Positions 1-64,000 of a DNA stretch of 64,000 nucleotides are shown here, piece after piece. Below the pieces are notes generated by a model. It was given only the letters and a program-made list of their open reading frames with translations, made no database searches and was not told where the DNA came from. Each line of letters begins with the position of its first letter. The stretch's first letter is position 1. Source of the DNA: a virus. Location of the stretch: positions 1-64,000 of the IMG/VR virus record IMGVR_UViG_3300005337_000003; one strand, 5' to 3'. A program made the translations under genes and the position numbers.

Positions 1-134
1 CTGATGGGGATGGTCATGCGTATAAAGTTTATGGCGACGGTTATGACGCATACAATAGTGTTTGCAAGCCGGAAAACAAATATAGCCCTGCCGAATATGA
101 ATTTGAAAGAGGGTTGAACGGAATGGACTTTTAG
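1..134 (+). CDS. C-terminal fragment of a hypothetical protein
   Basis: An open frame enters at the left edge (codons from base 3) and ends at the TAG at 132-134, giving about 43 residues. It begins DGDGHAYKVYGDGYDAYNS and ends GLNGMDF. The start lies outside the window. The composition, rich in Gly, Asp and Tyr, looks coding rather than random. No family is recognised. It is followed by 65 AT-rich bases with no clear signal before the next gene on the same strand. Confidence 0.6.
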   Translation, partial: DGDGHAYKVYGDGYDAYNSVCKPENKYSPAEYEFERGLNGMDF

Positions 135-199
135 CCATAATGAAAAGGTAGTAATATGAAAATCAAGATGAAAAAAATATAGATTTAAAAAATAAATTT

Positions 200-436
200 A
201 TGAAAGTTTGGATTACAAAGTATGCCATAACAAGAGGCATAGTCGAGGCGGAAAGCACCCCAATTGAGGGGGATGCGGTTGTTGCGAAAATACCTGACCA
301 ATGGGAAAATTATTTTCGCAAGCCATATTGGCACGAAACCAAAGAAGCAGCCATTGCCCAAGCCGAAACTATGCGCCAGAAAAAAATAAAGTCTTTGGAG
401 AGGGAGATAGAGAAAATAAAGAAACTAACATTTTAA
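200..436 (+). CDS. Small conserved phage protein (78 aa)
   Basis: Starts MKVWITKYAITRGI and ends in a Lys/Glu-rich helix. The pattern of an N-terminal strand, an aromatic FRKPYWHE segment at about residues 39-46, and a charged C-terminal helix with MRQKKIKSLE resembles a small protein seen repeatedly in phages and mobile elements of Bacteroidota, whose function is unknown. The start follows an A-rich stretch with no Shine-Dalgarno site. It ends two bases before the next gene. Coding status is fairly secure from composition; function is unknown. Confidence 0.7.
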   Translation: MKVWITKYAITRGIVEAESTPIEGDAVVAKIPDQWENYFRKPYWHETKEAAIAQAETMRQKKIKSLEREIEKIKKLTF

Positions 437-438
437 AT

Positions 439-681
439 ATGTGTTCAATGGAAATGAAATATTATAATCACTTGACTAAAAACGGATTTCTGGATTACGT
501 CGAATCACATTCTATTACGGAAAGGGCTTTATTCAACAGAGAACAGGTCGCGCAAGTACTCGACTTAGCCGGCTATCATGAGCGGGCAGAAGAGGTTGCC
601 CTATATACACAGAAGTGGTATTCGGTTGACTTGTCTGAATTCGTGGAAGCGGCGAGAAAGAGATCGGCCCTGAAAATATAG
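439..681 (+). CDS. Hypothetical protein (80 aa)
   Basis: The frame is open from 301, but the first part overlaps the previous gene, so I place the start at the ATG at 439; ATGs at 448 and 454 are alternatives. The product is a small mostly helical protein with segments SITERALFNREQ and LAGYHERAEEVALY. No transmembrane segment, metal-binding cluster or known family is apparent. It lies in the same tight plus-strand series as its neighbours and is probably co-transcribed with them. Confidence 0.6.
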   Translation: MCSMEMKYYNHLTKNGFLDYVESHSITERALFNREQVAQVLDLAGYHERAEEVALYTQKWYSVDLSEFVEAARKRSALKI

Positions 682-702
682 TTTAAATATATATTATAAA
701 AA

Positions 703-1371
703 ATGACCCCAATCGAAATAACCACCAGTAAGGGCACATGGCTTTTCGTGCCGGTGCCGGAACCAGGGGAGTACGAATTACGTCACTTGGGATCGCCTCA
801 GATGTCCGGCAAGAACCAGCCAACTGTATGTCTTTTAAAGAATGGCGCAAGGCAAATAGTTTGCACACTACCAGCTGGTGAATACGAAATCATTAGCCTC
901 CTCTCCCAGCTCACCGAGGAACAGGCGGCGGGGATTGTTGAAAGCGGGGGCCATCCAGCCGAGAATAGTCCGTGTTACAAGGATTATAAAGATTCGCAAG
1001 ACTTTGTTTGTTCCGACGCTTTAACCTCCTTTCATTCCCTTCTGGCGGCCAATAAGTGCTATACGGAGAATCCGTACTGGCATCCTGGCACCGAAAAGCC
1101 ACTTGGCGAAGTGGAAGTAAGCTACGACGGCGGCAAGACTTGGGATAGTTCAGTAGAATGGACTGAAACCCGTACGTGCATGATGGCCGGCTCGGCTGGC
1201 GGCTTTGGTTATTTCGGAGAAGGCTGGGCCACCTCACGGGAAAGCGGAACGGATGTAGGGCTTATCTGTGATCCTCCCGATTATTGGCGGTATGCGGCAA
1301 ATGCCGAATATGCGGAGAAGGCCCAATCCCGCACCTCAAAGGAGCGGCTTATTCTGGAGGTGAAGAAATGA
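703..1371 (+). CDS. Hypothetical protein with a DUF551-like C-terminal half
   Basis: A 222-residue protein. Residues 1-85 form a hydrophobic beta-rich part (GTWLFVPVPEPGEYELR). The C-terminal part carries WHPGTEKPLGEVEVSYDGG at about 126-144 and ends its core with CDPPDYWRYA. That spacing, a W-P start, a short strand naming a displayed value and a terminal W-x-P-like or DYW motif, recalls DUF551-type small phage domains, but the match is weak. The stop overlaps the next start as ATGA. No catalytic residues can be named. Confidence 0.65.
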   Translation: MTPIEITTSKGTWLFVPVPEPGEYELRHLGSPQMSGKNQPTVCLLKNGARQIVCTLPAGEYEIISLLSQLTEEQAAGIVESGGHPAENSPCYKDYKDSQDFVCSDALTSFHSLLAANKCYTENPYWHPGTEKPLGEVEVSYDGGKTWDSSVEWTETRTCMMAGSAGGFGYFGEGWATSRESGTDVGLICDPPDYWRYAANAEYAEKAQSRTSKERLILEVKK

Positions 1372-1637
1372 AAGACTGGATTAATAGTCACCTACACAAC
1401 AATAACGGCAAGCTGTTTGGTATAATACAGCTGTACAGAATAAGTGGGGTGTGCCGCGGAGAAATGGTTCGCAGGGTAAGTGAATATGAAAGTAATTGGA
1501 TGTGCCCTATATGTAAAGCTAACACTTATAACTGGAAATGGATGCTGTATAAGCCTAAACCGAAACGCAAATTTTATAAACCAGTATTTTTATTTGGAGT
1601 AATGCTTTCCGCATCTAGCGCTAAAAAATGCTCTTAA
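1368..1637 (+). CDS. Hypothetical small protein with one CxxC pair (89 aa)
   Basis: The ATG at 1368 overlaps the previous stop by four bases (ATGA), which decides this start over an upstream in-frame ATG at 1284. The product begins MKDWINSHLHNNN and contains WMCPICKANTYNWKWM, a single C-x2-C knuckle among aromatic residues, followed by a basic stretch KPKPKRKFYK. A single CxxC is not enough to form a full zinc site alone, so dimerisation or a partner would be needed. Function unknown. Confidence 0.65.
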   Translation: MKDWINSHLHNNNGKLFGIIQLYRISGVCRGEMVRRVSEYESNWMCPICKANTYNWKWMLYKPKPKRKFYKPVFLFGVMLSASSAKKCS

Positions 1638-1681
1638 AAACACAACACCAAACATAAATAACCAACGAAACAAAACAGCCA

Positions 1682-1825
1682 TTGACGGCGGAGGACTACG
1701 CAAAGAGGATATATGATGTGTGTCTATATAATTTTCCTTTAGTTCCATCAAAATCAGTTGCTATTAAAATAGTGGAGGCGCTCATAGAAGAATTTGTAAA
1801 TCAAAAAATAAATGAGTTACGCTGA
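1682..1825 (+). CDS. Short hypothetical protein with TTG start (47 aa)
   Basis: An open frame between the 1637 stop and the gene at 1930. There is no in-frame ATG; the upstream stop is at 1655 and the first plausible initiator is TTG at 1682. The peptide (start AEDYAKRIYDVCLYNF, end EEFVNQKINELR) has strongly protein-like amphipathic composition. If real, it is one of few genes here with a non-ATG start. The remaining 104 bases to 1929 hold nothing I can name. A random open frame cannot be excluded. Confidence 0.45.
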   Translation: MTAEDYAKRIYDVCLYNFPLVPSKSVAIKIVEALIEEFVNQKINELR

Positions 1826-1929
1826 CTTTTTTATCAGGGCCAATGCATTGGACATATAACTAGCAGGTAAGAAGATCGGGCAGATGGTTCAATATTCTAT
1901 ACAACAACATTTACACCAATAAAAACACA

Positions 1930-2523
1930 ATGAAAACAATCGTAATATCAACCCCGAACGACCACACAAGATTTCACAATACCTGGCGGAGGTTCGGAGG
2001 GCAAACGCTGGAAGTAGATTATGAGTGTCTACCAGCCATTATGAACTACGAACAGCCTGCGGTGGGCATCATGCAGTCCTTTAAGAAGGCCATCCAAACC
2101 GCAATGGACAGCCTGGAGCCATCGGTTGCCATCTTCGAGGATGATCTCAGCTTTACCTCTCCTGATAGCCTGAAGCGCTTCTATGGGCTGTATAATGATT
2201 ACCATGTGGGAGAATTGGGCTTATTTCTGGGTGGGTTCTACCAGGGAGAACCCAAGGAACTAACCAATGAGATCGCGAGGGTGGAGGGCAAGGTATCGGG
2301 GCTCCACGCCCTGATAGTCGATCAAAAATGGTACGGCACTATATTGGAAGCTGAAGAACCCTACAACCTGGATCACTGGCTCTCAGTAGTTAAAAAAGTA
2401 CCTATATTCGCGGCCTACCCGATGCTGGTTATGCAGCAAGACGGGCTAATGTCCTATAACGCAAAGAAGGTAATGAACTACACCAAGGACCTACACCTAA
2501 AATATAAAATAGACGGCAAATGA
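1930..2523 (+). CDS. Glycosyltransferase-like protein (GT25-like EDD motif)
   Basis: A 197-residue protein. The N-terminus is a Rossmann-like strand (MKTIVISTPNDHTRF) and residues 68-75 read AIFEDDLSF, with E70-D71-D72 resembling the EDD metal/nucleotide-sugar motif of GT25-type glycosyltransferases. The later DHWLSVV and aromatic PMLVMQQ segments fit the same fold. Phage glycosyltransferases modify DNA bases, virion proteins or host glycans; the target cannot be read here. The protein is shorter than typical GT25 enzymes, so the assignment is to the fold rather than a reaction. Its stop overlaps the next start (ATGA). Confidence 0.6.
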   Translation: MKTIVISTPNDHTRFHNTWRRFGGQTLEVDYECLPAIMNYEQPAVGIMQSFKKAIQTAMDSLEPSVAIFEDDLSFTSPDSLKRFYGLYNDYHVGELGLFLGGFYQGEPKELTNEIARVEGKVSGLHALIVDQKWYGTILEAEEPYNLDHWLSVVKKVPIFAAYPMLVMQQDGLMSYNAKKVMNYTKDLHLKYKIDGK

Positions 2524-2741
2524 TAATAACACTTGAAAACCTCGAATGCGAGTTGAAATACGATTATGAGCCCCCCACGATCGGGGGCTCACATCCTGAT
2601 GGGTCAGTAGAGCGCCTGGGCGCCAATGTATCGATATACTCGGCGATTTGTAAAGGGGTGGAGCTAGTTACGCTCATAGAGCACGAACAGCTGGAAGCTA
2701 TGGAAAGCAAGATTCTGGAGTCCCTGCAACGTGAGGCTTAA
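2520..2741 (+). CDS. Hypothetical small acidic protein (73 aa)
   Basis: Starts in a four-base ATGA overlap with the glycosyltransferase-like gene, so the two are probably translationally coupled. The product has a beta-rich N-terminus (MIITLENLECELKYDY), a short Gly/Ser turn, then a C-terminal helix (EHEQLEAMESKILESL). No family is recognised. Its TAA stop at 2739-2741 shares the palindrome TTAA with the stop of the opposite-strand gene that follows, so the two genes meet tail to tail. Confidence 0.65.
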   Translation: MIITLENLECELKYDYEPPTIGGSHPDGSVERLGANVSIYSAICKGVELVTLIEHEQLEAMESKILESLQREA

Positions 2742-3088
2742 TTTGGTTTTGGGAGCGGCCTTTCCTCCATCCATCCCTGGTTTTCGGCGTCTATTTCCAA
2801 CTGATACAAAAGGCCAGTAAGGGTGATTATATGTTCTTCAAATACAGACTCTGCGCCCCCGCCATTTCGAAGCTTTTCGACAGCCTTCATGGTCTTGGAC
2901 AAACGCTCAGCTCTTTTCGCGGCATAGATTTCGGCACCCTCTGGATCCCCAGACCCCGTTTCCGGAGTTGAGTCGGTGTTTTCAAAAAAATATATTAACA
3001 GGTATTGAAGACGGTCGTAGAAAGGTTTACTGATCTTTATGTCAATGATCGCATCTTCCTTTATGAATTTGTACAATTTGTCAGCCAT
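2738..3088 (-). CDS. Hypothetical helical protein, lone minus-strand gene in the early block (116 aa)
   Basis: The only convincing minus-strand gene left of 18241. It starts MADKLYKFIKEDAIIDIKIS, has FYDRLQYLLIYFFEN, a polar low-complexity segment at about 40-50 (TPETGSGDPEG) and a terminal helix ending in AENQGWMEERPLPKPN. The composition is protein-like and no plus-strand frame competes in this interval. It fills the gap exactly: its ATG overlaps the next gene's ATG inside CATG, and its stop shares TTAA with the previous gene's stop. Function unknown. Confidence 0.7.
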   Translation of the reverse strand: MADKLYKFIKEDAIIDIKISKPFYDRLQYLLIYFFENTDSTPETGSGDPEGAEIYAAKRAERLSKTMKAVEKLRNGGGAESVFEEHIITLTGLLYQLEIDAENQGWMEERPLPKPN

Positions 3089-3707
3089 GAATCAAAATTA
3101 CGAAATATCCACAGATAAAATACATAAATACCTGAATGATCAACTTAAGGAAACGGATTGGTATAATGTGCTTCGATCTTTTGTTCGTTACCTGGAATTC
3201 GAGGAGATAATAGAAAAGCTCCGACACGAGGTTGGGCTGGGGTATAGGTTCACGCCTGCTATCCACCAGATTTTCCGACCTTTTGAGCTATGCGCTTTGA
3301 AAGACGTTAAAATGGTTCTATGTCGCAGGGGGCCTTACATCCATCCGTCTTATAATGACGGGCTGGCATTTTCAAGCACTGGCTACCCCAAGAACTGGGA
3401 ATTCAGGTTGTTTAGTGAGGCCACAGGCATTACTTCTCCAGACGGAGATCTGCAAAATTTTGCCAAGAGCGGAGTTTTGATGCTTAATACCTCCTTAACT
3501 ACTGAAATAGGATTGCCACATTCCCATGAGGCACTATGGACACCATTCGTACGGTTATTGATCAGCGTTATGCCTCCGGTTCCCTGGGTGTTTGTGGGGG
3601 ATAACCCCCATGCTCAGGATGTAGATAATGCACTCTTATTCCCTGAGTTTCAGCAACGTGATAACTATCAGAAGGAATTCAAAAAAATATTTGCAGATTT
3701 GCAATAA
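3087..3707 (+). CDS. Uracil-DNA glycosylase-fold protein with degenerate catalytic motifs
   Basis: A 206-residue protein aligning with family 1 uracil-DNA glycosylases, which remove uracil from DNA. Residues 79-96 (CRRGPYIHPSYNDGLAFS) match the water-activating loop GQDPYHxPGQAxGLAFS, and 129-155 (GVLMLNTSLTTEIGLPHSHEALWTPF) match the next conserved block; PWVFVGDNPHAQ at 166-177 matches the strand before the leucine loop. However, the catalytic Asp and the following His of GQDPYH are Gly82 and Ile85, and no HPSPLS motif follows. It is therefore probably not an active glycosylase. The start at 3087 is preferred over 3039, which would overlap the opposite gene. Confidence 0.75.
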   Translation: MNQNYEISTDKIHKYLNDQLKETDWYNVLRSFVRYLEFEEIIEKLRHEVGLGYRFTPAIHQIFRPFELCALKDVKMVLCRRGPYIHPSYNDGLAFSSTGYPKNWEFRLFSEATGITSPDGDLQNFAKSGVLMLNTSLTTEIGLPHSHEALWTPFVRLLISVMPPVPWVFVGDNPHAQDVDNALLFPEFQQRDNYQKEFKKIFADLQ

Positions 3708-3746
3708 AATTGCCACCTTGTGGCCACAATAGTAATAGACAAAAAC

Positions 3747-4103
3747 ATGACAACAACTTTCTTAATTCTACTAACACACTTTGTGTCTGATTTTATACTT
3801 CAGACTGACAAGCAGGCTGTGAACAAAGGCAAATCCGTTTATTGGCTTTCGATGCACGTTTTGACGTACACCTTAGGGTTTGCTGTATTTGTTCAGCTAT
3901 ATGTAGGCTGGAGCGTAAAGAGTCTGGATTGGTTACTCCTAAATTGCTTCCTGCACTGGACTGTTGATCTTGTAACCAGTCGTGTCAACTCTTACTTATG
4001 GAGTAAGAACTGGAGGCACTGGTTTTTTGTAGGCATCGGCGCTGATCAATTAATCCACTATGCTTGCCTGTTGTTCACATACGAGTGGCTTATCTTAAAA
4101 TAA
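3747..4103 (+). CDS. DUF3307-family integral membrane protein
   Basis: A protein of 118 residues with several hydrophobic segments: TTTFLILLTHFVSDFILQ, LSMHVLTYTLGFAVFVQLYVG, WLLLNCFLHWTVDLV, and a C-terminal YACLLFTYEWLIL. The HFxxDFxLQ start, the internal MHVLTY and the LHWxVDxxTS histidine-aspartate motif fit DUF3307, a small family of polytopic membrane proteins found in bacteria and phages with unknown function. It would sit in the host inner membrane. The ATG at 3747 is preferred to an in-frame GTG at 3720. Confidence 0.7.
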   Translation: MTTTFLILLTHFVSDFILQTDKQAVNKGKSVYWLSMHVLTYTLGFAVFVQLYVGWSVKSLDWLLLNCFLHWTVDLVTSRVNSYLWSKNWRHWFFVGIGADQLIHYACLLFTYEWLILK

Positions 4104-4114
4104 AATTAAACAAA

Positions 4115-4357
4115 ATGGGAAAATTATTATTCTGCAGGTGCGGCGATCTTATCGCAGACAGGAATATTGGATGGATTACTGGAAAGAATGAATATGGAGT
4201 TCGGTATACAGAGATAAGGGCTACCTGCGTTAAATGTGAACAAACATTTGAAACTGCCTGCTGGGGAGAACTTTATAGCCTAGAGGAAGCTAAACAGACG
4301 CTTGCGGGCTGGTCGGCTGAGAATAATCAGGGATTATTGTTGAGTGTTGAATCTTAG
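4115..4357 (+). CDS. Small putative zinc-binding protein (80 aa)
   Basis: Starts MGKLLFCRCGDLIADRN. Two cysteine pairs, C-R-C near residue 7 and CVKC near residue 42, are spaced as in a zinc ribbon, with a beta-rich stretch between. The C-terminus is polar. The ATG at 4115 was chosen because the frame upstream runs inside the previous gene and lacks protein-like composition. No catalytic motif; a structural or regulatory zinc-binding role is only an inference. Confidence 0.6.
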   Translation: MGKLLFCRCGDLIADRNIGWITGKNEYGVRYTEIRATCVKCEQTFETACWGELYSLEEAKQTLAGWSAENNQGLLLSVES

Positions 4358-4367
4358 AATTATAAAT

Positions 4368-4529
4368 ATGGATTTTTGTTTATCAGTAAGTGTAATTATT
4401 TGCACTATAATATTTTCTATACGATCTGTAGATTTGGAAGGAAGAGAAAAGAGTAAAATTGCAATGTTTTTTTGGTTAGCTGTGCTGGGAATTATTGTTT
4501 CCGGAATATTATTAAAATTTAGATTATGA
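4368..4529 (+). CDS. Two-helix membrane peptide (53 aa)
   Basis: Starts MDFCLSVSVIICTIIFSI, a first hydrophobic helix, then a charged loop (DLEGREKSKI), then a second helix (AMFFWLAVLGIIVSGILL) ending in FRL. The layout is that of a small hairpin membrane protein. It overlaps the next gene's start by four bases (ATGA). Holin-like proteins share this layout, but the position among nucleotide-metabolism genes gives no support for a lysis role. Function unknown. Confidence 0.6.
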   Translation: MDFCLSVSVIICTIIFSIRSVDLEGREKSKIAMFFWLAVLGIIVSGILLKFRL

Positions 4530-5341
4530 TTATCGGAATATCAGGTAAAAAAGGTTGTGGAAAATCAACTGTGGGAAGAATAATACAATACCTAACACAG
4601 TATGAGAATGTAGGGTATTTAGACTTCAAAAATTTTGATGAATGTTATCAAGATAATAGCATTAATAAATATGCTACCTGGCGGATTAAAATGTTTGCGG
4701 GTAAATTGAAAGAGATCTGTTCATTACTCACAGGCATCCCGGTTGAAGATTTTGAGAAGGAGGAAGTCAAGAACCAAAAGCTGCCAGATTGCTGGAAGCG
4801 GTATCATGTGATACTAGAGGGGAAAACGATAAAAACTACGGCAAGTTGGATTAAGGCTCAGGAGCAGAGGGCTCTTTATATTCTATCACAACCTGACGAG
4901 ATTGTGCCAGTAACCATTGTAGAGTTCCAACCCACCGTTCGGTGGCTGCTACAGCATGTAGGAACAAATGCTATGCGTGATGTGATCCATGAGAATATCT
5001 GGCTGAATGCACTATTTGCAGACTATAAAAAATCAGAGACTACTTGGATCATCACTGACGTAAGATTCCCTAACGAGCTACTGTCCATTAAGGACAGAGG
5101 AGGTATAACTATAAGAATCAATAGACCTAAAGATAGGCAAATTGGAGCAACGGGTTTTATAGCGGAGCAAGCAGCAGCAAACAGCGCTTTAGACATGCAT
5201 CCATCGGAAACAGCTTTAGACAACGCACGGTTTGATCATGTGATTGATAATGATGGAACTACTGAAGACCTGGTAAAAAAAATCAGGACAGTACTTAATA
5301 TGGATGGAATTCCAACTAACTCTAATGTATTAGATTTTTAA
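4526..5341 (+). CDS. Deoxynucleoside monophosphate kinase (P-loop)
   Basis: A 271-residue kinase of the phage dNMP kinase type, which phosphorylates dNMPs for DNA synthesis. The Walker A loop GKKGCGKST is at residues 7-15 directly after the first strand (MIIGIS). A later ITDVRFPNE segment (about 176-184) matches the conserved D-x-R-F-x-N-E element of T4 gp1-like kinases. FAGKLKEICSLLTG near residue 60 fits the substrate-binding helix. Length and layout are normal for the family. It directly precedes the RuvC-like gene (2-base gap). Substrate range cannot be deduced. Confidence 0.85.
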   Translation: MIIGISGKKGCGKSTVGRIIQYLTQYENVGYLDFKNFDECYQDNSINKYATWRIKMFAGKLKEICSLLTGIPVEDFEKEEVKNQKLPDCWKRYHVILEGKTIKTTASWIKAQEQRALYILSQPDEIVPVTIVEFQPTVRWLLQHVGTNAMRDVIHENIWLNALFADYKKSETTWIITDVRFPNELLSIKDRGGITIRINRPKDRQIGATGFIAEQAAANSALDMHPSETALDNARFDHVIDNDGTTEDLVKKIRTVLNMDGIPTNSNVLDF

Positions 5342-5343
5342 TA

Positions 5344-5796
5344 ATGGATAAGCTGTATATAGGAATCGATATAGGCCAGAATGGAGGTATAGTGGTACTT
5401 GATAACACAGGAGGCGTCGTGGAGACTTTCAAGACTCCTTCCACCAGGATGGAATTCCACCAGGCACTATCAAAATATGCGAACGTGCCCTGCTTTTGTA
5501 TCCTGGAGAATGTACATTCTCAGCCTAAAAATGGAGGCAAGGCTAACTTTCAGTTTGGTATGACAAACGAACGCACCCTGTACTCACTAGAGGTCAATAG
5601 GATTCCATACCAGGCAGTAACGCCCCAGACCTGGATGAAGACCTATATGCTCAAAAAAGACAAGGGAGAGTCAAACACCAACTGGAAAAACAGGTTAAAA
5701 CAACGTGCCCAGCAGCTTTTTCCAAATGAGAAAGTAGTGCTCTGGTCAGCAGACGCTTTATTGATGGCTGAGTTTGCGAGAAGGCACTATAAATAA
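5344..5796 (+). CDS. RuvC-like Holliday-junction resolvase
   Basis: A 150-residue RNase H-fold nuclease. Residues 5-14 (YIGIDIGQNG) give the first catalytic Asp (D9) on strand 1, residues 52-58 (CILENVH) give the catalytic Glu (E55), and residues 135-144 (WSADALLMAEF) give the C-terminal Asp (D137) in the usual SxDALxxA context. Such enzymes resolve branched replication and recombination intermediates before packaging. Length is normal. The fourth acidic residue of the classic RuvC set is less clear, as E143 stands where an Asp would be expected. Confidence 0.85.
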   Translation: MDKLYIGIDIGQNGGIVVLDNTGGVVETFKTPSTRMEFHQALSKYANVPCFCILENVHSQPKNGGKANFQFGMTNERTLYSLEVNRIPYQAVTPQTWMKTYMLKKDKGESNTNWKNRLKQRAQQLFPNEKVVLWSADALLMAEFARRHYK

Positions 5797-5814
5797 ACAA
5801 AAAAACAAAATTAA

Positions 5815-6633
5815 ATGTTAAACGATACATTAAATATGGTCTACGAGAACCGTTCGGATATTTTTTATAATCTATCTAAATATCCGGACGGTCAGCAACA
5901 GGTGGAACTGTTTCAGAAGTGCAATCCCGTAGTTACCATAAAGGCACGTCTTAATAACTTTAACGACCTGGAGAAAATAATCTGCGCTACCGCTTCTCTG
6001 CGTAATGCAGGTGCCAGGAGAATCACTTTATTTGTTCCTTATTTTTTAGGATCTAGGAGCGACCGCAAGTTCAACCCTTTTTCCAACAATTACCTGAAGG
6101 ACATTATAGGGCCAATAATTAATATGCAAAAATTTGATGCTGTCATTACTGCCGATCCGCACTCGCATGTTTTAGAGGCCTGTATAGATAAATTGAGTGT
6201 GGTAGATACGTCTTATCTACTTAGGTATGCACTGCACGATACAGGTGATGCGTCTACATACCTGGTAGCTCCAGATGCAGGAGCTGTGTCCAGAATTAAA
6301 AAAGCAGTTGAGGATTTGGTAATACCTAACGAAATTATATTTTGCTCTAAACACAGATTGCCGAGTGGGGACATTACCATAAAGCCAAACTCAGAACCTT
6401 CACGTGGCAGCAAGGTTTTTGTAGTAGATGATATATGTGATGGCGGAAAAACCTTCATAGAAGTAGCTAAGGCATTCAACAAACCTAAATCTCAGATGTT
6501 TTTAGTAGTAACGCATGGTATATTCTCTAAGGGATTTGAGGTATTACAAGAGTACTACCAGACAATCTATTGCACCAATAGTTACTCCGACATTTTCACC
6601 CAATCATCAGTTAAACAAATCAATATTTTTTAA
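5815..6633 (+). CDS. prs: Phosphoribosyl-pyrophosphate synthetase family protein
   Basis: A 272-residue member of the PRPP synthetase family, a little shorter than cellular enzymes of about 310. Conserved pieces: VPYFLGSRSDRKF at 74-86 (equivalent to the PYxxxxRQDR ATP-site motif), ADPHSH at 113-118 (the DxH catalytic/metal site) and VFVVDDICDGGKTF at 201-214 (the PRPP-binding loop). It is first in a three-gene set with a HAD protein and a NAMPT homologue, so its product most likely feeds NAD+ synthesis. In the NARP1 phage pathway a Prs homologue instead pyrophosphorylates ADP-ribose; the sequence alone does not decide between these. Confidence 0.85.
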   Translation: MLNDTLNMVYENRSDIFYNLSKYPDGQQQVELFQKCNPVVTIKARLNNFNDLEKIICATASLRNAGARRITLFVPYFLGSRSDRKFNPFSNNYLKDIIGPIINMQKFDAVITADPHSHVLEACIDKLSVVDTSYLLRYALHDTGDASTYLVAPDAGAVSRIKKAVEDLVIPNEIIFCSKHRLPSGDITIKPNSEPSRGSKVFVVDDICDGGKTFIEVAKAFNKPKSQMFLVVTHGIFSKGFEVLQEYYQTIYCTNSYSDIFTQSSVKQINIF

Positions 6634-6634
6634 T

Positions 6635-7063
6635 ATGGAGAAAGATAAATATACCCAAAGATTAATAAATGAATGGCGCCAATACGGAAAAATAATCATC
6701 TCCGTGGACTATGACTCTACCATTTCATACTGGCCGACTATAGACAATCGGGAAGATATTGACAGAGCTATCAGGCTGCTGCAAATTGCTAGAGAAACAG
6801 GCGCTTATATCACTATATTTACAGCTTCAGATATAGACAAATTCGAGGAAATACAAACGCACTGTGACAAGATAAAACTACCAATAGATAGTATTAATAA
6901 GAATGCGATACCGCTGCCTTACGGTAATCACGGGAAGATATATTACAATATTAATCTGTGTGATCGAAGTGGCCTCACACAGGCCCTGGATATGTTGGAA
7001 ACAGCTATATACGTCATCCGGGGAGAAAGGGCGGTAAAATTAACAGAAGGAGAATCAATTTAA
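6635..7063 (+). CDS. HAD-like phosphatase/hydrolase within the NAD gene set
   Basis: A 142-residue protein of the HAD fold. Residues 22-31 (ISVDYDSTIS) carry the DxDxT-type nucleophile motif (D25, D27), and YITIFTASDIDKF is the second-motif strand. A short C-terminal part lacks a well-formed motif IV but has NINLCDRSG. The start at 6635 immediately follows the previous stop, and ATGs further upstream lie inside the PRPP synthetase gene. Sandwiched between Prs- and NAMPT-like genes, it could remove a phosphate from a pathway intermediate; that is inference. Substrate unknown. Confidence 0.75.
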   Translation: MEKDKYTQRLINEWRQYGKIIISVDYDSTISYWPTIDNREDIDRAIRLLQIARETGAYITIFTASDIDKFEEIQTHCDKIKLPIDSINKNAIPLPYGNHGKIYYNINLCDRSGLTQALDMLETAIYVIRGERAVKLTEGESI

Positions 7064-7076
7064 AAAAAAATAATTT

Positions 7077-8570
7077 ATGTTCAAACCAAACGCTTTATTT
7101 TATACAGACGGTTACAAAGTTGGCCATAAGCGAATGCTGGCTAAAGGCACTAAGAAGTTATATGGAACTTGGATACCCAGAAGTACTAAACACGCGCCAG
7201 CTAGCATAGATAAGATAGTGTCTTTTGGCCAGCAACTGGCAATCAGGTGGCTGCATGACCTATTTAAAGACAATTTTTTCGCATTAACCAAGGAAGAGGT
7301 GTCGGATTTCGGGAAAGACATGAGTCTGTACCTTACGCAAGAGTATAATGCAGACCATTTTTTGGCTCTTTATGATCTAGGGTATCTCCCCATCAAAATA
7401 AAGAGTTTGCCTGAGGGTATAGAGACTCCTCCTAATGTCCCACACATGACTTTTATTAATACGGTAGATGGTTTTGCTTGGCTGACACTATACCTGGAAA
7501 CTATTATCAGCAGCTTGGCCTGGAAGCCAAGCACAAGTGCAACGATTGCCCTTAAATATAGACGAGTAGCGAACGAATGGGTTAAAAAAACAGATATGTC
7601 TAATTTATGGCTTGTAGATTATATATGTCATGATTTCAGCGCCAGAGGGCTTTCGCCCTGGGATATGTTATCTAGTGGTCTAGGCCACTCAACCAGTTTC
7701 CGTGGATCAGATACTTTGATTGTAATACCGGCTGCCAGATATTACTACAATGAGCCACAGGACAAGACGTGCCTTAATTCGGTTAATGCCAGTGAACACT
7801 CGGTAAGTACTACCAAAATATTTACAGTGGGAGAACAAAATATGATATCTGATTGGTTGGAAGAATTTCCGACTGGAATATTATCAATAGTATCTGACAC
7901 TTTCGATTTGTGGAAACTTGTTACTGAGTATCTGCCAGCATTAAAACCAGAGATCATGGCTCGCGATGGGAAATTGGTGATTAGACCTGATTCTGGGGAT
8001 CCTTTAGATATTATTTGTGGAGAATTTGAAAGTGTAACAGATGGTGAAAGTGATAAGATGTTACCGTTAGAAAATGCCAAAACTCCCAAGGAAAAAGGCT
8101 TAATAGAATTACTGTGGAATATATTTGGAGGAACCGTTAATGAACAAGGTTATAAAGTTCTTGATCCACATATTGGTGCTATATATGGTGACTCTATCAA
8201 TTTAAACAGGCAGCTCGAAGTATACAAACGACTTGCCGCTAAGGGATTTGCAGCCACTAACATAGTGTTGGGGGTAGGGTCATTCACTTACCAATTTAAT
8301 ACCCGAGATACTTTCGGATGGGCGGCCAAAGGCACATGGTTCGAAACAGATGGAGGAACTTACGATATTTACAAAGATCCAGTAACAGATGATGGAACAA
8401 AAAAGTCATTAAAAGGACTTATCTGCATAGACGAAAACTGTCAAGTAAAGACTCAATGTACTATTGAGGAGGAAAACGAAGGTATATTGCAGGTAATTTA
8501 CGACAATGGTAAATTCCACAATGAAACATCCTTAGAATTAATCAGAAAACGCTTAGGCGAAATACTATAA
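7077..8570 (+). CDS. nadV: Nicotinamide phosphoribosyltransferase homologue
   Basis: A 497-residue NAMPT/NadV-family protein of standard length. Landmarks in order: DGYKVGHKRML near the N-terminus, HDFSARGLSPWDMLSSGLGH mid-protein, ASEHSVST, SIVSDTFDLWKLV, the phosphate-site strand LVIRPDSGDP, IYGDSINL, and VLGVGSFTYQFNTRDTFGWA. The family condenses nicotinamide with PRPP to NMN, the salvage route to NAD+. In the NARP1 phage system a NAMPT homologue (Namat) instead joins nicotinamide to ADP-ribose pyrophosphate to give NAD+ directly. The upstream Prs homologue fits either reaction. Confidence 0.9.
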   Translation: MFKPNALFYTDGYKVGHKRMLAKGTKKLYGTWIPRSTKHAPASIDKIVSFGQQLAIRWLHDLFKDNFFALTKEEVSDFGKDMSLYLTQEYNADHFLALYDLGYLPIKIKSLPEGIETPPNVPHMTFINTVDGFAWLTLYLETIISSLAWKPSTSATIALKYRRVANEWVKKTDMSNLWLVDYICHDFSARGLSPWDMLSSGLGHSTSFRGSDTLIVIPAARYYYNEPQDKTCLNSVNASEHSVSTTKIFTVGEQNMISDWLEEFPTGILSIVSDTFDLWKLVTEYLPALKPEIMARDGKLVIRPDSGDPLDIICGEFESVTDGESDKMLPLENAKTPKEKGLIELLWNIFGGTVNEQGYKVLDPHIGAIYGDSINLNRQLEVYKRLAAKGFAATNIVLGVGSFTYQFNTRDTFGWAAKGTWFETDGGTYDIYKDPVTDDGTKKSLKGLICIDENCQVKTQCTIEEENEGILQVIYDNGKFHNETSLELIRKRLGEIL

Positions 8571-8595
8571 CAGATATTAAAATTCACTTAAAAAC

Positions 8596-9012
8596 ATGGC
8601 AAATACTCTGGAAGAACTTCGCAAAGAAAAAATAACAAAAAATCCTTTTTACCATCCGATCTATCCACTAATTGAGCAAATTGAGAAAAAGGATGGAAAG
8701 TATACTACAATAAAAACTTATGCTAAATACAGGATATTAGTTGATGGAACATATCGGATATATCAGGCTAACTGGGAAGCTTGTTTAACTGATGAATACA
8801 TTGCTGATAAAAATAAAAACGGCGAAGATATAATGTCGGCAACCAAGTTAAAGCACATTAACGGTGTAATTAAGGTATGCCAAATCGTCTACATGTTGTC
8901 GCAGAAATATTCACAAGACTTTAATAACCTAGAATTAGATACAGATCAGACTCCTGAATTGGAACTTTGTGAAGAATCTGTTCGATGGGGATTAGCTGAT
9001 GGATTTATGTAA
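8596..9012 (+). CDS. Hypothetical protein upstream of DNA polymerase (138 aa)
   Basis: Starts MANTLEELRKEKITKNPF and contains a beta-rich middle (YTTIKTYAKYRILVDGTYRIYQANWE) then helices including KLKHINGVIKVCQIVYMLSQ. The acidic C-terminus ends RWGLADGFM. No catalytic motif or family is recognised. Its TAA overlaps the polymerase ATG (base 9012 shared), which suggests translational coupling to the polymerase. A replication accessory role would be an inference from position only. Confidence 0.65.
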   Translation: MANTLEELRKEKITKNPFYHPIYPLIEQIEKKDGKYTTIKTYAKYRILVDGTYRIYQANWEACLTDEYIADKNKNGEDIMSATKLKHINGVIKVCQIVYMLSQKYSQDFNNLELDTDQTPELELCEESVRWGLADGFM

Positions 9013-11009
9013 TGATCTACCTGGTAACAAATAACCCCGATTTCCCCCTGAACCCAGTCTATGAAGTGACTGGGCTTCAGACACTACTGGACTGGTTAAC
9101 CCCTCGACTAGACTCTGGATTTGACTTAGAAACCACTGGACTTGACCCGCGGGTGGATAAAATTATTTCCGCACAGCTGGGTGATGTAGACACCCAATTT
9201 GTGGTAGATGCTGCCACGGTAGATATCAGGCAGTTAAGAGACCACCTGCTGCGCCTGATCCTAGTAGGCCATAACCTTAAGTTCGACCTGCAGTTCCTGT
9301 TCGTTCTGGGAATCTACCCCTATAAAGTATATGACTCATTTGTAGCTGAGAAGGTGCTTAACTGCGGTCTTCCTCAACTCAGAGCATCCCTGGAAGCGGT
9401 AGCGCTTAGATATCTGCAAGTGCAGCTGAATAAGGATGTGCGAAATCACATCAGTAGGGAAGGACTCACACCGAGAGTCATCAAATACGGGGCAGATGAT
9501 GTTAAGCATCTATATCCAATAAAAGCTGCTCAGGCAAAAATTGCCCAGGAAAGAGACCTGGAAAAGACAATAAAACTGGAAAATGCCTTTACGCCCGCCC
9601 TAACTTATCTTGAATTTTCAGGTTTCCGGCTTAACAAAAAAGCATGGCTGGATAAAATGGCCAAGGATGAGGCAGAAATGCTCAAATGTAGAGAATTGCT
9701 GGATTCATGGGTAGCTGCAAATTGCTCCAAATACAATTCCGCCCAGGCAGACCTATTCTCCGACGTTGTTGAATCTTCGGTTGATTGGAACTCACCCAAG
9801 CAGGTAGTTCCCTTCATGGAGCACATTGGAGTTGACTGTAAAACTTATGTAAATGGCGAATACAAAAAATCAGTTGAGGAAAGTGTGATAGCTAAATTTA
9901 AGAAATCTCATCCAGCTGTAAACCTCTATCTGAACTATAAAGGAGCCCAGAAAAATGTATCTACTTACGGTCACGTATTCATTGATAGCATCCACCCAAA
10001 AACCGGTAAGATACACACCAGGTTTGATCAAATCAAAGATACCGGACGTATATCCTCTGGCGGCAAAGATGGGAAAAGGAGGAAGATTAATTTTCAAAAT
10101 ATCCCTAAAGACAAACATGTGCGGGCTTGTTTTGCGGCCTCTTCTGGACACAAACTGATTATTGCCGATTATACAGGACAGGAACAGATCGTTCTAGCTA
10201 ATTTTTCTATGGATCCAGGGCTTTTGCATTTCTATGATGAAGGCCTTGGCGATATGCACTCTTTTGTGGCTTCTAAAATGCCAATGTGGCCAGAACTGGT
10301 AGGAATGTCCTTAGCTGAGATTAAAGATAAACACGCAGACAAGAGAGACAAAGCTAAGACTGGTGCATTTGCGATCAACTACGGCGGAGACGGTGCGACT
10401 ATCGCGGAAAATATGGGAATATCCGAGGAGGAAGGAAATGCAATATATAACGCATATTTCGAAGCTTTTCCCGGTCTTAAAAAGTACTTTAATCAAGTAC
10501 AACAAGAAAACCTGAACAGAGGCTACATACTCATCAGTAATCTTACCGGACGCAAATGCTTCCTGCCATACTATGAAAAATTCCAAGCTTTGAGAAACCA
10601 AATGACCAAAGCTTTCTGGGCTAAATATCGGGAGATCAAACAGGAATGCGAGACACATGACTATTATTCTCCTGAATTTAAGAGCCTGAAAGCTAAGGTC
10701 AGGGAGTTTTTCAGTATGCAGGGGGAAATAGGGCGTATGTCACTTAATTACCCCATACAGGGCAGCAGCGCCGAGATTACCAAGATGGCAGCCATTTACT
10801 TCCTCCATTGGTTGATTGAGAAAAACTATATGGGGCTGGTGTGGATATGCAATATGGTACACGATGAGATTGTGCTTGATTGCCCTGAGGAACTGGTGGA
10901 AGAATCCAAAGCTAAATTGATCGAAGTCATGGAAAAAGCTGGTAGATTTTTCTGTAAACGTGTACCTTTAAAAGTGAGTGTAAAAGTTTCAGATGTATGG
11001 GAGAAATAG
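9012..11009 (+). CDS. polA: DNA polymerase, family A, with 3'-5' exonuclease domain
   Basis: A 665-residue replicative polymerase. Exonuclease motifs: FDLETTGLD (D38, E40), HNLKFDLQF and YGADDVKHLYPI, all intact, so proofreading is expected. Polymerase motifs: A at IIADYTGQEQIVLA (catalytic D386, E391), B at RDKAKTGAFAINYGG (R445, K449, F453, Y457), and C at MVHDEIVLD (catalytic D618). Motif A reads DYTGQE instead of the common DYSQIE, but the catalytic Asp and the steric-gate Glu are kept; Phe453 matches the dideoxy-discriminating Phe of E. coli Pol I. There is no 5'-nuclease domain. Crass-like phages carry either family A or family B polymerases. Confidence 0.95.
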   Translation: MIYLVTNNPDFPLNPVYEVTGLQTLLDWLTPRLDSGFDLETTGLDPRVDKIISAQLGDVDTQFVVDAATVDIRQLRDHLLRLILVGHNLKFDLQFLFVLGIYPYKVYDSFVAEKVLNCGLPQLRASLEAVALRYLQVQLNKDVRNHISREGLTPRVIKYGADDVKHLYPIKAAQAKIAQERDLEKTIKLENAFTPALTYLEFSGFRLNKKAWLDKMAKDEAEMLKCRELLDSWVAANCSKYNSAQADLFSDVVESSVDWNSPKQVVPFMEHIGVDCKTYVNGEYKKSVEESVIAKFKKSHPAVNLYLNYKGAQKNVSTYGHVFIDSIHPKTGKIHTRFDQIKDTGRISSGGKDGKRRKINFQNIPKDKHVRACFAASSGHKLIIADYTGQEQIVLANFSMDPGLLHFYDEGLGDMHSFVASKMPMWPELVGMSLAEIKDKHADKRDKAKTGAFAINYGGDGATIAENMGISEEEGNAIYNAYFEAFPGLKKYFNQVQQENLNRGYILISNLTGRKCFLPYYEKFQALRNQMTKAFWAKYREIKQECETHDYYSPEFKSLKAKVREFFSMQGEIGRMSLNYPIQGSSAEITKMAAIYFLHWLIEKNYMGLVWICNMVHDEIVLDCPEELVEESKAKLIEVMEKAGRFFCKRVPLKVSVKVSDVWEK

Positions 11010-11164
11010 CCAAACATAGTTTTAAACTGGATTTGGATACTGCCAGGCCCATCGATGAGCAAATGGAATATTTGCAACGATGCAGAGAAATAATTAATGA
11101 GAAGATCAATAAATTAAAAAAGAAACAAAAAATTAATAATCCTAATCAATTAAAAATAGAATGA
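10997..11164 (+). CDS. Small basic hypothetical protein overlapping polA end (55 aa)
   Basis: An ATG at 10997, 13 bases inside the polymerase gene, opens a 55-residue frame ending at the TGA at 11162-11164. It reads MGEIAKHSFKLDLD, then a helix EQMEYLQRCREIINEKI, then a Lys/Asn-rich tail. The stop overlaps the next start as ATGA. Overlaps at both ends and sensible amphipathic composition make it likely real. It may be a small accessory protein; no family is recognised. Confidence 0.55.
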   Translation: MGEIAKHSFKLDLDTARPIDEQMEYLQRCREIINEKINKLKKKQKINNPNQLKIE

Positions 11165-11616
11165 TGAAACTTACTCTTATATTTACAGGACTGGCCGTGC
11201 TTATGCTCAGCACATCTGGATTTGTGGCCCTGGGACCTGATGTTATGTTGCCTCTCAGTTTGTTTGCGTTAGGGCTGGTAATCGTGGCCCATGGATGTTA
11301 TACTAGTGGAACAATTCAACAGGTAGAAAAAGAAAAGCTGAAATGGAGCAAAGAGATATTCCCGGAAGCCACTGCGCTAGGCTCTTTGAATAAACTCATA
11401 GGGGAGGCTCAGGAGATCAAACAAGATATCCAGGCAGGTAAAAGAAGACCTGAGGAATTTGCAGATGTTCTTATGTGTCTGTTTGATGTAGCTGGTCGCC
11501 TGGATAAACCCATTACACCCGATGAAATATTCTACGCTTTTGGTGAGAAACTCAAGGTGAACAAGAAAAGAAAGTGGAGTAAAAACGCTGATAATAGTTA
11601 TTCACATATAAAATAA
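11161..11616 (+). CDS. Membrane-anchored MazG-like (DUF550) nucleotide pyrophosphohydrolase
   Basis: A 151-residue protein in two parts. Residues 1-48 form two hydrophobic helices (LTLIFTGLAVLMLSTSGFVAL and MLPLSLFALGLVIVAHG). Residues 60-140 read as a DUF550/MazG-like domain: KWSKEIFPEA, then E82 and E85 in IGEAQEIK, then EEFADVL with E98/E99 and D102, then GEKLKVNKKRKW. The E-x2-E plus E-x2/3-D set binds magnesium in this superfamily, which hydrolyses dNTPs such as dATP/dGTP to dNMPs. The membrane anchor is unusual. It would complement the dNMP kinase in controlling dNTP pools. Confidence 0.75.
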   Translation: MMKLTLIFTGLAVLMLSTSGFVALGPDVMLPLSLFALGLVIVAHGCYTSGTIQQVEKEKLKWSKEIFPEATALGSLNKLIGEAQEIKQDIQAGKRRPEEFADVLMCLFDVAGRLDKPITPDEIFYAFGEKLKVNKKRKWSKNADNSYSHIK

Positions 11617-11625
11617 ACCAACAAT

Positions 11626-12132
11626 ATGACAAAAAAACAAACCCCGACCCCCAAGCTGCCAGTAGGCGCAAGGATGATGACAGTTTATGGCACTACCCGT
11701 ACCGGCCAACCTACCTTCAAATTGATCCCTATACACAAAGACTGTCCCTATATGGAAGCTACGTTTAATCCCAGTTCCAACAGCCTGGAGTTGGTACACG
11801 AACTCACATTTAACCGCGTGACCTTCCTTCCGGAAGTTGACGAACGTGGCCAGATCGTATGGCCTAAAAAAGAAGACGGCACTGTGGATAATACCATGAC
11901 ACCAAGACAGGAACGGCGAACAGATCTCCCAGCTTTCTACGATTATGAGTTGTTGACGGAACCAGATATCGTGAATTTCATAATCCACTTCACAGGGCAG
12001 AGCTGGGACTGGGTACACAGCATGCTTGATAAATTCTGGACTAAGCCAGCTGAGCCAACTAAGAAAACTCCCGCCGAGCCAACACCGGATGCACCTCTGT
12101 CCATAGTTTCAGAAGATAACGAAAAAAAATAA
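11626..12132 (+). CDS. Hypothetical protein with proline-rich tail (168 aa)
   Basis: A 168-residue protein. Residues 10-70 are beta-rich (GARMMTVYGTTRTGQPTFKLIPI), with a central segment FLPEVDERGQIVWPKKEDG and a TGQSWDWVHSML helix. The last 30 residues are Pro/Thr/Glu-rich (PTKKTPAEPTPDAPL) and probably disordered. The leader contains AACCAACAAT, the A/C-rich type seen before many genes here. No family recognised. Short spacing to neighbours indicates co-transcription. Confidence 0.65.
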   Translation: MTKKQTPTPKLPVGARMMTVYGTTRTGQPTFKLIPIHKDCPYMEATFNPSSNSLELVHELTFNRVTFLPEVDERGQIVWPKKEDGTVDNTMTPRQERRTDLPAFYDYELLTEPDIVNFIIHFTGQSWDWVHSMLDKFWTKPAEPTKKTPAEPTPDAPLSIVSEDNEKK

Positions 12133-12137
12133 AGAAG

Positions 12138-12614
12138 ATGAAAAATAGTCAATACATCTGCGTGGACTTTGATGGGACCTGTACTACACATGAATTTCCC
12201 CGGATTGGGCAGGATATCGGAGCCGTCCCGGTACTAAAACGCCTGGTAGAAGCTGGCCATCTTTTGATTCTTTTTACCATGCGATCGGATAAACACGACA
12301 ATACCGACTATTCCACAGAGGTTCCACAGGTACATAATGGCAACTTCCTGACCGATGCTGTCAACTGGTTTGTGGATAATGGCATCCCCCTTTACGGTAT
12401 ACAAATTAATCCGACCCAAAGCAGCTGGACTAACAGCAAGAAGGCGTATGGCCACCTTTATTTAGATGATGCCGCTATCGGGTGCCCATTGATTCTGGAC
12501 AAACATTCCAGACCTTATGTAGATTGGCAAGCAGTGGAGACGTGGTTGGAAAAGGAGGGATATTTGCCCCCTCGATATGTAGACGCACCTCCACCATGGA
12601 CTGAAAGTAAATAA
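12138..12614 (+). CDS. HAD-like hydrolase (DFDGT motif)
   Basis: A 158-residue HAD-fold protein. The nucleophile motif is VDFDGTC at 9-15 (D10, D12), followed by strand II with LLILFTMRSD and motif IV at GHLYLDDAAIG. This is the small cap-less type common in phages, related to 5'-nucleotidase and polynucleotide phosphatase-like proteins. Substrate is unknown. It is a second HAD protein, distinct from the one at 6635, with little visible similarity beyond the motifs. Confidence 0.75.
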   Translation: MKNSQYICVDFDGTCTTHEFPRIGQDIGAVPVLKRLVEAGHLLILFTMRSDKHDNTDYSTEVPQVHNGNFLTDAVNWFVDNGIPLYGIQINPTQSSWTNSKKAYGHLYLDDAAIGCPLILDKHSRPYVDWQAVETWLEKEGYLPPRYVDAPPPWTESK

Positions 12615-12621
12615 ACCTAGT

Positions 12622-12804
12622 ATGGCAAAAGGAGATCTAAGAGCCCAGGACATGCTTAACCAGGTTAGCACGGCTGAAAAAATAGATAGATCAGATGTAT
12701 TGATCCTTATGCGCAAGTTTGCGCTGCAGGAAACAGCCTGGTGGCAAAAACAATGTGATAAGTGGGAGAAGGCATACGCTGAATTACTAAAATCGACAGA
12801 CTAA
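12622..12804 (+). CDS. Small helical hypothetical protein (60 aa)
   Basis: Starts MAKGDLRAQDMLNQVSTAEK and continues into a Trp-rich amphipathic helix (QETAWWQKQCDKWEKAYAEL). It is predicted from composition to be entirely helical and soluble. It sits between the HAD protein and the NADAR protein with gaps of 7 and 16 bases, so it is likely in the same transcript. No family recognised. Confidence 0.55.
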   Translation: MAKGDLRAQDMLNQVSTAEKIDRSDVLILMRKFALQETAWWQKQCDKWEKAYAELLKSTD

Positions 12805-12820
12805 AACCAATAAAATAATT

Positions 12821-13357
12821 ATGGATTCCAAATACTCAATAAACTTTGAAGGGGTTTGTATCTATACTATAGATATGAATCCAGAAACCTATGACCGTAA
12901 AAGATTTGATATGGCTATAGGTACGGCCAAGACTTTTTTGAGCAACTACGAGCAGTTACAATTTCCTATTATTGACAAGGACAGGTTTGAGTATTGGAAC
13001 TCGGAAGGTTATTATATGGCACAGCGAACCTCTAAATTCCATGAAAAACAATATATATCCGAAGCATCTTTAAAAGGAGGACAAGCCAGTAGAAACGCCA
13101 GAAAATTGTTTGCTTTAGACATGGACCAAGGTAACCGGATCCAGTATATGATCAAGTCCGTAAGGGCAAAATTTGCAGCCAACACTTATTTAGCTAAAAA
13201 ATTAGAGGATACAGGAGAGACAGAGATTATTGAAAAGAACTGGTGGGGCGATGTATTTTTCGGAGTAGATGAAAAAACACTTATAGGCGCTAATATTCTG
13301 GGCAAAATTCTAATGGCCCTAAGAGAGGAACTAAAAACTAATCCGAAGTTATTATAA
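12821..13357 (+). CDS. NADAR-domain protein (ADP-ribose glycosidase family)
   Basis: A 178-residue single NADAR (YbiA-like) domain. Matching elements in order: FLSNY at 39-43 with the following beta region, SEGYYMAQ at 61-68 (the usual E-x-x-Y-x-A block), KFAANTYLAKKLEDTGE from 117, a Trp-Gly-Asp element at 141-144 (WWGD), and GANILGKILMALREEL at 156-171. NADAR proteins hydrolyse N-glycosidic bonds of ADP-ribose and its conjugates, including ADP-ribosylated guanine in DNA. In this operon, with Prs- and NAMPT-like genes, it plausibly clears ADP-ribose marks or supplies ADP-ribose. Substrate is inferred. Confidence 0.8.
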   Translation: MDSKYSINFEGVCIYTIDMNPETYDRKRFDMAIGTAKTFLSNYEQLQFPIIDKDRFEYWNSEGYYMAQRTSKFHEKQYISEASLKGGQASRNARKLFALDMDQGNRIQYMIKSVRAKFAANTYLAKKLEDTGETEIIEKNWWGDVFFGVDEKTLIGANILGKILMALREELKTNPKLL

Positions 13358-13358
13358 A

Positions 13359-13742
13359 ATGGACCCCAAACTTTTCATAAGCAAATGGCGCAAACGTAAT
13401 GGCAAGCTGGAGTTTAAAAACCCCAAGGATGCAACTATCTTCCAAACAATGATAGATGGATTACGTGATGGACAGGTAGTTGAGTTCGTGGTAGACTTCG
13501 AGCGCGACGATGGTAGGTTATCGCAAATCGCTAAGTTGAAGTCAGGTATCCGGACCCTATCCAGAGAGTCAGGTGTAACATTCAAAGTGATGGAAGATAG
13601 GGTCAAGACTGATGCTGGCCTCCACAAGATCCAGAACGACCAGGAGGTTAAAAGTTTTGCTGATTGTTCAAAGCAGGAATTGTCCGATGCCATCCAGGTT
13701 ATGATAGAGTTTGGGGATTTTTTAAATATTGATTTGAAATAA
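13359..13742 (+). CDS. Hypothetical protein (127 aa)
   Basis: Starts MDPKLFISKWRKRNGKLEF. The first two-thirds look alpha/beta (VVEFVVDFERDDGRLSQ) and the C-terminus SKQELSDAIQVMIEFGDFLNIDL resembles the short helical tail of NinB-like recombination proteins. The NinB core residues are not evident, so I do not assign it. It starts two bases after the NADAR gene and its stop overlaps the next start, so coupling with both neighbours is likely. Confidence 0.6.
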   Translation: MDPKLFISKWRKRNGKLEFKNPKDATIFQTMIDGLRDGQVVEFVVDFERDDGRLSQIAKLKSGIRTLSRESGVTFKVMEDRVKTDAGLHKIQNDQEVKSFADCSKQELSDAIQVMIEFGDFLNIDLK

Positions 13743-14029
13743 TGGAATATACAGAAGAACAGATAGGGGACATCAAGGATTACTCCTATATTGAAGGTAG
13801 AAAGGCGTCTTTAATAGGGTTGTTAAGATATGTAATGCGCGAGTTGGGGCAAGAGGATTATGAAGCTTTAGATAAAGCTGTATTAGCCTTGGAACTGGAG
13901 GAAACTAAACAACAATTACGGAACATTTGTTATGATCTGGGTTGTAACAGTTGGCCTGATAATCTTTATCTGCCTGATGTGGTGGAAAAATATCTGGCCA
14001 GAACTATAAGAGAAGAATTAGATTTATAA
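13742..14029 (+). CDS. Hypothetical acidic helical protein (95 aa)
   Basis: Begins MEYTEEQIGDIKDYSYIEGR, with further helices VMRELGQEDYEALDKAVLAL and ELEETKQQLRNICYDLG. Highly acidic and helix-rich. The ATG shares a base with the previous TAA. Two cysteines (ICYDLGC) are not arranged as a metal site. No known family. It could be a small DNA-mimic-like or regulatory protein, but there is no direct evidence. Confidence 0.6.
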   Translation: MEYTEEQIGDIKDYSYIEGRKASLIGLLRYVMRELGQEDYEALDKAVLALELEETKQQLRNICYDLGCNSWPDNLYLPDVVEKYLARTIREELDL

Positions 14030-14034
14030 ACGTT

Positions 14035-14265
14035 ATGAAAAGAATATTTCAAATTCTGGATGAGATGAATCAATCCGATTCGGATAATGATACATCCACC
14101 GTAGCCGTTAGTAATATTTTGCTAGGTGTAGACAAGGTTAAGCAAGGATGTAAGATAAGCATGGGAGCTGAGGAGAAGTACCTATATAATATTGCTGATG
14201 GCAGTAAGATCCCGCTTTTAATACTGGTAGACAAGGAGGCCTACAATAAACAAAAATCATTGTAA
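14035..14265 (+). CDS. Hypothetical small protein (76 aa)
   Basis: Starts MKRIFQILDEMNQSDSDNDT, with a polar N-terminal part and a beta-rich C-terminal half (VSNILLGVDKVKQGCKISMG, then SKIPLLILVDKEAYNKQ). No motif suggests a function. It follows five bases after the previous gene and ends four bases before the next. Confidence 0.6.
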   Translation: MKRIFQILDEMNQSDSDNDTSTVAVSNILLGVDKVKQGCKISMGAEEKYLYNIADGSKIPLLILVDKEAYNKQKSL

Positions 14266-14269
14266 GAAA

Positions 14270-14584
14270 ATGAAAGCCATCTGTATTTATACAGGACAAA
14301 TTACATTACCTGTAGCTCCAGGTTATCCTAAAAGTCTGCCAGAAAATGGCAATATGTCGCTGCTATTCCTAACGGAATGTACCTACATGGGCTGTCCCGA
14401 TATGGAAGTAGGTGAAATATACGAGGTGATCGACCAGAAGATCAACTGGTATGGAGTTCACATGCTTTATTTTGACGGATTCTATGGCTGGAGACCTCGG
14501 GCATGCTTCGCAGACTGGGATGGCCTGGAGGAAATAGAAGAGGAACATACAAGCGTTCCTGATTTTTATATAAATAACCTATAA
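14270..14584 (+). CDS. Hypothetical protein (104 aa), SH3-like beta composition
   Basis: Starts MKAICIYTGQITLPVAPGYP, then LTECTYMGCPDMEVGEIYEVI and MLYFDGFYGWRPRACFADWDG. The alternation of short strands with Gly/Pro turns and the GEIYEVIDQK element recall small SH3-like barrels that phages often encode. It lacks a definite family match. The C-terminus is acidic. Part of the dense plus-strand series. Confidence 0.6.
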   Translation: MKAICIYTGQITLPVAPGYPKSLPENGNMSLLFLTECTYMGCPDMEVGEIYEVIDQKINWYGVHMLYFDGFYGWRPRACFADWDGLEEIEEEHTSVPDFYINNL

Positions 14585-14596
14585 AAAAATAAATAT

Positions 14597-15406
14597 ATGA
14601 AAAGACATTATGATAATCCGTGGATATCATTCCACCCTAAATTCAGCCACTTTCGATTTGTAGTGGGACCTGCCAGTTATTTTGACAACCGTTGGTACAT
14701 TAGTTGCTTTTTAACGCAACTGATTTCGATTGCTGCGATCATTACAAGTTACATGATGGGCTTAGGAAACGCTTCTCTTTTATTTCTATTATTATTTCTC
14801 ATACCTTGGGGCAATTTAAACTTCCATCTGCCTATTACCTCTAAATGGGATGATTGTGATCCGCCTGAGTATGGTATAGCTTATCATAGTAATAAAATTT
14901 GGATTTATAGAGGCGGAGAAGGTAATTTAAATGGAGGTAATAAGTGGTGGACAATAACGATGCCCTGGGACTATGATTGGGTACGCACCAGTAGGTTAAA
15001 ATCAACGGCTATAGAACCTAATCCAGATGGGCCAAGCAACTCTCAATTAAATTATGCCTTCTGGATTCATGAATCTAAAGGTAATCGTTTAGATACCTGG
15101 AAGGATGAGTTTAAATCCCAGTTATGGAGTAGGGATTATCCTTATGTGTACAGACTTAAGAGTGGAAAAATACAGGAAAGAATTGCGACGGTTAAAGTAG
15201 AAGAAAGAGAGTGGCGTATGAGATGGTTAAGGTGGACAACAAGATTTAATAAGGTACGCCGGGATATTGCTATAGATTTTAATGATGAAGTAGGAGAACG
15301 AACTGGTAGTTGGAAGGGCGGCTGCACAGGCTGTGGTTATAATCTAAATCCAGGTGAAACCCCACTGGAATGCCTACGCAGGATGGAAAAAGAAAGGAAG
15401 TTTTAG
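14597..15406 (+). CDS. Membrane-associated hypothetical protein (269 aa)
   Basis: A 269-residue protein with two adjacent hydrophobic helices at about 35-75 (FLTQLISIAAIITSYMMG and NASLLFLLLFLIPWGN). A long soluble part follows, rich in Trp and Tyr (GNKWWTITMPWDYDWVRTSR), with a basic helix EEREWRMRWLRWTTRFNKVRR near residues 205-225. The tail carries a CTGCGY knuckle. The arrangement suggests an inner-membrane protein with a cytoplasmic domain. No family recognised; it is the largest unassigned gene in this block. Confidence 0.65.
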   Translation: MKRHYDNPWISFHPKFSHFRFVVGPASYFDNRWYISCFLTQLISIAAIITSYMMGLGNASLLFLLLFLIPWGNLNFHLPITSKWDDCDPPEYGIAYHSNKIWIYRGGEGNLNGGNKWWTITMPWDYDWVRTSRLKSTAIEPNPDGPSNSQLNYAFWIHESKGNRLDTWKDEFKSQLWSRDYPYVYRLKSGKIQERIATVKVEEREWRMRWLRWTTRFNKVRRDIAIDFNDEVGERTGSWKGGCTGCGYNLNPGETPLECLRRMEKERKF

Positions 15407-15407
15407 C

Positions 15408-15779
15408 ATGTCCTGCCACAAAGTAAAATTTTATAACCCGGAATTTGCCAGGCAGCATGTAAAACGAATGTCAGCTGGAGACACAGATAAACAGCTGGAA
15501 ACCTTTGTGTATAAGTGTTCTATATGTCATTGCTGGCACCTGACATCCCTGCCAAAAGATCATCCGGTATTAGTGGAAAATACTGGATTGAAGGCCAGGA
15601 TAAGGAACCTGGAGGAAAGACTGGAGAGCTTCCAGTTTTTTGAGCTTGAAGGCATCAGCAGCAATACAAGTATTGCTGATAAGATAAGCAGTTACCGCAA
15701 AAAGATCAAGGACCTGGAGCACAGGCTAAAGTCAGCAGAAGAAATAAGAGATAAATTAATATCACAAAACAATCGTTAA
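15408..15779 (+). CDS. Zinc-knuckle plus coiled-coil hypothetical protein (123 aa)
   Basis: Starts at 15408, just after the previous TAG; an upstream in-frame ATG lies within the preceding gene. Residues 36-44 read CSICHCWHL, and with C3/H4 near the N-terminus could form a zinc site. From about residue 60 the protein is a long charged heptad-like helix in two segments (KARIRNLEERLESFQFFE and KKIKDLEHRLKSAEEIRDK), so it likely forms a coiled coil. No known family. Confidence 0.65.
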   Translation: MSCHKVKFYNPEFARQHVKRMSAGDTDKQLETFVYKCSICHCWHLTSLPKDHPVLVENTGLKARIRNLEERLESFQFFELEGISSNTSIADKISSYRKKIKDLEHRLKSAEEIRDKLISQNNR

Positions 15780-15781
15780 CA

Positions 15782-16216
15782 ATGGAGACAATTAACCAAC
15801 AACTCCCCGTAGAGGATTTACAACTAACAGCCATGCTGCCAGCCGAAATGCTTACAGCTCAGAATCAACTTATAGCCTGGAGTGGACGCAAGCAAGCTGC
15901 GTTGCTTACAGAAGCTGAGGAATTAAAGTTAGCATACGAACATGCTAAGAAGATGAAGTGGCGTTATACCACTCTACAGGCCCAATACAATAAGACAAAG
16001 AAACGTGCTGCTTATTATGAAAAGATGAAGGCAGCGCTGGAAGCTGGTTATACAATCGTACCTAATTTCCCAGTGCAGATGTTTGCCATACGCACCGACA
16101 AGGATAAGCCCAAAAAATACCTGAGTACTAGTAGGTGGCATGAGCCGAAGAGGGATGTGCAGGAATGCAGCGAACTTGACATGACTGTTGGGGACTATAA
16201 GAATCCAAGGCCATAG
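15782..16216 (+). CDS. Hypothetical protein, 5' part of an apparently frameshifted gene
   Basis: A 144-residue frame starting METINQQLPVEDLQL. It has a helical region with EAEELKLAYEHAKKMKWRY and a beta segment PNFPVQMFAIRTDKDKP. It stops at TAG 16214-16216, but sense-like sequence continues at once in the -1 frame (next entry). The reading VGDYKNP then KAIDEKTKEYW is restored if one A were added in the CCAAGG run at 16205-16210. It may be one gene of about 230 residues broken by a single-base deletion, or joined by -1 frameshifting. Function unknown. Confidence 0.65.
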   Translation: METINQQLPVEDLQLTAMLPAEMLTAQNQLIAWSGRKQAALLTEAEELKLAYEHAKKMKWRYTTLQAQYNKTKKRAAYYEKMKAALEAGYTIVPNFPVQMFAIRTDKDKPKKYLSTSRWHEPKRDVQECSELDMTVGDYKNPRP

Positions 16217-16473
16217 ACGAAAAAACAAAGGAGTATTGGGCAGAAAACTGGAAGGATGAAATTGAGTTCCCTATTAATATGTGCAAACCTCAAATCATGG
16301 AAGCTACCTCCAGGGCTATGGCCTTGAAGATATTTGACCGGTTCGGAGTATTTCCCCCTACTCAAGATGATGACCCTGTTATCCTGGGGCAGATCGTGCA
16401 TAAGGCAGGTCAATACCGAACCAAGATCGTATCATTTTTGATAGCGTGGCACCTTAATACTAATGTTCTGTAA
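16207..16473 (+). pseudogene. Out-of-frame continuation of the 15782 gene
   Basis: From 16207 the -1 frame is open to TAA 16471-16473 and reads KAIDEKTKEYWAENWKDEIEF, then MCKPQIMEATSRAMALKIFD and IVSFLIAWHLNTNVL. The composition is clearly coding from the junction onward, well before its first ATG at 16279, so a separate gene from 16279 would discard conserved-looking sequence. It is best read as the C-terminal part of the upstream frame. If the shift is a true mutation, the product is truncated after residue 144; if programmed or a sequencing error, the protein is whole. Confidence 0.6.
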
Positions 16474-16486
16474 AACTAAAACAAAA

Positions 16487-16774
16487 ATGGCATCAGCATA
16501 TAACGGAGGTTGGGACTTTGTAAAAATAGGCGCAATCTATCAGTATAAAGAAGGTAGTTTTATAGCTATGGTTAAAATCTTGGAGGATAATTCTAACGAC
16601 AAATATTACAAATTTAAAGTAAGGGTGGAGCAAGCCAATTATAAGCCTCCAGGGAGTGGAGAATTTGAAATAATAAATATTAAAGAAAATAATGACTACT
16701 ACTCTGGAATGCTGCAGCTTTACAAGTATCCGGCATACTTATGCAATTATTCGTGGGTTCGTATACATATTTAA
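16487..16774 (+). CDS. Hypothetical protein (95 aa)
   Basis: Starts MASAYNGGWDFVKIGAIYQY at the ATG at 16487; an in-frame ATG at 16463 overlaps the previous frame. The protein is a run of beta strands (SFIAMVKILEDNSNDKYYKFKVRVEQ) with an aromatic C-terminus (YKYPAYLCNYSWVRIHI), as in small beta-barrel proteins. No family recognised. It may share a transcript with both neighbours. Confidence 0.6.
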   Translation: MASAYNGGWDFVKIGAIYQYKEGSFIAMVKILEDNSNDKYYKFKVRVEQANYKPPGSGEFEIINIKENNDYYSGMLQLYKYPAYLCNYSWVRIHI

Positions 16775-16788
16775 ATTATTAAAAATGG

Positions 16789-17337
16789 ATGGGATTCCTA
16801 TTCGATAATCAGCCTCCAGAATGTCGCCAGAAATTAGATATTTCTAAGGTTAGAGATTTTGATAAATTGCATGAGCAGATGCAAAAACTGGTCCTCTATG
16901 ACCCTTCCGAAGTCTACGAACGTTTAGATAAGCTGAAGTCCATAAATCCTTTTAAGAGATTTAACTCTATAGGTATGTGTTTTATCTTCCCGCCAAAAGG
17001 TAATGGTATTTGCAGTTGTGGTTGTGGTAAGCAATTGACTGGGCGCCAAAGTGTATGGGGAGGAAGCATCTGTAGAAGATTTCCACTAAATATCCAGGCA
17101 GTCTTGTCTGGACATTCCTTATTACGTTCAATCTGCACCAACATATTCAGTTCTGACTGTGTGGATTGTGGCATAAGCGAGTGGGAAAGCAAGGCTGTAC
17201 ACGAACTAGACCACATCTGTCCTGTTAAGCTGGGAGGAGGATGTAGCTGGCTGAATAATTACGAATTCAGGTGCAAGACCTGTCATCGTAAAAAGACAAA
17301 TAAAGATTTTGGATTTAAGGAATTTAAAAATAAATAA
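16789..17337 (+). CDS. HNH endonuclease with extra zinc cluster
   Basis: A 182-residue protein. The C-terminal HNH domain is CVDCG at 124-128, then ELDHICPVKLGGG at 139-151 with the catalytic His142, NN at 156-157, and CKTCHRKKTNKDF from 162; the four cysteines form the structural zinc site. An extra cysteine-rich element, CSCGCGKQL at 75-83, lies before it. HNH proteins nick or cut DNA; freestanding phage HNH genes are often mobile. Unlike typical homing copies, this one sits in register with operon spacing (one base before the next ATG), so it may have been domesticated. Confidence 0.8.
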   Translation: MGFLFDNQPPECRQKLDISKVRDFDKLHEQMQKLVLYDPSEVYERLDKLKSINPFKRFNSIGMCFIFPPKGNGICSCGCGKQLTGRQSVWGGSICRRFPLNIQAVLSGHSLLRSICTNIFSSDCVDCGISEWESKAVHELDHICPVKLGGGCSWLNNYEFRCKTCHRKKTNKDFGFKEFKNK

Positions 17338-17514
17338 ATGGAAGACTGGGAGATTGAATTAAGGCAAAAACTTGAAGATGAGTTACCGGAAGGGATGTAT
17401 AATCTCAGGGTTATTTACTCTGGCAAAGCAGGATACATTGAACACGAAATAGCATTTAGAAGAGTGCTACGGGATCAACTTGCGAAAATGACAAAAAACG
17501 ATGGCAAGCACTGA
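17338..17514 (+). CDS. Small hypothetical protein (58 aa)
   Basis: An ATG at 17338, directly after the HNH gene stop, opens 58 codons to TGA at 17512-17514. The product begins MEDWEIELRQKLEDELPEG, has a strand NLRVIYSGKAGYIEHEI and a basic C-terminal helix. It overlaps the next gene's start by 14 bases. Composition and fit between neighbours indicate a real gene. Function unknown. Confidence 0.55.
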   Translation: MEDWEIELRQKLEDELPEGMYNLRVIYSGKAGYIEHEIAFRRVLRDQLAKMTKNDGKH

Positions 17515-18085
17515 GGAATATCAACAATATAAATTCTGGAATAAATTAATGAAAGAAAATAATTCAATAAACGGGAACAATCAGCAGGTAGAAAAAGGAG
17601 CGATCTTATCTGCCTGCAGTCAGTATCGTTATCAACTGTGGCGTAAATGGGATCCAGCCAAGCCAAATGTAGTGTTTATTATGCTCAACCCTTCCACTGC
17701 AGATGCCGATAATGATGATCCCACTATTCGAAGGTGCATAGGTTTCGCCAAGGATTGGAGATATGGCAGTCTCACCGTAGTGAATCTATTTGCCTTCAGA
17801 GCCACCAGGCCAGAGGATTTGTTGAAGGCTGAAGATCCGATTGGCCAGGAGAACTTAGAATGGATCGCACGGGCAACAGAAAAAGCATCAACCATAGTAT
17901 GTGCCTGGGGTAATGGAAAACTAATTAATAGGCTATTAAGAACCAGGTCTACATATCAACCCTTACGGCATATTAACTCACCTTTATGTTATTTGGAACT
18001 TTCCCAGGATGGAACTCCTAAGCATCCGCTTTACTTGATTAGAACCTTAAAGCCTAAACCTTATGAAATCAAAATACTTTTCTAA
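17501..18085 (+). CDS. DUF1643 family protein
   Basis: A 194-residue protein matching the DUF1643 pattern throughout: AILSACSQYRYQLWRKWD at 34-51, then FIMLNPSTADADNDDPTIRR, then CIGFAKDWRYGSLTVVNLFA with FRATRPEDLL and DPIGQEN, then IVCAWGNG. The family is widespread in bacteria and phages and its function is not established. Length is normal. ATG 17501 overlaps the previous gene; ATG 17549 is an alternative start that would still keep the conserved core. Confidence 0.8.
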   Translation: MASTEEYQQYKFWNKLMKENNSINGNNQQVEKGAILSACSQYRYQLWRKWDPAKPNVVFIMLNPSTADADNDDPTIRRCIGFAKDWRYGSLTVVNLFAFRATRPEDLLKAEDPIGQENLEWIARATEKASTIVCAWGNGKLINRLLRTRSTYQPLRHINSPLCYLELSQDGTPKHPLYLIRTLKPKPYEIKILF

Positions 18086-18230
18086 AATATGGAAATGGCT
18101 CAAGGAATTACCATATTCTAGGTGTCATAAATGCAACAGGAAAGGAGTAATCTTCGATAGAGAAGATCACTTCACTCCTGGTTCTCCTAACATTTATGTG
18201 TGTAAATACTGTAAGGAAGAATTTATATGA
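18063..18230 (+). CDS. Small zinc-ribbon protein, last gene of the plus-strand block (55 aa)
   Basis: An ATG at 18063, inside the end of the DUF1643 gene, opens 55 codons to TGA at 18228-18230. It reads MKSKYFSKIWKWLKE, then CHKCNRKG at about 21-28 and CKYCKEEF at 47-54. Two C-x2-C pairs about 22 residues apart form a classic zinc ribbon. It ends only 10 bases before the stop of the convergent giant gene. The role may be nucleic-acid binding; unproven. Confidence 0.6.
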   Translation: MKSKYFSKIWKWLKELPYSRCHKCNRKGVIFDREDHFTPGSPNIYVCKYCKEEFI

Positions 18231-18240
18231 ATGTAAAAAT

Positions 18241-21200
18241 TTAATGATCGCTCATTTGAGCATTCCGGATCGCAATCACCGGATCCAGGTTTGATGAGCT
18301 GAGCCCTAATATCTTACCCAGGTGATTCCACAACTTTAAACTGTCTTCGTCTTGCCACCTGTAGGCGCCAATCCGCTTTTGATAACGGGCTTTTTCATTA
18401 CCGGTAGTCATATACCAAAGATCATTAATTACATCCGAGCCGGAAGATAAAGTTGGGCCGAATACGACAGCCTTTATATCAAGCATGTCTTTGTAGTTGC
18501 CGAGTCCTAATCCGGGCCATGGCAAAAACTGATCATTCTCTGTCTTAAACGCGAGGAGTTGATAGAGCGCATGATTTGACACCCAGCCTCCAAAGGAGAA
18601 CGGCCTGCCCTTATCGTCGATTGTTATACCCGGGATCTGAAGAGCATCTGACTTAGCTTTTAGCTTCTTGAAACGGTCCTTGTCCTCCGGGTCAAAACCA
18701 AAAAGGTATGGGATCAGTAATGAGTAGATAAGCATCAGCGTACCAAGTTCCGTCATGACACGCATAAATGCAGCTTTTTCTTCAGCCTTCATATACGGCA
18801 GATTCTTGCCTCCGTTGCGAATGCTATCCCACAGCAGGTTGGCAAATGTAATGTACCAGCCCTGTTTTGTATTGCTCAGCGAGTAATCATACCGGTTCAC
18901 CGCGAACCTGTTCACCAGCATGCTGGTCAGAAAGCGGCGAAAAAAGCTGATATACCTAAAGGCTAAATAGCGGTCTGCCTCCGGCCTGAATTCCCGAGAC
19001 ATAGCACCGTTCAAGTTGTCAGATACCCTCTGAAACTCCAGGCGCTTCTCAATGAATTTCTTACCAACGACCTGGTTACCATCCTTATCATAGGTAATGC
19101 CCCATTCGGCAGGTACTGATGCTTTTGTCTGGATCTTACCATCCTTATTGATCTCCCAGGCATCCTTATACATGATGTTTGATCCATCGGACAAGAGAAT
19201 ACGTTGGGTGCGTAGCATACCGTATAATACCTGGATATTGGATTGCAGCTGCGTGGTGCGGCGGAAATCATTCATGCGACCCAGTATTCCCCAGGTATAA
19301 TCTTTTTGCACCGTCCTGGTGAGAGATTCGCCGTAACTATGGGCAAAACGGTCCCGCTCAGGGTCGAATATTTCCACCATCTGGAAGCCTAGTGATTTAG
19401 GCTCTGACTTGTAGATCTCTGTCATTATCTCAAATGTCACCTGGGAGGCATCATACTCGGCAGCGATAAAGTCCTTCCAGCGCATATGCTTGCCTGCAGA
19501 GGATTCGATCATCCCCTGAAACTTGGCCGACACAGCATTCTTAATCGCAGACGGAATATTAAGATTCAAGAAAGCGCCGGAAGCTGATTTGAACAGCAAG
19601 TTAGAGAAGTTCTGAATAGCCGGATTATCCGAGCCCCAGCCCTTATTCTCCACACCCTCCAGCATCCGTTCCACCAGGTTGTTCACGGCCTTGGCCCTCA
19701 TGTACTGGTCTTTCCTGCGGTTAGGATTAACGATCGTGTTATTCTTGAGCATGCGCTGGTAAAGCGGGGAATTGCGTTCATTGTTGAGTACCTGCTGGGT
19801 AGCACGGGCAACCGGGCTGATCTTGTGTAAAGTTCTGCTGCGCTCAGCTGAGTATGAATACCTAAGCATCGTATAGATCGCATCCGTTGACACCTCATCG
19901 ACAGGTATATCACTCAAGCCGGATATAGGAATACCTGAAGTATCGTCATCAAACATATCGACCGTGATCAGCTGCTTTGTGTCCTCGAAATTAAATCCAT
20001 GATCCCAGGAATCCCTAGCTTTCTGCCAGAAGGTCTTGGCCTTGTAGATCAGACGCTTCAGCAAGTTTCCTGATTGTAGCTTTTCGACCCCCCTTTTTTC
20101 GTACCGTGGCATATCCATCCAGAGCTTCTGACGGTCGGGTAAACCTACCTGATTTTCCACATGCAGCTGCTTCATTTTCTCAAGTAACTTAAAGGTGGAC
20201 GGATCAGACTGCTTTAGCCTTTCGTAGTCCTTATTGATGTAGCGGTCATCCGGTGCGCCTTGGGCTGCGGTGCGAGGTAACCAACGGCCCCGGTTATCGG
20301 CATTAACCCCAACCTCCTGCTTTACCCGGTAGGAGTCCTTGAGTAGCTTCTTGTAGTAACGCATGGAAGGAACCGCCTTGATGGGTACCGCATTACCATT
20401 TAAGTCTTTTACCGAGGAGTGCTCATAATGCTTATCCTGCAGGGGACGGATCACACTCCAGGCAGCCGTCCGGCGCCAGGTAGTATAATCCTCCGCTGTT
20501 TCATAGGAGAAGCTGTTTTTAGATGTGTGATTGCGTATGAACCAATCCTCAAAATCAGGACTAGCTCTCATTAATTGCTGAATATCAATATCGTTAATAA
20601 CCGTAAGATCCTCTGCTTCCAATTCGTATTTGTTGAATATACTGTAGACAACCGTAGGGTCCATAGCTGCCAGCAGATCGTTGAATGTATCCACATAGGC
20701 GTCAGTCGGCAGTTTATACTGGAGCTCGTCCAGCTCGTTGAATAGTGAGAATAGCTCCGCCCGTTCCACACTATCCAGCCCCATCGATCGCTGTTTATCA
20801 AATAACCTGGAAAGTCGTAGTTGTTCGTCGTTAGTTAGACCTGAACGGGCATTCTTAGCTAGTAACGTATGCATCTCATCGGATTCCTGTTTAGTGAGCC
20901 CTGAGAGGTTATTTAGCTGTTCCCGGGCTGCTGATAGCCGTTCCTCGGCATCGTGGATACGTTGCTGCTTTTCCGGAGTCATTTCGGTGCCCTGGGGTTG
21001 GCCTGATTCATCCCGGCTGGCCTTTAGTAGATCCTGGATCAACTTGGAATCTTCCTCTACCTTTTCTGTTAATTTGCCCTGGTTAGGAATACGTTTCATG
21101 AGCTCCGCGATATCCTCATAGATCTCTTTACGCTCCTGCCAGAACTCATCTGTTACCTTGATACGCGTGTTCTTATCCAGCCAGCGATCCATTAATTCCT

Positions 21201-24200
21201 GGAAGCGGGGGTCTCCTGCTTTTTTACCTTCGTCGAGCAGTTTCTGTTCATAAGCCGAATAGGCAGCCTGGAAAGCCCCAGGAATTTCCAGGGATTCATA
21301 CATATCGCGGCTGGCCTCCTGGTATTGCTGGATGCGCTCCGCGATATCGAATTCACGGCCAATTTTTGGCTGGCCCACAGCGTCGTATAAAGAGGACAAC
21401 TGTCTTAGTTCCCGCTGGATGGCCTCAGCTTGCTCTATTGCTTCCAACACATCTTCCGAAGATGCTGCAGCTATCTGACCGCTGACCTGGTTAAGCCGGT
21501 CGTATACGTCATTCATGGCCATACGGGCCTCTTTGCCTATCTCGTCCTTTTTGAAAAGATCCTGGGCTTTATAAAACTCTTCTGTGAATTCAGTGTGAAA
21601 GTATTTACGCCTATGCTGCTCCCATTCGGACTGGGTATCGGCCAGGGTTTGTTTATCCTGTAATGATCCTGTCTCGTGGTATTTTAGGGATGCCTGCCGG
21701 ATCTTGCTTAAGTATTGAGCACGAGCCAGATCAGCCCCCTGGAATTGGTTTAGGAATCTCCAGACCTTTTTCTCAGTCAATTCGCCGGTATTCTCATCCA
21801 CCACACCAACAGTCTCGATAAAACCTAGGCGTTCCCCGGATTCAGCTGGCTTATTCATATTGATATCAGCGTCGTCCAGCAAGGGCTTAAGCTGGATGGC
21901 CATTTCATTGTATCGTGCCTGGGCCTTTACTTCCATTTTGGAATACTCCTGCAACATATAAGTAGCCAATCCCCCCACTACAGGATCAGGGTTATAGGCA
22001 TAGCTTTCCAGGAATGCACCAGCCATATTCACATCCTTTAGTTTACCCTGTAATGCCTGGGATAGTTTCTCAGGTGTAAGCTTTTCCTCAGCATATTCCT
22101 TCTCAGCCTCCGCTATGACTTTGGCTGAGGCCTTCTTGGCTTTCAGCTCATTGATCCGGGATTGCCATTTCTGATCGATATTTTCGGCAGTGCCTTTGAT
22201 GGTGCTCCAGAGAGCCTTATGTGTAGCTTTCTCGTAAAATTTATCGAGCAAACTCTCGGTACGACGGATATTATCATTTATGGAGCTTATTGCCTTGATA
22301 TTTTTTACACCATTGGCTTCCAGCGTCTCATAAGCCTGATTAACAAAACCTCCCCAATAATTCATTACCTTCTGGAAATATAAAGCCTTCTGCACATTAT
22401 CAGGATCATTAATATCCTTCAATATGTTCTGCATTGCCTCGTGGATCTGTTGTGTCATATTATCAACAGTTCCCAGGCTATTAACAGCAGCCACTACACG
22501 TTGACGTGTCAGCTCCACTTCATCCTCTAAATCCTTAGTATGTTCAAGCAAAAGTGTCTGGTAGGAAGATAGGTTGGATTTTATTGTTTCCAAGGCCCCG
22601 GTTTTTAGGCGATTTTTGAGTATATCTGCCAGTTCTCCGAGGTCGGGCCGATGAGATACATTATAAAGGCCCTTGGCTGCTTTTTTATAGAAATCATTAA
22701 CTAGGTCTTCTATTTCCTTCGCATTCGCGTTCTGGGCTACAAATCCTCTTAAAGAACGATCGTAATCTTCCTTGTATGTGACCATTTCCTTGTCGCTCAT
22801 TATCTCTGGATCCAGTTGGAATACTCCCCCTTCTTTTAATATATCACTTAGCTGCTCTAAGGTAGTGGACGGATTTATAGTCTCAGCTTTGATACCTGAG
22901 CCAAATACTTTCCTTAATACTTTACGGATCGCATACAGCAGGTTATCGATAAATTTCCTAAAGGCGTCAGTAGATTCAAGGCCTTGATTGTTTAGATCCT
23001 GGATGGCCGTTAGGCCCCTTACAAGCGCTTCTTCCTTGAAGAGGTCAGAGCTTTCATCCAGGTTCGGGTAGAGTTGCCTCATGTCTTCCAGAATCTTAGC
23101 GCCTTCCTGGGTGGTAGTTAGTTTGGCGTACAGATTATCAAATAATTCACGGTTCTGTTTTGAGATAGCCCGTAGCAGGGGGTGTACAAATTCGTGTAGT
23201 ACGTCATCAGGTGTTATGGCGCTGCCGACAAAATAGACCGAATCCTTGTAGAAGAAGGCGCTCTGTCCATTCCAGGGATTTGGACTGCCTTTAGTAATAT
23301 CTGCAGCCTCTTCGGGCGTGATTGTCTGGTAGTCTACTCCCAGCTGTGTCTTTAAAGCATCCGCATATTTACGGATCATTTCCTGGGAGTAATTCTTCCT
23401 TGTATCTTCTGCAGATAGATAGGTATCTGATCTGCCCAGGTTTTTGAAAGCTATAAATTCTGTTGCGTGTTTGGGATCTATTAATACCTCATTCCAGTCG
23501 TTACCATGCTCATCTGTGGTTTTTGTGGGTTTGAAGCCTTGTTTTTTCAGGATATTGGTTATGGTTTCGTCGTAGAATTTATAAATAGGCCTTAAAGCAG
23601 CAAATCCTTCAGTTTCTGCTCTCTTTAATTCTAGTTTAATTTGGTTTATTTCATTAAGTACATTTTTTTTCTCTTGTTGTAAAACTAATTGAGCTTCTTC
23701 CTTTGTAGGTTTTATAGCTATAAGCTCATCTGTATAACCTAATCTATAAACTCTCCATTCTTTAATGAAATTTCCATTTTCATCTAGTGCGGGTTCATCT
23801 GCTAAGAATCCTTCTTTTGTACCTTCTTTTATATCAAATACTACATTATTTAAATTATTAAGTCGATCTTCTTTATGTCTTCTAAATTCTTCTAATGTGG
23901 TATGTCCTTCAATTTTACTAATAGTGTCTCCCAATGGAAATAGAACCTTCTCATAACCCTTCTTAGCAGAATCTTGCATAATAGATTTAATAAAGAATGA
24001 TACCCAGTTATTGTCTTTGTTTAGAAGTTGAAGAAAATTATTTTTCTCATGATTAATTTCTGGACCTAATCCTTTCCTTTCATTTGTTAAAAAATCAATA
24101 TTTCTACCTTTCTGAAATAGATCAGATTGTACTTCAAGTATTCTACGACTCTTAGAATTAGATATTAATTCATTTTTTCCTACAAATCTATTCTCATCAG

Positions 24201-25284
24201 GATAGTGAGCTTGTTCATCACTTCTAAACCATCCCATGCCCTCAGAAGTAGAAAATCCGGCATGCCCCTGAATACTCGGAGTAATTCCGGGAATCTTAAT
24301 TTCATTCTCAGTGTAGTTAATTCCCCCAAGCACCGTCATGTTAGCATAGTTGTCACTATTCACCTCTATAGAGCTTATGTTGAATTCTTCTCTGGCCTGT
24401 GCTATTGCATCATCTAATTTCATACCCCCCTCTCCTAGCTCTTCCACTCGCTTTTGATAGCTAATCATTACTCCAAGTCCATGGGCCTCGGGACCTGGCA
24501 GGCTTTTTTTGACTGTATTTATCTCAATAGTATAACTATAGTCAGCTAGTAAGCTGGTAAGCAAGTTCTCCCTATTGTATGGATTTTCCACCTGCAGGCT
24601 TTTGAGGATTTCCACTTGTTCTTTGGGAATTTGCAGATCCTGATTAAGCTTGTTCCAGAACACATCATCCCGCCACTGGTTCTTGTCTGCTTTTTTGAAC
24701 CAGTCTATTGCCTGCTGGGAGGCTAATATAAATGAAGCCTTCAGCCCGTATTTAATAGCTTTTTCGTTTTTATATGCAACAAACTCCGGACTTATACTGG
24801 TAGGCGAAGGTAGGCGATTAGCATCATAATTAGCTGCTTGTTGACGTTCCTGCTTGGCAGCTGTGTCCAGCCTACCTTTCTCCTGCCATACCTTCCAGGT
24901 AAAATTATCTGACTGGCCTACCTGCTTCCTTTCAAAGCGCAGCACCTTATTGATATCTTTCCTGGCGTACTCGTTGTTTTTTATCCCGATCTGCTTCATG
25001 ATGATCTGCGCCTGGGCATCGGATATCTGGGATTTAGGGACAGCGCGGCCTAGTTCTTTGAAGAATTGTGCTTTAGTAATTGGTATAATCCTGGAAGCTA
25101 AATCAGAACTAGTAATAACCACAGGGCCTATCAGACCGTAAAATTCATCAGGCGTAGGAAAACGGTCAGTTATCCCCTTATGAGTTTGCCATACACCTAT
25201 CTTGGCAGCTACAATGGCAGGATGCAAATCAAACTGATCTGCCAGTTTAATTACCTCGAAGTGGTTTATATTTATACAATTCAT
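18241..25284 (-). CDS. Giant virion (cargo) protein with zincin motif (2347 aa)
   Basis: The last gene of the structural block, 2347 residues. The N-terminus (HPAIVAAKIGVWQ, FPTPDEFYGLIGP) is followed by a distinct low-GC segment at about residues 270-575 containing GHAGFSTSEGMGWFRSDE and RRILEVQSDLFQKG, a module seen in large polyvalent phage proteins. HEFVH at 697-701 in a SAITPDDVLHEFVHPLL context is a zincin-type metal site, with E751/E752 as possible third ligand. Long coiled-coil regions follow, and a hydrophobic helix LGTLMLIYSLLIPYLFGF lies near residue 2180. Such proteins are packed in crAss-like particles and ejected with the DNA. A role in peptidoglycan or membrane passage is inference. 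Confidence 0.75.
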   Translation of the reverse strand: MNCININHFEVIKLADQFDLHPAIVAAKIGVWQTHKGITDRFPTPDEFYGLIGPVVITSSDLASRIIPITKAQFFKELGRAVPKSQISDAQAQIIMKQIGIKNNEYARKDINKVLRFERKQVGQSDNFTWKVWQEKGRLDTAAKQERQQAANYDANRLPSPTSISPEFVAYKNEKAIKYGLKASFILASQQAIDWFKKADKNQWRDDVFWNKLNQDLQIPKEQVEILKSLQVENPYNRENLLTSLLADYSYTIEINTVKKSLPGPEAHGLGVMISYQKRVEELGEGGMKLDDAIAQAREEFNISSIEVNSDNYANMTVLGGINYTENEIKIPGITPSIQGHAGFSTSEGMGWFRSDEQAHYPDENRFVGKNELISNSKSRRILEVQSDLFQKGRNIDFLTNERKGLGPEINHEKNNFLQLLNKDNNWVSFFIKSIMQDSAKKGYEKVLFPLGDTISKIEGHTTLEEFRRHKEDRLNNLNNVVFDIKEGTKEGFLADEPALDENGNFIKEWRVYRLGYTDELIAIKPTKEEAQLVLQQEKKNVLNEINQIKLELKRAETEGFAALRPIYKFYDETITNILKKQGFKPTKTTDEHGNDWNEVLIDPKHATEFIAFKNLGRSDTYLSAEDTRKNYSQEMIRKYADALKTQLGVDYQTITPEEAADITKGSPNPWNGQSAFFYKDSVYFVGSAITPDDVLHEFVHPLLRAISKQNRELFDNLYAKLTTTQEGAKILEDMRQLYPNLDESSDLFKEEALVRGLTAIQDLNNQGLESTDAFRKFIDNLLYAIRKVLRKVFGSGIKAETINPSTTLEQLSDILKEGGVFQLDPEIMSDKEMVTYKEDYDRSLRGFVAQNANAKEIEDLVNDFYKKAAKGLYNVSHRPDLGELADILKNRLKTGALETIKSNLSSYQTLLLEHTKDLEDEVELTRQRVVAAVNSLGTVDNMTQQIHEAMQNILKDINDPDNVQKALYFQKVMNYWGGFVNQAYETLEANGVKNIKAISSINDNIRRTESLLDKFYEKATHKALWSTIKGTAENIDQKWQSRINELKAKKASAKVIAEAEKEYAEEKLTPEKLSQALQGKLKDVNMAGAFLESYAYNPDPVVGGLATYMLQEYSKMEVKAQARYNEMAIQLKPLLDDADINMNKPAESGERLGFIETVGVVDENTGELTEKKVWRFLNQFQGADLARAQYLSKIRQASLKYHETGSLQDKQTLADTQSEWEQHRRKYFHTEFTEEFYKAQDLFKKDEIGKEARMAMNDVYDRLNQVSGQIAAASSEDVLEAIEQAEAIQRELRQLSSLYDAVGQPKIGREFDIAERIQQYQEASRDMYESLEIPGAFQAAYSAYEQKLLDEGKKAGDPRFQELMDRWLDKNTRIKVTDEFWQERKEIYEDIAELMKRIPNQGKLTEKVEEDSKLIQDLLKASRDESGQPQGTEMTPEKQQRIHDAEERLSAAREQLNNLSGLTKQESDEMHTLLAKNARSGLTNDEQLRLSRLFDKQRSMGLDSVERAELFSLFNELDELQYKLPTDAYVDTFNDLLAAMDPTVVYSIFNKYELEAEDLTVINDIDIQQLMRASPDFEDWFIRNHTSKNSFSYETAEDYTTWRRTAAWSVIRPLQDKHYEHSSVKDLNGNAVPIKAVPSMRYYKKLLKDSYRVKQEVGVNADNRGRWLPRTAAQGAPDDRYINKDYERLKQSDPSTFKLLEKMKQLHVENQVGLPDRQKLWMDMPRYEKRGVEKLQSGNLLKRLIYKAKTFWQKARDSWDHGFNFEDTKQLITVDMFDDDTSGIPISGLSDIPVDEVSTDAIYTMLRYSYSAERSRTLHKISPVARATQQVLNNERNSPLYQRMLKNNTIVNPNRRKDQYMRAKAVNNLVERMLEGVENKGWGSDNPAIQNFSNLLFKSASGAFLNLNIPSAIKNAVSAKFQGMIESSAGKHMRWKDFIAAEYDASQVTFEIMTEIYKSEPKSLGFQMVEIFDPERDRFAHSYGESLTRTVQKDYTWGILGRMNDFRRTTQLQSNIQVLYGMLRTQRILLSDGSNIMYKDAWEINKDGKIQTKASVPAEWGITYDKDGNQVVGKKFIEKRLEFQRVSDNLNGAMSREFRPEADRYLAFRYISFFRRFLTSMLVNRFAVNRYDYSLSNTKQGWYITFANLLWDSIRNGGKNLPYMKAEEKAAFMRVMTELGTLMLIYSLLIPYLFGFDPEDKDRFKKLKAKSDALQIPGITIDDKGRPFSFGGWVSNHALYQLLAFKTENDQFLPWPGLGLGNYKDMLDIKAVVFGPTLSSGSDVINDLWYMTTGNEKARYQKRIGAYRWQDEDSLKLWNHLGKILGLSSSNLDPVIAIRNAQMSDH

Positions 25285-25637
25285 TTTAAAAATCTCAACT
25301 TGTACTCAACACCATAAATAAACTCAAGGATATTATCAATCAGTTGCTGAATATATCCTTCTGTTTGGGTGGATCTATATTCCTTTATAGCAATGCATTG
25401 TTTACGTAAATATCCCACCATGTCAATGCCTTCCTGTATCGGTATACTTTTATAGCCTTTGATTATGTCATACTGGCCTTGATATGCTTCACAAAAAGCA
25501 TCTCGAAGTTCTGGCATACCTTTATATAGCTCATCGAGAGCTGCATGCTGAGCAAATGAAGTTGTTTGGAGGTGCGCAATATGCCCCATTACTTCTATTT
25601 CGAATAATGCGCTTACGAATTCACTGGTGCTTTTCAT
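25281..25637 (-). CDS. Ferritin/Dps-like small helical protein (DUF5856-like)
   Basis: A 118-residue all-helical protein. It starts MKSTSEFVSALFEIEVMGHI, then AHLQTTSFAQHAALDELYKG and CEAYQGQYDIIKGY. The pattern of a helix with spaced His/Glu residues (E14, H19, H22) followed by SFAQHAAL and an E-x2-Q helix resembles the four-helix ferritin-like phage family DUF5856. Ligands for a di-iron site cannot be confirmed. It lies between two giant virion genes: one base after the polymerase stop and overlapping the next start (ATGA). It may be a chaperone or structural partner of one of them. Confidence 0.6.
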   Translation of the reverse strand: MKSTSEFVSALFEIEVMGHIAHLQTTSFAQHAALDELYKGMPELRDAFCEAYQGQYDIIKGYKSIPIQEGIDMVGYLRKQCIAIKEYRSTQTEGYIQQLIDNILEFIYGVEYKLRFLK

Positions 25638-25638
25638 G

Positions 25639-28600
25639 TTATAAACAGTCTATTAGTTGTTTAGTTTCTTCCTCGGAAAGAGAGTCGAATTGTTCTTTGG
25701 TTAGGTCCGGATATTTTTGAAGAATGGCAGTGTGGTGCCTTTCCCATAAGTCAACCTCATTGTCGGCTGAATCTGAATATTCCAATTCGGGTAATTCCAA
25801 CTGTTGATCTTCCGTGCCCAATTTTTCCCTATCTATCCTATCATTTATCATATAATCCTTGAACCGGTTACGGTCCGAAATATCTGAATTAACGACCAGG
25901 AACTTACCGGCAAATTCCGCCAGGTATTTAGCGTCAATAGTTTTACCCAACCTTTGCACATCCTCCCCTATCAACCTCTGGATCCTTTGTACCGGGATCA
26001 CCCGGGCAAATGAGAAAGGATTACGGGTATTAGGCCCTGATTGCATATACAAGTATAGTGGTAATTTTTTAAAGAATGTGGCAATATAATCCGCATCTTT
26101 CTGATCAATGCCTGAAATTTTCAACAATTCATTAGAATTAGCCAACTGCTTGAGGTTCTGGTGGAATCTATCTACCTCGGCTGAAGATAACTTGGTTGTT
26201 GATAGCATTAAGTTAGTTAGTCCAGACGAAGTAGACTGCTTAATATTACCCAGTATAGAAAACTGGGTCTTCAACTGAGGGTATTTAAACAACAACGCTT
26301 CATATTTAGCAGCCACATTCCTTGGCGCTTTAAGTAATTGATAGGGACTGAATATATCAAACAAGGCCTGCTCATTCAGCCATTCCTTATAACTCTTCTC
26401 ACGCATCCGGATATCAAAATCCACATCGGTTTCGTCAGATAACCTAATATTATCAGTGGCCTTATTCTGCGACAGGATATCCTGGTAATCGAAATTATCA
26501 ATTATCGAATCCATCGGATACATGCCTTTGAGTTCATCCCGTTTATCAACAAAGTAAGCACGTTCATTATCGCTGGAGAATTCAACGCCCTCAGCATCCT
26601 CTACTGAAGCAATAGCCTTGTCATAACCTCGTAACTTTTGTTGGAAGATATAATAGATCAGGTCGCTCTTGAAAACCCGGGCGGTCTGCACCGGATCCCC
26701 ACCAAATAGCCCTTTAGCTTCGCTATCCTGCATAAAGTTAAAGAGAAACTTATTCAGCTCTGGATTGTTAAGCAGTGTCATCAATCTTCCGAAGACATCC
26801 GTTACGAATTTGTGCACGTAGAATGGCCCTATTGCTGAGTTATTAAGGATTGATTTAACGTATTTGTCAGAAATTAACGTGTTTTGCTCGGCATCCTCTA
26901 TTTCCTGGGTCTTAGCTGCGAATTCAAACACAGTCTGTGCTTTGTTAGTGTCTACATTAAAGGCCCGCTGCAATTTATCCAATCCTGCCACTATATTCTC
27001 AATTTCCAGGAAATGTAGGAATACAGCCAGGTCCGGATTACGGACAACAGCTTTCTTAATAGGCTTATCAAAGTCTTTAACTCCTTCAGGATCCTGCCTG
27101 TATTCGTCCAGTGCAGCATTCAGCGCCTGTGATAGCGGTAACTTACCTCCCTTATCCGGATGGGTAAGCAACGTGAACTTACGGTGCAGGAATTTAACCT
27201 CTTCGGGGGATCCGGCATTTTGGAATAATCCCAGAACCCGCCGTTTGAATTCCTCGGGATCAATGTCGTTTTTGATATCGTCCTGGAGCGCACGAGCACC
27301 TCCAAAGCTCCTAAGAGGCTCGGCAGCTTTAGTTTCACCAGAAGCAACCTGATTACCCATTAAGTCAGTAATATCGGTAATGCCTTCGGTGTAGATCAAC
27401 GCCAGCTCTGCCAGATCACCCGGCTTTGGCTTAATGATTCCGAATCTGCGCAGTATATTACGCTGGGCTGGGCGTCGATAATTCCTGTAATTGCCCGCAG
27501 CTCCAAATATTCCACCTACAGGGCTTTTTTGCAGTCGTTGCTGTTTAACATATTCCTGGATGATCGGGTGCCTGAGAAAGGTTACGGCCTTTTTCAGGGG
27601 GACTCCGGATCTAACCAGAAACAGCAAAACCGGGGCTAGTTCCTTATTGCCCTGTATATAGCTGATCCAGTCATCCTTCTCCACATCAACCCAGCCATTG
27701 ATCAGCTGGCTGACCACCTCCGATATGGAGTTGCCATCAGTGTCTTTAAGTCCGGAAAGCGATATACCTCCAGGTGTGGAATTGTGAGGCATAAGTATGG
27801 TAGCACGACCTGCATCAAAGCTTGGTGCCAATTCCAGGCCGATCGCTTGCGACACGGCATTGAATGTATTATTAATAGCACCAATCCCAAGGGCATCCTT
27901 ACCCACAGAGTTAGCTTGCTGCACCTCGATACTACGCAAGGGCTCATACATTCGGGTGCCCTGGTTATTATGCTTCTGATCCCCGCGTATTCCCTCAGCG
28001 ATGGGCTTGGCTATATCCACGTCATTAGGTCGTACCAGGTTTTCAAAATTGTCAGGCCTTTCCATCATGGCCCGCATGGTCTGGATAATGTTATTCTCCA
28101 GCACGGGACTGCCATTCAGTTCCGAATAATACTCATCAAAAGGCTTTTTGCCCTGATCGCGCAATATGTCACGGATCTCATCATCAGTATAATCCAGATC
28201 CCAGTTAGCCCCAAATATATCGCCTAATAACTTATCGGCGGCAGCATCTTTCTTCCACTGTAATTTACCCTGGCTATTGATTAATTCGTCCTTCTGGATA
28301 GCTGTTTTTATAATCTCATCATGCAGCTGCTTGGCTTTTTTCTTAGAAATAGCTGAGGCGTATGTAGGCTCACCATCTACCATACGGATATGAGGCATAA
28401 GCATCGGCAGTTTGTCATAATCAAAGTCACCTCCGGTCTTGGCTGTGATCTCTGGCGGGGCCAGCAGTATATTACCTACATATTCAGGCAAAAACTCATA
28501 AACCTCTACAAAATCGGTGGAGTTAGGTCCCTGGGTGGGGACACGGGCACCCACCATCGTTACCATCTGCCGGTGATTATTCTCATCCAGCCATGCCTCA

Positions 28601-31600
28601 TCCTTGAGCAATATATTCAAGGCATCAAGCCGGGACATTTTCTGGCTTTTTGATTTCTCAATAACGGAAGGGAGTTGCATGAGTTGTTTAAAGTCTCCCT
28701 GGATCGCTATCTTGATCTTGGCTGCGGTTATCTTGCCGTTACGGATATGATAGGTAGGCAGATCGTTAGTGCCATACCTGGCTACCTGTTCGGCAGTGGG
28801 TTTATCGAACTTACGAGGCTCTGAATAAGCGAAGGCTTTATTTTCGAAAAGAGTGGAGGGAACAAGCACAAATTGTTCACCCTTAACCTTTGGCGTTACC
28901 AGGCGCTTATTGGCCAGTGCCACTATGGTCTTCTCAATTATCTCAGCAGAAGGTGACACATCCAACGGATTTTTTATGGTGTCCCGGCGGATGGTTTGGA
29001 TATAGTTCCATTCATGCTCCCCCACATCGGAACGTTGCAGCTCATCAGATATCAAAGCCAATAACTTATCCAGCTTAATATCCTTGGTTGATCCCCCATC
29101 CTTAACTCCCAATTCGTAAAGCAATTCCTGCTTTTTATAAGCCACAAACTTATCCATGGCGCCTATATAGGCACGGTAATTTTTATAGTTGTCTGAAGCC
29201 TTAAGCTTCTGCTCTTCCGTCAGACTATTCCAATCCGATCCTTTATAATCCACTGGTATCCCCTGATCGAACATGCCAACAGATACCAATTTACGCAGCT
29301 GGGAGATCAGCGTTACCTTTCCCTTATATTTAGGTGAGGCTTTCACCTGGTACTTTAAAAAGTCAGTATGGATTAAATTAGGCACAAACGGCTTGTCTGA
29401 TAAAGTACGGGTTTGCACATCGCTATATAACTGCTGGGGCCCTGGCCACTCGGATATAGTAGATATCTTGGAGCCGGATACATAGGTGAGGTAATCGATA
29501 CCCTCCGACATCATCTTATGATGTAGCGCGTCCATATTTTCGGAAAGTCCAGGTATAATGGGCATCATGGCGAACTTGTGCAGTGCAGTCATCGGCACCG
29601 GCTGGCCCAGGAGCGGGCCAGCATACCCCATCTTGAATACCGGTGGGAACTGCCCCTTATAGGCAGGCTTATCTCCCCGGACAAAAGACTGGAAAAGCCC
29701 TTCCTGCTCATCGGACCATTCACCCAGGCCTTTTGCCAGGATCCTATAGGTATCAAAAGCCACTAAACAAGAAGCGTCCGTCTCATTGACCTTAGAGTAC
29801 GCTTTAGCAGTAGAATCGGCACTAGTGGCTTTAGTATATTGATCAAGATAGGCCGATACCGACTTTACATCGTCCACGACGGCAGTCCTGAAGATGCTAT
29901 TAAATGGCTCCGGTTTTAGACCTTGTGAAGTTGCCAGGGGTTTGCCAACCTTGTTATTTATGTAGTTCACGAAAGTTTGATCAGAGGGCATTACATCCCC
30001 TGGGGAAGCCATCGAGGCATTACGCTTGAAGAAATCACTGTACTGGGCAACATCCCCATAGATAACTATCATCTCCTCAAAGTGGTGGATCCAGTTATTG
30101 GCAACAAAGGAAGATATAACTGCGGCCCTGGCTTGTTCTGGCGTTATAGTTTTACCGTCGAGGGTTGCCAGTCCCTGCAGCTGATTGATCAGCGTGGGAC
30201 TTATAAAGCTGCCACCAAGCTCTGCGCTGCGGTTATTAACCTGCTGTACCAGACCAGAGAAGTATTCCACAATTTCCCTGGTTATAATGTCTTCCAGTTT
30301 GGGATTTATTTTACCTTCCAGTAGTGCCTGTTTTGTTTGATCGCTTAGAACCCCTGCAAAGGAATGGAACTGTGTTGCCCTTTCCAGGTACTTAAAATCC
30401 GTCTGTTTTAATTCTCCGGAATCCAGAAGCTTCTTAACGTAATTGATCCGGTCCAGTTCACCTGACAGGTAGTTGCGCAGGATTTCCACGTATTTGAATA
30501 CGCCCGACACATAACCGTTGGATTCTGGAATGAATGATTCGGTATCAATATAAAGCCGTGGATTCTTTGCACCAGTCTTATAATTACTCAGCGTTACAGA
30601 AAAAGATGCACTCTTGCCCGCATGTCGGGTAAGCTCGGGCGTAAATCCCATGACCTGCTGGTGAATATCAGAGATCAGGCGTGTCAGCTCGTCAGAGCCT
30701 GCCTGTGATAGGCCTTGTGTAAATCTGCCATTGATTGAAGGGATGGTCCCTGATAAGTTATCAACCTGCATGGTATTACCCGGATACCTCGGGCCATCAG
30801 GCCTGTTCCTATCATATAGAGCATTGATCCAAATTGATCTATCGGTGTAATAATTATAGGGTCGTCCCGGTTGATCCGGTGTGGGACTAAAGTGAGCTGT
30901 CTGCGGCTGGCTTAATAAGTTATTAAAGTTACCGGTACGATTAAATAGCGACACGATCTGTGTGATGGAACTTTGCTGATTATACTCGGATTGCTGCTCC
31001 CCTTCAGCATTCGCTACCATGAAATCCGAATACCTGCCGCTGTATTGACTCTCAAGCTGCAGTATCTTACCATAGTTTCCTTTAGGCCCTACCTGGCCGG
31101 TAACTCCCATCTCGGAGTTGTGTCGTGTAAATTGGCCTATACCCCGGATTATAAAGTTTCGCTCCTGTAGGTTACGGATATTATCGTAAATACCACTCAA
31201 CCGGATGTTTCCGGATTTTACTTCTTTTTCCAGCTGACTTTTGATCACTGGCAGATTGCTCAACGACATTCCTATATCCTGAAGGAACTCAAAAGGGTTG
31301 GCGTTTACTTCCTGTATGGTTTGGTATTTATCCAATAATGACTTTGCATCCAGGTAATTCCCGTGGATATCGTTACGCATGAATGGGCCTCCTGATTTGA
31401 AAAACTCATTCTTCCAGGTACGGTCTATTTTCTTGATCTCGGATATCGCGTTACCTATCCGGATATCATAGTTCGACTCACCGGTATTGTCATCGCGCTG
31501 CTCAGCAATCTCTGTCTGACGGAGCAGGATCCGGTATTTATTGGCACTGTGGTAGAATTTAAGCCACAATCCAGACTCCTTATCGGTCTGACCCTCATAC

Positions 31601-34600
31601 GATAGCGGTCCCAGCTTTCTCAACAGCTGGTCAATCGGCGGGTAGTTGATGCGTTCAGATTTGAGCCTTTGGTACATGTCCTCAAGACCTGTGCTGTTCT
31701 GAACGGTCTGCATGATATATGCCCAAGATTGCCTAAAATCCACCAGCGTGGGAAAGCCCAGCGCATTAGGCTGCACCTGCCGGTTAACATCTGGCTGATA
31801 TAAGCTGCTGACAATGGCTTTGATCTCCTCGGATACCAGGTCGTAAATAATGGTATCATTAGACTTATTTTCAAAGAAATTTTTACCTGCCATCTCCCGG
31901 GCCTCATGCTCCACATCATCAGATACCTCTGACTGGAATTGTGAGACAGCGTCCTTAATACGACTACTGATCAACTGTGATCGCTGCAGATGATACCCAA
32001 TAACGCCTTTATCTTTAAGGGAGAGTTCCGGGTGGGTCGCATCCCCAAAGTTATCGACAGCATATTGCAGCGTCTGCAGCGTCTTCTGTAAATCAGCACT
32101 TGGATTAACTTTAAACTGCTCCTGTACATCTGATAGCCTCTCTTCGAACTTTAGCTGGGCGTACCGATACAAACTGGCAACACCTTTCAGCTTAGACAAT
32201 ATCACCGCAGTGTAGGAAGATGTATATTGGGCCTGCAGGTTTTCCAACTCTTCTTTTTCTTCCGGTGTCAGATTTGGCTTCTGCTCAAGATCTCGTTTAC
32301 GGTTACCTGCCTGTAGATTGGCCGCATTCATCTCATCCAAGGCTTCGGAGAACAACGCATCCACACTGTCTGATATTAAGTCGGAGGTTTCAAAGCTCAG
32401 CTCTATTCCGCCCTTTACCGGCTGCATGGCTTTATTGAGCGTATTGAATTCAGCATTTTCAGCTGAGAAGCTATAGGTGGCCAAATCCCCTACTCGCAAT
32501 CTCTGGTAAAGTTCAGCAACTTTTTGGTTAACCCGCTCGTCTATCACGGATTCGCGAACCGTTGCCGATCCGAATAATTCTTTTAAAAAGTTCAGGATGC
32601 GGCGGAATAAAGTATTCCGTTTTGGTGCCTTATCCATCACTAACTTTCCACCGGATAACATATAAGCCCTGAAATCCTCTGCCAGATATTCCTCCAACTG
32701 CTTATTAGTAGCGTCGGAGAATTTAACGGTATTGCCCTGGAAGTCAATGAATGTTCCGGACTTAGTTCTCACCTCACGATATAAGCCCTCCCTATCTTCC
32801 CGAGGTAATAGTCCCTGAGTGAACCCGTGCCATGCCTCATGGTATAAATCTGACGCATCGGCGCCCTTGTATAATTTTACACAGTTAATGGCCCAATTGG
32901 CAATTACATTCGAATCTTCCGCGTTGACTTTTTCGAACATTGCCTGGAATGGAAAATGTTTTGAGAGTGGGCTTTGACTGTACCATTTCTCAGCCTCTTC
33001 GATCTGCGCCTCCATGGCCTTGATGCTCCCTTGGCCTGCGATCTTGTTCCATTTGTCCGGATTTTGTCCCTTAAGGGATGCCAGGTAATCCTTGGCAGAC
33101 ATTTTTGGTTTATCATATTCAGGCCTGATAAAACCGTTTTCATCAAACAGTGTGGGTTGTGACACCTCAACCTTAGGTTTATCAATAATATCCACATTAG
33201 CGGCTGGGCTGATGGTGAATTCCAGATTAGAACCAGCGCTCTGCAACCCTCCTTGGGAATCTACAGCATATGGTACAGTAAAATTATCTTGGATAAAACC
33301 AAAATACTTCCTGGTGGTTGTCGTTAAGGTGTTGCCGTTAATCTCGAAATCCTCATAAGAGTTACTATTAAACAGTGTCTTATTAATGCTTAACTTGATA
33401 GTATCTATCCTGTAATATTTTACACTTCCGTCAGGTTGAGGAAACTCATACACATCATCGAACTGAGCAGTTTCCAGGTTTGTCACTTTGTTGCTACGCC
33501 CCCCATACATCGCCTGGGCCTTAGCCGGTGTTAATTCCTCCGCAGGAATACGGCGGGTAAACATGGTACGCAATGCCTGACCCATCTCCTCCTTGCTGGC
33601 GTAACTCTGTGGTTGGCCCATCCGGTAGACCACAAGTTCACCACCAACAACCCGTATGTCAAGCGCTTTTGGATCAGTATATAAAAACTGACGGAGTAAC
33701 TTAAGCTTATTCTCTGGTGTAACTGCAAACGTCTGGCCTCCCCTGGTGAATGTAAGGTCAGTAGTGATAAGAGATACTAGTTTATTCACCATCTCGGGGG
33801 TAAACTCTTTCCGGTTAACAGATACAGACATCTCAGTGCCTGGAAGATCGAAATAGTAGACGTTGGGCCTTTGGTTCCTGGCCGGGATGCCCCGGTAAAA
33901 ATTAATAGGCGCTACGATCTTGAGGGCTGATACTGGTGAGGCTCCCTTCTTTATCGGAGGTACGTAGCGGATTTGGCCTCCTTTTATATCAACCTGCAGG
34001 GATTTCCCTGTCTGGTGGATATACTTGCGGGCGTCGGCCAATAGTTTTAATTTGCGGGTAGTGACGGCCAGTGCCTGCTCATACGTCATGCCTTGAGATT
34101 CCAGCTGTTTGAGCTGTCGCAGATCGGTTTCGAGCAAGGGCCTGCCTTCCACAGGATTGCGGAAGTTGTAGTGTATGAGCGATCCTTCGTCAGATTTTAC
34201 CAAATCAGCTGTAAATCGGATAGGTTTTCCTTCCGGGTCCGTTACCAGCAGCACAATGCCTTTATTGGCATTTTCCAATTTGGTGGGATCAGCTTGTATT
34301 TCAGCCTGGGTATCCGGGTAAAAATCCTCCACTTTAAAGTCTTTGGTTAGCGACATGGTAAGCCTTACCGGTACACCGTTGATAATGCTTGAGCCGTCCG
34401 GCTGCACGTTTTTTATTATCTGTGTCTTAGCGTCAGCATAGATTTTCATGCCGGGCCGGATCTGGCCGGTATTGATATCAGTATCCATCACTAAGTCCGA
34501 GAGGATCAACGCGGGGTTAGCCTTAAACTCCGGGACTTTATCTACCGGGATTTCTTGCTGTGCTGGAGGATTGATTTGCGAATCCTTAATAATATTCTCC

Positions 34601-34938
34601 TTAACAACGTTGGCCTCTTGAGTCTGTGTATTGAAGCCGTTAACGTACTCTTGCACCTTATCGAAATTTTCAAAGGCAGCTTCCTTTCCGGAAACGACTG
34701 CGGCGGAAGAGGCAAGCTTGGAGAATACATCCCGGTTGATTCCCATCACGGCGCGGATGTTTGCAGGTAGCAGTCCAACATATGTCATTGCCAATACCGG
34801 ATCACCGGTCTTGGTGCGGATCAAATCATGGAACTTTCTGGCATAATCGTCAAACTGAAAATCTTTGGCCTTGTTAAGGTCGATAGCTACTTTGCCGAAA
34901 AGCAGTCGCTGCTGTTGGGGAGTTAATGTACAATTCAT
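25639..34938 (-). CDS. Crass-like virion RNA polymerase, giant single-chain (3099 aa)
   Basis: A 3099-residue protein. Residues 2132-2136 read RVPTQ and 2171-2176 read DFDYDK, giving a DxDxD metal-binding loop (D2171, D2173, D2175) in a TGGDFDYDKLP context. That is the signature of the double-psi-barrel RNA polymerase of crAss-like phages, related to eukaryotic RNAi polymerases and carried in the virion to transcribe early genes. Other parts: a zincin-like HEAWH at 700-704 with E754 as possible third ligand, and a J-domain-like HPDKGG at 2593-2598. It is longer than phi14:2 gp66 (about 2180). The ATG at 34938 overlaps the previous stop (ATGA); TTG at 34944 is less likely. Confidence 0.85.
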   Translation of the reverse strand: MNCTLTPQQQRLLFGKVAIDLNKAKDFQFDDYARKFHDLIRTKTGDPVLAMTYVGLLPANIRAVMGINRDVFSKLASSAAVVSGKEAAFENFDKVQEYVNGFNTQTQEANVVKENIIKDSQINPPAQQEIPVDKVPEFKANPALILSDLVMDTDINTGQIRPGMKIYADAKTQIIKNVQPDGSSIINGVPVRLTMSLTKDFKVEDFYPDTQAEIQADPTKLENANKGIVLLVTDPEGKPIRFTADLVKSDEGSLIHYNFRNPVEGRPLLETDLRQLKQLESQGMTYEQALAVTTRKLKLLADARKYIHQTGKSLQVDIKGGQIRYVPPIKKGASPVSALKIVAPINFYRGIPARNQRPNVYYFDLPGTEMSVSVNRKEFTPEMVNKLVSLITTDLTFTRGGQTFAVTPENKLKLLRQFLYTDPKALDIRVVGGELVVYRMGQPQSYASKEEMGQALRTMFTRRIPAEELTPAKAQAMYGGRSNKVTNLETAQFDDVYEFPQPDGSVKYYRIDTIKLSINKTLFNSNSYEDFEINGNTLTTTTRKYFGFIQDNFTVPYAVDSQGGLQSAGSNLEFTISPAANVDIIDKPKVEVSQPTLFDENGFIRPEYDKPKMSAKDYLASLKGQNPDKWNKIAGQGSIKAMEAQIEEAEKWYSQSPLSKHFPFQAMFEKVNAEDSNVIANWAINCVKLYKGADASDLYHEAWHGFTQGLLPREDREGLYREVRTKSGTFIDFQGNTVKFSDATNKQLEEYLAEDFRAYMLSGGKLVMDKAPKRNTLFRRILNFLKELFGSATVRESVIDERVNQKVAELYQRLRVGDLATYSFSAENAEFNTLNKAMQPVKGGIELSFETSDLISDSVDALFSEALDEMNAANLQAGNRKRDLEQKPNLTPEEKEELENLQAQYTSSYTAVILSKLKGVASLYRYAQLKFEERLSDVQEQFKVNPSADLQKTLQTLQYAVDNFGDATHPELSLKDKGVIGYHLQRSQLISSRIKDAVSQFQSEVSDDVEHEAREMAGKNFFENKSNDTIIYDLVSEEIKAIVSSLYQPDVNRQVQPNALGFPTLVDFRQSWAYIMQTVQNSTGLEDMYQRLKSERINYPPIDQLLRKLGPLSYEGQTDKESGLWLKFYHSANKYRILLRQTEIAEQRDDNTGESNYDIRIGNAISEIKKIDRTWKNEFFKSGGPFMRNDIHGNYLDAKSLLDKYQTIQEVNANPFEFLQDIGMSLSNLPVIKSQLEKEVKSGNIRLSGIYDNIRNLQERNFIIRGIGQFTRHNSEMGVTGQVGPKGNYGKILQLESQYSGRYSDFMVANAEGEQQSEYNQQSSITQIVSLFNRTGNFNNLLSQPQTAHFSPTPDQPGRPYNYYTDRSIWINALYDRNRPDGPRYPGNTMQVDNLSGTIPSINGRFTQGLSQAGSDELTRLISDIHQQVMGFTPELTRHAGKSASFSVTLSNYKTGAKNPRLYIDTESFIPESNGYVSGVFKYVEILRNYLSGELDRINYVKKLLDSGELKQTDFKYLERATQFHSFAGVLSDQTKQALLEGKINPKLEDIITREIVEYFSGLVQQVNNRSAELGGSFISPTLINQLQGLATLDGKTITPEQARAAVISSFVANNWIHHFEEMIVIYGDVAQYSDFFKRNASMASPGDVMPSDQTFVNYINNKVGKPLATSQGLKPEPFNSIFRTAVVDDVKSVSAYLDQYTKATSADSTAKAYSKVNETDASCLVAFDTYRILAKGLGEWSDEQEGLFQSFVRGDKPAYKGQFPPVFKMGYAGPLLGQPVPMTALHKFAMMPIIPGLSENMDALHHKMMSEGIDYLTYVSGSKISTISEWPGPQQLYSDVQTRTLSDKPFVPNLIHTDFLKYQVKASPKYKGKVTLISQLRKLVSVGMFDQGIPVDYKGSDWNSLTEEQKLKASDNYKNYRAYIGAMDKFVAYKKQELLYELGVKDGGSTKDIKLDKLLALISDELQRSDVGEHEWNYIQTIRRDTIKNPLDVSPSAEIIEKTIVALANKRLVTPKVKGEQFVLVPSTLFENKAFAYSEPRKFDKPTAEQVARYGTNDLPTYHIRNGKITAAKIKIAIQGDFKQLMQLPSVIEKSKSQKMSRLDALNILLKDEAWLDENNHRQMVTMVGARVPTQGPNSTDFVEVYEFLPEYVGNILLAPPEITAKTGGDFDYDKLPMLMPHIRMVDGEPTYASAISKKKAKQLHDEIIKTAIQKDELINSQGKLQWKKDAAADKLLGDIFGANWDLDYTDDEIRDILRDQGKKPFDEYYSELNGSPVLENNIIQTMRAMMERPDNFENLVRPNDVDIAKPIAEGIRGDQKHNNQGTRMYEPLRSIEVQQANSVGKDALGIGAINNTFNAVSQAIGLELAPSFDAGRATILMPHNSTPGGISLSGLKDTDGNSISEVVSQLINGWVDVEKDDWISYIQGNKELAPVLLFLVRSGVPLKKAVTFLRHPIIQEYVKQQRLQKSPVGGIFGAAGNYRNYRRPAQRNILRRFGIIKPKPGDLAELALIYTEGITDITDLMGNQVASGETKAAEPLRSFGGARALQDDIKNDIDPEEFKRRVLGLFQNAGSPEEVKFLHRKFTLLTHPDKGGKLPLSQALNAALDEYRQDPEGVKDFDKPIKKAVVRNPDLAVFLHFLEIENIVAGLDKLQRAFNVDTNKAQTVFEFAAKTQEIEDAEQNTLISDKYVKSILNNSAIGPFYVHKFVTDVFGRLMTLLNNPELNKFLFNFMQDSEAKGLFGGDPVQTARVFKSDLIYYIFQQKLRGYDKAIASVEDAEGVEFSSDNERAYFVDKRDELKGMYPMDSIIDNFDYQDILSQNKATDNIRLSDETDVDFDIRMREKSYKEWLNEQALFDIFSPYQLLKAPRNVAAKYEALLFKYPQLKTQFSILGNIKQSTSSGLTNLMLSTTKLSSAEVDRFHQNLKQLANSNELLKISGIDQKDADYIATFFKKLPLYLYMQSGPNTRNPFSFARVIPVQRIQRLIGEDVQRLGKTIDAKYLAEFAGKFLVVNSDISDRNRFKDYMINDRIDREKLGTEDQQLELPELEYSDSADNEVDLWERHHTAILQKYPDLTKEQFDSLSEEETKQLIDCL

Positions 34939-37900
34939 ACGCAACCTAGTGTTTCTTCGAACTCTTTCTCAAATTTCTCAGGATCAGCCAATGCCTCTTC
35001 CATTGTCTTCTCAAGCACCTGACGGCTACTATTAATGAAATTAGTCACCTGTTCACTACTCTGAGTTGCCAGTTCTTTTTCCTTATCTGTTGGCTGCGTA
35101 TCCTGTGCTGCTTCGGATTGTATACCCAAAACAGTATCCTTTAAGTCTTTTTCTTCCACGGTTATCTTGAGGTTTTTATTAAGGAGATCAATGGTTAATT
35201 TTTTACCTGTATTTTGCGACACCATACCTTTGTCATGCTCTTTGTTAGTCAGCTGCACTACAGTACCTACTGGCAGATTAGACATACTGATAACATTGTG
35301 AAATTCCTGACGACGCGCTTCCAGGCCTTTGAGTATTTTATTAGCGGTTAAATTCATCCGCTTACGGGTCCTGCGGTCAAACAGCCTAAACATGGTCTCA
35401 AATTCAGCTTTAAGCGCGTCCAGTTCGTCCAGGTTCTTAACACCAGGAATGCGCTCCAATACATCCTCAGCCTGGACATCCTCCTTGGTTTTACCTTGTT
35501 CCTGTGCAACTTCTGGCTGCTCGACTTGTTCTTCAGTAACTACCTCTTCCTCCGGCTTGGTAACATTGAGATAATTATCTACAATGTCTTTAAATTTTTG
35601 ATATCTCGGATCCCTGGCATCTATGGCTTGTTTGGCATTAATATCAAAAAAGCGCTCAGGCACAGCCTTGTCATTAATCAGCTTATCTACACTCTGCGGA
35701 GATAGTACAAATCCCCTATCATACAAAGTCTGTAAGATCGAATTGTCTTCAGTGGATTTCTGAGCTAATTCGATACCCTTCTTGATTATATCGCCTTTAG
35801 AATTATAAAGATCCGTAAATGCACTATTAAGTCTTTCATAATAATTTAAAAATCCTTGAGGATCAGCCAGCGTATTTACTGTTTCAGTTGTAATAACGTT
35901 CTCTATTCCCAACTCATGCAGATCCAGCAATTCATCAAATGATTTACGTAATTCCACATTAGACACGCTGGAAGATGGGTTGAGGGATTTAAGGTAGTTT
36001 GAGTATGATTTGAACAGTTTGTTTTGATCTGTCCGTTTCTGTTTGTCCAGAGATAGCGCCTTTTTTGCTTCCGGCGATAGTCCTTCCAGGTCCTGGTGCA
36101 GGTATAGACCTGTTAATGTGGTATTAAAATCCTCCAGGTGTTTTAAGGTATTTTTTTTGGCCTTAAGCTCCTCGCGGTTATTATTGTATTCCAGTACCTC
36201 GATCTCATCTTTTAGTAGACCTATTTCCTTTTGAAGCTGTATAGGGCTTGTCAGGGCATTAAAATAATTGGAAGGAATCTTATTGGTTCCGGCCTGGGCC
36301 AGCAGGCCGGAAGCGATGTTTTTGATCCTTGTTGCATTGTCCTCGACTTTGGCACTATCGAATATCGCCCTCGACTTGGCTTGTTCCCAGGCTGAATACC
36401 CTATGGCTTCCCGGGTATATTCCGGGGTATCCTTGTGGTACATTGTAGGACTGAAAGGGTTCTGTAGCCTGAGATTCCACTCCTCGTATTTTTGTTTGAC
36501 AGTCTCGGCCCGGGAGATCAGCGAATCGACCTTTGAAAGAATCTCCTGCCCGTCCCGACCGAATGTTTCCTTTATGGCCTCTGGCGTCATGCTTCGGATA
36601 TCGCGCAGTTTATCTAAGAACAGATCATAGGATCCGGTATCAAGAGCCAGTTTGGTATTGCTTGCCAAATTCTCAAATTCGTTATCCAACCACTTCTTCT
36701 TATCATTCTCATCAAGAGCTTCGTATTGGCCTTTTACCGCTTCAGCGCTGGTAGTGTAGTTGATATCGCGGGAGGAAAAGAATCTCAAAGGGTCTTTATA
36801 ATACTCATTAAGAGTTGCAAGGGTCTTCTGTGTATAGTCATTCTTGGTCTTACGATAGCCTGCTATTTTTTCAATACCTGCACTTACTGGTGATACCAAG
36901 CCCCCCATGAAAAATCCGGAGGCAAACGTTTCAAATCCCTTGCCGCTGAGCTGATCCACGGTGTTCTTGGCTAAGGCATCCCACATGCTGTCATTTGTAT
37001 ATTCTCCCCTACCGTGGTCTAGTCCGCTCCTGGTCTTGGAGCCGTATAAATTGGCATAGTAATCCACAGCGGTACCTGCCGTGATGTCCTGCAACGACTC
37101 CTGCAACCCTTCCGAAAGGTTGCCCCTGAAGTATTTAACAGCGCCTATTCCCCAGTTTTTAGGCTTGAACGCTGCGCGGGTCCGATTCATAAAAGTGGCC
37201 TCAACAAGCTTGTCCCCCTGCCTCATGAACCGGGCTCCATTACGCAGCGTATATTCTGTTGGTTGGGCAAATGATTTCAGCAACGGATCAAACGTCAGCT
37301 TATTGGTGAGGAATATCACCGGAATGTTAGCAATCATGTTAGATGTGCCGGCATCCTTGGCATTCTCTTTTAACGTAGCATATTCCTGGTCATCCGGATA
37401 ACGACCACCGTGCTCTTCACGGAACTTGGCCAGCATCCGCTCCTCGGCATCCCGCTGGGCTGCTGCTCCTTCCATACGGGCCTCCGATACGGTAAAATTG
37501 GCTGCCTGTATGTCTTGGTAAAGGGCGCCGGCTGTCTTATAGGAAGCCACGGCTGCATTCACACTGCCTGATTTGCTGGCCTGATATATATCCTTAGCGG
37601 CTTCAAACGTATTGGCCAGGGGCGTAATACTTTTAGCTGCATTCCAGAGCTTCTCTGCAGCTGAGTAATTATTGATTTCCTTCAGGGTGCCTAATGCCGC
37701 CTCGTATTTGCCCAGGTCTTTGGTGAACTTGCCTACTTGTAAAGCTCCCTGCGTACCCTTGAAGGCACTCCCTATTCCTGAGGTAAGATAATTTTCCAGC
37801 ACCAGTTCACCTATCATACCTACAGTGTAGCCTGAATTACTCATAAGGTTAGAGGCAAAACCGCTCACACCTCCCCTGGTTGATGAACCTACGGCATTAT

Positions 37901-38291
37901 AGTAATTCATCTCGTCGGCACTATCGTAATCCAGGCCCGTGAAATCTCCTGTAAGGGCTGCGCCGTAGGAACGGATCGGGGCTTTAAAGCCTGTAGCAGC
38001 CAGCTTACCTGCTGTCTTTATTGCCCGCCACATATCTCCCAGGCCTGAACTATTGTTGTTATACAACGATTCGTTATCTACCCATGGGTTGAACCCCAGT
38101 TTAGAAAAAGACGGATGAGAATAATAACGCTCAAAGTTCTTATTTTGGTCTGTGGTGCTACGGGGATCATAGCTGAAAGAGGCTGCACTTACATACGGAC
38201 TGAATACCTGCTTAGATACCCGGTCAGGAATAGAAGAGACAGCAGCTTCCTGCTGCGCTATCAATTCATCGAGTTTTGGGTCCCGTGGCAT
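34935..38291 (-). CDS. Large internal virion protein (1118 aa)
   Basis: A 1118-residue protein. It begins MPRDPKLDELIAQQE, with an aromatic/Asn-rich N-terminal part (FERYYSHPSFSKLGFNPWVD) typical of crAss-like cargo proteins. A Gly/Ala-rich hydrophobic section follows at about 85-190 (AGKLAATGFKAPIRSYGAAL; SNSGYTVGMIGELVLENYL). Long charged helices occupy the middle, and an acidic stretch (EEEVVTEEQVEQPEVAQEQ) lies near residue 915. No enzymatic motif is evident. Its position between another cargo-type protein and the virion polymerase suggests it is ejected with them. The assignment rests on context and composition. Confidence 0.7.
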   Translation of the reverse strand: MPRDPKLDELIAQQEAAVSSIPDRVSKQVFSPYVSAASFSYDPRSTTDQNKNFERYYSHPSFSKLGFNPWVDNESLYNNNSSGLGDMWRAIKTAGKLAATGFKAPIRSYGAALTGDFTGLDYDSADEMNYYNAVGSSTRGGVSGFASNLMSNSGYTVGMIGELVLENYLTSGIGSAFKGTQGALQVGKFTKDLGKYEAALGTLKEINNYSAAEKLWNAAKSITPLANTFEAAKDIYQASKSGSVNAAVASYKTAGALYQDIQAANFTVSEARMEGAAAQRDAEERMLAKFREEHGGRYPDDQEYATLKENAKDAGTSNMIANIPVIFLTNKLTFDPLLKSFAQPTEYTLRNGARFMRQGDKLVEATFMNRTRAAFKPKNWGIGAVKYFRGNLSEGLQESLQDITAGTAVDYYANLYGSKTRSGLDHGRGEYTNDSMWDALAKNTVDQLSGKGFETFASGFFMGGLVSPVSAGIEKIAGYRKTKNDYTQKTLATLNEYYKDPLRFFSSRDINYTTSAEAVKGQYEALDENDKKKWLDNEFENLASNTKLALDTGSYDLFLDKLRDIRSMTPEAIKETFGRDGQEILSKVDSLISRAETVKQKYEEWNLRLQNPFSPTMYHKDTPEYTREAIGYSAWEQAKSRAIFDSAKVEDNATRIKNIASGLLAQAGTNKIPSNYFNALTSPIQLQKEIGLLKDEIEVLEYNNNREELKAKKNTLKHLEDFNTTLTGLYLHQDLEGLSPEAKKALSLDKQKRTDQNKLFKSYSNYLKSLNPSSSVSNVELRKSFDELLDLHELGIENVITTETVNTLADPQGFLNYYERLNSAFTDLYNSKGDIIKKGIELAQKSTEDNSILQTLYDRGFVLSPQSVDKLINDKAVPERFFDINAKQAIDARDPRYQKFKDIVDNYLNVTKPEEEVVTEEQVEQPEVAQEQGKTKEDVQAEDVLERIPGVKNLDELDALKAEFETMFRLFDRRTRKRMNLTANKILKGLEARRQEFHNVISMSNLPVGTVVQLTNKEHDKGMVSQNTGKKLTIDLLNKNLKITVEEKDLKDTVLGIQSEAAQDTQPTDKEKELATQSSEQVTNFINSSRQVLEKTMEEALADPEKFEKEFEETLGCV

Positions 38292-41200
38292 TGTTCTGTT
38301 TTTTATAATTTGATACGTTCAGGTATTGCTGGTAAGCCTGGTTAAGGTTAGCTGTCGTTACCTTTACGTAATCTGAAAAACTGAGCTGATCATCCTGTCC
38401 AAGCTGACTGACATTGATCAACGGCTTGCTTTCTGTCCACCGCCATTGGGTGATCAGGTTACCGTTATCGTCTTGAACATAAGTAGGAGAATAGGTCTTC
38501 ATGACAAATCCATTGCCTGCATTTTCTATTACTGCCTTTCCCTTGTAACCAAGATCAATGGTAGTGGAGGCGTTGGGCTGATTCATATACACAGAGGCCG
38601 GAGGACGTGTAAGCTTCTGCGCCAGGGGCACCACCGCCGGATTATCAGCGGACGTCACTACCCGCACAGTCCTATCTTCCAGTGTTACTTCATCGGATTT
38701 TTTCAAACCTTTGAACTTACGATAAGCATCCTCTGATATGGTAAAGTCAGTTGCAATTCTGGGCTCAACCATCTGGCCAGGCAATTGCACATTCTCACCA
38801 TATACATTACGTTCTCCCGTCTGAATAGCGTAATCAATGCTGGAAGAAGAGGCTAAGGCGTCTGCATCAAACCATTGTGGTATGTTGTGTACCTGCATGT
38901 CTACCTTCACTCCCTTAGTGCCTATGTTGTCCCTGATCAGATCGAATAGTTCAGCCTTTTCTGGAGCCGTCTGGGGTGTAGCTGGTAGTTCCCGGTTGGT
39001 AGAGAATATAAATGCCAGGGTTTTGTTTTCCGGATTTTCCGAGAGGCTGTTCAGGGTTTTTTTGATCATCTGGTAATCCGGATGTAGGGGGGCAGATGCA
39101 TCCCCAGACAGCGATACCGATGTTTTTGCGTTTTGAGCTCCGCCGGCTCCTGAAGCACCTACCGGATTGTTTATAGACGAAAGCTGGGTATTGATCTGCT
39201 TGCTAAAGCGGGCGTAATTCTCATCAAATGCTTTCGTGATTGCGGTTGTGTTAGGCGTATATCCTGTACTTATTTGCCTGGCTACTTCGCGGTCATAATA
39301 ACGTTGGTAGGCTTCTGTGGGAGGCAATAACCTGCCGTTATCCACCATAGAGTACAATACGCCACCAGTCAGATCATTCGGCGATACACCTGCACGGACC
39401 CTGCGGAAAGCCTCATTTACCTGCTTGGTATTTATGTCTTGAAGTCCTTTTGCTGCCTGTATATCTAATTGCAGTTGGGCCATTGATGCATCATCCCATC
39501 CATCCTGGTAGATGCGAGATCCTGCATTGTTGTTACGAATATTCATGGCATTGCCTGCGGCATCTCCCACATTCGAGATATTATTAACCACATCCAGAGG
39601 CAATTCCCCATTCAGTAATTTATTATAATCAACCCCAGTACCCTTTAAGATAGCTACGGTGTCAAGGAGAATCTTAACTTTTTTAGCCTGCGCATCCTTA
39701 CCATTCTCTACATCTGCCTGCCTGTAGGCCTTAACCATAGAGCCCAGCATATCTTTAAGAAAGGCATTGGCCCCCACTACAGACCTGTTAACAGCATCTG
39801 TTTCCAATTTTTTATTCTCAATGTAGGTATTCTCAAATGGATAGGAAGATGTATTGGGTGGTAGGGTTTGGGCAGCCTTGGCTTCTTCAGGAGAAAACAA
39901 TCCTGCCTGTTTTAATTTCAGAATATCTTTCTTTTGTATGTTGTCAGGGTCCACACCTATTTTTACCAATTCCTGTGGGTCTATACCCTTTTGGGCTAAA
40001 AAATTACCGATTGATTGTGCATCATATCCTTTCGCTGTATTAGCCTGCATGTCTAGGTTATGCTTATACAATAGCGTCTCCAGTTCGTATTGGTGGTCCT
40101 GGGCTTTGAGCCTGGAGGCATTGGAGTAGGATAATTTGCTATTAAATGCGGCCAGAGAATAAGGATCAGCTTTTAGTTCCTGTTTTGCGGTCCCCATTGC
40201 GTACGTATAAGCAGCCCGGCCTAGATCCTCCTGCATAAACATACCAGCCATAATTTGTTGAGCTCTGGCCTTTAGTCCCTGAGCGTTGTCAATATTAGGA
40301 GCGGTGCGTATCAGATTCTGTTGCCGCTGGTGTACTGTCTCTGCATTCTTAGAGTGATCAATAAGGGCCATAAGCCGATCGTAATCATTTGTAGTTCCGT
40401 CACCTTCCGCTATCTTACCCTGCTTATCGGCCAGCTCAATAGCAGCTGTTTCAGTACTCAGCCTTTCCATCATCTGATCGTAAGCTGCCTTGGATCTGTT
40501 GGCAGAAATCACAGCCGGGGCAATAAAAGTATTCACATACTGGCTCTCAGCTGTATTCCGATCGACGCCGTGGGTTGCCATATACTGATCTATAAATTCA
40601 TTCTGGTGTACATACGCCCGCGTCTGGTACATAGCCTGCACTGCAGAGTCGTTACCAAACATACCTAAAAGAAATTGAGGCAACACGCCTCCACCTTCTT
40701 TATCATACAGCAACGTACCGTTGGTATTGGTAACGATATAGCCGTCTTTAATGTAATCCATCGATACATTAAAACCAGCTTTTTTCATCGCCTCCATTGA
40801 TTTCCCGAACACATCCTGGTCTGGCACATAGTCAGGTCCTCGCATACCCAGTGATTGCTCTGGGGAAGCTTCTTGGAATTCCCGGGCTCTGTAGCCCAGT
40901 GCCTTTAAACCGGCCTCTGAAAACTTACCCCCACACTTGTCCGGATCTGTGCAGTATCGGTATTGATCTGCATTCTTATAGGAATTTTGTAGCTTCTTGG
41001 TAAAGGCAATGTCATTGATAAGGTATTTATCCTTCAATATAGGTTCGAACAGCTTCTGGGCGGCAGATACATTCTGATCGATAGAAAGATCGGTGGTGGC
41101 TATTCGCTTCCGCTCTGAGTCGATAGTCTTAAAGTAGTCCTCTCGCCTTTGGATATTATCCTCCCGGGTAAGAGGGGAATTAAATGTGCTGGTGTATAGT

Positions 41201-41331
41201 GAGTTGATCCTCTGCAGTCCTTGGTTATATTGCTGTTGCTTTACACCCAAGATATTACTGTAATAATTAAAATCAGGCTGGAACGGTTGAAACTGTGTGA
41301 CCGTATCGCCTATGCCGAGATAATCCGCCAT
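38266..41331 (-). CDS. Large internal virion protein (1021 aa)
   Basis: A 1021-residue protein beginning MADYLGIGDTVTQFQPFQPD. The N-terminal 60 residues have the Tyr/Gln-rich pattern with LKVQQ-like YYSNILGVKQQQYNQGLQ and then SPLTREDNIQRREDYFK, often found in internal cargo proteins of crAss-like phages. Most of the rest is helical; the C-terminus shows IDLGYKGKAVIENAGNGFVM. There is no visible catalytic motif. The gene overlaps the next one by 26 bases. It is preceded by an intergenic gap with a perfect palindrome, so it may start its own transcript. Confidence 0.7.
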   Translation of the reverse strand: MADYLGIGDTVTQFQPFQPDFNYYSNILGVKQQQYNQGLQRINSLYTSTFNSPLTREDNIQRREDYFKTIDSERKRIATTDLSIDQNVSAAQKLFEPILKDKYLINDIAFTKKLQNSYKNADQYRYCTDPDKCGGKFSEAGLKALGYRAREFQEASPEQSLGMRGPDYVPDQDVFGKSMEAMKKAGFNVSMDYIKDGYIVTNTNGTLLYDKEGGGVLPQFLLGMFGNDSAVQAMYQTRAYVHQNEFIDQYMATHGVDRNTAESQYVNTFIAPAVISANRSKAAYDQMMERLSTETAAIELADKQGKIAEGDGTTNDYDRLMALIDHSKNAETVHQRQQNLIRTAPNIDNAQGLKARAQQIMAGMFMQEDLGRAAYTYAMGTAKQELKADPYSLAAFNSKLSYSNASRLKAQDHQYELETLLYKHNLDMQANTAKGYDAQSIGNFLAQKGIDPQELVKIGVDPDNIQKKDILKLKQAGLFSPEEAKAAQTLPPNTSSYPFENTYIENKKLETDAVNRSVVGANAFLKDMLGSMVKAYRQADVENGKDAQAKKVKILLDTVAILKGTGVDYNKLLNGELPLDVVNNISNVGDAAGNAMNIRNNNAGSRIYQDGWDDASMAQLQLDIQAAKGLQDINTKQVNEAFRRVRAGVSPNDLTGGVLYSMVDNGRLLPPTEAYQRYYDREVARQISTGYTPNTTAITKAFDENYARFSKQINTQLSSINNPVGASGAGGAQNAKTSVSLSGDASAPLHPDYQMIKKTLNSLSENPENKTLAFIFSTNRELPATPQTAPEKAELFDLIRDNIGTKGVKVDMQVHNIPQWFDADALASSSSIDYAIQTGERNVYGENVQLPGQMVEPRIATDFTISEDAYRKFKGLKKSDEVTLEDRTVRVVTSADNPAVVPLAQKLTRPPASVYMNQPNASTTIDLGYKGKAVIENAGNGFVMKTYSPTYVQDDNGNLITQWRWTESKPLINVSQLGQDDQLSFSDYVKVTTANLNQAYQQYLNVSNYKKQNNATGPKTR

Positions 41332-41396
41332 TTTTGGAATTGTGTGAGTATTTTACAAAACTAATTAAATAGTATTTCAGTACCAATTCCTATACA

Positions 41397-41417
41397 ACTT
41401 TACTTTTTTAGTAAAGT
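41397..41417. repeat. AT-rich palindrome before the 1021-aa virion gene
   Basis: ACTTTACT, five T, AGTAAAGT: an 8-bp perfect inverted repeat just after the stop of the upstream gene. Bases 41398-41415 recur exactly, in inverted orientation, at 59852-59869. It lies in the 87-base gap 41332-41418, one of the few roomy gaps in the structural block. It could be an AT-rich hairpin terminator, an operator, or part of a late promoter. Confidence 0.5.
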
Positions 41418-41418
41418 A

Positions 41419-43329
41419 CTAAAGTTTTACACCCATATTGGCCAGATAAGCTTTCATAAGCATAGCTGCATGTTCCGGATTCTTCTGCAGGTTAGGGTTC
41501 TTCATCAGTTCGTTATAATAATCCTGGGCATTCTCATTAACATCAGGAACGGTGCCCATCTCTCCCGGCACTCCAGTGAAATGAACATAGCCTGTACGGG
41601 AATCCACGTTATACTGCTTGTTGATGGAGTTGAGCCCCTGGGTTTGACCTCTGTTAGTCCATGCTTGATTAAAAGCATCCCGAATGTTCCTGCGGGCCAT
41701 TGCACGGGAATTGTCAAAAGTCTGGTTAGCCCTCACTGTGTTGTCGTACAGGTTAGTCGCCTGGGCAGCCCGAGTGCGGCTGGCCTCATTAAGAATAGCG
41801 CTGTTCTGCGCCTGGGTCTGGTTGGCTACCCCCACATTGAGATTGTTGTAGCGGCCCATGATATCAGCCGCATTGCTCAATGCCTGTCCAGACACCTGAG
41901 AAGCGCGGGAACTTAACGATTGGGGATCTGCAAAGGCTCCCAGAACCGACATAGTGGCATTAGACTGTTCATTATTACTTGCCAGCTCCCGGGTAGGGTC
42001 ATAATAAGTAGGAGTATTGGTGAAGGTTTCAAATCCTGCCTGCCAGGGAAGATACTTATTAATGTGGGAATAATCACTGGCAGCACCGGCCAGGTTAACT
42101 ATGTCCTGGGTCCAGAATGGGGTATCTGAAGGCGCAGTAGCCGGGGCTCCCCTTTGCGGGATCTGAATCACAGGAGCAGCTGCGGGGGATGTTTGGTTCT
42201 GCGGGGTTACTTCAACCTCATCCAGTTGCACCTCCATAGGATCTCTAAAACCCATAGCGTAGGCAGTATGCGCTCCCCACTGACTATCAATATCATTCAC
42301 AGTCTTATTTTTGCCTTGTGGTACAAAATACGGTGTATATCCGCGCTTAATAGATTCATTACGATGCCAGGTCTGAAAGTCTTTAACATCTGCCGGATTA
42401 TGGGGATCAAAGTCGGGATTCTGCTTAAGGTAGTCTTTGGCAAAGCGCTGCTTGAAGTCTTCAAGGACTTGCGGACTATCTAAATTCTCATAACCGAACA
42501 CATTGGTTTTACCTCTGATTTGGCCTTGCTTGACAGGAACTTGTCCTTTGTCTGCACCATACGCTGTAGGGTAAGTATATTTGGTAGGGTCGAAAAATTC
42601 ATCCCCTGTCTCAAAGCCAGGCCTTAAGTAGAATTTAGCACTGGCCGCATTGCTTGACTTTTTTTCTTTTCCCTTCTGGGCTTTAGGCAGGGCGGCAATC
42701 TTGATCTTCATCTTCACAGCTCCTCCTCTTTTCATTTCCGAAACTGAAGGTACAGCTGGCTGCTCAGGGTTAACACCGTCAACAATGCTCGACACATCAA
42801 TACCCATATCAGTAAGGTAAGGAACAGCCACCATGGGAATACCGTCAGGGAACCCCTTCATGGATTCCTGGACAAGTGATAATTTACCCAGCTTATGGTT
42901 CATATTCTGCATCATGGTCTTAGCAGTCTTTTTCTGCAAAGCATCCGAGTTTTTGTCCTGGAAGATAGCCTTGAATTTGTTCAGGTCGTATTGTTTGGCA
43001 AGTTCGGCCATGGTGTACCCGGAGGCTTTAGCTTTTTTACCAAAACTGGTCTGCAGGTTTTCATCGGCTAACTTAAGTGTCTTGTCCTTTGAAAAAAAGA
43101 ACGAGTTATCAGGGACGTTAAGCGGCGTTCCACCCTGACTATGGGGTTTGCCTCCAATGTTATATAGCTCAGGTATGCCGTCGAATGACATGGGCCCAAG
43201 CAGGATTTCCGAACGCTCGGCTTCAATGTTTGCAGCATGTTTGTCCTTACCCTTCAGCGGCTGAATTGTTTTTTTAGGCTTTGGGTTTTTGTCCTCTTCC
43301 GGTACAGTTATAATCTTGATCTTGCTCAT
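41419..43329 (-). CDS. Virion-associated protein (636 aa)
   Basis: A 636-residue protein. The N-terminus is Lys/Pro-rich and basic; residues 34-80 contain NIEAERSEILLGP, IPELYNIGGKPHSQGG and TPLNVPDNSFFFSKDK, a Gly/His motif block common to a family of conserved crAss-like and related phage proteins of unknown structure. A second basic stretch (RGGAVKMKIKIAAL) is near 207. The C-terminal third is Asn/Gln-rich and helical. A structural or DNA-associated internal role is likely. It overlaps the previous gene by four bases. Confidence 0.65.
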   Translation of the reverse strand: MSKIKIITVPEEDKNPKPKKTIQPLKGKDKHAANIEAERSEILLGPMSFDGIPELYNIGGKPHSQGGTPLNVPDNSFFFSKDKTLKLADENLQTSFGKKAKASGYTMAELAKQYDLNKFKAIFQDKNSDALQKKTAKTMMQNMNHKLGKLSLVQESMKGFPDGIPMVAVPYLTDMGIDVSSIVDGVNPEQPAVPSVSEMKRGGAVKMKIKIAALPKAQKGKEKKSSNAASAKFYLRPGFETGDEFFDPTKYTYPTAYGADKGQVPVKQGQIRGKTNVFGYENLDSPQVLEDFKQRFAKDYLKQNPDFDPHNPADVKDFQTWHRNESIKRGYTPYFVPQGKNKTVNDIDSQWGAHTAYAMGFRDPMEVQLDEVEVTPQNQTSPAAAPVIQIPQRGAPATAPSDTPFWTQDIVNLAGAASDYSHINKYLPWQAGFETFTNTPTYYDPTRELASNNEQSNATMSVLGAFADPQSLSSRASQVSGQALSNAADIMGRYNNLNVGVANQTQAQNSAILNEASRTRAAQATNLYDNTVRANQTFDNSRAMARRNIRDAFNQAWTNRGQTQGLNSINKQYNVDSRTGYVHFTGVPGEMGTVPDVNENAQDYYNELMKNPNLQKNPEHAAMLMKAYLANMGVKL

Positions 43330-45596
43330 GTGAACTGTATTTTGTATCCCTGTTTGATAAGTGAAAGTAATTCATCGTGGTCCACGTCGTAACTACCGCC
43401 TGCCTTATAGCAATTCTTAGTTCCTCCCATCCTGTAAACTTTGGAGGTCATTTGATCCGGCCTGAAAAATCCCTGATTAGGATCGTAGTCGCCCCGGCTT
43501 CCATACGATGTAGGGGCGGAATTTTCTATAGTCTGCTGCTGTTTTAGCTTCTGCTCTTGGCGGAACGAATCCGCCTGGCTTCCAGCCATGTTAATCAGGT
43601 TAAGTATAGCGCTGGGGATCTGAGAAGCTACATTTCCATCCATGCCGACAATTCCTTGCTGCATTGGTGGGGAGCTGGTTGAAGCTCCTGGTCTGAGTAC
43701 ATTTCCGAATGACATGCCGGCATTGCCTTGAACAGGCACAAACTGCTTCATAGCCGTTGAGTTTAATCCAGGAGACTGAGGCGGCGGCTGCTTAAGGCCC
43801 TGGTTGCCCCAGGCGCCGAATGGTCCGTTATAATAACCCGGCTGAGACGGAGACCCTAACGGATGCTGAGGCGCAGAGATCTGTTGGCCATCTCCTCCTC
43901 CCGACATGTCGGATGTATCAATACCCATACTCTGTAAAAAGAAAGGGTCATCTATAGCGAACTCCCCCCCATCCTGAAACATATTGATGTCATTTCGATA
44001 CATATTAGTTTTCAAATTGCCGGACAGGTAATTAATGAAGTCTGCATTCAATTGTTTACGATAACCATCGCTGCTAACTCCTTGTAGGTTTTTACCTGTA
44101 GTATATGGTATTTTAAACTTTACATCTCCGCCAAACTGTTTGGCGAAGTTCCTGGCAAAATTTGCCTTCTTAACCATCTTTGGAGTAAACTTCTCCTTAT
44201 TGGCTAGTACGTGGCTGGCAAATTCCTGAACCCCCATTTTATGTTTACTGGCCGCTGCGGTAAAGGTTCCTTTCTTGGCGGGATCCAGATGAATGCCTCC
44301 GTATTTCATAGGCTTTATTTCATTTCCCTGGGAGTCGTAAGTGATCACTCTGCCATCATCATATTGATAGGTAGTGGAATTCTCACTGAAGTTAATAGCC
44401 TTGCGGCCCGAATTTGGAATGACTAAGCCTTTTTTAGGGGCTTTGAATGTCTCTGGTGCCTTGTACTCTATGAAGGGGTTATAATTAGCGTCTCCGTATT
44501 TTAAACCTGGGTTCTTAAGATTTACATACCCGGTATCAGTAGGGGAATACTCGTTAGGATTATAAAAAGAAGGGTACTTACCAACCGAGAGCAATTCCTG
44601 CGTATTAGTACCTTCCCCGTACTGAGAAGCAGGCTTATACCCTGCCGCTACATTTTGATCATACCACTGTTGAGGTGTCAGCTTCTTAGGAGTTCCTCCC
44701 AATTGGAAAGTACGTCCTCCATATCTCGCATAGCCATTAGGGCTGTATTTCGAATTATCCATAGCAATGTTATTCATCATATAAATAAACTGTTGTTTCT
44801 TATCCTCATCACTACCCTTTAATGAATCAAAAATATCCTTAAAGTGCGAGTTGTTTTTGATCTTGTCAGACTTAAACATTTTATCGTAATGGGACTTATC
44901 GAAGGTTTGAGTTTTTGCATCATAGATCTTCTCTTGGTTCAAAAGGTAACGAATTGGCTGCAACCTGTTCACAAACTCTGTCGGGGAATTATAGTAGCCA
45001 AACTCCAGACCTCCCACAGTCCTATCCGGACGATTAGCAACAGTATTTGAATGTATATTTTTAACGGTAGTAGCTGGAATCCTTTTACCTCCCTCATCTA
45101 GCACATGGCCAAACTCATGCACAGGAATAGTCTCAAATCCTGGAAAACCAGAACCGTGCTGGTACTCATTCTCCAGGTAAACATTCCCGTTCACATGCTC
45201 TCCGGATATCACACCTGGCCTTTTGCCTATAGACTTTTTATAGATAACTTTCGCATTATCAAGATTCTTTAATCTAGCAACCTGTTCTTTTTTAGGGTCT
45301 GTGAACCCCTCTGACTGCAATCGCTCTAAATATTTAGGGGAATTAACGTAAGCTCGTAGCCATTCCCGCTGCTTATTAGTCTCTCCTCCATCCTGTTTCA
45401 AAGGATACTCATTCACATAATCACCACTGAATTCATAATCTTCTCCAGGAAACATCAACTTGACATTACCATTATTATCTACTCCCACAACGGGGTGATC
45501 AACCCCCCTCATAGTGATACTGGAAGATGGGATCCTGAGCGCAGGCTCATTTCTGTCTTTTGAATTTCGCTTATATCCCGTCTTACTGACTTTCAT
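43326..45596 (-). CDS. Zincin-type metallopeptidase-containing virion protein (756 aa)
   Basis: A 756-residue protein. The N-terminal region HPVVGVDNNGNVKLMFPGEDY is followed by a short peptidase domain: IPVHEFGHVLDEGG with HEFGH at 160-164, and NSPTEFVNR with Glu207 as probable third zinc ligand. Two basic repeats later (YGGIHLDPAKKGTFTAAASK and KKANFARNFAKQFGG) belong to a module frequent in phage internal proteins of this group. The C-terminus is YDVDHDELLSLIKQGY. A protease could process virion proteins or degrade host envelope protein. Located directly after the muzzle-like gene. Confidence 0.7.
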   Translation of the reverse strand: MKVSKTGYKRNSKDRNEPALRIPSSSITMRGVDHPVVGVDNNGNVKLMFPGEDYEFSGDYVNEYPLKQDGGETNKQREWLRAYVNSPKYLERLQSEGFTDPKKEQVARLKNLDNAKVIYKKSIGKRPGVISGEHVNGNVYLENEYQHGSGFPGFETIPVHEFGHVLDEGGKRIPATTVKNIHSNTVANRPDRTVGGLEFGYYNSPTEFVNRLQPIRYLLNQEKIYDAKTQTFDKSHYDKMFKSDKIKNNSHFKDIFDSLKGSDEDKKQQFIYMMNNIAMDNSKYSPNGYARYGGRTFQLGGTPKKLTPQQWYDQNVAAGYKPASQYGEGTNTQELLSVGKYPSFYNPNEYSPTDTGYVNLKNPGLKYGDANYNPFIEYKAPETFKAPKKGLVIPNSGRKAINFSENSTTYQYDDGRVITYDSQGNEIKPMKYGGIHLDPAKKGTFTAAASKHKMGVQEFASHVLANKEKFTPKMVKKANFARNFAKQFGGDVKFKIPYTTGKNLQGVSSDGYRKQLNADFINYLSGNLKTNMYRNDINMFQDGGEFAIDDPFFLQSMGIDTSDMSGGGDGQQISAPQHPLGSPSQPGYYNGPFGAWGNQGLKQPPPQSPGLNSTAMKQFVPVQGNAGMSFGNVLRPGASTSSPPMQQGIVGMDGNVASQIPSAILNLINMAGSQADSFRQEQKLKQQQTIENSAPTSYGSRGDYDPNQGFFRPDQMTSKVYRMGGTKNCYKAGGSYDVDHDELLSLIKQGYKIQFT

Positions 45597-45614
45597 GGTA
45601 TGAAGATACAGATT

Positions 45615-48600
45615 TTATCGGTTAGAATAAAGTGTCTTGTTAACTGCAAAAATCATGACAAAGCGTTTATCTCCACACACTTTACGGCGTAGGAAGACAT
45701 ATCCCAGGTAACCACGAAAAGCTTTTTGCTCTGTCTGATCCTTATTATAATTTATATTAGCATTATTCAGATCCATAATATACCCATTCGGTTCTGTGTT
45801 CCATATAGGCCTGTAGGCTGTAGATACCCTGTTAAGGGTTAAGTCGTAGAACATATTAATCCTGAACTTATTCTCCTTCATCTCATAAAGAACCTTGGTA
45901 TGGTCGGAAGCTACTATCGGATACTGAAGATCGTCCCACGGGGAGTCCGGCGAACTTAAAACCAGTTTTAAAAGTCCTGAACACTGCTCGTTGTTATAAA
46001 CCACTACCTCGTCAAATGTTTCATTTAAAAACATATATCGGTCATAGCAATTATCGGCATATTTATATACCTCCTGGTAGTACTCAAGGCTCTTGGTAAT
46101 ATTAACCACACCTTTATCATCATTCAGATATTCCAGCTCAAATGGATAATCTACACCATAATAATTACAAAATAAATCACACCTATTGTTATGTCGCCAT
46201 ATACCATTACCTTTTATGGTATTAAAGTTTTTAAGCGAAGGCATAACAAGATCCGGATGCCAGTCATTAGCACTTAACCATTTTTTCTCACGTATATCAT
46301 AGCTTATTGTCCACGAAGCTGGTTGGAAGAATTGAGTATCCTCAAGGGTAAAAGTAAATAGCAGCGGGCCTTGCGGTTGGTCATCTCCTGTATCTTCAGC
46401 TGGGTAATAACCAAAAACATTACCGGAAATGTGATTTACGAATTTGAGCTCGACTACGTTTGTAAATTTATAATCTTTTTTGGTAAAATACACAACATGG
46501 TTCTCGCCGTCATATACTGCCTGGTAACCTATGCCTATCACGGGGTTATTCCGGTGTGGAAAATCAGGAAAATCTACCAGTAGATTATAGGGCATATAGA
46601 TGGAAAACCACCACAGTCTTTCAGGCATTATAAGATCTATAAGTCCCCCGGTAATAGTAAATATTCTGAGCTGCTCAGGGCATACCCAATAAATGCCGGA
46701 TGGAGTATTAACGACACTGAGACTCTCCTGAGTAGCTCCCACCTGATAGGATCGATCAGCGTTACTTAGAGACTGGGCCTCTCGACTTAAGAAAGATCCG
46801 CTGCCAATAGTAATAGAAGTGACTGACAACTCTAACTGTTCATTACCCTGGATCATTACCGGGTTATCCGATTTAAATATAACAATGGCACCAGTCGCCC
46901 CTATGGATTTAATAGTAGAAATATTAGATTTAAATTCCCGGTAATCATTGGCCTTAAATATCGTCCAGGCATTTACAACTGATCCATTCTGCTGAGGCAG
47001 TGAGTAAATTACCCTCCTTGGGTGGTAGACATAACAATTCTCAGCGACTATAGGATCATAATAAACAGGCTGACCATAAGACCATGAAACCATATTGACA
47101 AACGACCTGGAAGCACTTAAAGAATAGTCATACTTATAAAAATTATCCGACTTGATCACATCTGGATCAGCCTTAAACATAGCCACTGTATTAGTGTAGG
47201 TCTCCGAATCATAATGTCTTTTCTGTACAGGTTCATCCCAATCTCTATAACCCAGGTTAATCTCAGACTCAACGTAAAAATCACGCACACTGGAAACAAA
47301 CAAATAAAAATAAGCATTCTTCACAATGAAATAAGATTGGGTCTTAGTAGCATCGTTTATGAAAGTGTCGGAAGTGGATGGTTTACGATCCAGGGCCCTA
47401 AAGCCTGTGGGGAGCCAGGGTGAGGCGCTATAGTTATTCAGTTGCGTGTTGCCTGCTTTGCCTCCACCAGTGGTTAATCCTACGATTGAGCCGCCCAGGT
47501 TGTTAGCAATACCCTTAGTCATATCCGATACATCGAATTTTTTAGTATTAGCCCAGTATGAAGGATATTGTAACATACGAGCTTTGAGATAGTCAAACTC
47601 AAATCCGTCAAATTGCTTATACAGCCAGTCATAGAAAAAATACATAGTGTTCTTTTCCGTATACCTGGTTATATATACATCCCCACAAAAGATTACAGGA
47701 GAGGTGAAAGCATCGTTTACGCTAGATATTTCTATGTAGTTTACACAGCCTGTGGGAACCTTCTTAGTGCTGCCGGGTTGTCCATATTGGTTTCGCAGCC
47801 TCTCCTTAAGGGAAGCATACAGGGAGCTGGCAGTAGTGACTACATTATATGTAGTAGGGGAGTAATGGATATCTGAAGCCCCTGAAAACCCAGCCTGAAC
47901 AGTTCCTACAGTCTGCTTTGTATTATCTATGGCCAACGCACTCAGATCGGTAGGTATTGCCATGTCCACAGTCGTCTGAACTGCTACTGTTGAACTGCGA
48001 TAAAAATTGTTTATCCTTTTATTGCCATCAAATTCCTGAAAGGTGGGGCCTAGGTAAACACTACGGTTAATTCGATACCTGAGTGGGTAGGCATTAAAAT
48101 ACTTGTTGTAAAAACAATGCGATATCTGCTGCAGGGCATATTGTTGATATTGCGACATGTGTAATATCGCATCCATCACATTATCTATGCCTTCGCCCCA
48201 GAATTGTACAAACATGGATAAGCCTCCCATGGCGGCGCCCCGCAAGAAACCGCCGATAGATTTGCCTAATCCTCCAACAAGCTGGCTGACTTTTCCCCCG
48301 CCTCCGAATATTCCGTCCAGTACATTGCCCGATGAAATATTGGCTCGTTCCTGTTGCTCTATGGGAGTAACTGTCATATCCCTGGCCTCCACAATGTCAC
48401 CGCTATCTGCCTCCACATTCTCTATAGAGTCGTGGTCGTCTATTTTGCTGGAAAGAGCTCCAAGTATACCTGAAATGCCAATAGCTGTAGCTCCAGCAAC
48501 CGTCAACGCACTAGAGCCCGGTATGATGCTATTAGCTACTGAACTGGATCTGGAGCCTACCAGTTTTGAAACCCCTATGCCTATGCCCACAATAGTGGCT

Positions 48601-50540
48601 ATGAACCAGGCAGCATTAGTGGGTAATCTATGCATAGGATGTTCCTGAGGCTGATAAAATTTCAAAACTGCTTCCCCCTGGACAGCGCCATCAACTGCAA
48701 TTTCCTGCATTGATAAAAATGTCCTCCTAAACATCGTATCCGGAGAATGGAAAGTCACCAGATCCTTATTATAACTGGTGTTAGGATTTAGATTCGCAGT
48801 AACACCAGTAATAGCTGTAGTAGTAGTCGGAGTTGTGGAAATATAGGGATCAGCCCCTAGGTCATTATAAGGAAAGTTAGGGTAAACACCTTGTTTTCCT
48901 GAACTATCCAACAGGTTATAATTGAATGTATTGTTTACAATTCCTTTAGCTATTACGGTTTTATTTCCCTCTCGACTGGCTACCAGTATTTCGTATCCTA
49001 CAATATTTGGTATTAAGTTGCCGTCATTATCTACAGGAGGCTTAATATTTGAAAATTTTACTCCCAAAATGCGAATAACCGGAACGGTCAGTGGCGATAT
49101 AGGTGTTTCAGAATAAATATCTGTATAATTTAAAGCAGTGGACCTTAATGGGAATTTATGGTGCCTTACTTTTTTACCGCATAAATTTCCCCACACTTCG
49201 GGCTTATTTGTTGGGTACCTTTCTTCCGTCTCATAATAACCCATTTCCCCTTCGGCTATCTGATATCCTCCATCCCCCAATGCTGTTATGGTTGTGTTAG
49301 TAATTGTAGCAGTATTCAAATTCTCAAAGAAGAAGGTGTCATCGAATATCCCGGTAGCCGCGTCATCCTCCCCAGAATAAGGAGCCCTACCAGGTATATC
49401 AAAATCAGGACTCCTGTCTGAATCAGCATATACAAGCCGGATAGACAAATTGTAATTTTCATCCCGCATAGCTGACAGGTTAGTACCTCCATTACGGTAA
49501 TAATCGGCCGGGTACTCCACGATAGTAAAATGAGTAATGATCTGGTTAGCTAACGGCTGATAATTAAAATCAAATTTACTTTTAGGCCCAATGCGTAATA
49601 AACGATCTGATAATTCTACCATTGAGTTGGAACTTACCATGAGGGGATTGGTAATGGGAATAAATTCCAGGGGCACAACCACTAAGGTTTCAGGCAAAAT
49701 ATCCACCAGGATAGAAGTTTGAGTGATAGAGAATAATCCGTATCTTCTAGCAACAGGCTGTTGGTTTACAATAGCAATTACAACAAATTCATACTGATCA
49801 TAAGACTGGTCCAAATCGGATAGCAGAAATTCCACTGATCCTGACAAATTCTCATGGGAAAATAATGATATAGGTTTAGTAGGCACTGAATAATTTGTCA
49901 CCTTTTGACCATTCGCAGTGTACGCTGCAAGCCCATAATAAGTACCGTTTGGAAGGTTGCCTCCACTGCTTCCTTTATGTGCTGAGATGCATGGCAGTTT
50001 ACTGGGAGGATGGAGCTTGATCTTATCTGTATCCAGGGTTAACGGATTGTCGGGAACGAATACCCGGCAGCCGTTCGTGTCAGTTGTGTAGGTTCCCTTA
50101 TAGGGAATATTTGAAGGATTTATCTGCCTATCGGGGTTGCGGTGATTATCGGATATGTAAATGCTCCAGGAACAATCAAAATTCATCTTGGCCACTCCCG
50201 TGATCAAGTTTTGACGATTCCAGTTCAGACCCCGATCGTTCACTGCCTTGGTATAGGTCGCAGACATATCCCGAAAAAGTCCTAACTCTGAATCAATATC
50301 ATCTGTTGAACAGATAGCCCATAGATCTTCGTACATATAGACCATCCCGATTATCTGATATGGCGCCTCTATAAGCTTGTAATTTGCAGGCTCGTTTAGT
50401 CGAGCCCCTCCGTCCCCACTGCTCCAACCAGTAGTTGCGTTTCGGGCATGGGTGTATTCCCCCGAGACAGTAAAGCCCGTAGCGCCGTTGTCAGTTAAGC
50501 CCCCGGAAAAGGTATTAATATCCCCAGGATTGCCAGCCAT
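45615..50540 (-). CDS. Muzzle/stabilisation-type tail protein (about 1641 aa)
   Basis: A 1641-residue protein beginning MAGNPGDINTFSGGLTDNGA. The opening FxGG-plus-Asp pattern and the beta-propeller-like repeats that follow (YQIIGMVYMYEDLWAI; NLPNGTYYGLAAYTANGQ) match the large muzzle protein closing the tail of crAss-like particles. A Gly/Ala-rich hydrophobic tract (FIATIVGIGIGVSKLVG, then VAGATAIGISGILGALS) lies near residues 650-700. The start at 50540 is preferred over 50642, which would overlap the upstream gene by 128 bases. It is the first gene after the ring-protein candidates, as expected. Confidence 0.75.
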   Translation of the reverse strand: MAGNPGDINTFSGGLTDNGATGFTVSGEYTHARNATTGWSSGDGGARLNEPANYKLIEAPYQIIGMVYMYEDLWAICSTDDIDSELGLFRDMSATYTKAVNDRGLNWNRQNLITGVAKMNFDCSWSIYISDNHRNPDRQINPSNIPYKGTYTTDTNGCRVFVPDNPLTLDTDKIKLHPPSKLPCISAHKGSSGGNLPNGTYYGLAAYTANGQKVTNYSVPTKPISLFSHENLSGSVEFLLSDLDQSYDQYEFVVIAIVNQQPVARRYGLFSITQTSILVDILPETLVVVPLEFIPITNPLMVSSNSMVELSDRLLRIGPKSKFDFNYQPLANQIITHFTIVEYPADYYRNGGTNLSAMRDENYNLSIRLVYADSDRSPDFDIPGRAPYSGEDDAATGIFDDTFFFENLNTATITNTTITALGDGGYQIAEGEMGYYETEERYPTNKPEVWGNLCGKKVRHHKFPLRSTALNYTDIYSETPISPLTVPVIRILGVKFSNIKPPVDNDGNLIPNIVGYEILVASREGNKTVIAKGIVNNTFNYNLLDSSGKQGVYPNFPYNDLGADPYISTTPTTTTAITGVTANLNPNTSYNKDLVTFHSPDTMFRRTFLSMQEIAVDGAVQGEAVLKFYQPQEHPMHRLPTNAAWFIATIVGIGIGVSKLVGSRSSSVANSIIPGSSALTVAGATAIGISGILGALSSKIDDHDSIENVEADSGDIVEARDMTVTPIEQQERANISSGNVLDGIFGGGGKVSQLVGGLGKSIGGFLRGAAMGGLSMFVQFWGEGIDNVMDAILHMSQYQQYALQQISHCFYNKYFNAYPLRYRINRSVYLGPTFQEFDGNKRINNFYRSSTVAVQTTVDMAIPTDLSALAIDNTKQTVGTVQAGFSGASDIHYSPTTYNVVTTASSLYASLKERLRNQYGQPGSTKKVPTGCVNYIEISSVNDAFTSPVIFCGDVYITRYTEKNTMYFFYDWLYKQFDGFEFDYLKARMLQYPSYWANTKKFDVSDMTKGIANNLGGSIVGLTTGGGKAGNTQLNNYSASPWLPTGFRALDRKPSTSDTFINDATKTQSYFIVKNAYFYLFVSSVRDFYVESEINLGYRDWDEPVQKRHYDSETYTNTVAMFKADPDVIKSDNFYKYDYSLSASRSFVNMVSWSYGQPVYYDPIVAENCYVYHPRRVIYSLPQQNGSVVNAWTIFKANDYREFKSNISTIKSIGATGAIVIFKSDNPVMIQGNEQLELSVTSITIGSGSFLSREAQSLSNADRSYQVGATQESLSVVNTPSGIYWVCPEQLRIFTITGGLIDLIMPERLWWFSIYMPYNLLVDFPDFPHRNNPVIGIGYQAVYDGENHVVYFTKKDYKFTNVVELKFVNHISGNVFGYYPAEDTGDDQPQGPLLFTFTLEDTQFFQPASWTISYDIREKKWLSANDWHPDLVMPSLKNFNTIKGNGIWRHNNRCDLFCNYYGVDYPFELEYLNDDKGVVNITKSLEYYQEVYKYADNCYDRYMFLNETFDEVVVYNNEQCSGLLKLVLSSPDSPWDDLQYPIVASDHTKVLYEMKENKFRINMFYDLTLNRVSTAYRPIWNTEPNGYIMDLNNANINYNKDQTEQKAFRGYLGYVFLRRKVCGDKRFVMIFAVNKTLYSNR

Positions 50541-51516
50541 AGAAATAACGTTTAACAAACATATCCACGTACCGGGCATTAAATGCCTTCCGGTTAAGCG
50601 CCCAGGTATCCTGAATCTCTTTGAAGTTAGGCATACGGACAATACTGATCGCTTCGACCCTGGCCCTGCGGAGTTCCTCTTTTATATATCCCAACTTCTG
50701 ACCTACATCTTCTCCGTTCAAATACAGGTTCTCCAGGATCCGGTGCTTGACCTTATATTCGTAATACTCAGTAATCTTGGGCCTGTCCACAACCAACAGA
50801 TTACCCTCAGAGTCTTCGAGTATTCCTTCATAGTTAATATAAAGCTGGCCGCAGTTGAGATTAGAATATAGGAAGTCATCCTTGATCCATATCTTATCAG
50901 AACAATGTACATGTCTGTTTGGGCATGTTCCCGGTATGTTAAGCGACTCCACCAATCTGACTGGTATTAGTCGGTGCCATTTATGTATCTGTGTCTGCAG
51001 TATCTGAACCAACTCAAAAGCTTCCCCTTTACAGTTCATAAACACCCTGGGCTTAACACACGGATCTCCCATGAGGTGCAAAGGATTAAAACCTGGGACC
51101 GGCGTAAGGGTAGGAGTACACTCACCGCAATTACCACAGCCTCCACAACTCGATACGGACTGCGGACAGCTGGAACTATTGCAATTTTCCGTTACTGGCG
51201 GTGCGTCGCTATACTGCGGATACGGCACGACGTCTGTACGTATACCTTGCGGCGGAATGATGGTCCTGGAACCCTGATCGATTAAAAGTCCAAAGTTAAA
51301 AGCATAGTAGTCTCTGGGAAGCCGGCAATGGCCATTATTAATTTCAAGTATCTCCTCCTTTGTTTGGAATATCCTCAAGCCCAGGTCTTGGGTAACCCAC
51401 CGGACTACCCGTATAAGCTCCTGTGGATCTATCAGGCTGGCCTGGGCGTAACTCCTGAAATCCACCATGACGTCAGCCATCAAGGAATCGAATGTCTTAT
51501 ACTTTAAATTATTCAC
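50515..51516 (-). CDS. Ring/tail-knob structural protein candidate (333 aa)
   Basis: A 333-residue protein. The N-terminus MNNLKYKTFDSLMADVMVDF, then ASLIDPQELIRVVRWVTQDLG, resembles the small ring proteins stacked below the portal in crAss-like tails, with an elongated helix followed by a beta region (CRLPRDYYAFNFG). A cysteine-rich insertion (SSCGGCGNCGECTP) near residue 115 is unusual. The C-terminal helices end with FVKRYFYGWQSWGY. The function is inferred from position immediately before the muzzle-like gene. Confidence 0.6.
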   Translation of the reverse strand: MNNLKYKTFDSLMADVMVDFRSYAQASLIDPQELIRVVRWVTQDLGLRIFQTKEEILEINNGHCRLPRDYYAFNFGLLIDQGSRTIIPPQGIRTDVVPYPQYSDAPPVTENCNSSSCPQSVSSCGGCGNCGECTPTLTPVPGFNPLHLMGDPCVKPRVFMNCKGEAFELVQILQTQIHKWHRLIPVRLVESLNIPGTCPNRHVHCSDKIWIKDDFLYSNLNCGQLYINYEGILEDSEGNLLVVDRPKITEYYEYKVKHRILENLYLNGEDVGQKLGYIKEELRRARVEAISIVRMPNFKEIQDTWALNRKAFNARYVDMFVKRYFYGWQSWGY

Positions 51517-52187
51517 GACCTGAGTATGCTTTGGTTATCTACGTTATTATCTTTGGGGATCTGTATCATACCCAAAAGATCGTTCTTTAAAACTCCTTCT
51601 ATTTGAGCAAATAAATCATCCGGCACATTAGTGGGCTCAGTCAAACGATCCACACAACAATCTTCCGCATCACAAAAAAACTCCGAAATATCATCTTCCC
51701 ACATAGCATCTACATCTGCAGAATCCCAAGGGATATCTGGAAGATAGGTATATCCGTTCATGTACCAGTAATATTTTGTTTTATTGTATTTAAAAGTCGA
51801 GCTGCGGGTCATATATGACCAGGTTTTAGGGTCAGTTCTTTTTACCTCGGTAGACCCATCTACAGACGTTACACTTCTAATAATGGGCCCAAAGGCGCCT
51901 TCCAGTATTTTGGGCAGCCTATCCTTGCTTCTTTTCATTGTACAACAGACATTGATATCCACGCAGCCTGCTTCTATCGGGCTCACCTCTATTAAAGGAA
52001 CAGCCGGGAATTTTTGAAACATAGAACTATACCTGGTCATTTTGTTTCCATCATCTTTCTGTTTTATGTACAGTCTGGCGTATTTCATTACCTGGGAATA
52101 CAAAAACCTATCGGTAAGAAATGCATCCAGCTTATCTCCTTTAACTAACCTTCTTACACGGGATATTGTATCTGATTTGGTAGTCAT
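51513..52187 (-). CDS. Ring/tail-knob structural protein candidate (224 aa)
   Basis: A 224-residue protein with an opening helix (SDTISRVRRLVKGDKLDAF), a long helical YSQVMKYARLYIKQ and a beta-rich middle (YYWYMNGYTYLPDIPW). An acidic/Cys segment (FCDAEDCCVDRLTEP) precedes a terminal helix. The layout, an alpha hairpin then a beta sandwich, is that of tail-ring proteins. Four-base overlaps with both neighbours place it in one operon with the other ring candidates and the muzzle-like gene. Exact ring position is unknown. Confidence 0.6.
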   Translation of the reverse strand: MTTKSDTISRVRRLVKGDKLDAFLTDRFLYSQVMKYARLYIKQKDDGNKMTRYSSMFQKFPAVPLIEVSPIEAGCVDINVCCTMKRSKDRLPKILEGAFGPIIRSVTSVDGSTEVKRTDPKTWSYMTRSSTFKYNKTKYYWYMNGYTYLPDIPWDSADVDAMWEDDISEFFCDAEDCCVDRLTEPTNVPDDLFAQIEGVLKNDLLGMIQIPKDNNVDNQSILRS

Positions 52188-52735
52188 ATCATTTCAAATT
52201 CATCGTAGTTTTTTAAAAATTCTTCCAGTCTTCCCCGCTCCATATCATCTATCTTACTGAGTATTAAGCGATACTCTGCCTCCTTGCGGTCCTGGTGGAA
52301 TATGTATTTATTAAAGTCCTCCGCATAGGCTTTAGATACAATCTTAGACATATTCTTGGAAGACTTCAATTCCCAAACATACCTGTCCTTTAAGTGGTAT
52401 CTTTTAGAATGGTTACTATACATTATTCTGCATTTAAGTCCATCTGTATGCAGGTTAAGGTGCGGCATCTTTTGACCTAGCTTGAGCTTGTGAAAGTTAT
52501 AATATACTTTTTTAGGCCTGTAGCTGGCCACGTATAAATGCCCCAATCGCAGGGGAAGTTCTGCTCCGTACCTGTTCAGTGCTATTTCCTCAGCCATTAC
52601 ATCATGAAATGCTTTGAAAATATTACTATGGCCGCCCAGAGAGTCGGTAGAGAATTTGCGCCAGTGCGGGTACTTGTTGAAAAACACCGTGGCGTTATTC
52701 TGGTTCTTAAAAAGAGATTTAGTGTTTATCTTCAT
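52184..52735 (-). CDS. Conserved structural protein, first gene of the tail-knob operon (183 aa)
   Basis: A 183-residue protein. It has HSNIFKAFHDVMAEEIALNR and GAELPLRLGHLYVASYRPKK, the pattern of a conserved crAss-like virion protein in which a helix is followed by a P-x2-LG-x-LYV strand. The C-terminal helix region is highly charged (DRKEAEYRLILSKIDDMERG). It follows the terminator at 52752, so it likely begins a transcript. A ring or connector role is inference from the neighbourhood. Confidence 0.6.
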   Translation of the reverse strand: MKINTKSLFKNQNNATVFFNKYPHWRKFSTDSLGGHSNIFKAFHDVMAEEIALNRYGAELPLRLGHLYVASYRPKKVYYNFHKLKLGQKMPHLNLHTDGLKCRIMYSNHSKRYHLKDRYVWELKSSKNMSKIVSKAYAEDFNKYIFHQDRKEAEYRLILSKIDDMERGRLEEFLKNYDEFEMI

Positions 52736-52751
52736 TTTTCTGTTATCTAGT

Positions 52752-52780
52752 AAAAAACCCCCGCCATTAGCGGACGGGGG
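52752..52780 (-). terminator. Intrinsic terminator after the adhesin gene
   Basis: On the minus strand a GC-rich hairpin (CCC-CCGC paired with GCGG-GGG, loop about five bases) is followed directly by TTTTTT. It lies 56 bases after the stop of the 385-residue repeat protein and just before the 183-residue gene. A strong rho-independent terminator by appearance. Confidence 0.8.
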
Positions 52781-52835
52781 CCTGTTGTCGCCACTTAACC
52801 AACAACCAGAAAGTGGACGCTAACTTCACTTATTA

Positions 52836-53993
52836 TCATCCACATGACGGCCCATATTCAGCGTCTATAGTAGTTCCGGGAGTAATGGGCAGGTACGCTA
52901 AACTTCCAGGAACAATACATGCTACCACACTCGATGGGGAGCCTCCTACGGTTAATATACCGGTCTGGGGCTCTCCGCCACAGCTTGTATAATAATACCT
53001 TGCCTGGTCCTCTACATCTCCTGAAACACTGAAACTGGCGGTAGTACAATCACATATACAATTGCCGCTCTGCACGACAGTGTATGCTGTATCAATAGTT
53101 GGCGCTTCCGGGGCACAGATTACCATGGAATCTCCCAAACTCAAAGTGCCTGCTGATATATCCTCATCAGCGCCGATACAACCCGGCGAGTTAAATGTAG
53201 GACAATCCTCAAGAACGGCTACTGCAGTTGCTGGTGTTGTGCCCGGGGCAATTGCAATATCTGGAAGACTTTCGAATTGAGTCGAGCTGATTACAGACAC
53301 GGACGTTACTTTACCATAATTAGTAGTAAAATTAAAAACTGCGTCTACAAGCGGACTTCCCATGCCACTCGGATTGATTCCAAGCCCAGTGCCGCTTGTG
53401 AATCCTGAACCTGCGGCAGTAATGGTTATGCTGGTCACCTGACCTCCGGAAACAACTACTGTGGCATAAGCTCCAACGCCGCTGCCGCCCGTAATGGGCA
53501 CGGTCGTATAAGTGCCACTATTATAGCCTGCGCCAGGATTAGTAATAGTTCCTCCTGACAGGCCGCCAGAGCCTACAATAGCCTGAAGAACGGCGCTGCC
53601 TCCTCCGCCTATAGCATTTACATTAGGAGGAGATCCGGGATTATAACCACTGCCTCCATCAGTAACAGTTACGGAAGCCAACTCCAAGTGTGTACATGTC
53701 ACAGTGTAGGACTTACATGTGGGGTTGGGTGTAAATGTCGCAGTGAACGCCACACGATCCTGTGTCGAATCTTCTGCTATGCAGGCTGCCTGTACATACC
53801 CAGTGTAAGTGACGTCATCGCATGTTTCATCATCTACAAATATCGGACAAGATGCAATGCAGGCTCCGAGAGTATTACAAGTGGTCTCTACACAAGTATA
53901 AGGGCCGCTAGACCCCAACCGATAGCATACTCTATGTATACCTATGTAATTAGCGGTAAATGTTACCTGTATGTTTGCTGGGGATTGGCTCAT
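52836..53993 (-). CDS. Gly-rich beta-repeat tail adhesin candidate (385 aa)
   Basis: A 385-residue protein. The N-terminal 100 residues carry paired cysteines (ETTCNTLGACIASCP; DDETCDDV). Residues 110-205 are tandem imperfect Gly-rich repeats: GGSGYNPGSPP, then GAGYNSGTYTTV, then AGSGFTSGTGLG, separated by strands such as ATVVVSGGQVTSITI. Repeats of this kind form beta-helical or beta-sandwich tail adhesins in phages. The C-terminus again has Cys pairs (NCICDCT). Receptor binding is likely but not shown. It is the last gene before the terminator at 52752. Confidence 0.6.
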   Translation of the reverse strand: MSQSPANIQVTFTANYIGIHRVCYRLGSSGPYTCVETTCNTLGACIASCPIFVDDETCDDVTYTGYVQAACIAEDSTQDRVAFTATFTPNPTCKSYTVTCTHLELASVTVTDGGSGYNPGSPPNVNAIGGGGSAVLQAIVGSGGLSGGTITNPGAGYNSGTYTTVPITGGSGVGAYATVVVSGGQVTSITITAAGSGFTSGTGLGINPSGMGSPLVDAVFNFTTNYGKVTSVSVISSTQFESLPDIAIAPGTTPATAVAVLEDCPTFNSPGCIGADEDISAGTLSLGDSMVICAPEAPTIDTAYTVVQSGNCICDCTTASFSVSGDVEDQARYYYTSCGGEPQTGILTVGGSPSSVVACIVPGSLAYLPITPGTTIDAEYGPSCG

Positions 53994-54523
53994 TGTATTT
54001 TAGTCTTTATTTTTAACGTTACTGAAAAACATGGATCTAAATCGGGACATATACTCGCGATTTTTATCTCATAATATGTGTCAGGTTCTAACCCGGCAGC
54101 AGTATCCGTGTTAACTGTGGAAGATACGGCTGTGTTTAAACTGAAATTAACTGTTCCTGTCTTACGATAGTAAATCTGAAAATTTCCCGAAAATCCGGAA
54201 GGTATTCCCCACTTAACCCTGATGGTAGTTGGAGTAATATAGTCTGAATTGAAGATAACGGCTGAGCATGGTGAATTCGGGCTGTTGCATCCCGGATTGG
54301 TAATCATGCCTACCAGTTTCTGAATTATTTCATTGAATCTGGCGCCTTGCGGTACGGCAATATTAACTATCTCATCGCCGGTATAGATCAGGCATTTTCC
54401 GTCCTGGGTCTCAAAGCACTGTTCCACCTCAGAGCATGAAGGATATCCAGAACAAGCGCTTCCCTGTGAGATAACGTTATCTCCGCATTGACAAGGTTTA
54501 TTACAGCCGCATTTCTTTTTCAT
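53990..54523 (-). CDS. Fibronectin III-like tail/fibre protein (177 aa)
   Basis: A 177-residue protein. The start, MKKKCGCNKPCQCGDNVISQ, is a dense cysteine cluster; a helical segment (GARFNEIIQKLVGMI) follows. Residues 85-175 read as one fibronectin type III domain, with TTIRVKWGIPSGFSGNFQIYYR and AGLEPDTYYEIKI giving the expected W and Y-x-I core positions. Such domains bind surfaces or other proteins in phage fibres. It overlaps the next gene by four bases. Confidence 0.65.
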   Translation of the reverse strand: MKKKCGCNKPCQCGDNVISQGSACSGYPSCSEVEQCFETQDGKCLIYTGDEIVNIAVPQGARFNEIIQKLVGMITNPGCNSPNSPCSAVIFNSDYITPTTIRVKWGIPSGFSGNFQIYYRKTGTVNFSLNTAVSSTVNTDTAAGLEPDTYYEIKIASICPDLDPCFSVTLKIKTKIQ

Positions 54524-54524
54524 A

Positions 54525-55709
54525 TCATTCTATAATTATTTCGGCACTTACGCCATTAGGGGCTGGACAAACCGCTGGTAATGTGTCCACCATAGCAAAG
54601 GGACAACTCCGGGTGATCTCAGGAGTAATCATTTGTACCCTTATCTTGTAGGTGGTGCCTGGAGTTAAACCGGTAAACTGACCAGTTACAGTAATAGGCC
54701 CACTAACACCAGTATTAAATGCCTGCAATTGAACATTATTGACAGAGTATAGCTGTGTTGAGTATGTAAGAGTACCTACAGTATGATTGAAAGAGTAGGA
54801 AAGACTGGTATACCCTGCACTAATAGTGACTGTCGGACAGGCTGAGTTGTTAACTATATCTAATTCCAGGAATTTCTGACAAGTGGTTCCACTTAATGGA
54901 TTAGTGAGACTGTTAACTCCTGATATAGAAAGATCGTCAGCAAAATTAAGGTTAGCTCCCGTCAGATCCAGTGATATTCCTGCGGTATTATTTAAGTTGC
55001 CTTTTATATCAACTCTGGAATTCAAAAAGCCGCCAGATTGATCTTCTATACGAAATAACACCCCTCCGGATTCGGTATTTACAAGTTCTGATGGAATAGT
55101 ACCGGTAAAGAATAAAGTGAGTATACGATTGCTGAATGTACCGGACATAGCAATCTCTACGCTGTTACATAGATTGGAGCCAAAATTCAACTGCAGGTTA
55201 GTGACAGCACTCCGGAGATCTTTTACCATTACCAGTAAATTAGTTATACCCTGTGGCATTTTAGCTACCTGTGAAATCCAGGAAGGAAGAGCACTCAGGT
55301 TACCTCCACTGGTACCAACACTGGGCAGTGAATTCAAGGCAGTAAAAGCAGCCAGCGAATCAGAAATGTCATTAACATTACCTGTAGCTAACCTTAGCTC
55401 ACCAAATTGTTTTTCCAGAAGAGCTGTAAAATCATTCAATACCAGAGCAGTGGTGGGACTTGCAATATATTTAGGGTAAAGGGACGGTAACGTGTAAGGC
55501 TGCAGGTTATTAAACTGGGCCTCTAAGCTAGTCACCCTTCCTGCTAATTGAGTAGTAGCTTGTTGGTATGTACTAACAGTAGTAACCAAACTACAAACTC
55601 TCTTACCTATCAACGATACGTAATTATTAATAGGCAGTGTAGTGACTTGATCTCCCGTAGAAGGATCTGAGTATTGAAAACATTGGGCTAATAAAATCAA
55701 GTCAGCCAT
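54525..55709 (-). CDS. Fibre protein with trimeric-like helix and Fn3-like end (394 aa)
   Basis: A 394-residue protein. It starts MADLILLAQCFQYSDPSTGD, then a helical stretch with TTVSTYQQATTQLAGRVTSL and IKD-type coiled-coil, then a beta-rich centre (AMSGTFSNRILTLFF; GGFLNSRVDIKG). The C-terminal 110 residues have Fn3-like strands (ITVTGQFTGLTPGTTYKI). The layout of coiled coil then receptor-like beta domain is that of a phage fibre. No chaperone domain or catalytic site is visible. Which appendage it belongs to is unknown. Confidence 0.6.
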   Translation of the reverse strand: MADLILLAQCFQYSDPSTGDQVTTLPINNYVSLIGKRVCSLVTTVSTYQQATTQLAGRVTSLEAQFNNLQPYTLPSLYPKYIASPTTALVLNDFTALLEKQFGELRLATGNVNDISDSLAAFTALNSLPSVGTSGGNLSALPSWISQVAKMPQGITNLLVMVKDLRSAVTNLQLNFGSNLCNSVEIAMSGTFSNRILTLFFTGTIPSELVNTESGGVLFRIEDQSGGFLNSRVDIKGNLNNTAGISLDLTGANLNFADDLSISGVNSLTNPLSGTTCQKFLELDIVNNSACPTVTISAGYTSLSYSFNHTVGTLTYSTQLYSVNNVQLQAFNTGVSGPITVTGQFTGLTPGTTYKIRVQMITPEITRSCPFAMVDTLPAVCPAPNGVSAEIIIE

Positions 55710-55975
55710 TATTCACAGGTTTTAGTTATAAGGGCATTAATAAGATCCTTAAAGTCACTGATTTCTCCGACAGAAGTGAGACACCCCAAGTCATAATTAT
55801 CCAACTTCACAATATCTTCCAGGGCTAATACCTTAGTGGCTAATTTGTACATTGCCGGTGAGATCTCCTGTCCCCTGCATAAACCAACATCCTCTATGTC
55901 AGGACCATCCCAAATGACACAATTTACACTGATAGCAGTGCAGTTGCCGGTCTTATAATTCGTAGGTTTGCCCAT
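55709..55975 (-). CDS. Small structural protein (88 aa)
   Basis: Starts MGKPTNYKTGNCTAISVNCV after a leader with AACACACA. Contains LCRGQEISPAMYKLATKVLA and then DYDLGCLTSVGEISDFKDL, with three to four cysteines dispersed. The start codon is preceded by an A/C-rich leader. It is immediately followed by the 394-residue fibre gene, whose ATG overlaps its TAA. Function unknown; probably a fibre-base or accessory protein. Confidence 0.6.
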   Translation of the reverse strand: MGKPTNYKTGNCTAISVNCVIWDGPDIEDVGLCRGQEISPAMYKLATKVLALEDIVKLDNYDLGCLTSVGEISDFKDLINALITKTCE

Positions 55976-55995
55976 TGTGTGTTATACAAAAATAG

Positions 55996-56391
55996 TTAAT
56001 TTGTTTGATAAGTTAAAACCGCAGTTACCTCTGTTGGCTTGTCGCAGGGGGTAATGACCTGCACAATAACAGCACTGACATTCCTGGCCTTTTCACAGCT
56101 GATCGACCCGAAAACCTGCAACACCGCAGTCACGCCACATGGCGCACAACAGGATACCGGCACGGTAAGACATACTGAAGGATCATAAATCAGTTCCAGA
56201 TCCATCAAATTCTTTTTTATCAACCACTTATTAAAATTCGGCTCAATACAACTCCTTACTCCCCATTTAGCTTCCAGGAACTTGCTATATACCTGATCGG
56301 CAAAATTGGTAAATACCTGGTAAAGACGCTCCTTAGAGATCCGGCCAGTGTCGTAAAGCGGCTGTATGTGCTTTTTTCTTATGTACGGCAT
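55996..56391 (-). CDS. Structural protein with cysteine cluster (131 aa)
   Basis: The start at 56391 (MPYIRKKHIQPLYDTGRISK) is preferred to 56400. A helical N-terminal half (KERLYQVFTNFADQVYSKFL) is followed by beta sequence with VPVSCCAPCGVTAVLQVFG and CEKARNVSAVIVQVI. The cysteine pattern fits the neighbouring tail genes. It overlaps the 438-residue gene's end by 13 bases. No family can be named. Confidence 0.6.
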   Translation of the reverse strand: MPYIRKKHIQPLYDTGRISKERLYQVFTNFADQVYSKFLEAKWGVRSCIEPNFNKWLIKKNLMDLELIYDPSVCLTVPVSCCAPCGVTAVLQVFGSISCEKARNVSAVIVQVITPCDKPTEVTAVLTYQTN

Positions 56392-57695
56392 TGTTCGCAA
56401 GTTTCATAATCACTAGTAACCACCACGTCCCGTACCACTTCTACCCTGCTCCACCTGGTAACCTGCCAGCATACATTATAACCGGTAATTCTCACCGACC
56501 TATTTTCATAACTAGAAAGGTCTGTGGTAGTATAAATAGGAGTTGCGGTGCCGATACAATCTGTAAGCTTCCAATATACAGTGGCGCATTCAGCACAGCT
56601 GTCAAATTGCTCGTCTACTACAACACTTATGGGGGAAGGACACGGCGAAGTGCTGTTAAGCTGGACCACATAACATCCTGTATGCCCCACAAGGGTAAGG
56701 ATTTTATTTTCCACCCCGGTCAGATTTGTATTCGTCACAATATTGGGACCTCCTGAACAATTCACAAGCGTGAAACAACATGTGCCAGGAGATACCCTTA
56801 AAACAGTCTTGCAAAATAATTCGCCATCCATACAAAATTCATGATAATCTGAACAATCGTAATAACCGTTCACCCCGGTATCCGTAGGGTTAGCCCTGGA
56901 AATGAGAGTGGTTGTGTATTGGCCTTGGGCATTGCAGCAAGCTGTGGCGTATAGATTGTTGAGGTTTGCCTGATCCTGGGTATCGCTGAGTATCTGAGGC
57001 GTCACGTTCTTGTAAATTTCAGCCACGAAAACGCCCAGGTTAGGACAGGTTGGAGATGGAAAAAGGGCATAACTGCTATTGCAATTCACTGTCCCTCCCC
57101 ATTCATCTATGCAACCTTCACTTCCACAAAGGGTGCCTGATCTGGCCTCTATCAGTATGTTGTATTTACCCTCTTCAAGGTCCAGGGGAAACACTTGTAA
57201 GTACTGGCTCGGCAGATTCGGCGGAATTGGTGAAGACTCAATAGCCAATACGCCATTAATCTTAATCCGGAATGCAAATGTAGCCGTTACTGCCACACTA
57301 TATATGTCGCCGTTAGTTACAGTAACGCAGTAATTATAACCCTGCCAGTCGTTTAAGGGAGGCGAAAGACCTATTCCTCCCTGATTGAGACGTCCCCTTG
57401 ATGTTGAGTTATGACTGATCCATAAATCTCCGCTCACCAGTATAGCGATCGGCTGCAATATAGCACCCAAAACATCCCTATAAGCTAACGTATAACCATC
57501 CAGGTATGATAACGGGTATTGTACAGGTGAGATAGAATCAAAGCATGCTGTGCCGCCAGACATATAACTTCCATCCGGCACAATGGCAGGGGGCCGGGCT
57601 GACAATCTCTTGGGCACAAGAGGTGTAAACTCGGTATGCTCACACAGACCAGTGTCGGGGTTTAGTAAATAATCTGGAGGGCATCCGCAGCTCAT
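56379..57695 (-). CDS. Cysteine-rich tail protein with paired C-terminal domains (438 aa)
   Basis: A 438-residue protein opening MSCGCPPDYLLNPDTGLCEH. The central part contains PPLNDWQGYNYCVTVTNGD and a jelly-roll-like region (FRIKINGVLAI; LDLEEGKYNILIEA). Two tandem copies of a Cys-rich module end it: one with FTLVNCSGG, VENKILTLVGHTGCYVVQL and DSCAEC, and one with WKLTDCIG, YENRSVRITGYNVCWQV and ETCEQC. The repeated module, with two to four cysteines per copy, is known from phage tail proteins of Bacteroidota and others. Its role may be adhesion. Confidence 0.65.
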   Translation of the reverse strand: MSCGCPPDYLLNPDTGLCEHTEFTPLVPKRLSARPPAIVPDGSYMSGGTACFDSISPVQYPLSYLDGYTLAYRDVLGAILQPIAILVSGDLWISHNSTSRGRLNQGGIGLSPPLNDWQGYNYCVTVTNGDIYSVAVTATFAFRIKINGVLAIESSPIPPNLPSQYLQVFPLDLEEGKYNILIEARSGTLCGSEGCIDEWGGTVNCNSSYALFPSPTCPNLGVFVAEIYKNVTPQILSDTQDQANLNNLYATACCNAQGQYTTTLISRANPTDTGVNGYYDCSDYHEFCMDGELFCKTVLRVSPGTCCFTLVNCSGGPNIVTNTNLTGVENKILTLVGHTGCYVVQLNSTSPCPSPISVVVDEQFDSCAECATVYWKLTDCIGTATPIYTTTDLSSYENRSVRITGYNVCWQVTRWSRVEVVRDVVVTSDYETCEQCRT

Positions 57696-57874
57696 GTTTT
57701 TCCTGTATAGACCGCGTTAACGTTAGTGGGGGCCTGGGGAGATGACGGGATACTGGAAGCCGGCTTTATTGTCTTATGTACACATTGTGTGCAGCCGGTT
57801 ACTCCGTTTTTTATTCTGGCTGCACAGCTACAACCATGTACGGCTTGACATTGTGGGCATGTCCATTTACTCAT
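57692..57874 (-). CDS. Small cysteine-rich zinc-binding protein (60 aa)
   Basis: Starts MSKWTCPQCQAVHGCSCAAR and contains a further CTQC pair: CPQC, CSC and CTQC form up to two metal sites. The tail is Pro/Ser-rich. Its stop overlaps the 438-residue gene start (ATGA), suggesting coupling. The leader reads AACCAACAACAATG, as before several neighbours. It may be a minor structural or assembly protein. Confidence 0.55.
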   Translation of the reverse strand: MSKWTCPQCQAVHGCSCAARIKNGVTGCTQCVHKTIKPASSIPSSPQAPTNVNAVYTGKT

Positions 57875-57895
57875 TGTTGTTGGTTTTTAATTGGT

Positions 57896-58441
57896 TTAAC
57901 AAAGTCTGCAGGTTATTTTGCTGAGCAATTCCCAGGCATAATTATACAGGGCTAATCCCGCCTTCACATCCCTTCCGGGATCTACTTTAGCCTGGGCAGC
58001 CTTTAATAGATTCTGTATCCACACCAGCTGGTCCAACCTTGACTGCTGGGAGGAGGAAGGCTCGCAGGTACCCAGATCCAGCTCACAGTACAGGTTGCGG
58101 ATCTTGTTAAGGGCCTTGGTAATCCGCAGGTAGTTGTATTCCACGTAGACCTGATCATTCGGTGATACACTATAGGTTATGACGTATACTTTATCCGGCA
58201 GTTCATTGAATTCCGTTCCGCAATTCACAGTCTGTACCTTCAGGTTGCAGGCGCTCAGGTTAAGTGCAAACCCGGGCTCTATGTCATCCACAAAAAAAGA
58301 ATTGGTAAATCCCGGAACTGTGATCTGAAGCCTGGCGCATTTTGTTGGTATCAAATCGTCATATATGGACATATCCACCACACGCAATACACATGTGTTC
58401 AGGGTATCCGGTATCTCTAAGCCTAATTTGTGTGATCCCAT
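57896..58441 (-). CDS. Structural protein (181 aa)
   Basis: A 181-residue protein. Residues 1-105 are beta-rich (CVLRVVDMSIYDDLIPTKCA; VYVITYSVSPNDQVYVEYNY), and a C-terminal helical part follows (ITKALNKIRNLYCELDLG; VKAGLALYNYAWELLSKI) with several cysteines. It follows the terminator at 58454, so it probably starts the transcript for the Cys-rich tail genes. Function unknown, probably a tail-fibre base or adaptor. Confidence 0.6.
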   Translation of the reverse strand: MGSHKLGLEIPDTLNTCVLRVVDMSIYDDLIPTKCARLQITVPGFTNSFFVDDIEPGFALNLSACNLKVQTVNCGTEFNELPDKVYVITYSVSPNDQVYVEYNYLRITKALNKIRNLYCELDLGTCEPSSSQQSRLDQLVWIQNLLKAAQAKVDPGRDVKAGLALYNYAWELLSKITCRLC

Positions 58442-58453
58442 TTCTCAGAAAAC

Positions 58454-58487
58454 AAAAAAGGGAGAGAAGGCGTAAGCCTACCTCCCC
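58454..58487 (-). terminator. Intrinsic terminator after the 429-aa gene
   Basis: On the minus strand GGGGAGGTAGGC, loop TTAC, GCCTTCTCTCCC form a stem with an interior loop, followed by TTTTTTG. It lies about 30 bases after the stop at 58519 and just before the next gene's start. Confidence 0.75.
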
Positions 58488-58518
58488 TTCTCGCGTGTTT
58501 AGTTGTGTGTTGTGTCTA

Positions 58519-59808
58519 TTAAGGTGTCATGGGGGTGCAGGCGCCGCAGGAGAATGTCTCCAGCGAGACCCCACTACCCGCGTTGCTCAGCCAGGTGGAA
58601 ATAAAAGTCTCCAAGGTTGAGTTAGCTGCTGTCGATATGATGTTCAGCGAGAACTGGTCATTCGAATAGGAATTCGTATTGTTATCCAGCCTGGGAACAT
58701 TGTGTGTCAATGAATACCGATAGTACTGAGTGGTACGACTGATTGCAGCCAGCACATCATCGCCTCCGATGATCTCACGAACACGCGGATCATTTACATA
58801 AGGCTGCTGACGGTAAAGCTCTGTTAAGATCTCCTCACGAAGAATAGTTTCGCCAAAACCGGTGCCTTCGCGGCCTTCACACTCTGTTTTCACACAGATG
58901 CCTGTAAAGGCACACTGATCACCAGTAAAGTCTATCATACCCACCAGAATATCTACAGGTACAATGTTGTAGTAATCGGTAGGCTCAAAAGAACAGTTGC
59001 CAAAAACAGTCTCAACGTAAGCACCCTGAATGCGCATACCGGCTGAAGCACCGATCGTGTGGCCGGGAGATACGTAATTATCCCAGGTATTTACGCTGGC
59101 CGTACCAGGAGGATATAAAGGCAGGCCTGCCTCACTGTATACGATAATACTAACAAATGGATTAAGTTCCACATCGTCAGTAATCTGCTGAGCCCAGTCA
59201 ATAAACGCCAGTGTACTGTCGATAGGCTGGCCCGGTGCATTATCCGCACAGCAGGGGGCTTTGAACGTATATAAGGCATAGGCGTCGCGGTTTAGATACC
59301 TACGAACAGGATCGTTACGCACTTCAAGGCGCATTGTGTAGGCCTCACCACAAGCGAACTCGAAGTTACATGCAGTATCGTAAGGGCTGGCTGCATGAGT
59401 ATAATTAGTCTTACCGAAGTGTACGGTTTTATTACGTGCAGTACAAGGGACATACTTCTGCCAGGAACTGACCAGTCTAGCATTGATCTCCTTGGATTTG
59501 TTAGTCTCCTTCAGACCACCGTAAAAGGGATTCAGTTGGTCTTTAAGCCTGAGAGAAGCAGCTGCAAGCACCAGATTTGGTGCACTAGAGCTGATGCTGG
59601 CGGTTGTTACTGATTTAAAGGTTTTGGCATCAAAGAAGCCATAGCTTCCAACTCCGTAAGTGGTTGATGCGGTGCCAGTGTTAATGTTAAGCACATCAGT
59701 GCCTAAACCTGCGGTTACCAAAAAACCCTGGACCTGGTTAGTGTTGGCCGTGGTCGCTTTGGTTCCGATGAAGGTGCGTGGATACGCGTCCCTGAAAAAT
59801 GTTCCCAT
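58519..59808 (-). CDS. Conserved structural (head or neck) protein (429 aa)
   Basis: A 429-residue protein. It starts MGTFFRDAYPRTFIGTKATT, includes FACGEAYTMRLEVRNDPVRRY and VELNPFVSIIVYSEAGLPLY, then GTGFGETILREEILTELYRQ and a C-terminal CGAC. The layout (beta domain, cysteines, late helix with VNDPRVREIIGGDD) is not matched to a named domain, although it looks like a conserved virion protein. The ACACAACACACAAC leader and a terminator after the gene make it a likely monocistronic, abundant product. Confidence 0.55.
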   Translation of the reverse strand: MGTFFRDAYPRTFIGTKATTANTNQVQGFLVTAGLGTDVLNINTGTASTTYGVGSYGFFDAKTFKSVTTASISSSAPNLVLAAASLRLKDQLNPFYGGLKETNKSKEINARLVSSWQKYVPCTARNKTVHFGKTNYTHAASPYDTACNFEFACGEAYTMRLEVRNDPVRRYLNRDAYALYTFKAPCCADNAPGQPIDSTLAFIDWAQQITDDVELNPFVSIIVYSEAGLPLYPPGTASVNTWDNYVSPGHTIGASAGMRIQGAYVETVFGNCSFEPTDYYNIVPVDILVGMIDFTGDQCAFTGICVKTECEGREGTGFGETILREEILTELYRQQPYVNDPRVREIIGGDDVLAAISRTTQYYRYSLTHNVPRLDNNTNSYSNDQFSLNIISTAANSTLETFISTWLSNAGSGVSLETFSCGACTPMTP

Positions 59809-59851
59809 GTTGTGTGTGTTGTGTGTTTATAAAATAAATAATTATAACAAA

Positions 59852-59869
59852 TTTACTAAAAAAGTAAAG
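59852..59869. repeat. AT-rich palindrome, inverted copy of the one at 41398
   Basis: TTTACT, five A, AGTAAAG: on the minus strand this equals the 18 bases at 41398-41415 exactly. It sits in the 75-base AT-rich gap 59809-59883 between two structural genes, just after the upstream stop. Same possible roles as the other copy. Confidence 0.5.
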
Positions 59870-59883
59870 CTTTTTGACTGCCG

Positions 59884-60597
59884 TTAGTTATTTTTTTCAA
59901 CATCAGTGCCCAATCTATTAACTTGTTGCCAATTCTCATCATCCCCTGCCAATACTTTGGCAGCTCCTGCGCAAAATAATTCAGCCAGGTCTTCCTTGAA
60001 TTCACACTCCACTTCCTCTCCGATAACCGGCGTGGTACCATCATACACATCCTGGATGCCCACACTACGAACACGGCGAGGTTGACGATAATAGATCAAG
60101 CTACATGAATCCACCAGGAACTCATCATGATAAATCTTCACGGTATTGCCAAAAATAACACCAAAGGTTTCCCCCCAGGCATAGTCTGGTCTGATATGAT
60201 CATCCCGCCTGTAGATATCAACATTAGATGCCTCGCCCAGGTAAACGATCATGGGCTTAGGGGTTTTGCAACACTCCTTTGTAACGTAAAGCTCAACACG
60301 CTTGTGTCGCAAATAATTGACAGGCCAATCAGTAACCAAACTCTCAAAATAAGGCCCTTTATCCACCATATTCAAGGATTGAGGGGTCAACAATATCTGC
60401 AAATCGTCAATACGGGAAGTGGAGGCTTCATCTCCTTCCCGGTATGCATTTCCGCCGTGGGAATTCTCCCGGCACCAGTCATACTGGTACTTGTTGAATG
60501 CCTCCAGGATCTGCCAGGGCTTGATGTTCTGGAAATCCTGGGAGTCTATCTTGTTGAGCCTCTCCTTGACCTTGATAAGTATAGTGTTGTTTTTCAT
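59884..60597 (-). CDS. Head-tail connector/ring protein candidate (237 aa)
   Basis: A 237-residue protein. The start MKNNTILIKVKERLNKIDSQ, then NIKPWQILEAFNKYQYDWCR, gives the helical hairpin characteristic of connector proteins; a beta domain (KRVELYVTKECCKTPKPMIV) and a CEFKEDLAELFCAGAAKVLA terminal helix follow. The pattern is close to a conserved crAss-like ring protein. Its position soon after the capsid gene supports a connector role. Flanked by a terminator on the upstream side. Confidence 0.6.
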   Translation of the reverse strand: MKNNTILIKVKERLNKIDSQDFQNIKPWQILEAFNKYQYDWCRENSHGGNAYREGDEASTSRIDDLQILLTPQSLNMVDKGPYFESLVTDWPVNYLRHKRVELYVTKECCKTPKPMIVYLGEASNVDIYRRDDHIRPDYAWGETFGVIFGNTVKIYHDEFLVDSCSLIYYRQPRRVRSVGIQDVYDGTTPVIGEEVECEFKEDLAELFCAGAAKVLAGDDENWQQVNRLGTDVEKNN

Positions 60598-60604
60598 GGC
60601 TATT

Positions 60605-60636
60605 AAAAAACCGCAGGGCTTTGATTGCGCTGCGGT
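60605..60636 (-). terminator. Intrinsic terminator after the 333-aa gene
   Basis: On the minus strand ACCGCAG (60636-60630) pairs with CTGCGGT (60616-60610), a 7-bp stem with a 13-base loop, and is followed by TTTTT. It lies 30 bases after the stop at 60667 and just before the connector-like gene. Confidence 0.8.
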
Positions 60637-60666
60637 CTATGGTTTGTTGTGAGCATTGTTATGGTG

Positions 60667-61668
60667 TCAGTTTTTCCAGGTTGACTCTACCTCCTTGCTT
60701 ATCGCATCGCAAACATCGGCATTTGTGGGATTGCCTAGGTATGCCCAGACATCCTCTATGGTTCGACCCAGCTTAGCATTGGTCTTGGAGTGATAGATGC
60801 AGCCATCGGCCTTTGTCACGATAAACTGCTGCAGGGCGGCGTCTGCCGTGATAGCCCGGATACGTAGGTCTGCATGTTTCTGCGCGGCCAGGGAATTGAA
60901 ATTAATAGAAGCCCGCTTGGCAGTTTCCGCCCCCAGGCCTTCGATATAATCGTCCAGGTACGCATAGATTACTTCCTGCGAGGTATTCTTGGTGTATTTT
61001 ACAGAGCTCTTATCCACACACTTAACGATGCAGAACAATTTGCCAGGATCTTTTTCTGAGAGCTCCTGCAATGATGCCTTGGCTTTGTTTTTAATGCGCT
61101 TAAGTTCATTGTGGCTCACGGTTGTGTCCTCGCCCAGATCCAGGTAGAATTTAGGTGGTTTTGCGGAAGCCATAGCTGTGTCATAAGAGGGAGATACACT
61201 GCTAAACCCCCCGGCACGGATCGCGCACAGGAGCAGTAACTTCTCAGGATCCGTTGGGTCCAGGAAAACAGGCTCATTAGATACCACCAGTTCCTTAGTA
61301 GACCAGAATTCATCATTTTCCGGACGGCATATCTTCACCTTAGCCCAAAAATCCTTATCGTCAGGATCGATCACGTTCGCCACAAGTGACTGCTCCAGGA
61401 ATGCGACATTCCTGCGAATCTCCGCAATAGCGGCATTCTTCTCCTTTTCAGGCAGGTTCTGCACGTCCGATGAGAATTCGTTAAGTCCTGTCACCCACCG
61501 CCTGATGCCATTTTTCTCCAGGCAGGCCAGGCGCTCGGTGTGCTCAGCCCCCTCGTGTATGGCGAAGCCATATTTGGCCAGGCCGTTGTTAACCTTGGGA
61601 TCCCTGTTAGGCACAAAGGGCAGTATCCTGGGGATGACTTTCCTGTTTGTTTTTGTTGCTGTTGTCAT
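60667..61668 (-). CDS. Conserved structural protein next to the capsid gene (333 aa)
   Basis: A 333-residue protein. It starts MTTATKTNRKVIPRILPFVP; a mixed alpha/beta middle (AIAEIRRNVAFLEQSLVAN) is followed by ELKRIKNKAKASLQELSEKD and a C-terminal domain IVTKADGCIYHSKTNAK. No catalytic motif seen. The location beside the major capsid gene suggests a capsid-associated or assembly role. Its first 62 bases overlap the end of the homing endonuclease frame, probably because the nuclease gene was inserted just upstream. Confidence 0.6.
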   Translation of the reverse strand: MTTATKTNRKVIPRILPFVPNRDPKVNNGLAKYGFAIHEGAEHTERLACLEKNGIRRWVTGLNEFSSDVQNLPEKEKNAAIAEIRRNVAFLEQSLVANVIDPDDKDFWAKVKICRPENDEFWSTKELVVSNEPVFLDPTDPEKLLLLCAIRAGGFSSVSPSYDTAMASAKPPKFYLDLGEDTTVSHNELKRIKNKAKASLQELSEKDPGKLFCIVKCVDKSSVKYTKNTSQEVIYAYLDDYIEGLGAETAKRASINFNSLAAQKHADLRIRAITADAALQQFIVTKADGCIYHSKTNAKLGRTIEDVWAYLGNPTNADVCDAISKEVESTWKN

Positions 61669-62503
61669 TGTTTTTAGTTGTTGGTTTTTTTAATATTTCC
61701 TGGTACTTATCGTATTTTCTGTCAAGGTATGTGGCAGCTCCCTCGTAAAGTATTCTCAAGCTTGAGACTGCCTTATGTGAGTGTATTTCACAATACCACA
61801 GGTGTTTAGATTTTTTACTTCTCAGTGCTGTGGTTTTCGTATCTACGCCGCATTTTCGGATAAATTCCAAAAATGATTTTACTGTGTTCTCGTGGCCACA
61901 TATTCCCACACCGTTTACTTTTTCTTGACAAATTACCCATCCGTCTCCATCAATTACTCCTCGCCAAAAGTCTCTTGAATTGATTAGAAGTTCGTGTGGT
62001 GTAATGTCGTAAGTTTTCCGGCTAGTAAACCCAAGTGACTTTAATACACTCCAAATTTTTGAAGAACTAAAAGTCACCCTGTAAGACGGATTGCCCATAT
62101 AACCATCCTGCGTTTTTTGAGGCTTGATATAAGTAGCATCAACAGTATTAAAGAACTTAGAGTACTTGGATAAATGAGCCTTATCTATTTCACTTAATGT
62201 TAAGGACATTCTGGGTCGATCTTTAGACACACTACCATCTGCATATAAAAAACCAATCCAGTATAAAGCGTCAGGTGTTAAAACATCTAGCGCATCATCG
62301 TTTAAAAACACTCCGCCAGATTTACCTTTCCTGATAGATTCAGATAGCGGTCTGAATATACCATGAACCTTAAATAGATTAGCAATTGTTTCCGGATCCA
62401 TCCGCAGAAGCTTGCAGAATTTTGGGATCGACATACCAGACTTGTAAAGAACGATAGCTCTTTTCACTCGGAAGTCTGTGATTAGCAGTTTTTTCTTTTT
62501 CAT
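61607..62503 (-). CDS. LAGLIDADG homing endonuclease, free-standing
   Basis: A 298-residue protein. Residues 10-60 form a helix-turn-helix-like DNA-binding region (MSIPKFCKLLRMDPETIANL). Two LAGLIDADG helices follow: YWIGFLYADGS at 81-91 and WRGVIDGDGW at 180-189, each ending in the catalytic acid. The intervening Lys/Ser-rich beta segments fit the saddle. Two motifs imply a single-chain enzyme cutting a long asymmetric site. It is more AT-rich than its neighbours, sits between capsid and next structural gene, and ends by reading 62 bases into that gene: signs of recent insertion. Confidence 0.85.
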   Translation of the reverse strand: MKKKKLLITDFRVKRAIVLYKSGMSIPKFCKLLRMDPETIANLFKVHGIFRPLSESIRKGKSGGVFLNDDALDVLTPDALYWIGFLYADGSVSKDRPRMSLTLSEIDKAHLSKYSKFFNTVDATYIKPQKTQDGYMGNPSYRVTFSSSKIWSVLKSLGFTSRKTYDITPHELLINSRDFWRGVIDGDGWVICQEKVNGVGICGHENTVKSFLEFIRKCGVDTKTTALRSKKSKHLWYCEIHSHKAVSSLRILYEGAATYLDRKYDKYQEILKKPTTKNNDNSNKNKQESHPQDTALCA

Positions 62504-62537
62504 ACTGCTAAACTACAAACTTTGAATTTTAAGAACC

Positions 62538-62570
62538 AAAAAATGGGCAAAAATAAATCGCCCATTTTTC
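62538..62570 (-). terminator. Intrinsic terminator after the major capsid gene
   Basis: AAAAATGGGC at 62539-62548 pairs with GCCCATTTTT at 62560-62569: a 10-bp stem, 11-base loop, ending in T-rich sequence in either orientation. It lies ten bases after the capsid stop codon and before the homing endonuclease gene, so capsid transcripts should end here. Confidence 0.8.
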
Positions 62571-62579
62571 GTAAGTGCT

Positions 62580-64000
62580 TCAGAGTGAATTACCTGTGAC
62601 AGGATTACGCATAACCACCTTGAGTAATTTTGTAGCGTCGCGAACCCACAACATTGGGTACATCTGCTCCATAAAGCATGTCCAGCCGTTGGTACGGTCG
62701 CCCTGGAACCCGGAACGTTTACCGGTATAATCCATGCTGCCGTTCTTATACCACCACCTGAAGCCTGGATCCCACTTGAATTTCTTCAGGCGGATATTCT
62801 CCTTAGAGGTATCGATATCCTGGATGATGTAGCTGTATGAACTCAACGGATAACCATCCACGATCGGGTTCTCAATGGTGTTCATTTCCACCGGATCGAA
62901 TGCGGGGTTAATACGGAACCGTAGCACAGCGTAGTGTGGTATAATGATCTCCCGGAAGTAGTAACCAAAGCCCAGGTCCATGCCGGTACCTGACACAGTG
63001 TTAGTGCCGGACTTGTCAGCGTTGACGATCCAGCCCAGACCAGCCAATTCTTTAGAGATCAGGCTGTTCACCTGTTGTGAACCTGCAACACCTGTCCATA
63101 CCTCCAGGATCCTGGTAGGCATAGCGGGCTGTGTTGCTTCCTTGTTGGTGAAATATTTGTAGATCGCGGTGCGCAGCAGATCCAGGCTAAAATAACCACG
63201 GTTATAGATAAACTTGTAAGAGCTATCCAGCTGCTTCCACATACCTGTAGCCATGCGGGCATCGTCAGGGCCACTGCCTCTTACGGTACCGCCCTTACCC
63301 CATATACAATAGTTCTCAATGTCGAGAGCGATCTTGTTCATGTGAGCTGCCTCCATCTTGGTGAGAAATGTCATATTCAGAGTGCCATTCTCGCGGGCTT
63401 TCTTTACATAATCAGCACCCATGATAGTGGCCATGTCCTCAATACTTTTCACTGAAGGATCCACATTCTCCATATCGTTATGGCGCCAGATCTGTGTAAT
63501 ATTGATGCGGCCATCGCTGGTGATGCCATTGCGGGCAATCAAATCAGCCCGTGAACTTACACTGAACTCCACGTTAGCTGTTGCGGTAGGCAGTAAGTTG
63601 AAGAACTCGCGATATCCTGCCTGGATGGTAAGCTTTGAGAAATTCTGCTCGTATTCACCCTTGGCTGAACCGACACGGAAGTACTTGGTACCACCTGCCA
63701 GGTAGCGGTTGTCCAGGTATTGAACATCGTCGTTGTTGACCAACTGCACCCAATAAATGGCATTGTCGCCATTATTGATGATGTCGCGATCCGGCAGAAT
63801 ATAGAGCTCAAGGCCGGAATACTTGTCGTACGTAATGATATCGGTCTTGCCAAACTCAAGACGTGACAATTTGATCTGGAAGGGTTGACCATCAATGCCC
63901 TTAGTGGTGTTTGACGGATCAATGTCCTCCACAATAAATGGAAGATCGTACTGGGCTGGGATTTGCCAGGTGAATCTGCCGTCCAGGTTTTCTACATAAT
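62580..64000 (-). CDS. Major capsid protein, crAss-like (5' end outside window)
   Basis: The frame is open to the window edge; 472 residues are visible, starting in mid-protein (WQIPAQYDLPFIVEDIDPSN). A GTG at 63932 is in frame but is not the start, because the conserved sequence continues upstream. Key segments: QPFQIKLSRLEFGKTDII, YLDNRYLAGGTKYFRVGSAK, AGYREFFNLLP and VSSRADLIARNG, all typical of the HK97-fold capsid protein of crAss-like phages. The C-terminus ends RNPVTGNSL. It is ended by TGA and a strong terminator, consistent with very high expression. Confidence 0.9.
   Translation of the reverse strand, partial: YVENLDGRFTWQIPAQYDLPFIVEDIDPSNTTKGIDGQPFQIKLSRLEFGKTDIITYDKYSGLELYILPDRDIINNGDNAIYWVQLVNNDDVQYLDNRYLAGGTKYFRVGSAKGEYEQNFSKLTIQAGYREFFNLLPTATANVEFSVSSRADLIARNGITSDGRINITQIWRHNDMENVDPSVKSIEDMATIMGADYVKKARENGTLNMTFLTKMEAAHMNKIALDIENYCIWGKGGTVRGSGPDDARMATGMWKQLDSSYKFIYNRGYFSLDLLRTAIYKYFTNKEATQPAMPTRILEVWTGVAGSQQVNSLISKELAGLGWIVNADKSGTNTVSGTGMDLGFGYYFREIIIPHYAVLRFRINPAFDPVEMNTIENPIVDGYPLSSYSYIIQDIDTSKENIRLKKFKWDPGFRWWYKNGSMDYTGKRSGFQGDRTNGWTCFMEQMYPMLWVRDATKLLKVVMRNPVTGNSL

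Follow-up and report, generated by a model that had tools for sequence, protein, structure and literature searches.

Residues 2563-2617 of a crAss-like virion RNA polymerase very probably form a short J domain with three helices, of the kind seen in small J proteins of phages and mobile elements, that has been inserted into a flexible linker at the protein surface. The polymerase is encoded within a 64,000-nucleotide stretch of viral DNA (the window) that belongs to a 129,798-bp virus record, which elsewhere encodes members of the portal, terminase and major head protein families. The J domain and the virion RNA polymerase are each of known kinds, and their combination appears to be new: a search of the open-access literature (most subscription journals lie outside this scope) brought up no report of a J domain in virion RNA polymerases or in Crassvirales, and within that literature the statement of the initial annotation that no such fusion is known holds. 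This combination bears on an open question in crAss-like and N4-like phages: how do giant virion polymerases, unfolded for a narrow tail, become active in the host? A J domain in an injected polymerase may mean that the enzyme calls in the host folding machinery (Hsp70/DnaK).

The polymerase and its probable J domain

The sequence EEVKFLHRKFTLLTHPDKGGKLPLSQALNAALDEYR is encoded by the minus-strand ORF 25639-34944, which reads ...DPEEFKRRVLGLFQNAGSPEEVKFLHRKFTLLTHPDKGGKLPLSQALNAALDEYRQDPEG... around the J segment (Table 1). The likely true start of this ORF is the ATG at 34938, two codons in from the TTG, where the start codon and the stop codon of the preceding ORF overlap as ATGA. A profile built from the ORF and 38 relatives returned a single significant sequence from the PDB, the virion RNA polymerase of phi14:2 (6VR4, E = 2.2e-22), and the same structure ranked first (E = 1.2e-18) when residues 1901-3099, as modelled by AlphaFold2 (mean pLDDT 77), were compared with the PDB by fold. 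The metal loop aligns with Asp1361 of the phi14:2 protein, gp66; this DPBB metal loop of the form DFDxD, together with the homology to gp66, places the protein among the gp66-type virion RNA polymerases (vRNAPs). Thus the identity given in the initial annotation, a crAss-like virion-type RNA polymerase, is supported by both sequence and fold.

Like the window polymerase, gp66 is a single-chain, two-barrel RNA polymerase whose gene lies in a neighbourhood of giant virion proteins; it differs in length (2,180 aa versus 3,101), in having only a short equivalent of the linker (gp66 residues about 1685-1721) and in lacking a J domain. Mass spectrometry of virions has detected both gp66 and the RNA polymerase proteins of crAss001 (crAss001: PMC10172136). 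By homology to these proteins, the window polymerase would very probably also be packaged in the virion and injected into bacteria.

Table 1. Positions in the window of the polymerase ORF and of features of its linker and putative J domain.
Feature	Position	Strand	Residues	Remarks
crAss-like virion RNA polymerase ORF	25639..34944	-		3101 aa from TTG
Catalytic metal loop DFDYD	28414..28428	-	2173-2177	near-invariant column block GGDFDxDK
Variable linker	27019..27540	-	2469-2642	174 aa in the window; nearest relative, 91 aa; some others, with unrelated inserts, 158-364 aa
Inserted segment	27028..27267	-	about 2560-2639	missing in the nearest relative; flanked by anchors IKN (2557-2559) and FLHF (2642-2645)
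Probable J domain core	27094..27258	-	2563-2617	sequence matches and AlphaFold2 helices
J helix I	27220..27258	-	2563-2575	AlphaFold2 secondary structure, low confidence
J helix II, PEEVKFLHRKFTLLT	27163..27207	-	2580-2594	basic K/H/R/K at DnaK-contact positions; Tim14 alignment and AlphaFold2
HPDKGG loop	27145..27162	-	2595-2600	HPD = 2595-2597 (27154-27162)
J helix III, LSQALNAALDEYR	27094..27135	-	2604-2617	ungapped HPD spacing, as in mobile-element J proteins (QALN)

The least biased test of the J domain is a phmmer search of the J fragment against the PDB (177,635 distinct sequences, matches up to E = 10). All 13 matches are J-domain proteins, and the best is Tim14 (2guz_A, E = 5.8e-5), with 18 of 48 aligned residues identical (38%, counted by hand). 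In this alignment the basic helix II, EEVKFLHRKFTLLTHPDK, is paired with Tim14 KKLKEVHRKIMLANHPDK and shows the pattern of Lys and Arg residues that contact Hsp70. The HPD tripeptide occupies the loop between helices II and III, with AlphaFold2 helices on both sides, and helix III carries the (I/L)NxA signature as LNxA; no helix IV can be recognised. With an HMM built from Bacteroidales J domains, the window protein scored 23.8 bits; the highest score among 1,000 shuffles was 5.0, and that among RNA polymerase relatives was 7.4. These results bear out the J domain with HPDKGG proposed in the initial annotation, as well as its placement some 420 residues after the metal loop. A higher score (30.4 bits, gap-free) was obtained with an HMM of short mobile-element J proteins, but this value is inflated and partly circular, because searches with the window J domain had supplied the members of that HMM; the PDB and Pfam searches are free of this bias. 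A comparison by hhalign with one alignment was set aside because that alignment contained the query itself.

The Pfam DnaJ family (PF00226), suggested in the initial annotation as a check, matches at the J segment but stays below its gathering cut-off. A scan of the full-length ORF gave no match to this family, whereas the isolated region gave E = 0.006 (17.1 bits), with a range over fragments of E = 0.0025-0.006 (17-18 bits) and 18.3 bits for a 60-aa fragment. In a six-frame search of the whole ~130-kb record the only match fell exactly at the J segment (E = 9.3e-4). The cut-off of 27.8 bits, which scores of 17-18 bits do not reach, is a curation threshold rather than a biological defining feature. 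A bare Tim14 fragment (the aligned stretch with a few flanking residues added, an approximate sequence) scored 22.6 bits, also below it, and five free-standing mobile-element J proteins spanned 16.9-30.6 bits, with two of the five (16.9 and 17.8) falling short. We therefore attribute the low score to a short J domain that lacks helix IV, and not to an absence of homology.

Predicted structures agree with this assignment at the level of secondary structure only. Both the single-sequence AlphaFold2 model of residues 2537-2642 and a 1,199-residue alignment-based model contain helices at 2563-2575/2577, 2580-2594 and 2604-2617, and in both HPD sits in the loop that joins the second helix to the third. 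The helical hairpin with an HPD loop that the initial annotation had anticipated is thus present, but the J part of the models is of low confidence (pLDDT about 57-77), and a fold search with the stand-alone J model, itself of low pLDDT, gave an unconvincing J-fold match (Tim14 ranks first, at E = 3.1). Residues 2508-2554 and 2622-2633 have pLDDT <50 and the flanking polymerase 80-95; in the models, these two segments are consistent with a flexible tether.

Low model confidence, and the occurrence of the feature in one sequence only, would also fit a chance resemblance, in which a helical hairpin with an accidental HPDKGG has no homology to J domains. On sequence grounds this reading is already disfavoured, and we consider it very improbable: the homology statistics (PDB matches that are all J domains, the Pfam match, and the HMM score against shuffles) argue for true homology, as do the match to mobile-element J proteins, which runs without gaps and takes in QALN, and the presence of the J domain as a discrete insertion.

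Insertion into a variable linker

The linker that holds the J domain lies roughly 300-460 residues C-terminal to the metal loop. In the nearest relative that we found (L001/L003, 40% identical overall), the whole J domain is absent while the anchors on both sides are intact: between YTEGITD...ALQDDIKN and FLHFLEIENI there are ~80 residues in the window polymerase and ~11 in the relative. Nor was a J domain found in 162 relative loci with a detectable RNA polymerase, a set that includes some contigs counted twice and extends to homologues no closer than about 40-45% identity. The absence of HPD from close homologues, which the initial annotation had named as refuting the J domain, is thus formally observed. 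What is missing from the relatives, however, is the whole inserted domain and not just the tripeptide, a pattern better explained by recent insertion in one lineage than by a motif that arose by chance. When 77 virus records of relatives were searched in full for DnaJ, only weak matches came up, all without HPD; those in three relatives (L086-L088) were rejected as J domains for lack of HPD. With either the J fragment or the entire ORF as query, no J-bearing RNA polymerase turned up in viral contigs or phage records, nor in 396 genomes of the phylum Bacteroidota (a search without a positive control).

The same linker carries unrelated inserts in other lineages, measuring 158-193 aa in L032, L034, L035, L052, L053, L055, L056 and L063, and 336-364 aa in L068 and L072; Pfam gave no significant match on the linker inserts of other lineages. 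Sequence comparison thus indicates that the linker is an insertion-tolerant site, and that the J domain is a lineage-specific insertion, not conserved among relatives compared at no more than about 45% identity. One multiple alignment pairs J helix III with an ancestral helix of the linker; the reading that the insert comprises the whole J domain, helix III included, is favoured by the QALN match, which has no gaps, and by the pairwise alignment with the nearest relative. The GC content of the J segment (52%, versus 46% for the gene) is weakly compatible with recent capture.

Two of the other inserts deserve mention in their own right. The one in the linkers of 158-193 aa (e.g. L034:7972-8505) is apparently shared among its carriers and, by eye, possibly represents a beta-rich family. 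The two distant relatives with the longest linkers (L068:8263-9354, L072:8251-9258) have an insert of roughly 250 aa without a Pfam family.

The closest free J domains belong to small J proteins, encoded in Bacteroidales genomes and in viral contigs, that carry HPDKGG-x5-Q(E/A)(I/L)N, and by sequence similarity proteins of this type are the likely source of the insert. Small mobile-element and viral J proteins with HPDKGG...MQ(E/A)INAEY (L101, L102, L105, L107, L109, L111, L123, L125) share with the window domain the short spacing from HPD to helix III, a gap-free alignment and a QALN/QAIN helix III. They differ in that they are free-standing proteins of 160-250 aa with an N-terminal J domain and no polymerase fusion. 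No crAss-like RNA polymerase was detected in the J-bearing viral contigs L109-L125, many of which are fragments (a search without a positive control).

A domain captured in this way might no longer function, persisting as a passenger or structural spacer in the insertion-tolerant linker, with HPD kept since capture was recent. The diversity of inserts that the linker tolerates in relatives, the restriction of the J domain to one lineage, the sub-threshold Pfam score and the His at the position equivalent to Tyr25 are all in keeping with such a passenger. We nevertheless regard it as improbable, in that all mappable contact positions keep their character, including the His at the Tyr25 position, which is also His in the functional Tim14, and decay would be expected to strike HPD soonest.

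Possible recruitment of DnaK

J domains activate Hsp70 through HPD (PMC5773037), and from its sequence the window domain would probably do the same, its HPD loop and basic helix II contacting host DnaK and stimulating the DnaK ATPase. We found no phage-encoded Hsp70 in the virus record, so host DnaK would have to serve. The RNA polymerase proteins of crAss001 are virion cargo that must partially unfold for tail passage, and cytoplasmic refolding has been proposed for them (PMC10172136); for the N4 vRNAP, too, unfolding and refolding during ejection have been proposed (PMC12633501). The initial annotation suggested that the injected polymerase could recruit host DnaK, either to refold after tail passage or for particle assembly. 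In our main explanation, the packaged window polymerase, at least partly unfolded for passage through the tail, would arrive in the cytoplasm in a non-native state. Its own J domain would then load DnaK locally onto that same chain, where DnaK would help to pull the chain in and/or to refold active polymerase before early transcription. Action in cis on the emerging chain, the likeliest of the modes considered, is a tentative proposal, to which we give a little less than even weight; the explanation as a whole (a functional J domain in the linker, DnaK contact and cis action on the ejected polymerase) we hold to be about evenly balanced. Against it stand the sub-cut-off Pfam score, the low-confidence fold model and the unrecognisable helix IV. 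The lack of a J domain in the 162 relative loci also counts against it, indicating that crAss-like vRNAPs generally do without one.

It is instructive to compare the window domain with Tim14/Pam18 of the mitochondrial import motor (2guz), the closest solved J domain, which has the same HPDKGG and His at the Tyr25 position. Tim14/Pam18 activates Hsp70 at the exit of a protein channel, and Hsp70 binding helps to pull chains in (PMC5773037). It is a membrane protein acting on other chains, whereas the J domain of the window polymerase forms part of the very chain that would be translocated. By analogy, the J domain might serve as an import and refolding switch, entering the cytoplasm before the remainder of the chain has left the tail or envelope channel, with Hsp70 pulling in (by a ratchet or entropic pulling, as in the Tim14 motor) and refolding the ejection protein; we consider this extension unlikely.

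A functional J domain might instead act during virion assembly or late infection, with new polymerase recruiting DnaK and staying soluble or unfolded for packaging, rather than after ejection. The PDB, Pfam and HMM evidence serves this reading equally well, a large polypeptide (3.1 kaa) must be packaged, and J domains take part in the assembly of other viruses, as cited in PMC12619734. However, relatives without a J domain package their polymerase, and while the present data do not separate assembly timing from entry timing, we give an assembly role a rather low probability.

RB43 Rki (Perrody et al. 2012, PMC3486835) provides a phage precedent for a J domain with HPD, and helix IV is poorly conserved both in Rki and in the window domain. 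The Rki J domain binds E. coli DnaK and functions with it, and an H-to-Q change in HPD abolishes function (PMC3486835). Rki differs in being a free-standing early protein of 237 aa, with no virion polymerase, whose function has been shown, whereas that of the window J domain is putative. The counterpart of Rki in RB16 and KP15 is fused to a neighbour gene. Rki is required for phage growth, and its interference with DnaK is specific (PMC3486835); free-standing J proteins resembling the window domain are present in other viral contigs. The polymerase might accordingly be a delivery vehicle for a J domain acting in trans, which would redirect or inhibit host DnaK for take-over or anti-defence. 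We judge this quite improbable, as the few polymerase copies per virion would face abundant DnaK, and insertion into a polymerase, rather than a free early gene, would be an odd route to DnaK titration. An estimated ~6 RNA polymerase copies are present per crAss001 virion, and such a handful fits action in cis, as in our main explanation, better than titration of cellular DnaK.

Among other phages, the vRNAPs of N4 and P23-45 are also giant injected polymerases with extra domains (PMC12633501; PMC10770324), but no J domain has been reported in them, and the text of the N4 preprint (PMC12633501) makes no mention of chaperones or DnaK. If the J domain of the window polymerase is functional, host DnaK would be directly implicated in activation after tail passage, a role that could be tested by a single-residue change, H to Q, in a module of 55 residues that can be transplanted. 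A virion polymerase would then join the known uses of viral J domains, and the linker that follows the metal loop would stand out as a site where phages add functional modules to their polymerase.

The window also contains several other genes of note. A DUF5856 protein (25281-25637, minus strand; Pfam E = 1.4e-18) is encoded directly downstream of the polymerase and has a 4-base overlap with the next giant ORF. Large or giant late-side ORFs on the minus strand at 18241-25284, 41419-43329 and 45615-50642 (2347, 636 and 1675 aa) have no Pfam or PHROG match. On the plus strand, genes for ribose-phosphate pyrophosphokinase (5815-6633) and nicotinamide phosphoribosyltransferase (7077-8570) adjoin, a pair that possibly provides NAD+ salvage or reconstitution, as phages use against NAD-depleting defences.
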